Shown here piece by piece: positions 1-64,000 of a stretch of DNA of 64,000 nt. A model generated the notes under the pieces. The model saw only the letters and a list, made by a program, of their open reading frames with translations, was not told the origin of the DNA and did not search any database. The number at the start of each line of letters is the position of its first letter. Within the stretch, counting starts at the first letter, position 1. Source of the stretch: Siphonodentalium dalli (taxonomy: Eukaryota > Mollusca > Scaphopoda > Gadilida > Siphonodentaliidae); assembly GCA_032622095.1 (NCBI GenBank), contig CP136062.1, positions 8,211,710 to 8,275,709 on the forward strand. The letters are read 5' to 3'. The position numbers were made by a program, and so were the translations under genes.

Positions 1-2090
1 AAACAAACCCCGACACGGTCCGGCTGATTTAATTGGGTTAAACAAACTCCGACACGGTCCGGCTGATTTAAATGGGTTAAACAAACTCCGACACGGTCCG
101 ACTGATATAAAGGGTTAAACAAACCCCGACAAGGTCCGGCTGATTTAAAGGATAAGACAAACTCCCACATATTAAAGGCTTAAACAGACTCCGATGCGGT
201 CCTGACCGATTTAAAGGTTAAGTCGAATCCGACATGGTCCACCTGAAAAACAGGTTTAACCAAACTCGGACACGTTTCATGGGAGTCTGGCTTTTTCACG
301 GGCGCTGTGGCTCTTTAATGGGAGACTGGCTTTTTCACGGGGGCTGTGGCTCTTTCGGTCCGACTGATTTAATGGGTAAAACAAACTCCGACACGGTCCT
401 ACTGATTTAAAGGGTTAAACAAACTCCGACACGGTCCGGCTGATTTTTAAACGGTTAAACAAACTCTAACATGGTCCGGCTGATTTAAAGGGTTAAACAA
501 ACCCCGACACGGTCCGGCTGATTTAAATGGGTTAAACAAAAATCCGACACGGTCCGGTAGATTCAAATGGTTACAGAAACTCCGACACTGTCCTACTGAT
601 TTAAGGGGTTAAACAAACTCCGACACGGTCGGGCTGTTTTAAAGGGTTAAACAAACTCTAAATGGTCCGGCTGATTTAAAGGGTTAAACAAACTCTAACA
701 TGGTCTTACTGATTTAAAGGGTTAAACAAACCCCACTACGGTCCGGCTGATTTAAAGGGTTAAACAAACTCTAACACGGTCCGGCTGTTTTAAAGGGTTA
801 AACAAACTCTAATACGATCCGGCTGATTTAAATGTTTAAACAAACTCCGACATGGTCCGGCTGATTTAAATGGTTAAACAAACTCCGACACGGTCCGGCT
901 GAGTTAAATGGGTTAAACAAACTCCGGTTCGCTCCGGCTGATTTAAAGGGTTAAACAAACTCCGACATGGTCCGGCTGATTTAAAGGGTTAAACAAACTC
1001 CGACATGGTCCGGCTGATTTAAATGGTTAAACAAAATCCGACACGGTCCGGCTGATTTAAATGGGTTAAACAAACTCCGACACGGTCCGGTAGATTCAAA
1101 TGGTTAAACAAACTCCGACACGGTCCGGCTGATTTAAAGGGTTAAACAAACGCCGACAAGGTCCGGCTGATTTAAATGGTTAAACAAACCCCGACACTGT
1201 CCGACTGATTTTAAGGGTTAACCAAACTATAACACGTTCCTACTGATTTAAAGGGCTAAACAAACCCCGACACGGTCCGACTGATTTTAAAGGTTAAACA
1301 AACACTAACACGGTCCTACTGATTTAAAGGGTTAAACAAACTCCGACATGGTCCGCCTGGTATAAATGGTTAAACAAACCCCGACACGGTCCGGCTGATT
1401 TAAACGGATAAACAAACAACGACATGGTCCTACTGATTTTAAGGGTTAAACAAACTCCGACACGGTCCGACAGATTTTAAATGTTAAACAAACACTAACA
1501 CGGTCCTACTGATTTAAAGGGTTAAACAAACTCCGACATGGTCCGCCTGGTATAAATGGTTAAACAAACCCCGACACGGTCCGGCTGATTTAAACGGATA
1601 AACAAACAACGACATGGTCCGGCTGATTTAAATGAGTTAAACAAACTCCGACACGGTCCGGCTGATTTAAATGGGTTAGACAAACCCCGACACGGTCCGG
1701 CTGATTTAAAGGGATAAACAAATCCCGACAAGGTCCGGCTGATTTAAATGGGTTAAACAAACTCCGACACGGTCCGGCTGATTTAAATTTTTAAACAAAC
1801 TCCGGCACGGTCCCGCTGATTTAAATGGGTTAAACAAACTCCGACACGGACCGACTTATTTAAATGGGTTAGACAAACCCCGACACGGTCCGGCTGATTT
1901 AAATAGGTTAAACAAACTCCGACACTGTCCGACTGATTTAAATTTTTAAACAAACACCGACACGGTCCGGTTGATTTAAATGGGTTAAACAAACTCCGAC
2001 ACTGTCCGGCTGATTTAAATTTTTAAACAAACTCCGGCACGGTCCGGCTCATATTACAGGCTTAAACAAACTCCGACGCGGTCCTGACCG
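1..2090. repeat. 39-bp minisatellite array
   Basis: About 50 diverged tandem copies of a 39-bp unit made of ACGGTCCGGCTGATTTAAA followed by GGGTTAAACAAACTCCGAC, with A/T variation at the junction. The array starts before the window. Open frames inside it only translate the repeat and have no codon-like conservation. A foreign block at 279-356 belongs to the 19-21-bp minisatellite that follows at 2161. Confidence 0.95.
177..356. repeat. internal copy of the array/minisatellite junction
   Basis: This segment repeats the sequence at about 2059-2240: the odd unit with GCGGTCCTGACCGATTTAAA, then CCTGAAAAACAGGTTTAACC, then CGTTTCATGGGAGTCT and the first 19-21-bp units. The offset is 1,882 bp. It shows that the right-hand junction of the 39-bp array was copied into, or flanks, a larger higher-order unit. 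Confidence 0.8.
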
Positions 2091-2160
2091 ATTTAAAGGT
2101 TAAGTCGAACTCCGACATGGTCCGCCTGAAAAACAGGTTTAACCAAACTCTGACACGTTT

Positions 2161-2488
2161 CATGGGAGTCTAGCTTTTTCACGGGAGCTGTGGCTCTTTC
2201 ATGGGAGACTGGCTTTTTCACGGGAGCTGTGGCTCTTTCGTGGGAGTCTGGCTCTTTTACGGGAGCTGTGGCTCTTTCACGGGGGTCGTGGCTCTTCCAC
2301 GGGAGCTGTGGCTCTTTCGCGGGAGTCTGTGGCTCTTTCGTGAGAGTCTGTGGATCTTTCACGAGAGTGTGTGGATCTTTCACGAGAGTATGTGGCTCTT
2401 TCACGAGAGTCTGTGGCTCTGTCGCGGGAGTCTGACTCGTTCGAGGGAGTCTGTGGCTCTTTCACTGGAGTCTGGCTCTTCCACGGGT
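2161..2488. repeat. 19-21-bp minisatellite
   Basis: About 16 tandem copies of GGGAGTCTGTGGCTCTTTCA-like units of 19 to 21 bp; the variants GGGAGCTGTGGCTCTTTCAC and GAGAGTCTGTGGATCTTTCA alternate. Unit length varies and is not a multiple of three, so the overlapping open frames on both strands are by-products and not genes. Confidence 0.92.
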
Positions 2489-3283
2489 GCTCAGCGGAAA
2501 AAAACGGCGAAAATAACCAATTTATTAGAATATTGGGACAAAATAACATCAAACTTCCGTATATCCCACCTGCTGCCACCAATGTAGCGTTCGCCGGCTC
2601 ATATAGGCCCAATTATCTGGAGGGGGTTTGGCCGCGTCTTAAACGGCTACGGAATTGCCTCGAAATAAAGAGAGTTCAACTGGTTCAAATTCAATTTATA
2701 TAAGATCGAAAAGAAAATCACACAATGACACAAACAATATCTACCCACTGCATGCGCCCGTCCTTCCGGCTTTCGACAGGCCTAAAATATGTATCTCAAT
2801 TACAACCAAAACCTCGACTCTCTCTCTACCTGACAATAACACGACCTCTCGCCTCAACGTCAGACGTCAACCGGCCTGCCGGAAGTCGGGCTACGTGCGC
2901 GTGCGGTGGGTTTACAAATATGTAAGTGAGAAACGGACTGTCTTATCTGACGGCTCGCCACAGTAGCAAAGATTAGATTTAGATGCGATTAATAGTAATT
3001 AATGAGCGCCCGCTTGGGCAAGCATTTACAAGTTGCATATGAAATGCCAGCTGATTAATAAAAAGAAATGTTGTAAATTGCGAACAAGCCTAATCTAGCA
3101 AAGAAACGAAATAAACGCGAATAATATAGAAACACAAACCACACAGCTGATACAGTCGAACGAATATAGATAAACTATGAAATTCTAGTCCAAAATTAAT
3201 ACATATATGTAAACTAATTTTGTCCGTAATGTGCCTTATACCATAGTTCCAATTTAGATGTGTCTTTCCACGTTGACACAAGT
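2489..3283. other. no gene seen; CpG-rich patch
   Basis: No recognisable coding or RNA gene. 2740-2960 is richer in CpG and GC than its surroundings and could be a relic promoter or old repeat; nothing in the sequence decides this. The rest is AT-rich. Confidence 0.5.
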
Positions 3284-3663
3284 GTTTAACCACCCTTATC
3301 GCACATGTTGATCTCAAGTTCAACCACCCTTATCATCCATGTTTATCTCAAGTGCAACCACCCTTATCATCCATGTTTATGTCAAGTTCAACCGCCCTTA
3401 TAACCCATGTTTATCTCAAGTTCAACAACCCGTATCAACCATGTTTATCTCAAGTTCAACCACCCTTATCACATATGTTTATCTCAAGTTCAACCACCCT
3501 TATCACCCATGTTTATCTCAAGTTCAACCGCCCTTATCACCCATGTTTATCTCAAGTTCAACCACCCTTATCACCCATGTTTATCTCAAATTCAACCACC
3601 CTTATCACACATGTTTATCTCAAGTTCAACCACCCTTATCACACATGTTTATCTCACAGTCAA
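3284..3663. repeat. 34-bp tandem repeat
   Basis: About 11 copies of a 34-bp unit: CACCCTTATCACCCATG, then TTTATCTCAAGTTCAAC. Middle copies are nearly identical; the first and last diverge. All three forward frames stay open over about 340 bp because the unit lacks stops, which explains three overlapping spurious ORFs. Confidence 0.95.
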
Positions 3664-3687
3664 CACCAAATAACCCAACACAAATTT

Positions 3688-3812
3688 GTGACATAACGCC
3701 CCATTATAATCTCACAACTTGATTCAAACTATACGAATGTCCCAATATATAGAACCCCAAAACACAAATACTCGTGTTCGGTTCTTAACGAAACCTCACA
3801 CGTCTTACTCCC
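3688..3812 (-). repeat. dispersed repeat, inverted partner of 35040-35161
   Basis: Read on the minus strand this matches 35040-35161: GGGAGTAAGACGTGTGAGGT, a degenerate TTAAGAACCGAACACG segment, AATCAAGTT and TATAATGGGGC-(A/G)-TG(T), ending in TATGTCAC. Two opposite-strand copies 31 kb apart mark an interspersed repeat family. Its class is unknown. Confidence 0.7.
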
Positions 3813-6800
3813 AGCGAAGACATACACACAATGAAGATGGCTCCCAAATATTGTCAATGAAAATGACCATAACGGCGGAACCAATCCCGATGTGTATTGC
3901 CAAACACCTCATCTAATATGCATCCCAAATAGTATATAAGAAACAGCCACATCCCATCACATCATGCTCTCACTAGACTCATCTCATCTCGAGGTTCGTA
4001 TACCTCTCCAGACATCACCCACACCAGGCATCACCCATTCGGGGACCTTAATGTGATAAATGTATTGATGATGGTTGAAGCGTGGCGGACGACCAAGTCA
4101 TGGCAATAGCTTGAACTTGACCCCGATGGTCCACATGAAGTAATGAGAGATGTGGCTTGCCAGATGTGCTAAAGACAATTTAGCGCACGGATGCCAGTAG
4201 TTCAAACCTGACTGACACTTTTGTAAAATTGGGCTAACACTGGAGCCAGGAGCTGTGGGGGTTAGGTGGGACAGTGTACAGTTGTTATTAGTAATATGAT
4301 AATATGCACTGCATATAGAACGACCCCACTATATGAGTAGAAGAATGGACGATAGCGGACTAAATGTTGTTAATGTGGTCATTCTCATGCACTCATCCAA
4401 ATTCAACCAGAACCAAACTATGCTCTTGCAGAAAATTGCACAAGTGTGCAGTACACCGTATAAGAAACAGGTGCACCCACAAAGGTTGCTTTCCACTGAG
4501 GTTTATATATATAAATATATTTCTTTCCTCATTACATAAAGAGTTATGGAAACGAATAAAAGAAACAAAGATAATCACATGAAATAATAATGCAATATAT
4601 GTTAATCAACTAACACAATACAGAGCATTCTATTCAAACTTGACTACATTTTGAAGGAGCGAAACCAAATATTAATTCAATTAAATAAAAATTATTAAAA
4701 GTGTTGCTGTCCAATGGAGTGATTAGGAAAGCGGAAAGTTGAAATGTCCAAGTAATACCAAATTATCAACACGAGGAGATACATGGGCCGGTGCGGGGTA
4801 GGGGGGGGGGTAGTGAACAATACGCTGGAAAGTATGCCGGGGTGGGTTGGTGACCCAAGAGGCAAAAACGCGTTTTTTACACCCTGATGCTATTTTTTTT
4901 ACATGACATTTGTAACAGTTTAAAACATTATAAGAATTTATAACTGCATAAACACTATATTTATATTACTGGGACCTCATATGGGCCTTAGTAGAGATGA
5001 CATTAAGCTATATGTCTTGTTGCATATGGGGCGGTTGATGTGAAAACAATCCTTCACGAAACCCTTCAGAAAGGAGCCTCAAGAAATGTATAACTGAAAT
5101 AAATTAACTTGTCTTGGTGTGACTAAAGTCAAGAACATTGTGTGCACGGAAAAAGAGCAAGCAACTGTCTCAAACAGTAATGTGACTATCAATGGGGAGA
5201 AAATATCTGTCATCACGCTGTCCATCAGTGCATCAAGCCAATCAGTGACATATTTGCATTCTATCAACTAATAATCTGTTTCTCTCACAACACCTAACAA
5301 TAAATATCCAAGTCTGGCATAGTGACTGTTTGTCATTTATTAATATGATAATAATGTACTACGTTATTCGAAAACTTACTCCTTCCAAGACCTTGACATG
5401 TAGATATACAATTAGAATATACAATTAGATGATAGGCCTTGGTGAATAATAATTGTACCCCACACAGGTTGATGCTTTTAAGTATATATATTCTCATGTT
5501 GCATTAACTAATGTGCCGGTTTAAATCTGGTATCAATGGTACTGTATATATGTTTATAGTTCATGGACATATACCGGTATATAACAATTTATAAGTCTGC
5601 GATACCTTGTAACTGAAACCATGTCATTTGGACCTTGCTGGTTAAAGCCGTGGTTGGCCTTCGTTATAGGTTATAATTTAGGAATAATTAAATTAAATTA
5701 AATAATAACATGTTGTAAAGAATATAGTAATGGTATACTATGATACTATGAATGCCATATTATCCTCGAAACGCACATTGTGCCAGTCGAAGATTTGTTT
5801 ATATACATTATACAGCATGTACAGAATGAGCAATAAGCACAACACTCAACACCGTGGAAATGTTTCAGGGGAGTGAGTCACAGTGACCCATTCAACACCG
5901 ATATATTAAAAGGTGAGGGTTAAAATTAGTTAGCGCTACACTGTTATGTTATAACATTTGGTGGAATTTCTAACCAAAGTTCACTTAATGCAAAGGGTAT
6001 CCGCGGTGATGAGTGTTTTGCTTACCGCATACTCTTCATATAATGTTTGTCTACATATCATGGGGTTTATTCACATGACTTAGAAATATCATTTAATACA
6101 ATTATTAGTTATTTAAGTCCAGTGTGGACTAAGTCCTCATTTTGGAAGATTCATCAGAATAACAATATGAGTCAGGACCCTATATATATCAGCCATTTAT
6201 CAACTCTGAAATGTGTGTAAAAGTAAAACATAAATGATCCAGAGAGACTGATGGACAAAACAAGAGCACTGCCACTGATGGTTATTTAAACCAAATTACC
6301 TGCTACCACCTTTGACCAAAAAACCTTAACCAAATATGTGCCATGCAAATTTCCATTGCGAGCTATTTCTGAAAACTGAATAGAACCTGGTATAAAATTG
6401 TCTACTATGAGGGTTTACGAGCAGACAATTTTACCCATTCACAATACAAACCGGTCATAGCACCATGCATACATGTATATGGCCTCAATAGCTCGAAGAC
6501 GAGTGTGACTCGCCACACAGTAGTATTTCAACCAGGTTCTACTCATGATTCATTCCATGAACTGAACATTACATGCACACGTCGGCAACGACATGCTAGG
6601 TGACGCTATTTTGCTGAAGATAGGATATAATATACATAACGCGAATTAATGTAGACTTTGAAAAATTATTGAAATTTCAACACGCAGTGACGAATGGTGG
6701 CCTGGTATAAGATAATATAATAGCAAGCTATTCCATGCATGAGATTAAATAGCCACCCTGTAACAAATAAATTTGGTAACCGAAGAAGTTGGGCATATTA

Positions 6801-7470
6801 TTATTATTGAATATAATATCTCACGTAACTTTCTCGCGTTCTGATTGGCTGCCTACTGCCATACTATTTTACGATAGTACCCATGTAGCCCACCTACTCA
6901 CCTACTATTCTTTTTCTGTTTATAGTAACATAATTTGTGTTTGCACCATCGTATTGCCACCTGAACACACGGTCAATCTGAAACTGTCATGTGCGTTTCC
7001 TGCGTTACATGTAGTTGTTGCTGTGTCTGTATAGCATCAGACTCGGAGAACGACCGATTTCCCGGTAGATAATCACATTCGTTCCGGTTCAATTTGACGA
7101 AGGGCGATCCTCGATTTCAAATACGATTGATAATTGTAGACACTTCCGTGTTGAATTCGGAAAACACGCTTCGATGCAAGATCAAATTTCTCGATTATAT
7201 ATACTCTAAATTCGTTATGGTGAGTTAATAAACGTATATATATGTGTAATATAATCGTCACTTTATTTATCTCTGGCTTAATTGGGTGTTATCGGAAGAT
7301 TTTGTTCATGTCTCCTCGAATTTAGTTTGTTTTCTCCAATGATATTTTCGTAACTCAATTCTTTCGAGACCGATTTCGTACCCGGAATTAACTATGTGCA
7401 TGATGAGACACTGTTTACTGTTCTCACCGTCTGCTATTAGCGACTTCAATTATTGAGTTTGTCTGTCAAA
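3813..7470. other. long AT-rich stretch without a recognised gene
   Basis: Read on both strands; open frames are short (60-80 codons), without recognisable domains or codon bias. Features are simple: a G-run at 4800-4812, poly-T and AT-rich microsatellite scraps. 4020-4260 is less AT-rich and may be the remnant of an interspersed repeat. The last few hundred bases (7035-7470) precede the recombinase pseudogene and could include its old promoter; no convincing TATA/initiator arrangement was identified. Confidence 0.5.
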
Positions 7471-8693
7471 ATGAGTGAACATAGATTTGCAGAAGATAAT
7501 CCAAATGACTTTTTAGATGAAAATCTTACATCTAAAAAAAACAAAGACACCACAAAATGTACTGTGAACATCTTGGAAACATTTTGCCGTGAAAAGCGAT
7601 TTGATTTAAACATGATGTCCATGTCTGCTAGTGAGTTGGATGGAATTTTAACAAACTTCTTTGTTAATGTCCGTATGCAGAGTGGATATTTTTATTCAAG
7701 ATCGAGTCTCCTCGTCATCAGACAAGGTATCAACCGATTCTTGAAAAATGCCGGTCAGAAGGAAAGGGACAGATTGTACATAAATCGCCCATTTCAGTCG
7801 CAGATTTGGATCTGATGTACAATAATGCCACATTTGACACATCTACACCCACAGGACTTGTGTCCAAAACATTCTTTGAAATCGTCTTATTCTTCTGTAG
7901 GCGAGGAAGAGAAAATCTTCGTGATTTACGACCAGATCACTTTGAAATCCGATGTGACGATGAAAATAAAATGTATTTGGTCAAAACAAAATCCGAGCAA
8001 ACAAAGAACTATTAAGGAGACATGAACATATCTGACGAGGGTTCAGAGGGTCGCATGTGTGAAACAGGAGGCCCTGTCTGTCCTGTCATGACCTTCCAAA
8101 AGTATCTGAGTAAGAGAAATCCCAAGTGCGAGGCATTATTTCAACATCCCAGGGATAGCTTCTTTGATGACGATGACGTGTGGTTCAAAAATTCACCCAT
8201 GGGTGAAAAAAATTTGGGAGATATGATGCCGAGAATTTCCAAACAGGCTGGACTTTCTAAAAGATATACAAATCACTGTATACGAACAACAGCTATTACT
8301 ATTCTGAGTAATGCTGGCTTTGAATCAAGGCACATTGCTTCCATTTCGAAGCATAGGTCAATCCAGTCAATAGCGAGATACTGCACTGATTCCTCGGATA
8401 CGCAGAAAAAGCAAATGTCGAACACTCTGGCCACCCATGTATCTGCTAGCAATAACTCTCTGCCATCACAAAACATTGATGTAGAATCTGCTAATACATA
8501 TGATTCTGGTGAGAAAGATGTACAGGTTGCTGGAAATGTACTTTTCCAAACTATTGACAATAACACTAATAACAGTACCAATGAGCTAAATTTCAGAGCA
8601 ATTGGTCCGAACCCAACGTTCAATTTCAATGGAGAAAATTGTATCTTCCACGTCTACAATTGTGCAACTCCTGCTAAAACCCCAGAACAGTGA
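7471..8693 (+). pseudogene. Crypton/DUF3504-type tyrosine recombinase, broken
   Basis: Remnant of a Crypton-like tyrosine recombinase gene, the family that gave the DUF3504/KIAA1958/ZMYM-type host proteins. The ATG at 7471 opens a helical SAM-like DNA-binding region (FAEDNPNDFLDENL, TFCREKRFD). The frame then shifts near 7760-7770: the family-like continuation GQIVHKSPISVADLDLMYNN is in another frame, and roughly 25 residues expected after GINRFLK appear missing. The second part keeps GLVSKTFFEIVLFFCRRGRE with the first catalytic Arg region. A TAA at 8013-8015 interrupts it, at a place where the family usually has Gln (CAA to TAA would explain it). The last part (from about 8022) keeps the catalytic set: HCIR (HxxR) at 8274-8285, then KHRS, then the putative nucleophile Tyr at 8379-8381. 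The tail ends with FNFNGENCIFHVYNC, as in relatives. A strong assignment to family; broken by one frameshift and one nonsense codon, so probably inactive. Confidence 0.85.
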
Positions 8694-8897
8694 ACTTTAA
8701 ATTCTGATTTGTGTTGTGTTGTTCACTTTAAACTTCTGTGAAAGAAATAGTTTCCTCAATCTTATGGAGGTTGTGCTTAAACGAGTTTCTCTTTGAAATT
8801 TTGAGTTGCATTAAATTGAAGTATTATGAATCTTGTATAAATTGTCTTGAATTAGAATAGTCTTCCATTTCCCAGGTATAATCTTTAATTGATAAAG

Positions 8898-8931
8898 AAT
8901 GTTCGATATAATATGATAAATAATGCATGAC
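8898..8931 (+). repeat. 34-bp direct repeat, left copy
   Basis: AATGTTCGATATAATATGAT followed by AAATAATGCATGAC; repeated at 9239-9272 with one mismatch. The pair brackets the low-complexity block. Confidence 0.9.
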
Positions 8932-9238
8932 ACCACCAAAAACATTTTTTTTTAAAACCCCAAAAAAACCCCAAAAAACCCAACAACAATACCACCACCA
9001 AAAACACAATAACAAACACAACAAAAAACACAACAGCACCACAACAAACGACAAAAAACAAAACACAACAAAAAACAACAACGCAACCACAAAAAAATAC
9101 AACAAAAAACACAATGCCACCACAAAAAAAAAAACAAAAAAAACACAATAACAAACACAACAACACCAAAAACACAACACAATAACAAACACAACAACAC
9201 CAACACCAAAAACACAACAAAACAAAAAAACAAAAACA
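8932..9238 (+). repeat. A/C-only low-complexity block
   Basis: About 307 bp made almost wholly of A and C on this strand (ACAACAAAAAACACAAC-like words, a few CACCACC and T). It gives long spurious frames: Lys/Asn/Thr on the plus strand and Phe/Val/Cys on the minus strand. These are not genes. Confidence 0.9.
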
Positions 9239-9272
9239 AATGTTCGATATAATATAATAAATAATGCATGAC
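9239..9272 (+). repeat. 34-bp direct repeat, right copy
   Basis: Same sequence as 8898-8931 apart from one G to A change (33 of 34 identical). Confidence 0.9.
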
Positions 9273-11227
9273 TTGTCGTTGACTATGCCAAAATAGTGGT
9301 CCTCGAGGAGGGAGAAATGCCGTGGCTTATGAACCAATCGCTCTATAATAAAGAGCGTTTTTGTGGCGGGTTTTTAAGGGTCTTTTTTGTTTTGTTATAT
9401 TAAAGTTGTGTCTTATTATTGGTGATAGAGATGATATATGCATATGATGCACTTCGCGTATAATTGTGTTTAATATATTAAGCATATGATTGCGCTTAAT
9501 ATATAAACAGCGCTATTGTAGCAGTAGGTTCGTGGGATATTTGACATGTTTGCATAGGGGGAGCTGCGCGTTATGAGATATGTGACTAATGATTATGTTG
9601 TGGCAATAATAGGGTGAGTATGTGATTATTAGCACGTTAGGTGCATAGAAAGTGTTTTCATGGGTGGTTGAGAGTGTTCAATGTATGTAGTTGACTGGTG
9701 CGCATCGTATGATTGTGTACTTATGTCTGATATTTTTGCAGTCTCGTTTTGGGCATAATTCGTCGCTTATGAATTGATTTCTAAGGAAATCATAATTTCG
9801 CGATTATCGGCGTAAGGGAGGGGTGCGGTAATGCTTTAGCGAATGGTTGGTGAGATGCAGTGATTTGAGGCAGGTGTATAATCCTACCGTTATTGTTATG
9901 TTATTATTCGAACATTGCGAGTAAAGGTATCGTGTGTCGTGCCTTAGCATAATCAGTATATATATATATTTAAACGAGCAATTTGTCAGACATCTGACTG
10001 GCTTAAAGTATATGCGCTCGTATTGCATTGACCTAATAATCATGGGAACGAGTTTTGTTATCATGAAGATGAGTACTCTATAATCTACAATTATTAAATA
10101 TGTCAATGTGATATGTGAGTAGACACTATGACTTAGTGTATACATATACATGTATTATAGCGCCCGCTCTCCCGTGGCGAAGCCGCGGAAGCGAAGCGAC
10201 CAGGGTATACGTATGTGAATATCGGATATACTAATCAACTTTTTCGGCCCAATCTAAAAATAATTTGAAATTACCTAAAATAGGATAATTTATTCATAAC
10301 TCAAGGGTCAGCGGGGTTCACAAAATTACTTTTGGCGACGGCCGCCATTTTGTATCGATTAGTTCCACCTCGATCGGCAGCGAAGTTAGTGTAATTTATC
10401 AAAATGACCAAGAGCAAAAACTTTGATAAATAATTATTGTCGGCACATGTTAGTTATACATGTACTTCATTATATATGGGCAAATAATGTCTTTAATACA
10501 AGCCAAAGATATTAAAAATTGAGAATCTGAGCACTGAAGTTTAACAAAAAGTGAAATAATCAAATTGCATGAACAAATTTTGTTTACATATTTTATAAAA
10601 ATATTAAAAATATTTGCACCGAAAGAGGATTTTAGAGGCCCCACTGGGTGTTTAGATATTTTCTATCGGTGTTTCCGCCTAAAAGTTGGATGGAATATTC
10701 TCAAAGTGTAAAGCCGACAAACGAAAACTATAAGTTCCGATAGATTGATAGATCGCAGAGTCCTTTTAAATAAATCGAATTCATCATAGATTCATACAAC
10801 TTTAGTGTGTCCCAAATCAATATTGGGTGATGAGGCATGGGTCGAGACATAATATAGTTCCAAATATATTAACTATTTTAAGCCATTTGATTCATTGATG
10901 GTGTGAACCAATCCAATCATGTTATTGATAATGGCTTGTATATCATGTATTTCTATTCACAACGAGCGAAAGAAATATGAGTTTGTTGCTTGATAAGTTT
11001 GTATCAGTACGCACACATAAAAAAAACATGTCTGCGTGCACGGTGCAGACATGTTTCGCCGCTCAACATTCACACTGAAAACATGTTAAATAACTCAACA
11101 CCTACGATTATGAACACAACTAAGGTAAGCAATAGATTTGTTAAAGCCAAAGTCGACACTGACTGGCGAAATATTGCAGACAAAACCAAATAAAAACAAA
11201 ACGCACACTGACAGTGACACCAACAGG
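9273..11227. other. no gene seen; one isolated GC-rich island
   Basis: AT-rich DNA with only short frames. At about 10161-10206 lies a compact GC-rich island (CCGTGGCGAAGCCGCGGAAG, then CGAAGCGACCAGGG) that stands out sharply; it could be the scar of an insertion. 11020-11054 holds a small hairpin (ACATGTCTGC ... GCAGACATGT). Confidence 0.5.
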
Positions 11228-11621
11228 TCAGGGAGAACCCAAAACCGATGTACTAAACCTCGATTTGTGAAAAAAACATCGATCGAGGTTCTTCGAGTAT
11301 TTCATCTTATACCTATGGGAGGCCAAATTCACATTTAATAATTAATTGTGCTTGATTGCGCTTAAGCACAATTAATTATTAAATGTGAATTTGGCCTCCC
11401 ATAGGTGTACTGTAACTTAGTGTAAGATGAAATACTCCACACTATATCACTTACTGTTACACTATATTACTTCCATTAGTATCATATTTGGTTTAGAGTG
11501 TTTCCCCTTATATCATGGGTGTATGTTTTGACCAGTGATCACATGGTCTCGAAGAACCTCGATCGAGGTTTTTCACACAAATCGAGATTTAGTACATCTA
11601 TTTTGGGTTCTCCCTGACCCT
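11228..11621. mobile_element. large imperfect palindrome / foldback element
   Basis: The core is a perfect 43-bp inverted repeat, 11311-11353 against 11364-11406, with a 10-bp loop (outer end ACCTATGGGAGGCCAAATTC). Pairing continues outward: AGTATTTCATCTTAT on the left with TAAGATGAAATACT on the right. After an unpaired insert at about 11437-11547 it resumes: TCGAAGAACCTCGATCGAGG, ACAAATCGAGATTTAGTAC and GGGTTCTCCCTGACC match the left-arm sequences at 11228-11297. Total paired arm is about 125 bp. No coding content; best read as a foldback/MITE-like element with an extra 110 bp in one arm. Confidence 0.8.
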
Positions 11622-11882
11622 GATCTGACCAATCTTCGAGCTTGAATTGAAATTAAAAAAAATGAATTTACCACAAGTTGTGCCATGGTTATTTCACAAA
11701 TGACTGCAACAAATTGCTATTTCAAATATAATTTAATGTTTCGCTTGCTGAATTACATGACAGATACATGTATGAATCAAGTATTATTTAAAAATATGCA
11801 AAATAGCATGACGATTGTACAGTATAACACTACCATAACAGAATGAGAATGAGAGCAAGAATTGATGGAGTCGCACCGAAAT

Positions 11883-11983
11883 GTAGCAGCACCATAATTC
11901 CAAGCCGGTCACCCATCCAAGGACTAACCGAGCTTGACGTTACTTAACCTCGGTGATCAGACAAAGCATCTAATGGCTGAGAC
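11883..11983 (-). pseudogene. 5S rRNA-like sequence, copy 1
   Basis: On the minus strand the order GATCACCGAGGTTAAGTAAC, GTCAAGCTCGGTTAGTCC, TTGGATGGGTGACCGG matches the internal part of animal 5S rRNA. The GGTTAGT and GGATGGGTGACC boxes of the internal control region are intact. The 5' third (GTCTCAGCCATTAGATGC) is recognisable but shorter than in a real 5S gene, and the 3' stem does not pair well with it. At about 101 bp against about 119-120 bp it is a pseudogene or a 5S-derived (SINE3-type) head. Pol III promoter elements may still work. Confidence 0.75.
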
Positions 11984-12078
11984 CTGGAGGTTGTATCATG
12001 ACAGTCCTCTAATGGCCAGACGAGCCCCCAGTGTAACAGGATGAGAGAGTGAGAAGTGCGTAAGTTGCACCGAACATT

Positions 12079-12153
12079 GGCATCACCCGGAAACCCAACC
12101 CAGTCAACCATCCAAAGACTAACCGAGCTTGACGTTGCGTCTAACGACCGTGT
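12079..12153 (-). pseudogene. 5S rRNA-like sequence, copy 2
   Basis: Minus strand: GCAACGTCAAGCTCGGTTAG, then TCTTTGGATGGTTGACTGGG and TTTCCGGGTGATG. It aligns with the internal and 3' parts of 5S rRNA and with copy 1 at 11883-11983. The 5' part has decayed and the GGTGACC box has become GGTTGAC. It is more degenerate than copy 1. Confidence 0.65.
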
Positions 12154-12496
12154 CCAAGAAATCTAAACCTCTCGGGTAGAAGAGTTATAGATCTGCCTTC
12201 TATATTTACAACCATATTATTCCTTTTCATGAAAATAAATTAAATTTAAAGCAAGTCGAAGATGTTAAATAAGTTATGTTTAAAAATATTATGCAATAAT
12301 GCATGAAATTGATAAGTTTACGTACAGACGACCACGATACAATCGTAAGCGGAAATATTTCCGTCGCAGGAAGTAACCGGTAGCTCGTTGCGCATGCTAA
12401 CATCAACATAGTTGGTCATAAATTGATATCAAGCGCTGTTTGATTTTAGATGCGAAATGTGGATATCCTTGGTCACCTCCACTTGCGATGTAATCG

Positions 12497-12504
12497 CAGC
12501 CGTA
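12497..12504. repeat. left target-site duplication of hAT element
   Basis: CAGCCGTA here against CAGCCGTG at 13488-13495, directly outside the terminal inverted repeats. Seven of eight bases match, and eight is the hAT target length. Confidence 0.7.
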
Positions 12505-13487
12505 TAGGCCTGTAACGATTCATCGTGATTTCGATTTATCGCGATTCGTCATTCATGATTCTATACGCGATTCATTTGTCTGTAATTTCGATTCACTACG
12601 ATACAGTTCCGCTTCCGTATTATGCAGTTACCATCCAAAGTAAATCAGGACCCCTCGTTCGTTTCCGTAAGCTGTGAATGCTTACGAAGTTTTATTGGAA
12701 GTAAATCTGTAAATTTCGTTTGTTTCCGTGAGCTCGCACTTTGACCTTTGACACAAACGTTGGCGGAAGTGATATGACTGACCTCCGTAACCTAGCCTCA
12801 GACTGTAAGCCATGCTCTGATTGGTTTAATTTGATGAACTGCTGTGATTTCAATCAATCAAATACTAGTATGTTGGATATATCGTCTGCGCAAAACAACA
12901 ACACGTCGGCCGTGGAAAGATGTCTGCTCAAGAAAGCTTAAAACTTGTCAATCCGACAGCGGCCTACAGGTAGAAAATCTGGCAGTATTTCGGTTTTGGG
13001 ACGTAACCCTTTGAGGATGGAAAGCCATGCATTAAGACAGACATAACTAAAACGATATGCAAATTATGTTCGACGGCAACCTCTTACAAGACTGGTGTTA
13101 CGACCAACATGTCACACCATTTGAAACGACATCATTCTCAGCCAGCTGTTGTGATTATATGATATATAAACAGATGAGTGAGAAACTTTTCAACTCTTCT
13201 ACTGTCTTCAGTATCAATATGTCATGTTGTACTGGTATTTCCGGATGTGTACGAGTATACTACATTACTACATACTACAATACACATATAACTAAACAAT
13301 TATGAAAGTCCACAGTAATATTAGAAAAACTATCATTAAAACTCAACCTGAGAGTTGGGCAAATTTGGACTGTTGAATAGCTATTTACTCGTGGGATAAA
13401 ATTTTGCCTATCACGATATGTATCGTATCGTTGGCCCCGTATCGCGATACATATTGTATCGTGACCAAGCATATCGTTACAGGCCGA
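12505..13487 (+). mobile_element. short degenerate hAT transposon
   Basis: A 983-bp element. Left end TAGGCCTGTAACGAT; the right end read in reverse is TCGGCCTGTAACGAT. Subterminal regions on both sides are rich in ATCGTGAT/ATCGCGAT words, as in hAT elements. Eight-bp target duplications (one mismatch) lie outside. Inside is a decayed BED zinc finger (12920-13162), so this is an internally deleted copy that keeps only the start of the transposase. Autonomy is lost. Confidence 0.8.
12920..13162 (+). pseudogene. hAT transposase N-terminus (BED zinc finger)
   Basis: From ATG at 12920 the frame reads MSAQESLKLVNPTAAYR, a stop (TAG 12971-12973), KIWQYFGFGT, a stop (TAA 13004-13006), then PFEDGKPCIKTDITKTICKL, CSTATSYKTGVTTNM, SHHLKRHHSQPA, and ends at TGA 13160-13162. 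The order WQYFGF, CKLC, TTNMxxHLKRHH is the BED finger of ZBED/hAT transposases, with the zinc ligands C-x2-C and the two His in place. The catalytic RNase-H-like domain is absent. Two in-frame stops show it is dead. It lies inside the TIRs of the 12505-13487 element. Confidence 0.85.
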
Positions 13488-13495
13488 CAGCCGTG
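13488..13495. repeat. right target-site duplication of hAT element
   Basis: CAGCCGTG, partner of CAGCCGTA at 12497-12504. Confidence 0.7.
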
Positions 13496-14044
13496 TGTAC
13501 GTAAACATCGTAGCTGGCAATGGTCGTAGGGTAGTCAATCACATTCTTTAGAACAACATATGCTATCATAATGTACGATGAGATTGCAATCGTCTGAACA
13601 AACTATTCCTCCACTTACGATTGTATCTTGGTCGTCTGAACATACACTAAGTTGTTCCCACAGTATGTTATACTTGTGATAGTTAGTGTTAGTTACTAGT
13701 ACAGTATGCATGCATGCACAGTGTTCACCTGCCCTGGCGTATTGTGATAATCACCAACCAATCATCATAAATTAGGAAATGATGGAATCGAGATAAAAAA
13801 AGATGCATGCAAATTTCAATGACTTGCCTAAAAACCAGGTAGAAAATGTAATGTTGCGAAAAATACATAATAATGCAATACTTCAGTATGGACAGTATGT
13901 CGTGATATAATATTAGTATACGAACATTTGCAAAACTAACTGTCAAGACTCAAGCAAGGTTTCGGTCAACATTGTGTGGCTATATAAATCACTAAACACT
14001 CACATGACGCAAATATTCTATTATTGGCTGACCTCGGGTTAAGT
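13496..14044. other. no gene seen
   Basis: AT-rich single-copy-looking DNA; a short TGCATGCATGCA run at about 13706. No coding, tRNA or repeat signal recognised. Confidence 0.5.
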
Positions 14045-14138
14045 CAGAACGAATCGTGTTATGTTCCAGGTTTTCTGCTGTGATGACTTGCTTTCACATG
14101 CCCAAGTTGTACCCACTAACCAAGTTGTCCCTACCATC
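14045..14138 (+). repeat. 94-bp inverted repeat, left arm
   Basis: Begins CAGAACGAATCGTGTTATGT and continues through TTTTCTGCTGTGATGA, CTTTCACATGCCCAAGTTGT and ACCAAGTTGTCCC. The reverse complement with few mismatches is at 19339-19432. Confidence 0.85.
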
Positions 14139-14186
14139 TAGGAAGCCCAGGTTAGACCGTTAACTTCTGGGTTGCCCTGACTGATG

Positions 14187-14574
14187 TACCCTGCTGGACA
14201 AAACAAGTGTCCATTGGCACCGCGGTGTATTTGCCGTTCGACCGCGGTGTCAGAGTTTGTAACTGCAGTTGAGCACCGCGGCTGAGCGGCAAGTACACAG
14301 CGGCCAAACGTCAAGTACACATGTACACCATGGCCGAAAAGAAACTACAACGGGGCCGCATGGCATGTACACCGTGGTTAGATTTATGGTTTGTATTGTC
14401 TTTTTTCAGTTTAATGAATGTACACAGCGGTAACTACACCATGGCCGAATGGCAAATACACCGCGGCCCAACTGTAGTTAGCCGGTGGAGCCGCGATGTA
14501 GTTGCATTTCGGCCGCGGCGGCAACGATAACCGCACCGTGGTTAAGTGGGACACTTGTTTTACCCAGCAGGGTA
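14187..14574 (+). mobile_element. TA-flanked MITE, copy 1
   Basis: 388 bp including the flanking TA. Left end CCCTGCTGGACAAAACAAGT; the right end in reverse starts CCCTGCTGGGTAAAACAAGT. Both ends are bordered by TA, the target of Tc1/mariner-type elements. The interior is GC-rich and made of short repeats (ACCGCGG, GGCAAGTACAC, ACCATGGCCGAA). It has no transposase. A second copy in the same orientation is at 17172-17544. Open frames inside are incidental. Confidence 0.85.
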
Positions 14575-14779
14575 AAAAGCTTGATGAGAAAGCTTATGGT
14601 ACATAAACCCGAGGCATCTGGGAGACTAGTGCTGTATGGTATTTTCGTTAATCATCAACACCAAGATACCATATGCAAACAAACGCTGCCATAGGTCAAC
14701 TTTACTTTGTAAAGTTTGAGCTATTGCCATGGCTTTGTCGTCTGTGTGTACATGTATGCGTGTGTGCGTAATTCGTCAA

Positions 14780-16200
14780 CAATACAGGCTACAGGTCGTA
14801 CCTTTGGTCAGATCATTATGAAATTTCACATAGCTGTTGACATCAACATTTAGACCGGAACGATTCATTTGGAAAAAAAAACATGGCCACCAGCGGCCAT
14901 CTTGGATTTCAATATTCAATCCATTAGAACGGTCTACAGGTCGTACTGTTCGTCTGATCATCATGAAATTTGTCATGAATGTTAATATTGACATGTAGAT
15001 GGGAACGAGTAATTTTGAGGTCATTCGACCAAAAAACATGGCCGTCGACAGCCATCTTGGATTTTACTCTTTGCATGAATAAATTCTTTGGCACGCCCTA
15101 CAGGTTGTACCTTTGGTCGGATCATCATGAAATTTGTCATGGGTGTTAATATTTACATGTAGATGGGAAACGAGTACTCTTGGGGTCATTCGGCCAAAAA
15201 ACATGGCCGCTGGCAGCTATCTCAGCTGGCTATCTTGGATTTTACTCTTTGCGTGACTAAATCCTTTGGCACGGGCTACAGGTCGTACCTTTGGTCGGAT
15301 CATCATAAAATTTGTCATGAATTTTGACAATGACATGTACCGGTAAATGGGAACGAGTCATTTTGGGGTCATTTGGCCAAACAACATGGCCGCCAGCAGC
15401 CATCTTGGATTTTACTCTTTGGATGACTAAATCCTTTAGCACGGTCCACAGATCGTAGCTTTAGTCTGATCATCATGAAATTTGTCATGGCTGTTTAAAT
15501 TGGATTGTAGATGGGAACGAGTCATTTTGGGGTCTTTCGGCTGCCCGCGGCCATCTTTGATTTCAAAATTCAATCCATTAGTACGGCTACTGTTCGTCTG
15601 GTCATCATTAAATTTGTCATGGGTGTTAATATTGACATGTAGATGGGAACGAGTAATTTTGGGGTCGTTCGGCCAAAAAACACATGGCTGCGGGCAGCCA
15701 TCTTGGATTTTACTCTTTGCATGACTAAATCCTTTCACACAGGCCACAAGTCGAACCTTTGGTCAGATCATCATGAAATTTGTCATGGTTGTTAAATATG
15801 ACATGTAGATGGGAACGAGACATGGCCACCAGCAGCCATCTTGGATTTTACACTTTGCATGACTAAATCCTTTGGCACGTGCTACAGAACGCACCTTTTG
15901 TCAGATCATTGTGAAATTTGTCATGGATGTTGACATTGACATGTAGATGAGATCGAGTAATTTTTAGGTTATTCGGCCAAAATCATGGCCGCCAGCAGCC
16001 ATCTTGGATTTTACTCTTTGCATAACTAAATCCTTTGGCATGGGCTACAGGTCGTACATTTAATCGGATCATCATGACATTTGTCATGGCTGTTGACATT
16101 GGCATTTGGTCTTAAAATGTGTCCACTGGCAGCCATCTTGGATTTTACTCTTTGCATGACTAAATCCTTTGGCACACCCTACAGTCCACTTCCCTCATCC
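14780..16200 (+). repeat. tandem repeat of ~160-bp units
   Basis: About nine diverged tandem units of 135-180 bp. Shared order: CTACAGGTCGTACCTTTGGT, GGATCATCATGAAATTTGTC, GACATGTAGATGGGAACGAG, GGTCATTCGGCCAAAAAACA, TGGCCGCCAGCAGCCATCTT, GGATTTTACTCTTTGCATGA, CTAAATCCTTTGGCAC. Related, more diverged units occur at 18230-18800 and, inverted, at 21515-21630. Minus-strand frames in it are repeat translations. Confidence 0.9.
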
Positions 16201-17171
16201 GATCATCTCCAGACTTCATATTAATCTTGATATTGATCTTACTAGATGGAAGCTATCAAATGTTTTTAAATTTTATTGGAAAACATAGCCACCTGGATTT
16301 TACATCTGTAACCATCTTGGATTTAATTTTGTATATACCGGTATACATGTATATGTATCTCTTCATGTTGATAATCTAGTATTACTTAGACATTTAAACT
16401 TTCCGCACCCCTAATCGCTCCACATTAAATTATTCCCTTTCCAAGTTGAGGTACAGTGTCATTGACACTTTCATTACATGAAGTACTTGACTTAATTATT
16501 TTAAGTGATTATTGCTGGAAATGATAATCTGTAACTGCAAACTTGATACTAGTAATAGTATTAACTATTTTGGCGCATACACATATATATACTTAGAAAT
16601 ATTTTACTTGAGTTAATAAAACTGAATTGAAATGTATATATACGGTAACTAAAACAACAGGATAAGGAGAATTGCAGATGTGATGCTATTTTCTGCCAAC
16701 AAATTAGGCCTGCAATAGTACATGTACGTGTATGGTACACTGAAATTTCCCGAGGCAGTATAATAATAAAATCTGGACTGACTGGTTGCTATTCATGTTG
16801 ACATAGGCAGCCCAATTTTATATCGGATTCCGATTTTTTGCGGTAAATTGCCAATTTGTAGAGCCATAATTGCACTCGAGATGTGTACTAATAATTTCCC
16901 CAGAAAAACTTATTCAAACAGACAAAGATGGATAACTCTAAAATCAAGTGTATTAATAATGCAATTTTGACTGAGACCATCCTTTTGACGGCGTGTATCT
17001 GGGCCAGAACATATAGAAATAACAAAACTTCCAAAATTTATATCTGATCACTCTGAGCGTTGATAGGTTCCTCGACTCGAATGATCGAATCAATTATTTT
17101 TATCCCCGAAGCCAAAGAAATAGTAATTGATGAGGGCCTGATCTGATTGAGTACCTTTAATTAAATGTCCA
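16201..17171. other. no gene seen
   Basis: Decayed edge of the ~160-bp repeat up to about 16330, then AT-rich DNA. GAGTTAATAAAACTGAATTG at about 16610 resembles the A-rich ends of non-LTR retrotransposons but is too short to assign. Confidence 0.45.
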
Positions 17172-17544
17172 TACCCCGCTGGACAAAACAAGTGTCCATT
17201 GGCACCGCAGTGTATTTGCCGTTCGGCCGCGGTGTCAGAGTTTGTAACTGCAGTTTAGCACCGCGGCCGAACGGCAAGTACACTGTGGCCCAACAGCAAG
17301 CACCCTGCGACCGAAAGGCAACTACACTATGTGCACCACGGTTAGATTTCTGGTTTGTATCGTCTTTTTTCAGTTTAATGAACGTACAGTGTTCACCGCG
17401 GCAACTACACCATGGCTGAACGGCAAGTACACCGCGGCCCAACTGTAGTTAGCCGATGGAGCTGCGGTGTAGTTGCATTTCAGCCGTGGTGGCAACGCTA
17501 ACTGCACAGCGGTTAGGTGGACACTTGTTTTGTCAAGCAGGGTA
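17172..17544 (+). mobile_element. TA-flanked MITE, copy 2
   Basis: 373 bp, same family and orientation as 14187-14574. Ends CCCCGCTGGACAAAACAAGT and, reversed, CCCTGCTTGACAAAACAAGT, both bordered by TA. Internal differences and small deletions show that the two copies are old, not a recent tandem duplication. Confidence 0.85.
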
Positions 17545-18229
17545 TGTATGCCATATACTAGAATATGTACATGCATAAAGTTATAAGCTCATCATTTTGA
17601 TATCAGAATCATATAGAAATCTTGACTTTGTGCTCTTTTCAATTTTCATAGCCTCAAAATTAATGATTGTGCAGACCCAAATAAGCACTGCGTGGGGGAA
17701 ATTTCCCGCAAAAATAATAAAGGTGCATGCATGTTTATTTGGAGCCCAGGAGTATGGGTTATGTCGTCAAAACACTATATAACACCAGGTGCCTCGGTTG
17801 GGGTCATTTAATGTTTAGGACGTCAGGGTTAAGTGAAGGGTAGGCCTACATATGTTTTTAAAAATGTGCTAATGGGTTTGCTATCGGTGGCGACGCAGTT
17901 ACTTCAACTGTGTTGCAGAATGTATGGGGGCCATTGGCAATTTGTTTTCAGTCATTTTCATTGTAAATGTGAATAGTTATTCTGTAGAATAAATTGCAGC
18001 CCTCTTAATTTACGTTGTTTGGCTTCGGCAATATGCTACGGCAACCCTTTGTCTTGGCCCAGTTTGCTTCAGCATGCCTGATTACCGTAGCAAATTATGA
18101 GAACCGGTACTGAAATTGTGACAGAAAGTCATTTGGAATGAGAATTCAAAACTATTAACTATTAAACTATTAAAATATGCCCCGGCTCCTAGCACAAGAT
18201 TTAGCCAAACTTTTGTTTTCAATTTTCTG
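17545..18229. other. no gene seen
   Basis: AT-rich DNA with one 61-codon frame lacking any recognisable feature. Confidence 0.5.
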
Positions 18230-18800
18230 GTAAAAATACCTGTACATGGCTGCTAACAGCAACAGGCAACATCTCTCATCCGATCGTCACCAAACATAAT
18301 ATGGATTCACCATAGTGACATCTAAATGAGAGATTACCCCATCGAAATTCTGGTAAAAAAACATGGCTGCCAACGGCCGTCTTGTTTTTACTCTTTGTTT
18401 GACTAAATCCTTTAGCACACCCTACATGTAACATCTCTCATCTGATCGTCACCAAACTTCATATGGATCTTCGGGGTCACATCTTGATGGCAGCTATCCC
18501 ATTTTTTCCGAATTTTGTTTAAAAAACATGTCTACCAGCAGCCATACTGGATTTCAAATTTGAATCAATCGGCACACCATGAAGCTCACAATTATTGGTG
18601 AAATGTTTTGAAAATTTAAGGGTACATTACTACATGTATGTTTGGGATCACCTCTAGATGGGAACGATTGAATTTGAACAATTTTCGATGAAATACATGG
18701 CCACTAGCAGGTATCTTGTATTTTTCTCTTTGCACACTAAATTCTTTGGCACACCCTACAGGCCACAACCCTTCATCGAACTTAATATGGATCCTCGAGG
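18230..18800 (+). repeat. diverged units of the ~160-bp repeat
   Basis: Three to four units with ACATCTCTCATC(C/T)GATCGTC, ACCAAACTTCATATGGATCT, ACATGGCTGCCAACGGCC and TTTTTACTCTTTGTTTGACT. This is the same architecture as 14780-16200 but a different subfamily. Confidence 0.8.
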
Positions 18801-19338
18801 TGACCTCTAGATAGGAATTACCATTTTAGTTTTCATTGTTGGCATACAAACATCCCTGTGGTTGTGGGGTTCCACACAGAGGTACAATGTACCACTATAA
18901 TCAAAGTAATTGACTTGAAAAACAGGGTGATACCCAGGTGAAGACCATTGTATTGCTTGTAGTATACGGTATCCACAGCGGTATCAAGATGGTCACGGCG
19001 GTGGAGTTACGGTACCGTTTGGTCAGGGACGTGGCCAGAGGGTCTCCATTGTTGGGGGGGGAGGTGGGTGTCCACTTCGGGAAATTTCAACACTGCACCC
19101 CTCCCCTTGAATCTGACCAAAAACACAATTTTGCATAATTCCATTCGCACCTTGCACCTCCCCTCTTGCCCCTCAATGCTCAGGCCTAATAACCTAGATA
19201 TATTCATAAACCATGGTTCTATATACCGGTACCCGGTATCTGAACCTGAAAATTCCATAAATACACAGAACGACATGATGTGTAAATGGGTTTGTCGATA
19301 TGAGAGGGGATGGGTTCACATCAGAAGATTGTTTGCAA
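18801..19338. other. no gene seen
   Basis: A G-run and C/T-rich patch at about 19050-19170 breaks otherwise ordinary DNA. Frames on both strands are short and featureless. Confidence 0.45.
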
Positions 19339-19432
19339 GATTGTCGGGATAACTTGGTTACTGGGTACAACTTGGGCATGTGAAAGCGAATCATCACAGC
19401 AGAAAACCTAGAACATAACACGATTCGTTCTG
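19339..19432 (-). repeat. 94-bp inverted repeat, right arm
   Basis: Reverse complement of 14045-14138 with roughly 8-10 differences. The interval between the arms is 5.2 kb and contains both MITE copies and the ~160-bp tandem repeats. Confidence 0.85.
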
Positions 19433-19622
19433 TGTCCAGTAAATATTTAGTAACACATGTTTCCTATAAGAGATCTGAATACCAACTAACTTAATGTTAC
19501 CAGTCAATGTGATTATGTCCCAAACCATGTGAACTCGGGATTAGATGCATGGCCAAGTTTGTGCCACACTCAGGAAGATTATAATCTCCACTCTATGCTA
19601 TACCAGGTCATACGTGTGTATT

Positions 19623-20180
19623 ATACCAGCGCCGAAGCCGACCCACCCAAACTCAGTTGCGGTAGTTTATGACAAACAATTTGCTTTAGTATATCTGGGA
19701 TAAATCGCAACCATCTTTCATACGGTACTTTGCGATATTATCTTTGACTGATAAATCACAAACAAATTTGCGACACTTACCTTTGCCATTGCAAAGGTAT
19801 GTTAATTTGTTTGCAAAGTATTTAACAGTTTTTATCGCAAAGATGATTGCTATTCTGTTATATAAAATTGTGAAAATGTTTGCGATTTATCGCAAATATG
19901 TTTGCGAAGTATTTTACGATCTATCGTAAAGATGTTTGCAATTTATCGCAAAGTTTTGCGATTTATCAACATGTATTTTTAAATAGATATTTGGAAAGTG
20001 ACAGGAGGGTTTTCAAAACTTGAAACCAAATTTGTTTGTGATTTATCATCAGTCAAAGATATCGCAAAGTAATTATCGCAAAGTATGAAAGATGGTTGCG
20101 ATTTATCCCAGATATACTAAAAAAAATTGTCAGAAACTGCCGCAACTGAGTTTGGGCGGGTCGGCTTCGGTGCCTGGTAT
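19623..20180. mobile_element. foldback MITE with ~150-bp arms
   Basis: 558 bp. The left arm starts ATACCAGCGCCGAAGCCGAC; the right arm in reverse starts ATACCAGGCACCGAAGCCGA. Pairing runs about 150 bp through CAAACTCAGTTGCGG, TTTAGTATATCTGGGATAAA, TCGCAACCATCTTTCATAC and AATCACAAACAAAT. TA borders both ends. The loop (about 19790-19980) is filled with TTTGCGATTTATCGCAAA-like palindromic words. No coding capacity. Confidence 0.85.
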
Positions 20181-20544
20181 TCCAGTCCCTATGTTGTTAG
20201 TTTGATTTAAAATTTGGGAAAGTCGAACAATTATGAAAAAAAAAAAACAGCGGTGTTTGAACAGGATGTCAATAAATTAGCTGACAGTGACACTCGAAAA
20301 TCTTGGCGCAAATGCTGAGCTGCTGTTTTGTCCATAGTAGTTAGTACCGTGTAAAATATTGTTACTTCATTTTCAGGATTTCCAAATTAAACCAATGGAA
20401 CTTTGGGAGCACTTTGTTAGGTTTGAGTTTCTGGGTCAATAACAATGGCTGCATAGTTAAGGAGACACACGTCTATGTATTTCATGTTTAAATAGTAGTT
20501 GTATCAGTGTATACTATATGTACATTGTTGTTTATTATTGGAGG
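20181..20544. other. no gene seen
   Basis: AT-rich spacer with one A-run at about 20237-20250; no gene recognised. Confidence 0.45.
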
Positions 20545-20735
20545 GGTGGCGTCTGGGTTGGTCAGTGGTCCAATGAGCACGGTACCGGTCAAGCTGTAGG
20601 ACCTGAGCTAGTGACTGACATGGGTTCGATTCATATGTGGCGACATCTGTCCAACTTCTTTGCCTGAAGAAAACTTTCCGATCGGCGGAGTACATATGAT
20701 ATGTGCAGACGGTGCATCGTGACTACCTATTGTAG
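20545..20735 (+). mobile_element. tRNA-derived SINE candidate
   Basis: A tRNA-like head with a box A-like TTGGTCAGTGG near 20559 and a box B-like GGTTCGATTCA at 20623-20633. Their spacing of about 60 bp fits a tRNA with a long variable region or a small insertion. A tRNA-unrelated body follows (GAAGAAAACTTTCCGATCGG). No cloverleaf closes well, so it is a SINE head or tRNA relic and not a working tRNA gene. The end is not sharply defined. Confidence 0.5.
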
Positions 20736-21049
20736 GTGACTAACCATAGATCACATGGTTTCCATCAACAACAAATGATCTGGCCCCATTGTTATATCGC
20801 CTTAGTTGTGGAAAGCAACAAAACCCCCAAAAAATTACTCAATGTTGCTACTGCCTTTCATTTATTTATTTTATATTTGTGGTTTTACGTGGCTTCCTAC
20901 AATTAAGCGATATCACAGCAAAGGCAGATTAATTGTTGGTAGAGGAAAACATGTGTGCTATACTTACACTTGTAGTTGTGTACAATTCAGTACTTAAAAA
21001 AAATTTAAGTGATTTATGCACCATCTGCTCTCATGTAAATCACTGACCA

Positions 21050-21262
21050 CTGTGAAGGTAGCCCATGTTTCCTCTGTTAATATTCCCAAGTTATTATACT
21101 AGTAATTAGATGAAAGTAGCCTGTGTTTCCTCTGTTAATATTCCGATGTTATTATAATAGTAATTAGATGAAGGTAGCGGGTGTTTCCTGTCCTTCCCAT
21201 GTTATTATCATTAGATGTAGGTACACCGGTAGTCCATGTTCCCTCTGTTCATCCCATGTTAT
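21050..21262 (+). repeat. ~59-bp tandem repeat
   Basis: Four diverged copies with GAAGGTAGCCCATGTTTCC, TCTGTTAATATTCC, ATGTTATTATAATAGTAATT and AGATGAA. The last two copies carry deletions. Confidence 0.8.
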
Positions 21263-21965
21263 TATCATATTATGCCTATGGGGGTCGGGCAGGGGGGGGG
21301 TATTTTTTTACGGGCACTTATGCGGGGGTGGGTCACTGGGTGGGTTGTTTGGTCGATGGGACTAACAAACAATTTTTTCCGCAACTCAGAACTTTTTTTC
21401 CTGCAAGTTTTTTGACTGTTTTTTTCAATGAATTTGGCTTAAAACACCTTAGAATAAGAGAAATAATGTAATTCTAACTGCTAAACTGACTGCAGGCAGT
21501 TATTGTGTTGTATTTTGTTGCAAATTTTGAAATCCAAGATGGCCGCTGGCAGCCATGTTTTTTTTTTCCGAATGACCCCAACAGACTCGTTCCTATTTAC
21601 ATGCCAATGTTAACATCCATGACAAATAGTATGCACATAAATTCATATACAGCTGTTTACAGTGAATTCCCCCCGCAAATCTGTTTTAGTGTTAAAAGGG
21701 GGTGGGTGTCCAAAAATGGTCGGAAACATTTGGACGCAGGGTGGGTGGGGCTCCCAACAAGGGTCGAAAGTAAAAAATCAGCATACGTGTCTGAAAATGT
21801 TTTCTGACCCCCCCCAGAGGGCATTTACCAGTACAGGTAGTCAAGGGCTCTGTCTGTCCGAGCATATCACCTTGTAACTCGGGTGTTGATTATCAGAGTG
21901 TGTTATCTTTTGTCATGGTGAAAGCACAGGTTGGTACCTACATTAGTTAGGCTAATTATTCAAGG
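21263..21965. other. G/C-run-rich spacer with inverted ~160-bp repeat unit
   Basis: 21515-21630 is a reversed fragment of the ~160-bp repeat (AAATCCAAGATGGCCGCTGG, ACTCGTTCCTATTTACATG). The rest holds G-runs and C-runs (21290-21300, 21808-21817). Frames of 65-100 codons are artefacts of these runs. Confidence 0.6.
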
Positions 21966-22270
21966 TACCGGTGTAACACGTCACCCCCCCAGGATATCTC
22001 CCCCCCCACCCTGGATATCTTCCCCCCATGTACGACTAAAAAATAATTTCACTCATATGATATCGTTTGGTTGTGAAAAGGCCAGAAAAATGTTTTTTGA
22101 GAATAAACAAAAATATATATTAATTTTTTATTTATTTAAAAAAAAAAAGTGACAAAATTAATTTTTTCACGAATTTGATTGTCAGTTCGTGAAATGACCA
22201 GAAAAATGTTTTGTTTTAATTCAATTTTTTTCTTTTCTTTCAAATGTTCAGGCTTGGATATTCCAGTAAT
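21966..22270 (+). repeat. left terminal inverted repeat of the satellite element
   Basis: About 300 bp, imperfect partner of 33333-33619; outermost TACCGGTGTAACA. The extra CGTCA near 21979 and length changes in homopolymer runs are the main differences seen. Confidence 0.8.
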
Positions 22271-22747
22271 GAAACAGCGAGAAATTAGCTTCTCCAAGAG
22301 AAGGTTGTTTGAGTCAGGGTTTGGGGTGGGGGGGGGGGGGGGAGATGTCCAGGTCAGGATATCTCCCCCCCACCCAGCAATTACATGACAAATAAATCAT
22401 TGTATGGATGTATTGCTTGTTTTGCTTTATATAGTCATGAAACAGCGAGAAATTAACTTCTTCTGAGAAAAAGATTTTTGAGTCAGGGTTTGGGGGGGGG
22501 GGAAATGTCCAGGTCAGGACATCTCCCACCCAGCACCTACATGAAAAATAATAATCTTATGGTTTTATCGCTCGTTTTGCTTTTTATAGTCATGAAACAG
22601 CGAGAAATTAACTTCTTCTGAGAACAAGTTTTTTGAGTCAGGGTTTGGGGTGTGGGGAAGATGTCCAGGTCAGGATAATCCCCCCCACCCGCAACTACAT
22701 GACAAACCAAATATTTTATGGTTTTATCGCTTGTTTTGCTTTATATA
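22271..22747 (-). repeat. satellite units, reversed orientation
   Basis: About three units in the opposite direction to the main array: GTCATGAAACAGCGAGAAAT, TAACTTCTTCTGAGAA, GAGTCAGGGTTTGGGG, a G-run, GTCCAGGTCAGGA, ATCTCCC. Orientation flips at about 22748, where TTTTGCTTTATATAG runs directly into AAGTTAATTTCTC. Confidence 0.9.
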
Positions 22748-25700
22748 GAAGTTAATTTCTCACTGTTTCATGACTATATAAAGCAAAACAAGCGATAAAT
22801 CCATAAGATTATTTTGTTGTCATGTAGGTGCTGGGTGGGGGGGGGGGGAGATATCCTGACCAAAACCTGACTCAAAAAACTTGTTCTCAGAAGAAGTTAA
22901 TTTCTCGCTGTTTCATGACTATAAAGCAAAACAAGCGATAAAACCATAAGATTATTTGTTTGTCATGTAGGGTGCTGGGTGAAGGGGGGGAGATATCCTG
23001 ACCTGGACATCCCCCCACCCCAAAACCTGACTCAAAAAACTTGTTCTCAGAAGAAGTTAATTTCTCGCTGTTTCATGACTATATAAAGCAAAACAAGCGA
23101 TAAAACCATAAGATTATTTTTTGTCATGTATATCCTGACCTGGACATCTTCCCCCCACCCCAAACCCTGACTCAAAAAACTTGTTCTCAGAAGAAGTTAA
23201 TTTCTCGCTGTTTCATGACTATATAAAGCAAAACAAGCAATAAAACCATAAGATTATTTTTTTGTCATGTAGGTTGCTGGGTGAGGGGGAAGGGGAGATA
23301 TCCTGACCTGGACATTTCCCCCCCCCCCCACCCCAAACCCTGACTAAAAAAACTTGTTCTCAGAAGAAGTTAATTTCTCGCTGTTTCATGACTATATAAA
23401 GCAACACAAGTGATAAAACCATATTATTTTTTTGTCATGAAGGTGCTGGGTGGGGGGGGGAGATATCCTGACCTGGACATCTTCCCCTCGCCCCATCCCA
23501 AACCCTGACTCAAAAAACTTGTTCTCAGAAGAAGTTAATTTCTCGCTGTTTCATGACTATGTAAAGCAAAACAAACGATAAAACCATAAGATTATTTTTT
23601 TGTCATGTAGATCCTGACCTGGACATCTCCCCCCACCCCAAACCCTGACTCAAAAAACTTGTTCTCAGAAGAAGTTAATTTCTCGCTGTTTCATGACTAT
23701 ATAAAGCAAAACAAGCAATAAAACCATAAGATTATTTTTTTGTCATGTAGGTTGCTGGGTGAGGGGGGGGGAGATATCCTGACCTGGACATCCCCCCCAC
23801 CCCAAACCCTGACTAAAAAAACTTGTTCTCAGAAGAAGTTAATTTCTCGCTGTTTCATGACTATATAAAGCAAAACAAGTGATAAAACCATATTATTTTT
23901 TTGTCATGTAGGTGCTGGGTGGGGGGGGGGGGAGATATCATGACCTACCTGGACATCTTCCCCTCTCCCCATCCCAAACCCTGACTCAAAAAACTTGTTC
24001 TCAGAAGAAGTTAATTTCTCGCTGTTTCATGACTATATAAAGCAAAACAAGCGATAAAACCATAAGATTATTTTTTTGTCGTGTAGATCCTGACCTGGAC
24101 ATCTTCCCCCCACCCCAAACCCTGACTCAAAAAACTTGTTCTCAGAAGAAGTTCATTTCTCGCTGTTTCATGACTATATAAAGCAAAACAAGCAATAAAA
24201 CCATAAGATTATTTTTTTGTCATGTAGATCCTGACCTGGACATCTTCCCCCACCCCAAACCCTGACTCAAAAAAATTGTGCTCAGAAGAAGTTAATTTCT
24301 CGCTGTTTCATGACTATATAAAGCAAAACAAGCGATAAAACCATAAGATTATTTTTTTGTCATGTAGATCCTGACCTGGACACCTTCCCCCACCCCAAAC
24401 CCTGACTCAAAAAAATTGTGCTCAGAAGAAGTTAATTTCTCGCTGTTTCATGACTATATAAAGCAAAACAAGCGATAAAACCATAAGATTATTTTTTTGT
24501 CATGTAGATCCTGACCTGGACATATTCCCCCCACCCCAAACCCTGACTCAAAAAACTTTTTCTCAGAAGAAGTTCATTCGCTGTTTCATGACTATATAAA
24601 GCAAAACAAGCAATAAAACCATAAGATTATTTTTTGTCATGTAGGTTGCTGGGTGGGGGGGGGAGATATCCTGACCTGGACACTCCCCCCCCCACCCCAA
24701 ACCCTGACTAAAAAAACTTGTTCTCAGAAGAAGTTAATTTCTCGCTGTTTCATGACTATATAAAGCAAAACAAGCGATAAAACCATAAGATTATTTTTTT
24801 GTCATGTAGATCCTGACCTGGACATCTTCCCCCCACCCCAAACCCTGACTCAAAAAACTTGTTCTCAGAAGAAGTTAATTTCTCGCTGTTTCATGACTAT
24901 ATAAAGCAAAACAAGCAATAAAACCATAAGATTATTTTTTTGTCATGTAGGTTGCTGGGTGAGGTGGGGGGGGGAGATATCCTGACCTGTACATCCCCCC
25001 ACCCCAAACCCTGACTCAAAAAACTTGTTCTCAGAAGAAGTTAATTTCTCGCTGTTTCGTGACTATATAAAGCAAAACAAGCGATAAAACCATAAGATTA
25101 TTTTTTTGTCATGTAGATCCTGACCTGGACATCTTCCCCCCACCCCAAACCCTGACTCAAAAAACTTGTTCGCAGAAGAAGTTAATTTCTCGCTGTTTCA
25201 TGACTATATAAAGCAAAACAAGCAATAAAACCATAAGATTATTTTTTTGTCATGTAGGTTGCTGGGTGAGGGGGGGGGGAGATATCCTGACCTGGACATT
25301 TCCCCCCCCCACCCCAAACCCTGACTAAACAAACTTGTTCTCAGAAGAAGTTAATTTCTCGCTGTTTCATGACTATATAAAGCAAAACAAGTGATAAAAC
25401 CATATTATTTTTTTGTCATGTAGGTGCTGGGTGGGGGGGGGAGATATCCTGACCTGGACATCTTCCCCTCCCCCCATCCCAAACCCTGACTCAAAAAACT
25501 TGTTCTCAGAAGAAGTTAATTTCTCGCTGTTTCATGACTATATAAAGCAAAACAAGCGATAAAACCATAAGATTATTTTTTTGTCATGTAGATCCTGACC
25601 TGGACATCTTCCCCCACCCCAAACCCTGACTCAAAAAACTTGTGCTCAGAAGAAGTTAATTTCTCGCTGTTTCATGACTATATAAAGCAAAACAAGCGAT

Positions 25701-28700
25701 AAAACCATAAGATTTTTCTTTGTCATGTAGGTGCTGGGGGGGGGGAGATATCCTGACCTGGACATCTTCCCCCCACCCCAAACCCTGACTCAAAAAACTT
25801 GTGCTCAGAAGAAGTTAATTTCTCGCTGTTTCATGACTATATAAAGCAAAACAAGCGATAAAACCATAAGATTTTTCTTTGTCATGTAGGTGCTGGGGGG
25901 GGGGGGGAGATATCCTGACCTGGACATCTTCCCCCCACCACAAACCCTGACTCAAAAAACTTGTGCTCAGAAGAAGTTCATTTCTCGCTGTTTCATGACT
26001 ATATAATGCAAAACAAGCAATAAAACCATAAGATTATTGTTTTGTTATGTAGGTTGCTGGGTGAGGGGGGAGATATCCTGACCTGGACATCCCCCACCCC
26101 AAACCCTGACTCAAAAAACTTGTTCTCAGAAGAAGTTAATTTCTCGCTGTTTCATGACTATATAAAGCAAAACAAGCGATAAAACCATATTATTTTTTTG
26201 TCATGTAGATCCTGACCTGGACATCTTCCCCTCCCCCCATCCCAAACCCTGACTCAAAAAACTTGTTCTCAGAAGAAGTTAATTTCTCGCTGTTTCATGA
26301 CTATATAAAGCAAAACAAGCGATAAAACCATAAGATATTTTGTTGTCATGTAGATCCTGTCCTGGACATCTTCCCCCCACCCCAAACCCTGACTCAAAAA
26401 ACTTGTTCTCAGAAGAAGTTAATTTCTCGCTGTTTCATGACTATATAAAGCAAAACAAGCAATAAAACCATAAGATTATTTTTTGTCATGTAGGTGCTGG
26501 GTGGGGGGGGGTGATATCCTGACCTGGACATCCCCCCACCCCAAACCCTGACTCAAAAAACTTGTTCTCAGAAGAAGTTATTTTCTCGCTGTTTCATGAC
26601 TATATAAAGCAAAACAAGCAATAAAACCATAAGATTATTTTTTGTCATGTAGGTGCTGGGTGGGGTGGGTGGAAGATATCCTGACCTGGACATCCCCCCC
26701 ACCCCAAACCCTGACTCAAAAAACTTGTGCTCAGAAGAAGTAAATTTCTCGCTGTTTTCATGACTATATAAAGCAAAACAAGCAATAAAACCATAAGATT
26801 ATTTTTGTCATGTAGATCCTGACCTGGACATCTTCCCCCCACCCCAAACAAACCCTGACTCAAAAAACTTGTTCTCAGAAGAAGTTAATTTCTCGCTGTT
26901 TCATGACTATATAAAGCAAAACAAGCGATAAATCCATAAGATTATTTTGTTGTCATGTAGGTGCTGGGTCGGGGGGGGGGGAGATATCCTGACCTGGACA
27001 TCTCCCCCCCCCCCCACCCACCCCAAACCCTGACTCAAAAAACTTGTTCTCAGAAGAAGTTAATTTCTCGCTGTTTCATGACTATATAAAGCAAAACAAG
27101 CAATAAAACCATAAGATTATTTTTTTGTCATGTAGGTTGCTGGGTGAGGGGGGGGGGAGATATCCTGACCTGGACATTTCCCCCCCCCCCACCCCAAACC
27201 CTGACTAAAAAAACTTGTTCTCAGAAGAAGTTAATTTCTCGCTGTTTCATGACTATATAAAGCAAAACAAGTGATAAAACCATATTATTTTTTTGTCATG
27301 TAGGTGCTGGGTGGGGGGGGGATATCCTGTCCTGGACATCTTCCCCTCCCCCCATCCCAAACCCTGACTCAAAAAACTTGTTCTCAGAAGAAGTTAATTT
27401 CTCGCTGTTTCATGACTATATAAAGCAAAACAAGCGATAAAACCATAAGATTATTTTTTTGTCATGTAGATCCTGACCTGGACATCTTCCCCCCACCCCA
27501 AACCCTGACTCAAAAAACTTGTGCTCAGAAGAAGATAATTTCTCGCTGTTTCATGACTATATAAAGCAAAACAAGCGATAAAACCATAAGATTATGTTTT
27601 TGTCATGTAGATCCTGACCTGGACATCTTCCCCCCACCCCAAACCCTGACTCAAAAAACTTGTTCTCAGAAGAAGTTCATTTCTCGCTGTTTCATGACTA
27701 TATAAAGCAAAACAAGCAATAAAACCATAAGATTATTTTTTTGCATGTAGGTTGCTGGGTGAGGGGGGAGATATCCTGACCTGGACATCCCCCCACCCCA
27801 AACCCTGACTCAAAAAACTTGTTGTCAGAAGAAGTTAATTTCTCGCTGTTTCATGACTATATAAAGCAAAACAAGCGATAAAACCATAAGATTATTTTTT
27901 TGTCATGTAGATCCTGACCTGGACATCCCCCCCCCCCACCCCAAACCCTGACTCAAAAAACTTGTTCTCAGAAGAAGTTAATTTCTCGCTGTTTCATGAC
28001 TATATAAAGCAAAACAAGTGATAAAACCATATTATTTTTTTGTCATGTAGGTGCTGGGTGGGGGTCCTGACATGGACATCTTCCCCTCCCCCCATCCCAA
28101 ACCCTGACTCAAAAAACTTGTTCTCAGAAGAAGTTAATTTCTCGCTGTTTCATGACTATATAAAGCAAAACAAGCGATAAAACCATAAGATTATTTTGTT
28201 GTCATGTAGATCCTGACCTGGACATCTTCCCCCCACCCCAAACCCTGACTCAAAAAACTTGTTCTCAGAAGAAGTTAATTTCTCGCTGTTTCATGACTAT
28301 ATAAAGCAAAACAAGCAATAAAACCATAAGATTATTTTTTGTCATGTAGGTGCTGGGTGGGGGGGGGGGAGATATCCTGACCTGGACATCTTCCCCTCCC
28401 CCCACCCCAAACCCTGACTCAAAAAACATGTGCTCAGAAGAAGTTAATTTCTCGCTGTTTCATGACTATATAAAGCAAAACAAGCAATAAAACCATAAGA
28501 TTATTTTTTGTCATGTAGGTGCTGGGTCGGGGGGGGGGGTGGAGATATCCTGACCTGGACATCTTCCCCTCCCCCCACCCCAAACCCTGACTCAAAAAAC
28601 TTGTGCTCAGAAGAAGTTAATTTCTCGCTGTTTCATGACTATATAAAGCAAAACAAGCAATAAAACCATAAGATTATTTTTGTCATGTAGATCCTGACCT

Positions 28701-31595
28701 GGACATCTTCCCCCCACCCCAAACCCTGACTCAAAAAACTTGTTCTCAGAAGAAGTTAATTTCTCGCTGTTTCATGACTATATAAAGCAAAACAAGCGAT
28801 AAATCCATAAGATTATTTTGTTGTCATGTAGGTGCTGGGTCGGGGGGGGGGAGATATCCTGACCTGGACATCTTCCCCTCCCCCCACCCCAAACTCAGAC
28901 TCAAAAAACTTGTTCTCAGAAGAAGTTAATTTCTCGCTGTTTCATGACTATATAAAGCAAAACAAGCAATAAAACCATAAGATTATTTTTGTCATGTAGA
29001 TCCTGACCTGGACATCTTCCCCCCACCCCAAACCCTGACTCAAAAAACTTGTTCTCAGAAGAAGTTAATTTCTCGCTGTTTCATGACTATATAAAGCAAA
29101 ACAAGCGATAAAACCATAAGATTATTTTTTTGTCATGTAGATCCTATTCTGGACATCTTCCCCCCACCCTAAACCCTGACTCAAAAAACTTGTGCTCAGA
29201 AGAAGTTAATTTCTCGCTGTTTCATGACTATATAAAGCAAAACAAGCGATAAAACCATAAGATTATTTTTTTGTCATGTAGGTGCTGGGTGGGGAGGGGG
29301 GAGATATCCTGACCTGGACATCTTCCCCCCCACCCCAAACCCTGACTCAAAAAACTTGTTCTCAGAAGAAGTTTATTTCTCGCTGTTTCATGACTATATA
29401 AAGCAAAACAAGCGATAAAACCATAAGATTATTTTTTTGTCATGTAGGTGCTGGGTCGGGGGGGGGGGGGAGATATCATGACCTGGACATTCCCCCCCCC
29501 CACCCCAAACCGTGACTCAAAAAACTTGTTCTCAGAAGAAGTTAATTTCTCGCTGTTTCATGACTATATAAAGCAAAACAAGCAATAAAACCATAAGATT
29601 ATTTTTTGTCATGTAGGTGCTGGGTGGGGGGGGGAGATATCCTGACCTGGACATCTTCCCCTCCCCCCACCCCAAACCCTGACTCAAAAAACTTGTGCTC
29701 AGAAGAAGTTAATTTCTCGCTGTTTCATGACTATATAAAGCAAAACAAGCAATAAAACCATAAGATTATTTTTTGTCATGTAGGTGCTGGGTCGGGGGGG
29801 GAGATATCCTGACCTGGACATCTTCCCCTCCCCCCACCCCAAACCCTGACTCAAAAAACTTGTGCTCAGAAGAAGTTAATTTCTCGCTGTTTCATGACTA
29901 TATAAAGCAAAACAAGCAATAAAACCATAAGATTATTTTTGTCATGTAGATCCTGACCTGGACATCTTCCCCCCACCCCAAACCCTGACTCAAAAAACTT
30001 GTTCTCAGAAGAAGTTAATTTCTCGCTGTTTCATGACTATATAAAGCAAAAACAAGCGATAAATCCATAAGATTATTTTGTTGTCATGTAGGTGCTGGGT
30101 CGGGGGGGGGGGCATATCCTGACCTGGACATCTTCCCCTCCCCCCACCCCAAACTCAGACTCAAAAAACTTGTTCTCAGAAGAAGTTAATTTCTCGCTGT
30201 TTCATGACTATATAAAGCAAAACAAGCAATAAAACCATAAGATTATTTTTGTCATGTAGATCCTGACCTGGACATCTTCCCCCCACCCCAAACCCTGACT
30301 CAAAAAACTTGTTCTCAGAAGAAGTTAATTTCTCGCTGTTTCATGACTATATAAAGCAAAACAAGCGATAAAACCATAAGATTATTTTTTTGTCATGTAG
30401 ATCCTATTCTGGACATCTTCCCCCCACCCTAAACCCTGACTCAAAAAACTTGTGCTCAGAAGAAGTTAATTTCTCGCTGTTTCATGACTATATAAAGCAA
30501 AACAAGCGATAAAACCATAAGATTATTTTTTTGTCATGTAGGTGCTGGGTGGGGAGGGGGGAGATATCCTGACCTGGACATCTTCCCCCCACCCCAAACC
30601 CTGACTCAAAAAACTTGTTCTCAGAAGAAGTTTATTTCTCGCTGTTTCATGACTATATAAAGCAAAACAAGCGATAAAACCATAAGATTATTTTTTTGTC
30701 ATGTAGGTGCTGGGTCGGGGGGGGGGAGATATCATGACCTGGACATTCCCCCCCCCCCCACCCCAAACCCTGACTCAAAAAACTTGTTCTCAGAAGAAGT
30801 TAATTTCTCGCTGTTTCATGACTATATAAAGCAAAACAAGTGATAAAACCATATTATTTTTTGTCATGTAGGTGCTGGGTGGGGGGGGGGGAGATATCCT
30901 GACCTGGAGATCTTCCCCTCCCCACCCCAAACTCTGACTCAAAAAACTTGTTCTCAGAAGAAGTTAATTTCTCGCTGTTTCATGACTATATAAACCAAAA
31001 CAAGCAATAAAACCATAATATTATTTTTTTGTCATGTAGGTGCTGGGTGAGGGGGGATATATCCTGACCTGGACATTTCCCCCCCCCCCCCCCCCACCCC
31101 AAACCCTGACTCAAAAAACTTGTTCTCAGAAGAAGTTAATTTCTCGCTGTTTCATGACTATATAAAGCAAAACAAGCGATAAAACCGTAAGATTATTTTT
31201 TTGTCATGTAGATCCTGACCTGGACATCTTCCCCCACCCCAAACCCTGACTCAAAAAACTTGTGCTCAGAAGAAGTTAATTTCTCGCTGTTTCATGACTA
31301 TATAAAGCAAAACAAGCGATAAAACCATAAGATTTTGTTTTGTCATGTAGGTGCTGGGTGGGGAGGGGGGATATCCTGACCTGGACATCTTCCCCCCACC
31401 CCAAACCCTGACTCAAAAAAACTTGTTCTCAGAAGAAGTTTATTTCTCGCTGTTTCATGACTATATAAAGCAAAACAAGCGATAAAACCATAAGATTATT
31501 TTTTTGTCATGTAGGTGCTGGGTCGGGGGGGCAGATATCCTGACCTGGACATCTTCCCCCCACCCCAAACCCTGACTCAAAAAACTTGTTCTCAG
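22748..31595 (+). repeat. main satellite array, 135-165-bp units
   Basis: About 60 head-to-tail units. Order in the unit: AAACCCTGACTCAAAAAACT, TGTTCTCAGAAGAAGTTAAT, TTCTCGCTGTTTCATGACTA, TATAAAGCAAAACAAGCGAT, AAAACCATAAGATTATTTTT, TTGTCATGTAG. Long units (about 160-165 bp) then have GTGCTGGGTG, a run of 7-14 G, AGATATCCTGACCTGGACAT, and a C-run with CACCCC. Short units (about 135 bp) lack the GTGCTGGGT/G-run piece and go straight from GTAG to ATCCTGACC. Homology between copies is very high, so the array has been homogenised recently. Confidence 0.95.
28880..31400 (+). repeat. 1,260-bp higher-order duplication in satellite
   Basis: Rare variants recur exactly 1,260 bp apart: AAACTCAGACTC at 28891 and 30151, and ATCCTATTCTGGACATC at 29141 and 30401, with the same order of long and short units between them. 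The limits of the duplicated blocks are approximate. Confidence 0.85.
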
Positions 31596-32916
31596 CAGGG
31601 TGGAGTCTGGAAAAAAATTGCACATATAGGGCCCAAAAAAGGTTTTTTCCGACCCCGAGGGACACACCACCCCATTTGTGCAAAAAAAATATTGTTTTCC
31701 TCCAAAACTTTGGGGACCCACACCCCCTTTCTCATGTTTTTATCAAAATTTCAGAGTTTTTTTTTATCCGTTCTTCAATAACTGTGTTAACTGCATTTCA
31801 ATCCCATTCCACTATCCTTTTTTGGTGGAAACTCTTGCTGTGTACCATTAAGACTCAAGCAATAACATGCTTAATTGGTAAACACAGATCAGAAAAACGA
31901 AAAATAAACTGTACATGTATTTCCAGGGGTTTCCTGGTGTTTTCAGTATCTAACAACAATAATAAAGCATTGTGTGGGTACACTATATGTCACAAATCGT
32001 CCTAGACCCCATTATAGCCTTAATATGTCGAGTGTGTTGTGTCTGACAGAGAACACTGGCCAGTGTACATGTAAATAGTGGTAAACAGGTCAGGCGTTAC
32101 ACAATTATTTGTGCATGACCAAAGAACTCTTTAGTCGTATCCATCGGGGTGGCGTGGGGGAGGGATTTTTTTTGGTTAGGTATACACCTAGATATATGGC
32201 TATTATACCCCCGATATTAGTCGGCGGGTATATAGTTGACGTCTCGAGCCGTCCGTACGTCCGTCCGTACAAACATTTTGCGTTATAAGTCGGTTGTCAT
32301 ATTTTGATGCCCTATGGAATGGTGACGGATCAGAAATGGGGAGCGAATATGCATAATATCGCGGGTTGTGACCATCAATGCCTACCAGAGTTATGGGCCC
32401 TGTTCGACTTTATGAAATTCAGTCCGTACAAAGTTTCTGCAATATAAGTTAAGTGTCGGTTGTCGAATTTTGATGTGGTTTGGTATGGTGATAGACCAGA
32501 ATGATAGGGGAAGGATGTATGCACATATTACTGCATATCACAGGTTTCGCCTATCAATGCATACCAGAGTTACCGGCCTTGTTCCATCTGTAAACACGTT
32601 TTGCATTATTATAACTCAACCATGGGTTAAGTTACCTGAACGCTATTACGGTGGTCCACTGTGAAGTGGGCCGGGATCCTGTGAAATCCAGAATGTTGCT
32701 AAATCTGAGGCTAAAGGGTCACTATAGCTGCATATATAGCCCTATACCAACAATCATCGTACTAACATGCTTACAAACAACATTGCATTGTCAGTACTTG
32801 TAAATTGTTTGAAAAAAACCCATTTTGGAAAAACATTACAAGCACGATTTTTTCGGCCTTTGACCCACCCACCCACCTCGGCCCTATATACGGATTTTTT
32901 TGCAGACACCCCCCTG
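31596..32916. mobile_element. 1.32-kb TIR element inserted in the satellite
   Basis: Splits a satellite unit: TTCTCAG lies on both sides (31589-31595 and 32917-32923), as a target duplication would. The ends are inverted: left CAGGGTGGAGTCTGGAAAAA then ATATAGGGCC; right reversed CAGGGGGGTGTCTGCAAAAA then ATATAGGGCC (about 37 bp). No transposase frame is visible. The interior includes the tandem ~200-bp repeat at about 32240-32620. Superfamily undetermined. Confidence 0.7.
32240..32620 (+). repeat. two ~200-bp tandem units with CCGTCCGTAC start
   Basis: Two diverged copies share CCGTACAAA, TTGCGTTATAAGTCGGTTGT (the second as CAATATAAGTTAAGTGTCGG), TTTTGATG, TGGTGA, ATCAATGC(C/A)TACCAGAGTTA and GGCC. 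The leading CCGTCCGTACGTCCGTCCGT is a short tandem run. Confidence 0.75.
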
Positions 32917-33332
32917 TTCTCAGAAGAAGTTAATTTCTCGCTGTTTCATGACTATATAAAGCAAAACAAGCGATAAAACCATAAGATTATTTTTTTGTCA
33001 TGTAGGTGCTGCGTGGGGGGGGGGGGGGTAATCCTGACCTGGACATTTCCCCCCCCCCCCCACCCCAAACCCTGACTCAAAAAACTTGTTCTCAGAAGAA
33101 GTTAATTTCTCGCTGTTTCATGACTATATAAAGCAAAACGAGCGATAAAACCATAAGATAATTTTTTTGTCATGTAGGTGCTGGGTGGGGGATGGGATAT
33201 CATGACCTGGACATCTTCCCCCACCCCAAACCCTGACTCATGAATATATGAAGCAAAATAAGCGATAAAACCATAAGATGATTTTTTTGTCATGTAGGTG
33301 CTGTGTGGGGGGGGGGGGGGTTGGTGGAATAT
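32917..33332 (+). repeat. last satellite units after the insertion
   Basis: About two and a half units in the main orientation, the last shortened (TGAATATATGAAGCAAAATA), leading straight into the right terminal inverted repeat. Confidence 0.9.
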
Positions 33333-33619
33333 CCAAGCCTGGACATTTGAAAGAAAAGAAAAAAATTGAATTAAAAAAAAACATTTTTCTGGTCAATGAA
33401 CAGACAACAATCATATTCGTGAAAACAATAAAAAAAAAATGTAATATCAAAAAACATTTTTCTGGCCATTTCAGAACCAAACGATATCAAATGAGTGAAA
33501 TTATATTTTAGTCGTACATGAGGGGGAAGATATCCAGGGTGGGGGGGAGATATCCTAGGATATCTCCCCCCCCCCCGTGGGGGAAGATATCCAGGGGGAG
33601 ATATCCTGTTACACCGGTA
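33333..33619 (-). repeat. right terminal inverted repeat of the satellite element
   Basis: Mirror of 21966-22266. Near the tip (33534-33605) GATATCC and GGATATC alternate with G- and C-runs, so the tip itself can fold. It ends TGTTACACCGGTA. Confidence 0.8.
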
Positions 33620-33869
33620 TGTAACTTTGTTCCAAAATTTTGTTGTACGAGAAATGTCGATTTCATGACAATTAGGTGTTGGACATTGGTTTTTATCTAT
33701 AATTGTAGATGCATAGTGCAGACATTTAGCACCTGCGAACCCGGTTGAATTTTTCTGTGGTTCGATGGATCACATCCATCCTCAAGCTACTTATGTCATT
33801 TACTGGTATTTGTTTATAATGTGTAGAGGTAGATCGCTTGAGACCCCACCACAGTACAATTCACACCAG

Positions 33870-34130
33870 GTTCTCAGCTTCAGATTACGTTGGCCATGTA
33901 ATTTTACGATTAAACCGTAAATTCACATTACGATGATGTTGTAATTTTACGATAGTTTTTCTGTCATAATATTACGATCATTTTGTAAATATACGATCAA
34001 ATTTGTAAATGTCAGATTACGTTGATCTCGTAATTTTACGACAGTTACTGATGGTCCAATTGCTGCCAACAGTTTCTGTCGTAATATTACGATGAATTTT
34101 TTGTGAGTGTATGATCATTTACATATACCG
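33870..34130 (+). repeat. two-copy tandem with GTAATTTTACGA words
   Basis: AGATTACGTTG, GTAATTTTACGA and TCTGTC(A/G)TAATATTACGAT each occur at least twice; offset 110-130 bp. TCGTAATATTACGA near 34079 is a perfect 14-bp palindrome. Confidence 0.7.
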
Positions 34131-34675
34131 GTATGATTTTTGTAATTACGGTTAATTAATCATCAAATCCTACGAAAGATTAACAAGCGGGCGCAAATTA
34201 CGTTTTCGTATCATCATATTAATCGTTTTATCAGCGACGTATATTTGCGTTCATGGTTTGATTACGGGGTTGATCAGTTATGAATATGTCATTAATGCCA
34301 ATAAATTGTTGGCGTGTATATATTGCAATGATATGTTGAGTATACACTCTTAACTTCGTGTATACATGTATCCAACCGTTTGATTCACAGGTTGGTTAGT
34401 TATGAAGATATTTATGAATAATATAAATTAATTATTGGATTGTTGCTCTGTCTATAATGACCTTGATATTTCTTTTAAGTGCAAATGTCGTCTCAGTGCA
34501 CACTGATGAATGTCATATAATCGTAGGTACACCGTATAGAAGATATGCTGAGGACTAACAGTATCTGGTTAGTTAGTTTAAATATAAGTTAGCTAATGTT
34601 TGTTTAAAAGTTTAATTTGTTTTCCTGTATATTGGTCAGGGGTAATATTTGTGATTTAAAAAAATGCCATTCTAT
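34131..34675. other. no gene seen
   Basis: AT-rich DNA, no recognisable gene or repeat. Confidence 0.45.
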
Positions 34676-34741
34676 GTGAGGTAATGGACACATAGATATA
34701 TATAGGTACAGGTCTTTATTACGTCGTGAATAAGATACAAG
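34676..34741 (+). repeat. 66-bp direct repeat, copy 1
   Basis: GTGAGGTAATGGACACATAG, TATATATAGGTACAGG, ATTACGTCGTGAATAAGATA. A second copy is at 34965-35030, 289 bp on. Confidence 0.85.
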
Positions 34742-34964
34742 CAGTGTTAAATGTTATCAACAAGATTAAATGGATCGAAACTTGGTGCTACGCGCTCGAT
34801 TTCCCGGGAAATAGAAACTGAATGTAGGAAATTTATAGGAATTTTGCCGGCAGTGTCGCAAATAACTTGTCGCACACGATGACGTCGATTTAAGAACGCA
34901 ATAAACTGATTGTTCTGATGTCTCACCTTTTCTGTTCTTTCCAATCTAGGTGTTGTTGCTCATT

Positions 34965-35030
34965 GTGAGGTAATGGACACATATATATATATAGGTACAA
35001 GTATTTATTACGTCGTGAATAAGATACAAG
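34965..35030 (+). repeat. 66-bp direct repeat, copy 2
   Basis: Few differences from copy 1. The 223-bp spacer has no gene features; a 65-codon minus frame there lacks similarity to anything recognised. Confidence 0.85.
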
Positions 35031-35039
35031 GTCTTGTTA

Positions 35040-35161
35040 GGGAGTAAGACGTGTGAGGTTTCTTTCCTTAAGGAACCGAACACGGATATTCGAGTTTGGT
35101 GTATATATATGTCCTTGAATCAAGTTATGGGAATATAATGGGGCATGTGTAGTTATGTCAC
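35040..35161 (+). repeat. dispersed repeat, partner of 3688-3812
   Basis: GGGAGTAAGACGTGTGAGGT to GTTATGTCAC, matching the minus strand of 3688-3812 with scattered differences and small indels. Confidence 0.7.
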
Positions 35162-35639
35162 ACTCATATCGGCGGCTGACATTGAATTTTATTCATATAA
35201 TCTGAATTGGATATCTAAAGTTCTAAACATAAGGTAATGAATTGAGTTGCGCATTTATGCGGCGATTGATCACCGTCACGGGTTGCTATTGAAGCATATA
35301 GGCCTAATTTGCATACTGTCTATTCTGAACAGCATACATTCAATTTTTTACCTACGTTGGCTAACATGGCAACATTGTACATCAATTTCTGTGAGTGCAG
35401 GTCATTTGGGATGTGTTATTTCGACGCAAAAAAGGAGTCTAAACCAAAGTAACACCGATTCGAAAATACCCGAATCAGCGGACAGATTCGGTGTCGATCG
35501 CGAATCTGGTGCCCGATATCGACATCAGTAGTAGTATGCGTGTTACTATCCGGGCATTTCTATCGATTGTTCCCCTTTTGTTTTACCCTATTGTCTTGAG
35601 GGGCCAATAGTATGGCTTTATTAGGGGTCCTTATTGTAT

Positions 35640-35775
35640 GAAAACCCCTCCTTTTCCTTCCTACTTATTTGATAGGTAGAATTAATTAATGAAGCCCCGC
35701 CTTTTCCTTCTTAATTATTTGATAGGTTTTAATTAATTAAAGTCGCTCATTCTTAATTATATGATAGGGCGACGA
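35640..35775 (+). repeat. ~60-bp tandem repeat
   Basis: Three diverged copies of CCTTTTCCTTCTTAATTATT, TGATAGGT, (A)ATTAATTAA(T/A)GAAGCC; the third is shortened. Confidence 0.7.
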
Positions 35776-35842
35776 AACTCCTCCTTATTCGACCCAACAA
35801 TGGCCTCCAGAATTAATTTATGTAACGTCGCCATGCTTCTGT

Positions 35843-36053
35843 ATCGTGCACCTGTTTGGACCTTTTGAAACAATGGAATTGTACACCTGCATAATCACCT
35901 GGTTAAACCACGTGCTCACGCCTGACTAATTTTTAATCGTTCCGCCACAATTATGTAGCGTCCACAGCAAGCCTCGTGCACCTGGCTGGACCTTTTGAAA
36001 CAACGGAATTGTGCACCTGCATAGTCACCTGGTAGACCACGTGCCCACGCCAT
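35843..36053 (+). repeat. two-copy ~129-bp tandem duplication
   Basis: TCGTGCACCTG(T/G), TGGACCTTTTGAAACAA, GGAATTGT(A/G)CACCTGCATA, TCACCTGGT, ACCACGTGC(T/C)CACGCC occur at 35844-35922 and again at 35973-36051. Confidence 0.85.
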
Positions 36054-36238
36054 TATATGGCTCTATAGTTTGATTTGGGTCCTTCTATATACATATTTCT
36101 AAGCACCTAGTGCAATGATTTCGCCCAGGCCGTGTGGATTATGAGTCAGGGGTCCTCACCACTGTATAACTCATAACAAAAATACCACTAACAAATTAAA
36201 CCAAGACATCAATGGATAACAGTATTTGGAATATTATT

Positions 36239-37290
36239 TTTGAAGTCAGTAGACGAGGTCCCCACAAAATGAGCAGTATAGAATACTATTAAATCGTATT
36301 TTGGCCCATTCAAAATATAACTTTGTCTAGCCCTATAGTATTACGATTGGCCTATTTTATGGTCTTAGTCAGGGGTCTTCTGTATACCTATTTCCCAGGC
36401 CCTGAAAACGCGGATGTTTTGATGGCCCAATGGCCGTTTTTATGGAGTTTAGTAATCATATCTGAAAAAGAGGATGTTTTGATGGCCCAGGAGGGCCATT
36501 TTTATGGAGTTTAGTAATCATATTTCAGTAAACAGAAATCGCTGGTTCAATGTTAGCTACATTTGCTGGTTGACTATTTGTTGCATTTGATGGTTGAATA
36601 TTAACTGCTATGTCTGGTTGAATATGTGAAGAAGGGCCGTTTTGATGGTCCTTTTGGAGTTTAGTAATCATATTTCAGTAAACTTTCGTACCCGTAATCG
36701 CTGGTTGAATGTTAGTTGCATTTACTGGTTGACTATTAACTGCATTTGATGGTTGAATATTAACTGCTATGTCTGGTTGAATATATGAAGAAGGGCCGTT
36801 TCGTTGGTCATTTTGGAGCTTATTAATTATATTTCAGTAAACGTTCGTACCCGTAATCGCTGGTTGAATGTTAGCTGAGTTTGCTGGTTGAATGTTCTCC
36901 GCTGCGTGCTTGGAATGTTCTGGAAGTCAGTATACAAGGTCCTCACAACACGAGCGATGTAAAATACTATTAAATTGGATTTTTCCCCATTAAAAATATA
37001 ACTTTGTATAGCCCTATAGTCTTACGATGGGCCCATTGTATGGTCTTATTTGGGATCTTATGTATACCTATTTCTCAGGCCCTGAAAAAGAGGATGTTTT
37101 TATGGCCCAAGGGCCGTTTTTATGGAGTTTAGTAATCATATGTCAGTAAACTTTCGTGCCCGTAATCGCTGGTTGAATGCTAGCTACATTTGCTGGTTGA
37201 CCATTAGCTGCGTTCGATGGTTGAATATTAGCAGTTATGTCTGGTTGAATGTTAGCTGTGTTTGCTGGTTGAATGTTCCCCTCACACATG
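36239..37290 (+). repeat. nested repeat: ~680-bp unit with 24-bp minisatellite
   Basis: A large unit starts GAAGTCAGTA(G/T)AC at 36243 and again at 36923: AATACTATTAAAT, AATATAACTTTGT, AGCCCTATAGT, TATACCTATTTC, CAGGCCCTGAAAA, GGATGTTTT, ATGGCCC. Inside are blocks of a 24-bp repeat, GCTGGTTGAATGTTAGCTGC plus ATTT, at 36540, 36700, 36855 and 37165, each preceded by GAGTTTAGTAATCATAT and GTACCCGTAATC. 24 bp is eight codons, giving a WLNVSCVC-like frame. Stops and frame changes between blocks argue against coding. Confidence 0.85.
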
Positions 37291-37800
37291 AGCAACACAT
37301 ATATATGATGAATGTGTAACTGCTATAATTATTGAAATTCTCTTAAATCTCGTTTGCTTTCCAAAATGTCAATTAACAAACATAATCATACATGGGTTGT
37401 GTGTATATATGACAATTTCACTCCCGTCCATCAGCATGTTTAAACATTGTATAAAATTCGAGCCTTCCAGAGGTTAAATGAATCACAAATCGCGCGTTCT
37501 TAGAATATGAAAACCAAGCATTCTGGAAATAATTATATTCAAAAGTTTATCTGTTTTATCAGACAACATGTGCTTTGGCAAACATCTAGCGTATATTCAA
37601 TAGACGCTATTATATACAGTTCCATTTACTATATAAAGTTTATCACAAAGAAACAGCGTGAACAGTTGGAAAATCTGCTTGCATCTAATTCATTTGAAAT
37701 TTGTACTCAATGCGCGTTAAACAATTGGACAATCGATAATATATTTGACATATGCACTCTGTGTAAACAAATTGAAGTTATCTCCACCTGTCCCGTCTGA
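37291..37800. other. no gene recognised; one 97-codon frame
   Basis: 37507-37800 (+) is an ATG-initiated frame of 97 codons with several Cys (CTQCALNN, CTLCKQ). No family is recognised and the base composition is that of the surrounding AT-rich DNA, so I do not call a gene. Confidence 0.4.
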
Positions 37801-38660
37801 CATTGTACATTCGATGCAACAAGTATGAATGAAGGTATCGATTTGTTATTCACTTCATAAATGGTTCATATAGCGTACTATTATACTTGTGGACACGTAC
37901 CTTAAAGGTACACGTCACTTTAACCTAATTCAGCGTATCCATCGATATAAACACTCTTTATTTTTAAAATGGGTCTGAATCTCTATCGTTTACTAAAGTT
38001 ATGTTTAAACCTAATGTAACTATAAATAATAAATAAAAAACGCTGTTTAATTTCTAAATTGTCTGAATTTTGATATTGATTTTAGCAATATGCATGCTTT
38101 CATTCATATGAAATTGCCATAATGGACGTTAAATGACAACATCTCTTAACATATTAGCCTCAAAGTTATACGTCACGCGTACATTCGATGCACACATTAC
38201 ATATATGGTTGAACATACCAACCATAGTAAGCTCATTTAATCAAATATGTATTCAATTTAAACGCAGGTTCATTCGATGCAGCAATGTATGGATGTAGGG
38301 TTTTGCTTTGTCATTACTCCAGAAATGGTTCAGACGATACACTACATTTGGTTCACATACGTAAAGGGACCCGTCATTTAAACCTAATTATTCATTAATA
38401 AAACGCTCTTTATTTTCAAAATTGTCTGAAGGTCCCATCGTTTTGTAAGTTATACGTAGCGTGTTCATTCGAGGTAATCCTGTACGAAATGAAGGTAATC
38501 ATTGTGTTATTCACTTCATAAATGCGTCATACGATGGACCACATTTGGGTCACGTGCCTTAACGGTACACGTCACTTTCGGACATTATATAATCAGATAA
38601 TACATTACATATCTGGTTGGACGTATCAACCGTATAAAGTTCATTTAATTCATAAATTGA
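37801..38660 (+). repeat. three-copy irregular tandem repeat
   Basis: Blocks ACATTCGATGCA(A/G)CAA, GTTATTCACTTCATAAATG, GGTACACGTCACTTT, AAACCTAATTATTCA and ATTACATAT(A/C)TGGTTG recur from about 37800, 38265 and 38465 with deletions. Flank homology shows one ancestral unit of about 400 bp. Confidence 0.7.
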
Positions 38661-38850
38661 TGAATATTTCGAATGGTTTCTCTTCAATCTGGCGGGGTCA
38701 TCGGGGACTATTTTTTTTGTGCACGCTTATTTTACAGAAGATCGTAGTGAACTGGTCACATAACAGCTGATTGATCAAAACAAGTCATTCGATTTCTAAT
38801 TTGTTGTGATGATTAAGCGCAGCTAATTTGTTTAGCATATAATAAACAGA

Positions 38851-39009
38851 ATACCTGCGGTTCTCGAGTGAATACCAGAATTACCTCATTCGTGGATACA
38901 TTGGAATATAACTATTCCCACTCGCGACCAAGCCGCTCGTGGGAATAGTTATATTCCATTGTAGCCACTCATGAGGTAATTCTGGTATTCACTCGAGAAC
39001 CGCAGGTAT
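38851..39009. mobile_element. 159-bp near-perfect hairpin
   Basis: Arms of 76 bp with about six mismatches and a loop of about 7 bp. The outer end is ATACCTGCGGTTCTCGAGTG; the inner end TATAACTATTCCCACTCG pairs with CGTGGGAATAGTTATA. Probably a hairpin MITE; no clear target duplication. Confidence 0.85.
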
Positions 39010-39759
39010 CCTCTATATCCTAGTTTATTACATATTTCCTCGTTTCTGGTCCCGTATTGCGATCGCCTCGGCCATTTTGAATAGTGATACTCTTTAACGG
39101 GAAACCACGCAATTCTCCACTGTGTGTGTACGGCCGGTTGGAATATGTGAGTTGGGTAAATTCAGCATCATGGAGAACACTCGAAAGCCTGTTCCAAGTA
39201 CACTCCAACCAACGGGTTAAGTTAAACAAGTTTTTGTGTCGGCGGATGCATTCATTTATTAAATACACCAACGAAAAAAACACAGATTATTTCGAAAATT
39301 GTATTCATGATTCTGATTTTTTTTTATTGGTGAATATATTATTAATGCACAAAAGAACATGTTTGAGTTAAGTAACATATACAACGAACGAGAATACTTT
39401 ATAAGAAAGTGAACCTTTAAGATTCCAAGTCCAATGGTATAATGAAATAATTAAATTATGCTCGATATCAATGCGCTGATCTGGAACTCCGATTGACACT
39501 CACTATAACAGACGAACATTCGTCGCCATTGTCGGTTACCAAATACTGACCTAACAAACTTAAACCATAGTACTTTATCTATTTTGTCAGATTTAGCGGA
39601 TCAAAATTGTTTGATAAATAAATTAAATACTTATATATGCCTGTATGCACTAGATGTGTCTCGAAAAGAGTCGAAATACTCATTCTATATATTGTCATAG
39701 AAGTTATTCCCTCAGAAAGAAATCCAAGATCACATTTTTCTTCGGAGATGAATAAAAGC
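39010..39759. other. no gene recognised
   Basis: Opposing frames at 39020-39283 (-) and 39084-39371 (+) overlap each other and match no family I know. GCCATTTTGAATAGTG near 39070 contains a YY1-like GCCATTTT, which is weak evidence by itself. Confidence 0.4.
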
Positions 39760-39990
39760 CATTTATACACTATAAATACTCATTGGTGAGTCGTTAGCCC
39801 ACATGAACTGTTCAGTTAATAAGTTCAATAATGTCTGTTGAACTTATTATCAGAACATTTCCCACCAATGCATTGGAATCCTTCCGCACTTACTATTGTC
39901 TCTCATCTTAAACATCCTTCCAGGTGAATAAAAGACACTTCCAATGTATACTTTTTTGACCGAATGGGAGAATCAGTTAAAAAGCATTCA
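39760..39990 (+). mobile_element. short copy of TTAA-type MITE family
   Basis: Contains the family's hairpin (AATAAGTTCAATAATG ... TTGAACTTATT), then CTTAAACATCCTTCCAGGTG, CCAATGTATACTTTTTTGAC and ATGGGAGAATC, as in the copies at 40184 and 45319. Internally shortened (about 230 bp) and less clear at its ends. Confidence 0.65.
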
Positions 39991-40183
39991 GTATTAACGT
40001 TGTCCCGATATGGTAAAATAAAGAGCGTTTGTGGAACATATGTGCAGAATGTTTAACACATCAGATGCCGATAGATTTGACCTGGCCTTTTTTATAATAT
40101 ATAAAGTATGAATATTGGTTTTTCGTCTATTTATCGAACTATACTTTGATCGATCGAACGCGAAAAAGAAAGGGATTTCCATG

Positions 40184-40783
40184 TTAACCCCTTCCATGCT
40201 AAACCATCATTGACGAGTAGTAATCCCAAAGTAAATATGTTTAGATAATAATTTCAACAAACCACCATATATAGGTCATTTGTTGAAATTATTATCTGAA
40301 CATTTCCCTCAATAAATAGGGCTCGTTCTGCAATTTTCTTTAGCTGTCGTCTTCCGCGTGTATCACCTTAAAGACACATTAGGTGCTTATTTCAAGAATT
40401 CATATGATTATTTACGACTCGGTCACTCTGAAGTGTGTACTATTAAACTATTATTGCCAAAATATTCAACAACATTGACAGTGCCCTTTCGTAGAAAACG
40501 ATGTCTGAATTACGCAAAAAATGCAAACAGCCGTTAATTCGTCCCGACCAAATCACCGATAAACAAACGACAATGAGTTATTCTTATTATGTTCTGTGTT
40601 CTGGCAATTTTGATATATTTGTTGAAATACCTGCGTTTAGCAAGATTATTCGCTGTGGGTACATGCAGCAATGTTAGCGTTTCAAATCACTTTAACATCC
40701 CTCCATATGAATAATAGACCATTCCGAATTTCCGTATACTTTTATAACTGATGGGAGAATCGATTTAGTATTAAAAGGGTTAA
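40184..40783 (+). mobile_element. 600-bp TTAA-bounded MITE, copy B
   Basis: Starts TTAACCCCTTCCATGCTAAA and ends TTTAGTATTAAAAGGGTTAA: inverted ends with a TTAA at each border, as in piggyBac-type insertions. An internal hairpin at 40243-40292 (AGATAATAATTTCAACAAA with its complement). No transposase. Confidence 0.8.
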
Positions 40784-41149
40784 ATTTGATGCCCGAAGAT
40801 CAAAAGTCGCTTTGAAAGTATTTATATGTACGGCCTTCACAATAGTCCAAGTTTAATTCGACGTGAAACAGCTAGTGAAATCAATATAAGGATAGATACT
40901 GCGTTTCTATCCCTATACTGCGTTTCTATCTCTATCCCTATACCGATTTAAGGTTGTTCCACACCGGGCGCGAGCGAGCGATTATAACTGCCGTTTTCAA
41001 ACGTCCGTAGCAGTTCAAAGTGCGCGATTTTTATGTCCACACCGCAAGCGACTGAAACGCTTCGTCGCGCGCGATAGTCAGGTTATTATTCTGTGTGTAC
41101 GCTAATTTCAGGGGAGTCAGGTGGCTGCATGGGGAATACCCCCACCCCA

Positions 41150-41950
41150 CACACTTATGACTAATGTGTAGGGTTTCTACAAACAACGTGTAGCCCTGCT
41201 ACACAACCATTATTAATTTTTTATCTTAAACATATTTTACACAATAAATGGGTCAATTTATACACATGTATACACACTGGTGTGCATAAAATCAACATCT
41301 ATGCCTTACACATGTTGTGTAAATTCTTACACATATATATCGTAGACAAGAATGTAAAGTTCAGTATTCCGAACTGTGGGTATATAGTATTCATGGCAAA
41401 TGGAGATTTATATGTTAAAACTTTCATGGCGTACAATGGTACGTAATATTTTGCTCTGTCATGTGTGAGTTTTCGTTTTAAATGAACAAATCATGGTCGT
41501 GGCGTGGTTGCACGTGATTAGTATTAACGTATTACAACAATCATATAAACAAGAGTAAGAGCAGTATTCTTCATGAAAGTTTTAACAAATATATCCTCAT
41601 ATATCATTAATACAATACTCACAAGTCGGAATTCTGAACTTACATTCCTTGTCTACAATTTGTTTATTCTCGTCACTCAAAATTACATGGGTATTGAGGC
41701 AGTAGTAAATTTTATTCCAAAACATATACTCAAACAATATCGTCGTCATGTAGCAGCCTATGAAACTGAAGGCACGCAATGCGCACGATCTACATTCTTA
41801 CACAAGGGTGTGTAATAAACTGTACACATTATGTGTAGAACGGCACTTGGTCAATGTATTTGTATGTAAAACTACACATTGCTATGTGTATTAACCGGGT
41901 TTACACATTTGATGTGTAATCGTTTCTACACATTAGTTTTAATAGTGCTC
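41150..41950. repeat. cluster of TGTGTA/TACACA words
   Basis: At least 20 TGTGTA or TACACA words in both orientations sit in two clusters, 41160-41345 and 41805-41935, inside the long-TIR element. Many are paired as ACACATnnnTGTGTA. This looks like a subterminal repeat field and could bind a transposase. Confidence 0.55.
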
Positions 41951-42204
41951 CCACCCGGTAATACGCGATTATTATTAGTTGATGAATGCATTGTCTCATG
42001 TTTACCACAACGTCTTTTGGAATGAACTAGCCTCGTTATATTCTTTATCATTTCCCCTGATTATACCAAAATATAATTCACCAGCCAATGGAGCAGATTA
42101 TACGGTCCATGATTTTAGTTCTTTACAAGGAATAAACTGAATATAGTAATCTAAGGTGGAATTTCAGTCACGAAAAATAACAAAAATAAATGGTTTAATT
42201 ATTT

Positions 42205-42310
42205 TGTCATAGAGACATACAGTCATACAGACAAACCTGACATACATGCATACATACATACATACAGTCATACAGACACACAGTCATACAGACACACATG
42301 TGCCATACAG
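42205..42310 (+). repeat. CATACAGA/CATA microsatellite
   Basis: Runs of CATACATACATACATACAG and CATACAGACACA inside the long-TIR element. Confidence 0.9.
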
Positions 42311-42679
42311 ACACACATGCGTTGTACTTCGATTAATAGCCTCTCGCTAAAGTCCTCCATTATCGTGGCGACAAATCAGTGTGCCGTCATCAAATAGAAA
42401 AATAACGGTCGTATAAACACCTATTTCAGAGCCGTCCAATTATCTCGCTGGTTTGCAACAAAGCGACAATTCGACGAAGCATGAAATCACTGCTATAATC
42501 GCCTCGTGGTCAGCGAGTCGGTCACTTGCGGTGTGAACATAAAAATCGCGCGCTTTGAACTGCTACGGACGTTAGAAAATGGCCGTTAAAATCGTTCGCT
42601 CGCGCCCGGTGTGGAACAACTTTTAGCTAGCTGATTCACGTCCAAGTAAACTTTAACTACTAGTAACTTCGCGTACGAT

Positions 42680-42916
42680 GACGACGAAGACCATCGCGAT
42701 GATAGCGAACACTATTATTATGACAATAAATATGATCGTGATTATGGTACGTGATGATGATTTATGATGATGACGATGATTTATGATGATGATTATTATT
42801 ATGTCGAGAGCGAGGGCGAAGATATTACGACGGTAGTAACGACGATAAATTACAGGTGTCGTTGAAGACGATAAAGACGACGACGATGACGATGATGATG
42901 ATGATGATGATGATGA
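42680..42916 (+). repeat. GAT/GAC trinucleotide microsatellite
   Basis: GATGATGAC-type triplets, with a pure (GAT) run at about 42887-42915. Flanked by CGA-rich variants. Confidence 0.9.
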
Positions 42917-43675
42917 TATTCTTGAAACGAATAAATATGATCACAGTCTCAGAATATATCAGACTTAATTATGCACACAACGTTTAGAAAAATTAAGGAT
43001 ATTATTTTTGCATTTCAGAAATACATTTTTATTTTCATTCTGTTGCATTCTAGGAGCCATAATTGGGGAAATCTTTCTATGATTTCAGCTTTATTCTATT
43101 TCACTATCGGCATCTTCTGAGACACAAACGTTTCAAATGGTGATGAATTATAGTAGTTTAATCATATGTTATATGGCATAGATTGTTACTAAAACCGTAC
43201 ACCAAGACACTGTACAAAAATAATCGGGGACTCGAAAATTAAATGGGCATTAAAACATGGATATGACATCACTCAATTGTTTCGTCGCGTCCGGTTTATT
43301 TGATAATGGATGTTTACTGTCGATATCCTACATTAGTTTACAAACTACGATCCATTATTTTAATAACGGACGCTCAAAATCCAAACTAATGAAGAGTTAT
43401 TTTACTGTAAACGATTTCATTTTTATATGACTTGCATGTATAATATATCTCTGATCGATATAGGCATTGAATCTCTTACTGTTAAAATTTATCAAATCTA
43501 ATTCCGTTCCCAGGTGGCATGTTGTAACATCCCTCACGACAAAACCTACAATAATATAGCAATTTAAATTCAAATTTAGTCCTTCAAACTTAACTATAGA
43601 GAACTCAATGCACAGGATCACCAAAATTAATCTCCTATTAGGAATACCGTGGGTACCAATCAGTCATTCAATTAA
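42917..43675. other. no gene seen
   Basis: AT-rich DNA; a 75-codon minus frame at 43397-43624 has no recognisable features. Confidence 0.45.
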
Positions 43676-43925
43676 CGGGTGGATATAGGGCCGAACACAT
43701 GTTACTAACGGGTGGATAGGGTCGAACAGATGTTACTAACGGGTGGATAGGGCAGAACACATGTCACTAACGGGTGGATAGGGTGGAACACATGTTACTA
43801 ACTGGTGGGTAGGGCCGAACACATGTTACTAACGGGTGGATAGGGCCGAACACATGTTACTAACTGGTGGGTATTGCCGAACACATGTTACTAACGGGTG
43901 GATAGGACCGAACACATGTTGCTAC
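43676..43925 (+). repeat. 31-bp tandem repeat, 8 copies
   Basis: Unit CGGGTGGATAGGGCCGAACA then CATGTTACTAA. Copies 5 and 7 share CTGGTGGGTA, suggesting a dimeric sub-order. Confidence 0.95.
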
Positions 43926-43961
43926 TCCCAGAATGCAACATATTTCAAACTATATATTTAT

Positions 43962-44022
43962 TTTCAATGCAATGGGAATAACTCTATCTTTAAGATATAG
44001 AGTTATTCCCATTTCATTGAAA
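43962..44022. repeat. short hairpin
   Basis: TTTCAATGCAATGGGAATAA, CTCTATCTT against its complement at 43992-44022, with two bases missing in the left arm and one mismatch. It could be a tiny MITE. Confidence 0.8.
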
Positions 44023-44293
44023 TAATACACTTTGCACTACAATCCAGATCAAACTTTAAAAAACATGTCGGTAACTCAACAAAAACATGTTCACAGTTTA
44101 TTCCACCGGATAAGTTGATAATATAATGTTTTGGAGCTTCCACTTTCAAATGTATATAATGCATATATTTTATATAATGTGATCTGGGGGTTCGGAAATT
44201 AAGTGGGCCTTTATGTCGGATAATAGCTGAAAACTGTACATTTTTAGCGACTGGAACGATATCGGACCGCTGACTATATCAATCCATTCGCTG

Positions 44294-44550
44294 AGTATAG
44301 GATAATGGCTGAAAACTGTACATTATTTCAGCGAATGGATTTTTTTTTTTTTTTTAACATATTTTATTTGTAGTATAATACAAAATGGATTGGGGCACAA
44401 TTTACAAAACTTAATGTATACCGGAGAGGGGCTAATTAAGTTTTGTAACTTGTGCCCCAATCCATTTTGTATTATACTACAAATAAAATATGTTTAAAAA
44501 AAAAAATCCATTCGCTGAAATAATGTAGTTTTCAGCCATTATCCTATACT
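44294..44550. mobile_element. 257-bp hairpin element
   Basis: Arms of about 115-120 bp: AGTATAGGATAATGGCTGAA, ATTATTTCAGCGAATGGATT, a T-run, AACATATTTTATTTGTAGTA, TAATACAAAATGGATTGGGG, CACAA, and ACTTAA pair with the reverse complement. The loop is about 20 bp near 44415-44440. A smaller hairpin (AATCCATTCGCTGA at 44282, TCAGCGAATGGATT at 44327) competes with the large one, and 44218-44250 repeats part of the arm. Confidence 0.85.
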
Positions 44551-44706
44551 TAATTGTAAGTTTGATGATTTATACAGTCGTTTAGTGTCGAATGTCAATT
44601 TTCTGTTGGGCGTTAACCAGCATCAGTGGGCCGTTCAATGGCGTGAAAAAAATATATTTTCCTACTAGTATCAATTATCTATCATGGAAACGTCAACATC
44701 TGAACA

Positions 44707-44791
44707 TTCAAAACATGATAACCGTCTGTGCGCAATCAAAAAATGATAACCGTCTGTGCGCATTCAAAACATGATAACCGTTTGTGCGCAA
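44707..44791 (+). repeat. three-copy ~29-bp repeat
   Basis: ATGATAACCGTCTGTGCGCA followed by (A/T)TCAAAA(A/C), three times. Confidence 0.9.
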
Positions 44792-45318
44792 TTTGTTTAA
44801 TTGTCGATATATTTTTTTCTTGCTGCCTATTTCATCGTTGATAAAATATGTTAAATTGAAAAAATGTGTTCGGAAAGCCACAGGCGGCTATCTAAGTCCA
44901 CTTGAGGCTATAACACTGATATTCCATGTACCGCACCCTGTTTTTTAAATATCAACATCACTTTCCAAATGTCTCATCACCCATGTATTCCTCGTGTGAA
45001 ATTTATTGTTATTATATGTTATTATAATTGAATAATTGTCATATATATTTTGTTTGTAATATCTACATATCGATTTACAAAAATAAATTGAATTGAATTG
45101 AAGGATAACTTTTCCATGATAGATAACTCTGCAAAAACACATGAAGATAATGCCAAACGATTCACTGGCAAATATTATTATGCTGTTATTATGTTAAAGT
45201 GTGATTACTGGTATACATGGATAGTTGACAGGCAATCAGATCCACACAATACAACTTATATTTATCATCTCTACACTGAACATTCGTCATGTAGTAAATA
45301 CAGAAACTATCAAGGCAT
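44792..45318. other. spacer with possible LINE tail
   Basis: 45010-45095 ends in TTTACAAAAATAAATTGAAT plus TGAATTGAAG, a short (TTGAA)n-like tail of the kind found at the 3' end of some non-LTR retrotransposons. No reverse transcriptase is present upstream, so at most a severely truncated copy. Confidence 0.35.
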
Positions 45319-45918
45319 TTAACCCTTTCATTACTAAATACTCATTGACGAATAGTTTACTAGAAAAATATATAATAAGTTGATTGTTGAACTTATTATC
45401 TGAACATTCCCCATCAATGAGTGTGAGTCTTTCTCTAATATGTGTATCAATTCGTGTCTCTGTAGTATGCTTTAGGCCAATATAAACAAATAGCTTGAAT
45501 TACACCACCCCCCCCCCCCCCCGACCCTATTTTTAGTCCCCTCCTTTTTTTTCATTTTTATTTTGGATATCTTTTATGTAAACTTTTTTCTCATGCTTTA
45601 ACTGTCAAATTACATTTAACTGACCCCATTAATCAGTCTATTTTGATCAAATTGGGCAATCTAAACCACCTTGTGTTATCTAAGATAGGATACAGCTTCA
45701 ATATATATAGAACTATCAATGAACATTTATGTTAGGAATAGTATAATAAAAAATAAAATTCGGCAACCCGCCTCATTTTTCTGAAAAAGTTGGATGTAAA
45801 TCTAGCAATTTTGTTATATTGGCCTTAATATATTTCTCCCTCCAGATGGATATTAGACTATTCCAATGTATTGTTTTGTAACTAAATGGGAGGATCAATT
45901 TAGGCAAGAAAGGGTGAA
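45319..45918 (+). mobile_element. 600-bp TTAA-type MITE, copy C
   Basis: Starts TTAACCCTTTCATTACTAAA; the right end in reverse, TTTCACCCTTTCTTGCCTAAA, matches, and the right border TGAA replaces TTAA by one change. Internal hairpin AATAAGTTGATTGTTGAACTTATT (about 45375). Same length as copy B. It lies 25 bp beyond the stop codon of the fucosyltransferase, so it would form most of that gene's 3' UTR. Confidence 0.75.
45557..45562 (-). other. candidate polyadenylation signal of the fucosyltransferase
   Basis: AATAAA on the minus strand about 385 nt beyond the stop, within the MITE. It is a plain hexamer match; AT-rich DNA yields many by chance. Confidence 0.3.
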
Positions 45919-45943
45919 ATGAAACCTCGAGTAAATTAGCACA

Positions 45944-47043
45944 TCACTCGAATCCTATCCATCCGGGATAGAAGTAGTCCAACATATCTGAACTAAACGC
46001 CTTTCGTAGTCTCGACCCGGCTTTGGACGGATATCGATAATACGTCACCATTCCACCGGCCAGAAACCCAGTCCACCAGCTGAAACTACCTACGCTGGTT
46101 ACAGTATGATTACACAAAGTCATTATGGCCATATCCACTTCCGCGGGATTATTTTTTTCTATGATATACATATTTTCCTTCATTATGTTCTTCTTCACCC
46201 AATTCTTACTATTACTAGATACTACGAACACCATGTTTTTAAAGAACTTTTTCAGAAATTTCGTTGCCATATCGAAATACTCTTTGGGAGCAACTAGATA
46301 TCCAGACGCGTGGTTAACCATATCACCGCGGCGAACATGTACTGCTACGAACGTCGTTTCAGAGGGATTATGTTTTCCCACTAATGCAGAGAACTGTTTC
46401 CTGGCCTCAGCCTGAATATTGTCGGTAAACACAAACTGTTTTCTTATATCCTTTTCTGCGTGTCGAAAATACTTCCAAGATTGCAAATACTGTTCTAACC
46501 GGACGCTTTCTTTTCCATTGATATTAGCAATATTCGAACTATATGAGCATGCTTGCTGTTCACCAACGACCTTGAACTTCCCACAAGGGCCCCTGCCGTC
46601 TTGTTTCTCCGCCGATAAGTTTTTGAACACTTTGTTTAGCAAACCTTTTGAGTCCACTATACAGGACATATTCTTAAGCTGACTCATTCCGTAGACAGCG
46701 GCGTAACCGAACATCCGGTTTCCAATTCCCCCCTTTTCTGTTGTGCATGTGTAATACTTCTGCGCAGTCTTCGGTGTCGTACTGGGCTGCTTTTGTTCAG
46801 TAGATGTCTGTTGTGTGAGATTATTGGTCTTGCTTGTAGTTGCGGGCGCAACATTGGATGCTAGTGGTCGCAAAGTAGAGGTGTTAGTGTTCGAAGCTGA
46901 ATCATTGCTGATAACAACTTGACTTATAACAGTGCCAACTGATTTAACAGTACTCCACGGAAGTCGTATTTGATAATTATTTGTCGAGAGTGTCGTGATG
47001 GTGAAATACACAAAGACGAAGCAGACTGTGACGATAATGAGTC
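45944..47043 (-). CDS. alpha-1,2-fucosyltransferase (GT11), last coding exon
   Basis: Transfers fucose from GDP-fucose to terminal galactose in alpha-1,2 linkage in the Golgi (FUT1/FUT2 family). Read from 47043 the exon gives a hydrophobic anchor LIIVTVCFVFVYFTI, then a Ser/Thr-rich stem of about 85 residues, then the catalytic domain. Counting from Val at 47011: GGIGNRMFGYAA (94-105), QYLQSWKYF (174-182), donor-site motif VAVHVRRGD (222-230), VVSSNSKNW (263-271), EVDMAIMTLCNHTVTSVGSF (291-310) with WWTGFLAGG, and YFYPGWIGF (346-354) before TGA at 45944-45946. Sequons include NLT 64, NMS 114, NLS 131 and NHT 301. There is no in-frame Met before residue 100, which lies inside the first motif, and a stop (47069-47071) lies upstream. 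The start must therefore come from an upstream exon. The acceptor is ATTTCAG|GA at 47044/47043, phase 1. All family motifs are intact; likely functional if the upstream exon exists. Exact acceptor specificity cannot be told from sequence. Confidence 0.9.
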
Positions 47044-47081
47044 CTGAAATAGAAGCGGAGGCGCATTTTCAGTGATGGTGT
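47044..47081 (-). promoter_or_regulatory. 3' splice site of the fucosyltransferase exon
   Basis: Minus strand: ATCACTGAAAATGCGCCTCC, then GCTTCTATTTCAG, then exon GACTC. It has a pyrimidine-rich tract and TTTCAG|G; a branch-like ACTGAAA lies about 28 nt upstream. It is itself the terminal, slightly diverged unit of the 52-bp array. Confidence 0.7.
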
Positions 47082-47682
47082 GGCGACAATGAGTCCTGAA
47101 ACAGAATATGAGTCGTATTATCATGGTGTGGCGATAATGAGTCCTGAAACAGAAGAGGAGGCGTAGTATCAGTAATGGTGTGGCGATAATGAGTCCTGAA
47201 ACAGAAGAGGAGGCGCATTTTCAGTGATGGTGTGGCGACAATGAGTCCTGAAACAGAATATGAGTCGTATTATCATGGTGTGGCGATAATGAGTCCTGAA
47301 ACAGAAGAGGAGGCGCATTATCAGTAATGATGTGGCGACAATGGGTCAAGAAACAGGAGAGGAGACGTATTATCAGTAATGATGTGGCGATAATGAGTCC
47401 TGACACAGGAGAGGAGGCGTATTATCAGTAATGATGTGGCGACAATGAGTCCTGGCACAGGAGAGGAGGCGTATTATCAGTAATCGTGTGGCGATAATGA
47501 GTCCTGACACAAGAGAGGAGGCGTATTATCAGTAATGATGTGGCGACAATGAGTCCTGAAACAGAATATGAGTCGTATTATCATGGTGTGGCGATAATGA
47601 GTCCTGCAACAGAAGAGGAGGCGTAGTATCAGTAATGGTGTGGCGATAATGAGTCCTGAAACAGAAGAGGAGGCGCATTTTC

Positions 47683-49600
47683 GGTGATGATATGGCGATA
47701 ATGAGTCCTGAAACAGAATATGAGTCGTATTGTCATTGTGTGGCAATAATGAGTCCTGACACAGGAGAGGAGGCGTATTATCAGTAATGATGTGGCGACA
47801 ATGAGTCATGAAACAGGAGAGGAGGCGTATTATCAGTAATGATGTGGCGATAATGAGTCCAGACACAGGAGAGGAGGCGTATTATCAGTAATGATGTGGC
47901 GACAATGAGTCCTGACACAGGAGAGGAGGCGTATTATCAGTAATCGTGTGGCGATAATGAGTCCTGACACAAGAGAGGAGGCGTATTATCAGTAATGATG
48001 TGGCGACAATGAGTCCTGAAACAGAATATGAGTCGTATTATCATTGTGTGGCGATAATGAGTCCTGACACAGGAGAGGAGGCGTATTATCAGTAATGATG
48101 TGGCGACAATGAGTCCTGAAACAGAATATGAGTCGTATTGTCATTGTGTGGCGATAATGAGTCCTGACACAGGAGAGGAGGCGTATTATCAGTAATGATG
48201 TGGCGATAATGAGTCCTGACACAGGAGAGGAGGCGTATTATCAGTAATGATGTGGCGATAATGAGTCCTGACACAGGAGAGGAGGAGTATTATCAGTAAT
48301 GATGTGCCGACAATGAGTCCTGAAACAGAATATGAGTCGTATTGTCATTGTGTGGCGATAATGAGTCCTGACACAGGAGAGGAGGCGTAGTATCAGTAAT
48401 CGTGTGGCGATAAAGAGTCCTGACACAAGAGAGGAGGCGTATTATCAGTAATGATGTGGCGACAATGAGTCCTAAAACAGAATATGAGTCGTATTATCAT
48501 TGTGTGGCGATAATGAGTCCTGAGACAGGAGAGGAGGCGTAGTATCAGTAATGGTGTGGCGATAATGAGTCATGAAACCGGAGAGGAGGCGTATAATCAG
48601 TAATGGTGTGGCGATAATGAGTCCTGACACAGGAGAGGAGGCGTAGAATCAGTAATCGTGTGGCGATAATGAGTCATGAAACAGGAGAGGAGGCGTATTA
48701 TCAGTAATAATGTGGCGATAATGAGCCCTGACACAGGAGAGGAGGCGTATTATCAGTAATGATGTGGCGACAATGAGTCCTGACACAGGAGAGGAGGCGT
48801 ATTATCAGTAATCGTGTGGCGATAATGAGTCCTGACACAAGAGAGGAGGCGTATTATCAGTAATGATGTGGTGACAATGAGTCCTGAAACAGAATATGAG
48901 TCGTATTATCATGGTGTGGCGATAATGAGTCCTGAAACAGAAGAGGAGGCGTAGTATCAGTAATGGTGTGGCGATAATGAGTCCTGAAACAGAAGAGGAG
49001 GCGCATTTTCAGTGATGATATGGCGATAATGAGTCCTGAAACAGAATATGAGTCGTATTGTCATTGTGTGGCGATAATGAGTCCTGACACAGGAGAGGAG
49101 GCGTATTATCAGTAATGATGTGGCGACAATGAGTCATGAAACAGGAGAGGAGGCGTATTATCAGTAATGACATGTCGATAATGAGTCCAGACACAGGAGA
49201 GGAGGCGTATTATCAGTAATGATGTGGCGACAGTGAGTCCTGACACAGGAGAGGAGGCGTATTATCAGTAATCGTGTGGCGATAATGAGTCCTGACACAA
49301 GAGAGGAGGCGTATTATCAGTAATGATGTGGCGACAATGAGTCCTGAAACAGAATATGAGTCGTATTATCATTGTGTGGCGATAATGAGTCCTGACACAG
49401 GAGAGGAGGCGTATTATCAGTAATGATGTGGCGACAATGAGTCCTGAAACAGAATATGAGTCGTATTGTCATTGTGTGGCGATAATGGGTCCTGACACAG
49501 GAGAGGAGGCGTATTATCAGTAATGATGTGGCGATAATGAGTCCTGACACAGGAGAGGAGGAGTTTTATCAGTCATGATGTGCCGACAATGAGTCCTGAA
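47683..49600 (-). repeat. ~1.33-kb higher-order repeat in the 52-bp array
   Basis: The rare unit GTGATGATATGGCGATAATG occurs at 47683 and 49012 (offset 1,329 bp), followed by the same order of 48-bp and 52-bp variants, including GTGCCGACAATGAG units. Limits approximate. Confidence 0.75.
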
Positions 49601-51439
49601 ACAGAATATGAGTCGTATTGTCATTGTGTGGCGATAATGAGTCCTGACACAGGAGAGGAGGCGTAGTATCAGTAATGGTGTGGCGATAATGAGTCATGAA
49701 ACAGGAGAGGAGGCGTATTAGCAGTAATGGTGTGGCGATAATGAGTCCTGACACATGAGAGGAGGCGTAGTATCAGTAATCGTGTGGCGATAAAGAGTCC
49801 TGACACAAGAGAGGAGGCGTATTATCAGTAACGATGTGGCGACAATGAGTCCTAAAACAGAATATGAGTCGTATTATCATTGTGTGGCGATAATGAGTCC
49901 TGAGACAGGAGAGGAGGCGTAGTGTCAGTAATGGTGTGGCGATAATGAGTCATGAAACCGGAGAGGAGGCGTATTATCAGTAATGGTGTGGCGATAATGA
50001 GTCCTGACACAGGAGAGGAGGCGTAGTATCAGTAATCGTGTGGCGATAATGAGTCATGAAACAGGAGAGGATGCGTATTATCAGTAATGGTGTGGCGATA
50101 ATGAGACCTGACACAGGAGAGGAGGCGTAGTATCAGTAATCGTGTGGCGATTAAGAGTCCTGACACAAGAGAGGAGGCGTATTATCAGTAATGATGTGGC
50201 GACAATGAGTCCTAAAACAGAATATGAGTCGTATTATCATTGTGTGGCGATAATGAGTCCTGACACAGGAGAGGAGGCGTATTATCAGTAATGATGTGGC
50301 GACAATGAGTCCTGAAACAGAATATGAGTCGTATTGTCATTGTGTGGCGATAATGAGTCCTGAGACAGGAGAGGAGGCGTATTATCAGTAATGGTGTGGC
50401 GATAATGAGTCCTGACACAGGAGAGGAGGCGTATTATCAGTAATGATGTGGCGATAACGAGTCCTGACACAGGAGAGGAGGAGTATTATCAGTAATGATG
50501 TGCCGACAATGAGTCCTGAAACAGAATATGAGTCGTATTGTCATTGTGTGGCGATAATGAGTCCTGACACAGGAGAGGAGGCGTAGTATCAGTAATGGTG
50601 TGGCGATAATGAGTCATGACACAGGAGAGGAGGCGTATTATCAGTAATGGTGTGGCGATAATGAGTCCTGACACATGAGAGGAGGCGTAGTATCAGTAAT
50701 CGTGTGGCGATAAAGAGTCCTGACACAAGAGAGGAGGCGTATTATCAGTAATGATGTGGCGACAATGAGTCCTAAAACAGAATATGAGTCGTATTATCAT
50801 TGTGTGGCGATAATGAGTCCTGAGACAGGAGAGGAGGCGTAGTATCAGTAATGGTGTGGCGATAATGAGTCATGAAACCGGAGAGGAGGCGTATTATCAG
50901 TAATGTTGTGGCGATAATGAGTCCTGACACAGGAGAGGAGGCGTAGTATCACTAATCGTGTGGCGATAATGAGTCATGAAACAGGAGAGGAGGCGTATTA
51001 TCAGTAATGGTGTGGCGATAATGAGTCCTGACACAGGAGAGGAGGCGTAGTATCAGTAATCGTGTGGCGATAATGAGTCCTGACACAAGAGAGGAGGCGT
51101 ATTATCAGTAATGATGTGGCGACAATGAGTCCTAAAACAGAATATGAGTCGTATTGTCATTGTGTGGCGATTATTAGTCCTGACACAGGAGAGGAGGCGT
51201 AGTATCAGTAATGATGTGGCGACAATGAGTCCTGACACAGGAGAGGAGGCGTATTATCAGTAATGATGTGGCGATAATGAGTCCTGAGACAGGAGAGGAG
51301 GCGTATTATCAGTAATCGTGTGGCGATAATGAGTCCTGACACAGGAGAGGAGGCGTATTATCAGTAATGATGTGGCGGCAATGAGTCCTGAAACCGAATA
51401 TGAGTCGTATTGTCATTGTGTGGCGATTATGAGTCCTGA

Positions 51440-54400
51440 CACAGGAGAGGAGGCGTATTATCAGTAATGATGTGGCGATCATGAGTCATGAAACACGATA
51501 TGAATCGTATTATCATTGTGTGGCGATAATGAGTCCTGAAACATGAGAGGATGCGTATTATCAGTAATGGTGTGGCGATAATGAGTCCAGAAACATGAGA
51601 GGATGCGTATTATCAGTAATGGTGTGGCAATAATGAGTCCAGAAACATGAGAGGATGCGTATTATCAGTATTGGTGTGGCGATAGTGAGTCCTGCTTAGA
51701 AGAGGATGCGTATTATCAGTAATGATGTGGCGATAGTGAGTCCTGAAACATGAGCGGATGCGTATTATCAGTAATGTTGTGGCGATAATGAGTCCAGAAA
51801 CATGAGAGGATGCGTATTATCAGTAATGGTGTGGCGATAATGAGTCGAGAAACAGGAGAGGATGCGTATTATCAGTAATGGTGTGGCGATACTGAGTCCA
51901 GAAACATGAGAGGATGCGTATTATCAGTATTGTTGTGGCGATAATGAGTCCAGAAACATGAGAGGATGCGTATTATCAGTAATGGTGTGGCATTATTGAG
52001 TCATGAAACAGGAGAGGATGCGTATTATCAGTAATGCTGTGGCGATAGTGAGTCCAGAAACAGGAGAGTAGGCGTATTATCAGTAATGGTGTGGCGACAA
52101 TGAGTCCTGAAACATGAGAGGAGGCGTATTATCAGTAATGTTGTGGCGATAATGAGTCCTGAAACATGAGAGGAGGCGTATTATCAGTAATGTTGTGGCG
52201 ATAATGAGTCCTGAATAGAAGAGGATGCGTATTATCAGTAATGGTGTGGCGATAATGAGTCCTGAAACATGACAGGAGACGTATTATCAGTAATGTTGTG
52301 GCGATAATGAGTCCTGAATAGAAGAGGATGCGTATTATCAGTAATGGTGTGGCGATAATGAGTCCTGAAACATGAGAGGATGCGTATTATCAGTAATGGT
52401 GTGGCGATAATGAGTCCAGAAACATGAGAGGATGCGTATTATCAATAATGTTGTGGCGATAATGAGTCCAGAAACATGAGAGGATGCGTATTATCAGTAA
52501 TGATGTGGCGATAACGAGTCCTGACACAGGAGAGGAGGAGTATTATCAGTAATGATGTGCCGACAATGAGTCCTGAAACAGAATATGAGTCGTATTGTCA
52601 TTGTGTGGCGATAATGAGTCCTGACACAGGAGAGGAGGCGTAGTATCAGTAATGGTGTGGCGATAATGAGTCATGAAACAGGAGAGGAGGCGTATTATCA
52701 GTAATGGTGTGGCGATAATGAGTCCTGACACATGACAGGAGGCGTAGTATCAGTAATCGTGTGGCGATAAAGAGTCCTGACACAAGAGAGGAGGCGTATT
52801 ATCAGTAATGATGTGGCGACAATGAGTCCTAAAACAGAATATGAGTCGTATTATCATTGTGTGGCGATAATGAGTCCTGAGACAGGAGAGGAGGCGTAGT
52901 ATCAGTAATGGTGTGGCGATAATGAGTCATGAAACCGGAGAGGAGGCGTATTATCAGTAATGTTGTGGCGATAATGAGTCCTGACACAGGAGAGGAGGCG
53001 TAGTATCAGTAATCGTGTGGCGATAATGAGTCCTGACACAAGAGAGGAGGCGTATTATCAGTAATGATGTGGCGACAATGAGTCCTAAAACAGAATATGA
53101 GTCGTATTGTCATTGTGTGGCGATTATGAGTCCTGACACAGGAGAGGAGGCGTAGTATCAGTAATGATGTGGCGACAATGAGTCCTGACACAGGAGAGGA
53201 GGCGTATTATCAGTAATGCTGTGGCGATAATGAGTCCTGAGACAGGAGAGGAGGCGTATTATCAGTAATCGTGTGGCGATAATGAGTCCTGACACAGGAG
53301 AGGAGGCGTATTATCAGTAATGATGTGGTGGCAATGAGTCCTGAAACCGAATATGAGTCGTATTGTCATTGTGTGGCGATTATGAGTCCTGACACAGGAG
53401 AGGAGGCGTATTATCAGTAATGATGTGGCGATCATGAGTCATGAAACACGATATGAATCGTATTATCATTGTGTGGCGATAATGAGTCCTGAAACATGAG
53501 AGGATGCGTATTATCAGTAATGGTGTGGCGATAATGAGTCCTGAAACATGAGAGGATGCGTATTATCAGTAATGGTGTGGCGATAACGAGTCATGAAACA
53601 GGAGAGGAGGCGTATTATCAGTAATGGTGTGGCGATAATGAGTCCTGACACATGAGAGGAGGCGTAGTATCAGTAATCGTGTGGCGATAAAGAGTCCTGA
53701 CACAAGAGAGGAGGCGTATTATCAGTAATGATGTGGCGACAATGAGTCCTAAAACAGAATATGAGTCGTATTATCATTGTGTGGCGATAATGAGTCCTGA
53801 GACAGGAGAGGAGGCGTAGTATCAGTAATGGTGTGGCGATAATGAGTCATGAAACCTGAGAGGAGGCGTATTATCAGTAATGTTGTGGCGATAATGAGTC
53901 CTGACACAGGAGAGGAGGCGTAGTATCAGTAATCGTGTGGCGGTAATGAGTCCTGACACAAGAGAGGAGGCGTATTATCAGTAATGATGTGGCGACAATG
54001 AGTCCTAAAACAGAATATGAGTCGTATTGTCATTGTGTGGCGATTATGAGTCCTGTCACAGGAGAGGAGGCGTAGTATCAGTAATGATGTGGCGACAATG
54101 AGTCCTGACACAGGAGAGGAGGCGTATTATCAGTAATGATGTGGCGATAATGCGTCCTGAGACAGGAGAGGAGGCGTATTATCAGTAATCGTGTGGCGAT
54201 AATGAGTCCTGACACAGGAGAGGAGGCGTATTATCAGTAATGATGTGGCGGCAATGAGTCCTGAAACCGAATATGAGTCGTATTGTCATTGTGTGGCGAT
54301 TATGAGTCCTGACACAGGAGAGGAGGCGTATTATCAGTAATGATGTGGCGATCATGAGTCATGAAACACGATATGAATCGTATTATCATTGTGTGGCGAT

Positions 54401-54500
54401 AATGAGTCCTGAAACATGAGAGGATGCGTATTATCAGTAATGGTGTGGCGATAATAAGTCCTGAAACATGAGAGGATGCGTATTATCAGTAATGGTGTGG
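51440..54500 (-). repeat. ~1.95-kb and ~0.92-kb higher-order copies
   Basis: The marker GATCATGAGTCATGAAACAC, then GATATGAATCG, occurs at about 51478, 53430 and 54350 (offsets 1,953 and 920 bp), each followed by a change from GAGGCG to GATGCG units. Confidence 0.8.
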
Positions 54501-55454
54501 CAATAATGAGTCCAGAAACATGAGAGGATGCGTATTATCAGTATTGGTGTGGCGATTGTGAGTCCTGCTTAGAAGAGGATGCGTATTATCAGTAATGATG
54601 TGGCAATAGTGAGTCCTGAAACATGAGCGGATGCGTATTATCAGTAATGTTGTGGCGATAATGAGTCCAGAAACATGAGAGGATGCGTATTATCAGTAAT
54701 GGTGTGGCGATAATGAGTCGAGAAACAGGAGAGGATGCGTATTATCAGTAATGGTGTGGCGATACTGAGTCCAGAAACATGAGAGGATGCGTATTATCAG
54801 TATTGTTGTGGCGATAATGAGTCCAGAAACATGAGAGGATGCGTATTATCAGTAATGGTGTGGCATTATTGAGTCATGAAACAGGAGAGGATGCGTATTA
54901 TCAGTAATGCTGTGGCGATAGTGAGTCCAGAAACAGGAGAGTAGGCGTATTATCAGTAATGGTGTGGCGACAATGAGTCCTGAAACATGAGAGGAGGCGT
55001 ATTATCAGTAATGTTGTGGCGATAATGAGTCCTGAAACATGAGAGGAGGCGTATTATCAGTAATGTTGTGGCGATAATGAGTCGTGAATAGAAGAGGATG
55101 CGTATTATCAGTAATGGTGTGGCGATAATGAGTCCTGAAACATGACAGGAGGCGTATTATCAGTAATGTTGTGGCGATAATGAGTCCTGAATAGAAGAGG
55201 ATGCGTATTATCAGTAATGGTGTGGCGATAATGAGTCCTGAAACATGAGAGGATGCGTATTATCAGTAATGGTGTGGCGATAATGAGTCCAGAAACATGA
55301 GAGGATGCGTATTATCAGTAATATTGTGGCGATAATGAGTCCAGAAACATGAGAGGATGCGTATTATCAGTAATGGTTTGGCATTAATGAGTCATGAAAC
55401 AGGAGAGGATGCGTATTATCAGTAATGCGGTGGCGATAATGAGTCCAGAAACAG

Positions 55455-58400
55455 GAGAGGAGGATAATTATCAGTAATGGTGTGGCGACAATGAGTCCTG
55501 AAACATGACAGGAGGCGTATTATCAGTAATGTTGTGGCGATAATGAGTCCTGAATAGAAGAGAATGCGTATTATCAGTAATGGTGTGGCGATAATGAGTC
55601 CTGAAACATGAGAGGATGCGTATTATCAGTAATGGTGTGGCGATAATGAGTCCAGAAACAGGAGAGGAGGATAATTATCAGTAATGGTGTGGCGACAATG
55701 AGTCCTGAAACATGAGAGGAGGCGTATTATCAGTAATGATGTGGCGATAATGAGTCCCGAAACATGAGAGGAGGCGTATTATCAGTAATGTTGTGGCGAT
55801 AATGAGTCCTGAATAGAAGAGGATGCGTATTATCAGTAATGTTGTGGCGATAATGAGTCCTGAAACATGAGAGGATGCGTATTATCAGTAATGGTGTGGC
55901 GATAATGAGTCCAGAAACAGGAGAGGATGCGTATTATCAGTAATGGTGTGGCGATAATGAGTCCTGAAACATGAGAGGATGCGTATTATCAGTAATGGTG
56001 TGGCGATAATGAGTCCTGAAACATGAGAGGATGCGTATTATCAGTAATGGTGTGGCGATAATGAGTCCTGAAACATGACAGGAGGCGTATTATCAGTAAT
56101 GGTGTGGCGATAATGTGTCCTGAAACATGAGAGGATGCGTATTATCAGTAACGATGTGGAGATAATGAGTCCTGAATAGAAGAGGATGCGTATTATCAGT
56201 AATTATGTGGCGATAGTGAGTCCTGCATAGAAGAGGATGCGTATTATCAGTAATGGTGTGGCATTAATGAGTCATGAAACATGAGAGGATGCGTATTATC
56301 AGTAATGTTGTGGCGATAATGAGACCTGAAACATGAGAGGATGCGTATTATCAGTAACGGTGTGGCGATAATGAGCCCAGAAACATGAAAGGATGCGTAT
56401 TATCAGTAATGATGTGGCGACAATGAGTCCTGAATAGGAGAGGATGCGTATTATCAGTAACGGTGTGGCGATAATGAGTCCTGAAACATGACAGGAGGCG
56501 TATTATCAGTAATGGTGTGGCGATAATGTGTCCTGAAACATGAGAGGATGCGTATTATCAGTAATGGTGTGGCGATAATGAGTCCTGAAACATGAGAGGA
56601 TGCGTTTTATCAGTAATGGTGTGGCGATAATGAGTCCTGAAACATGAGAGGATGCGTATTATCAGTAATGGTGTGGCGATAATGAGTCCTGAAACATGAG
56701 AGGATGCGTATTATCAGTAATTATGTGGCGATAATGAGTCCTGAAACATGAGCGGGTTCGTATTACCAGTAATGGTGTGGCGATAATGAGTCCTGAAACA
56801 TGAGGGGATGCGTATTATCAGTAATGATGTGGCGATAATGAGTCCTGAAACATGAGAGGAGGCGTATTATCAGTAATGGTGTGTCGATAATGAGTCCTGA
56901 AACATGAGAGGATGCGTATTATCAGTAATGGTGTGGCGATAATGAGTCCTGAATAGAAGAGGATGCGTATTATCAGTAATTATGTGGCGATAGTGAGTCC
57001 TGCATAGAAGAGGATGCGTATTATCAGTAATGGTGTGGCATTAATGAGTCATGAAACATGAGAGGATGCGTATTATCAGTAATGTTGTGGCGATAATGAG
57101 ACCTGAAACATGAGAGGATGCGTATTATCAGTAATGGTGTGGCGATAATGAGCCCAGAAACATGAGAGGATGCGTATTATCAGTAATGATGTGGCGATAA
57201 TGAGTCCTGAAACATGAGAGGATGCGTATTATCAGTAATGGTGTGGCGATAATGAGTCCTGAAACATGAGAGGATGCGTATTATCAGTAATGGTGTGGCG
57301 ATAATGAGTCCTGAAACATGAGATGATGCGTATTATCAGTAATGGTGTGGCGACAATGAGTCCTGAATAGGAGAGGATGCGTATTATCAGTAACGGTGTG
57401 GCGATAATGAGTCCTAAAACATGAGAGGAGGCGTATTATCAGTAATGGTGTGGCGATAATGAGTCCTGAAACATGAGAGGATGCGTATTATCAGTAATGG
57501 TGTGGCGATAATGAGTCCTGAAACATGAGAGGATGCGTATTATCAGTAACGGTGTGGCGATAATGAGTCCTGAAACATGAGAGGAGGCGTATTATCAGTA
57601 ATGGTGTGGCGATAATGAGTCCTGAAACATGAGAGGAGGCGTATTATCAGTAATGGTGTGGCGATAATGAGTCCTGAAACATGAGAGGATGCGTATTATC
57701 AGTAATGGTGTGGCGATAATGAGTCCTGAAACATGAGAGGATGCGTATTATCAGTAATGGTGTGGCGATAATGAGTCCTGAAACATGAGAGGATGCGTAT
57801 TATCAGTAATGATGTGGCGATTATGAGTCCTGAAACATGAGAGGATGCGTATTATCAGTAATGGTGTGGCGATAATGAGTCCTGAAACATGAGGGGATGC
57901 GTATTATCAGTAATGATGTGGCGATAATGAGTCCTGAAACATGAGAGGAGGCGTATTATCCATAATGGTGTGTCGATAATGAGTCCTGAAACATGAGAGG
58001 ATGCGTATTATCAGTAATGATGTGGCGATAATGAGTCCTGAATAGGAGAGGATGCGTATTATCAGTAATGGTGTGGCGATAATGAGTCCTGAAACATGAG
58101 AGGATGCGTATTATCAGTAATGGTGTGGCGATAATGAGTCCTGAAACATGAGAGGATGCGTATTATCAGTAATGGTGTGGCGATAATGAGTCCTGAAACA
58201 TGAGAGGATGCGTATTATCAGTAATGGTGTGGCGATAATGAGTCCTGAAACATATTATCAGTAACGGTGTGGCGATAATGAGTCCTGAAACATGAGAGGA
58301 TGCGTATTATCAGTAATGGTGTGGCGATAATGAGTCCTGAAACATGAGCGGATGCGTATTATCAGTAATGGTGTGGCGATAATGAGTCATGAAACATGAG

Positions 58401-61400
58401 AGGATGCGTATTATCAGTAATGGTGTGGCGATAATGAGTCCTGAAACATGAGAGGATGCGTATTATCAGTAACGGTGTGGCGATAATGAGTCCTGAAACA
58501 TGAGAGGATGCGTATTATCAGTAATGGTGTGGCAATAATGAGTCCTGAAACATGAGAGGATGCGTATTATCAGTAATGGAGTGGCGATAATGAGCCCAGA
58601 AACAGGAGAGGATGCGTATTATCAGTAATGTTGTGGCGATAATGAGTCCAGAACAAGAGAGGAGGCGTATTATCAGAAATGATGTGGCGATATGAGTCCT
58701 GAAACAGGATATGAGTCGTATTATCAGTAATGGTGTGGCGATAATGAGTCCTGAAGTAGAAGAGGATGCGTATTATCAGTAATGATGTGGCGATAATGAG
58801 TCCTGAAACATGAGAGGATGCGTATTATCAGTAATGGTGTGGCGACACTGAGTCCAGAACATGAGAGGAGGCGTATTATCAGTAATTGTGTGGCGATAAT
58901 GAGTCCTGAAACATGAGAGGATGCGTATTATCAGTAATGGTGTGGCGATAATGAGTCCTGAATAGGAGAGGTTGCGTATTATCAGTAATGGTGTGGCGAA
59001 AATGAGTCCTGAATAGGAGAGGATGCGTATTATCAGTAATGGTGTGGCGATAATGAGTCCTGAATAGAAGAGGAGGCGTATTATCAGTAATGGTGCGGCG
59101 ATAATGAGTCCTGAATAGGAGAGGAGGCGTATTATCAGTAATGGTGTGGCGATAATGAGTCCTGAAACATGAGAGGATACGTATTATCAGTAATGGTGTG
59201 GCGATAATGAGTCCTGAAACATGAGAGGATGCGTATTATCAGTAATGTTGTGGCAATACTGAGTCCTGAAACATGAGAGAGGATGCGTATTATTAGTACT
59301 GGTGTGGCGATAATGCGTCCTGAAACATGAGAGGAGGCGTATTATCAGTAATGGTGTGGCGATAATGAGTCCTGAAACATGAGAGGATGCGTATTATCAG
59401 TAATGTTGTGGCAATAATGAGTCCTGAAACATGAGAGGGTGCGTATTATCAGTGATGTTGTGGCAATAATGAGTCCTGAATAGGAGAGGATGCGTATTAT
59501 CATGGTGCGGCGATAATGAGTCCTGAAACAGGATATGAGTCGTATTATCAGTAATGGTGTGGCGATTATGAGTCCTGAATAGGAGTGGAGGCGTATTATC
59601 AGTAATGGTGTGGCGATAATGAGCCCAGAAACAGGAGAGGATGTGTATTATCAGTAATGGTGTGGCGATAATGAGTCCTGAAACATGAGAGGATGCGTAT
59701 TATTAGTAATGGTGTGGCGATAATGAGTCCTGAATAGAAGAGGATGCGTATTATCAGTAATGGAGTGGCGATAATGAGTCCTGAATAGGAGAGGTTGCGT
59801 ATTATCAGTAATGTTGTGGCGATAATGAGCCCAGAAACAGGAGAGGAGGCGTATTATCAGTAATGATGTGGCGATAATGAGCCCAGAAACAGGAGAGGAG
59901 GCGTATTATCAGTAATGGTGTGGCGATAATGAGTACTGAATAGGAGAGGATGCGTATTATCAGTAATGCTGTGGCGGTAATGAGCCCAGAAACAGGAGAG
60001 GAGGCGTATTACCAGTAATGGTGTGGCGATAATGATTCCTGAAACATGAGAGGATGCGTATTATCAGAAATGGTGTGGCGACAATGAGTCCTGAAACACG
60101 AGAGGAGGCGTATTATTAGTAATGGTGTGGCGATAATGAGTCCTGAAACATGAGAGGATGCGTATTATCAGAAATGGTGTGGCGACAATGAGTCCTGAAA
60201 CATGAGAGGATGCGTATTATCAGTAATGATGCGGCGATAATGAGTCCTGAATAGGAGAGGATGCGTATTATCAGTAATGGTGTGGCGATAATGAGTCCAG
60301 AAACAGGAGAGGAGGATAATTATCAGTAATGGTGTGGAGACAATGAGTCCTGAAACATGACAGGAGGCGTATTATCAGTAATGTTGTGGCGATAATGAGT
60401 CCTGAATAGAAGAGGATGCGTATTATCAGTAATGGTGTGGCGATAATGAGTCCTGAAACATGAGAGGATGCGTATTATCAGTAATGGTGTGGCGATAATG
60501 AGTCCAGAAACAGGAGAGGAGGATAATTATCAGTAATGGTGTGGCGACAATGAGTCCTGAAACATGAGAGGAGGCGTGTTATCAGTAATGATGTGGCGAT
60601 AATGAGTCCCGAAACATGAGAGGAGGCGTATTATCAGTAATGTTGTGGCGATAATGAGTCCTGAATAGAAGAGGATGCGTATTATCAGTAATGTTGTGGC
60701 GATAATGAGTCCTGAAACATGAGAGGATGCGTATTATCAGTAATGGTGTGGCGATAATGAGTCCAGAAACAGGAGAGGATGCGTATTATCAGTAATGGTG
60801 TGGCGATAATGAGTCCTGAAACATGAGAGGATGCGTATTATCAGTAATGGTGTGGCGATAATGAGTCCTGAAACATGAGAGGATGCGTATTATCAGTAAT
60901 GGTGTGGCGATAATGAGTCCTGAAACATGAGAGGATGCGTATTATCAGTAATGGTGTGGCGACAATGAGTCCTGAATAGAAGAGGATGCGTATTATCAGT
61001 AATTATGGGGCGATAATGAGTCCTGAAACATGAGAGGATGCGTATTATCAGTAACGATGTGGAGATAATGAGTCCTGAATAGAAGAGGATGCGTATTATC
61101 AGTAATTATGTGGCGATAGTGAGTCCTGCATAGAAGAGGATGCGTATTATCAGTAATGGTGTGGCATTAATGAGTCATGAAACATGAGAGGATGCGTATT
61201 ATCAGTAATGTTGTGGCGATAATGAGACCTGAAACATGAGAGGATGCGTATTATCAGTAACGGTGTGGCGATAATGAGCCCAGAAACATGAGAGGATGCG
61301 TATTATCAGTAATGATGTGGCGACAATGAGTCCTGAATAGGAGAGGATGCGTATTATCAGTAACGGTGTGGCGATAATGAGTCCTGAAACATGACAGGAG

Positions 61401-63990
61401 GCGTATTATCAGTAATGGTGTGGCGATAATGTGTCCTGAAACATGAGAGGATGCGTATTATCAGTAATGGTGTGGCGATAATGAGTCCTGAAACATGAGA
61501 GGATGCGTATTATCAGTAATGGTGTGGCGATAATGAGTCCTGAAACATGAGAGGATGCGTGTTATCAGTAATGGTGTGGCGATTATGAGTCCTGAAACAT
61601 GAGAGGATGCGTATTATCAGTAATGGTGTGGCGATAATGAGCCCAGAAACATGAGAGGATGCGTATTATCAGTAATGATGTGGCGACAATGAGTCCTGAA
61701 ACATGAGAGGATGCGTATTGTCAGTAATGGTGTGGCGATAATGAGTCCTGAAACATGAGAGGATGCGTATTATCAGTAATTATGTGGCGATAATGAGTCC
61801 TGAAACATGAGCGGGTGCGTATTACCAGTAATGGTGTGGCGATAATGAGTCCTGAAACATGAGGGGATGCGTATTATCAGTAATGATGTGGCGATAATGA
61901 GTCCTGAAACATGAGAGGAGGCGTATTATCAGTAATGGTGTGTCGATAATGAGTCCTGAAACATGAGAGGATGCGTATTATCAGTAATGGTGTGGCGATA
62001 ATGAGTCCTGAATAGAAGAGGATACGTATTATCAGTAATTATGTGGCGATAGTGAGTCCTGCATAGAAGAGGATGCGTATTATCAGTAATGGTGTGGCAT
62101 TAATGAGTCATGAAACATGAGAGGATGCGTATTATCAGTAATGTTGTGGCGATAATGAGACCTGAAACATGAGAGGATGCGTATTATCAGTAATGGTGTG
62201 GCGATAATGAGCCCAGAAACATGAGAGGATGCGTATTATCAGTAATGATGTGGCGATAATGAGTCCTGAAACATGAGAGGATGCGTATTATCAGTAATGG
62301 TGTGGCGATAATGAGTCCTGAAACATGAGAGGATGCGTATCATCAGTAATGGTGTGGCGATAATGAGTCCTGAAACATGAGATGATGCGTATTATCAGTA
62401 ATGGTGTGGCGACAATGAGTTCTGAATAGGAGAGGATGCGTATTATCAGTAACGGTGTGACGATAATGAGTCCTGAAACATGAGAGGAGGCGTATTATCA
62501 GTAATGGTGTGGCGATAATGAGTCCTGAAACATGAGAGGATGCGTATTATCAGTAATGGTGTGGCGATAATGAGTCCTGAAACATGAGAGGATGCGTATT
62601 ATCAGTAACGATGTGGCGAGAATGAGTCCTGAAACATGAGAGGAGGCGTATTATCAGTAATGGTGTGGCGATAATGAGTCCTGAAACATGAGAGGAGGCG
62701 TATTATCAGTAATGGTGTGGCGATAATGAGTCCTGAAACATGAGAGGATGCGTATTATCAGTAATGGTGTGGCGATAATGAGTCCTGAAACATGAGAGGA
62801 TGCGTATTATCAGTAATGGTGTGGCGATAATGAGTCCTGAAACATGAGAGGATGCGTATTATCAGTAATGATGTGGCGATTATGAGTCCTGAAACATGAG
62901 AGGATGCGTATTATCAGTAATGGTGTGGCGATAATGAGTCCTGAAACATGAGGGGATGCGTATTATCAGTAATGATGTGGCGATAATGAGTCCTGAAACA
63001 TGAGAGGAGGCGTATTATCCATAATGGTGTGTCGATAATGAGTCCTGAAACATGAGAGGATGCGTATTATCAGTAATGATGTGGCGATATTGAGTCCTGA
63101 ATAGGAGAGGATGCGTATTATCAGTAATGGTGTGGCGATAATGAGTCCTGAAACATGAGAGGATGCGTATTATCAGTAATGGTGTGGCGATAATGAGTCC
63201 TGAAACATGAGAGGATGCGTATTATCAGTAATGGTGTGGCGATAATGAGTCCTGAAACATGAGAGGATGCGTATTATCAGTAACGGTGTGGCGATAATGA
63301 GTCCTGAAACATGAGAGGATGCGTATTATCAGTAATGGTGTGGCGATAATGAGTCCTGAAACATGAGAGGATGCGTATTATCAGTAATGGTGTGGCGATA
63401 ATGAGTCAGGAAACATGAGAGGATGCGTATTATCAGTAATGGTGTGGCGATAATGAGTCCTGAAACATGAGAGGATGCGTATTATCAGTAATGGTGTGGC
63501 GATAATGAGTCCTGAAACATGAGAGGATGCGTATTATCAGTAATGGTGTGGCAATAATGAGTCCTGAAACATGAGAGGATGCGTATTATCAGTAACGGTG
63601 TGGCGATAATGAGCCCAGAAACAGGAGAGGATGCGTATTATCAGTAATGTTGTGGCGATAATGAGTCCAGAACAGGAGAGGAGGCGTATTATCAGTAATG
63701 ATGTGGCGATATGAGTCCTGAAACAGGATATGAGTCGTATTATCAGTAATGGTGTGGCGATAATGAGTCCTGAAGTAGAAGAGGATGCGTATTATCAGTA
63801 ATGATGTGGCGATAATGAGTCCTGAAACATGAGAGGATGCGTATTATCAGTAATGGTGTGGCGACACTGAGTCCAGAACATGAGAGGAGGCGTATTATCA
63901 GTAATTGTGTGGCGATATTGAGTCCTGAAACATGAGAGGATGCGTATTATCAGTAATGGTGTGGCGATAATGAGTCCTGAATAGGAGAGG
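55455..63990 (-). repeat. ~4.85-5.0-kb segmental duplication in the 52-bp array
   Basis: The rare unit with AGGATAATTATCAGTAATGG is at 55461 and 55668, and again at 60313 and 60520, offset exactly 4,852 bp. The marker GGCGATATGAGTCCTGAAAC is near 58688 and 63707, offset 5,019 bp. The drift of 167 bp is about three units, so unit gains or losses followed the duplication. Confidence 0.85.
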
Positions 63991-64000
63991 ATGCGTATTA

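Follow-up and report, generated by a model that had tools for sequence, protein, structure and literature searches.

A 52-bp satellite resembling repeated copies of a 3' splice junction in inferred introns of a dispersed GT11 gene family of Siphonodentalium dalli

Upstream of closely related GT11 (Glyco_transf_11) coding exons, the genome of the scaphopod Siphonodentalium dalli contains tandem arrays of a 52-bp unit that resembles the 3' splice junction of these exons themselves. We consider it probable, with a rough probability of 0.7, that this repeat is a giant intronic boundary satellite, for which the GT11 3' splice junction was duplicated in the ancestor of the gene family and which has grown by unequal exchange or slippage. 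The window, i.e., the whole stretch of 64,000 nucleotides that was analyzed, contains one of these exons together with the adjoining part of its array (Table 1).

Table 1. Features of the GT11 locus in the window (a slash marks the exon boundary).
Feature	Position in the window	Strand	Evidence or remark
GT11 coding exon with stop codon	45944..47043	-	PF01531 match, ORF, hydropathy
AG of the inferred acceptor TCTATTTCAG/GACTC, phase 1	47044..47045	-	sequence, junction pattern, matrix score 9.41
Last repeat unit, bounds approximate; contains the acceptor and 17 nt of exon start	47027..47078	-	
52-bp satellite, head to tail	47027..64000	-	continues past the window edge toward the exon-1-like block at C2:8312850

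The satellite and its units

In the window the satellite forms a single array, for which TRF gives a period of 52, 329.8 copies and 88% matches. Read in the sense of the gene, the unit consists of a branch-point-like CTGAT, a pyrimidine stretch and TTTCAG, followed by 17 nt that match the start of the exon. The minus strand of the array carries 329 anchors, with 252 of the 328 anchor spacings being 52, as well as 281 copies of CTGAT, and a GTRAGT donor does not occur on it. These counts bear out the unit layout of the original prediction, which had described CTGAT, TTTCAG and a 17-nt match to the exon start without GTRAGT. The prediction had also claimed approximately 320 branch-point and acceptor modules; the array is indeed of this size, but complete modules number approximately 250, since about a fifth of the units lack the AG. 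It is kept in 256 of 324 aligned window units and, in a second count, in 255 of 323. In an alignment of 324 of the 327 units (three were dropped for their length), CTNAY is present within the first 20 nt in 309 units, and CTNAY and AG are both present in 246. The branch A lies 25 nt from the end of the AG in 187 of 289 branch-like motifs.

The strength of the units as acceptors was scored with an approximate 3' splice-site matrix of nucleotide frequencies, in which the median unit AG reaches 9.23 compared to 9.41 for the inferred acceptor of the gene. At least this unit median is reached by 160 AGs, while 50 first-order Markov resamples gave 6.9 ± 2.6 (maximum 15), so that the unit AGs score far better than resampled sequence, and by 1.9% of the 4451 AGs in the remainder of the window.

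Other features of the window include a 38-bp array of 47 copies (356-2157), a large tandem array with units of about 140–475 bp (22860-31595) and a neighboring ORF pair on the plus strand (7444-8690). The first ORF of this pair has a QRICH1 domain match below the cut-off and the second matches Phage_integrase (PF00589, E 5e-10) and DUF3504; we take the pair to be perhaps a Crypton-like remnant.

The GT11 exon and its acceptor

The ORF carrying the GT11 domain extends from 45944 to 47068 on the minus strand, and the PF01531 match in the exon reaches 121.3 bits (E 6.3e-35) compared to a cut-off of 23.9. The exon starts with a segment encoding a hydrophobic stretch (hydropathy 2.31 over 19 amino acids), ahead of which the ORF has no in-frame ATG, and therefore an upstream exon is required if the full protein is made. 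The prediction that the acceptor at 47044 would be formed by the last unit of the array is supported by the sequence.

The satellite among GT11 paralogs

A protein search of the genome gave 71 matches, among which 11 loci, including the window locus, show 88–100% identity; short fragments of the same GT11 loci were left out of this tally. The next best match reaches 61% identity or less. All 11 close exons are directly preceded by the array, in identical register. The junction pattern was found genome-wide at 45 places with up to three mismatches, and the 11 places with zero to two mismatches (zero in eight, one in one and two in two) are all at the close GT11 exons. The other 34 comprise 29 array units at the GT11 loci of C2, C4, C7, and C9 and five places on C6. 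A second fully listed satellite pattern has 68 matches, all of them at the GT11 loci of C2 and C9. A commoner pattern has 1375 matches, with positions taken from the first places listed only, and as this pattern is listed in part, further orphan satellite blocks may occur elsewhere in the genome. One orphan block of seven units, all with AG and without a GT11 exon, lies on C6 near 211513243-211513580.

The arrays differ widely in size. L011 has 14 units and L008 has 18, whereas the array at C2:4.58M measures about 3.5 kb, that of the window locus about 54 kb (5/5 probes at C2:8290000-8310000 and further pieces, with the array absent from 5/5 probes at C2:8320000-8400000) and that on C4 about 100 kb (7/7 probes, followed by 6/6 empty probes before the exon-1-like block described below). 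The long arrays were sampled by such probes rather than read through, and all pieces examined are free of N. Copy number thus differs between paralogs from 14 to an estimated thousand or more, the upper value being derived from length in one assembly.

Eight of the 11 exons are full length; in L013 and L012 the exon is broken after residues 299 and 320, respectively. Pairwise dN/dS among the eight full-length exons is 0.42–0.92 in 25 of 28 pairs, and in the remaining three, which have zero or one synonymous change each, it is above 1 in two and undefined in one; judged by these values, purifying selection on the GT11 exons is modest. None of the 11 exons contains a stop within its first 295 codons (245 for L011), compared to 8.3 stops expected without selection (P about 0.0003); the end point of this stretch, just ahead of the break in L013, favors the test. 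Internal gaps in the nucleotide alignment of the 11 exons measure 3, 6, 12, 18, and 165 nt, the only exception being a 1-nt gap where the alignment was cut.

The satellite is absent from all nine loci of distant GT11 paralogs. Five of these are readable at the corresponding place, and all five have a phase-1 AG directly before a hydrophobic segment, hydropathy being measured for L014–L017. This AG is a good acceptor-like site in L015 and in L016, which is identical to L018 there, and in L014 and L017 an in-frame ATG lies nearby and the acceptor is less clear. At the distant tandem paralog L079, 6.7 copies of TTAGGG were observed at 1660-1699, away from a contig end.

Origin of the array

Two orders of events had been envisaged in the original prediction, namely growth of the array from the intron-exon junction or adoption of a repeat unit as acceptor by the gene. 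The first is favored and the second ranks behind it, because the distant GT11 paralogs, being free of the satellite, have their phase-1 AG before the hydrophobic segment in the readable five of nine loci. For the second order, an existing 52-bp satellite would have landed in the intron and the gene would have taken one of its units as acceptor and exon start. The small block standing alone on C6 speaks for such an invasion, but the two fully listed searches place 40 of 45 matches (the other five at C6) and 68 of 68 at GT11 loci, and the distant paralogs have their AG and hydrophobic start at the matching place without any satellite, which leaves this order of events improbable. One variable site fits both orders equally: at the position TCG(T/C)CAC a T is found in 10 of the 11 exons and a C in 317 of the 327 window units, and T returns in the two most distal units at all five loci that have them, i.e., T stands at both ends of the array. 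The third distal unit has an A at this position in 7/7 loci, which counts against the favored origin.

The favored origin from the GT11 junction would proceed as follows. The ancestor of the close GT11 family would have duplicated its 3' splice junction in tandem, and as copies of the gene spread through the genome, the array would have gained and lost units by unequal exchange or slippage. In splicing, an upstream exon would be expected to be joined to the last unit, as the terminal coding exon follows the AG of this unit only. The last unit would be held nearly constant by selection on splicing and coding, and the other units would be passengers, possibly acting as weak competing acceptors.

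Fate of the unit acceptors

Of 988 units summed over the arrays, 742 retain the AG and 977 the branch A. Ranked from the least intact among 51 dinucleotides, the AG takes places 1 to 20 and falls within the first 11 in 11 of 12 samples from 11 arrays, which are not independent tests, because the arrays share ancestry and dead variants. At the level of sequence, this loss argues against selection for working decoys and would fit neglect or selection against competing AGs. The decoy or sponge role that had been suggested for the array, with units binding U2AF and U2 snRNP and slowing or regulating splicing in proportion to copy number, thus gains no positive support, the AG being lost in a quarter of the units and among the least intact dinucleotides. 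Such a role would be compatible with units that score as complete acceptors by the approximate matrix, with the nearly universal branch A and with the precedent of tandem-repeat RNA tied to PTBP1 and splicing control in one report (PMC6224606). However, not only the AG losses stand against it, but also the full-length exons that accompany short (18 units, L008) and long arrays (about 54 kb, window locus) alike, and we regard it as highly unlikely.

Selection might instead silence competing acceptors by destruction of their AGs, the branch point staying and the last AG being kept, in an intron tolerated since before the radiation of the family, so that splicing picks the AG of the terminal exon; this idea is doubtful.

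The upstream exon-1-like block

The flanks of several arrays have in common a conserved block ending in (G or T)AG/GTATGT or GAG/GTAAGT. With up to three mismatches it occurs at eight places in the genome, all upstream of these arrays and representing 7 of the 11 loci. The window locus has two copies, C2:8312850 and 8317379, which are 4.5 kb apart, the former 54.1 kb from the window acceptor. Donor and acceptor are separated by 2.3 to 144.4 kb, and some 44 kb of the longest distance are free of array. The block donor scores 8.1–11.6 and is the top donor in each of the seven sequences scanned. When L009 is compared with the C2 copies, 48 nt of the block contain two mismatches, and the surroundings are 76% identical over 1.5 kb. 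The array is placed in an inferred intron because of this block with its strong donor upstream at seven loci. Within three mismatches the block is missing at four loci including three of the eight full-length exons (L005, L008, and L010), and two of the seven loci with the block, L012 and L013, carry a broken exon. The block is also missing at C2:4.58M, where a flank with homology to the window locus is directly followed by the array; a deletion ending on one side within the array would produce such an arrangement. A lack of relationship between the distal flanks of the arrays was considered and rejected, as longer flanks are homologous.

The ATG of the block leads into phase 0 and the exon requires phase 1, in which a TAA ends 34 nt before the donor; moreover, in five of eight block copies a TAG at the donor closes the ATG frame. 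The block, having no in-frame ATG, may therefore be an untranslated exon of the 5' end, and one more exon may exist. A scan of two flanks for an ATG in phase 1 with a donor gave none, a phase-1 ATG exon common to all seven upstream sequences scanned was not found, and none was seen by eye between block and array. Two ORFs are weak candidates: the first, present in three of these seven sequences (W2, C9a, and C9b), stops at a donor of 4.6 bits, and the second, with a donor of 4.7 bits, is shared by B and W2, which are nearly identical. Single-locus candidates occur in L009 and C4. Upstream of L079 some short ATG frame is present at six of nine listed donors, none of them confirmed.

Alternatively, the array might not be intronic but 5' flanking sequence, or might serve spliced-leader trans-splicing as an acceptor region, with the block being unrelated, as its lack of an in-frame ATG and its absence at four loci might suggest. 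This is highly unlikely, since all places with the block within three mismatches are upstream of these arrays and the block is better conserved than its surroundings.

Comparison with known systems

The choice of the spliceosome among near-identical acceptors has mostly been studied with a few sites. The GT11 paralogs offer introns in which 14 to an estimated thousand or more copies surround nearly the same last acceptor, and therefore long-read cDNA could show directly how competing sites influence the choice of acceptor.

Satellites in the introns of Drosophila Y genes are simple repeats and are not known to derive from the splice junction of the gene itself. The likeness to these genes is that satellite DNA fills giant introns (PMC8248703), and the GT11 introns would likewise be very long. 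PNCTR is a short-tandem-repeat RNA that offers numerous sites to an RNA-binding protein acting in splicing; it is a noncoding RNA with a reported role (PMC6224606), whereas any role of the GT11 satellite would be hypothetical.

The closest relatives in design are the "mirage" minisatellites of the lancelet (amphioxus), tandem repeats across an intron-exon boundary in the globins BflGb6 and BflGb9 and in Adh3, with similar repeats in PGBD5 (PMC3087553; PMC3902484). They are a precedent for the GT11 satellite, and the suggestion in the original prediction, made ahead of any search, that such a design might be undescribed does not hold. The unit of BflGb6 consists of the 3' end of the intron and the 5' part of the next exon, many units have AG/GT signals, and two haplotypes contain six and three units of 150–160 bp; Adh3 units measure 10–72 bp, and RT-PCR suggests that regular splicing is undisturbed (PMC3087553). 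Like these mirages, the GT11 unit spans an intron-exon boundary, as its match to the junction indicates and with use of this boundary in RNA presumed, and many of its units carry splice signals according to AG counts and matrix scores. Furthermore, boundary units differ from the homogenized array, as reported for BflGb6, the distal units and the exon unit having T where the array has C. Unlike the mirages, the GT11 unit is 52 bp long, is present in 14 to an estimated thousand or more copies at 11 loci and is known here from DNA. A literature search, for which most subscription papers were out of reach, found no report of arrays of such length or of sharing across a family. New in comparison to the lancelet mirages are thus the scale of the arrays, their sharing across a dispersed gene family and their persistence.
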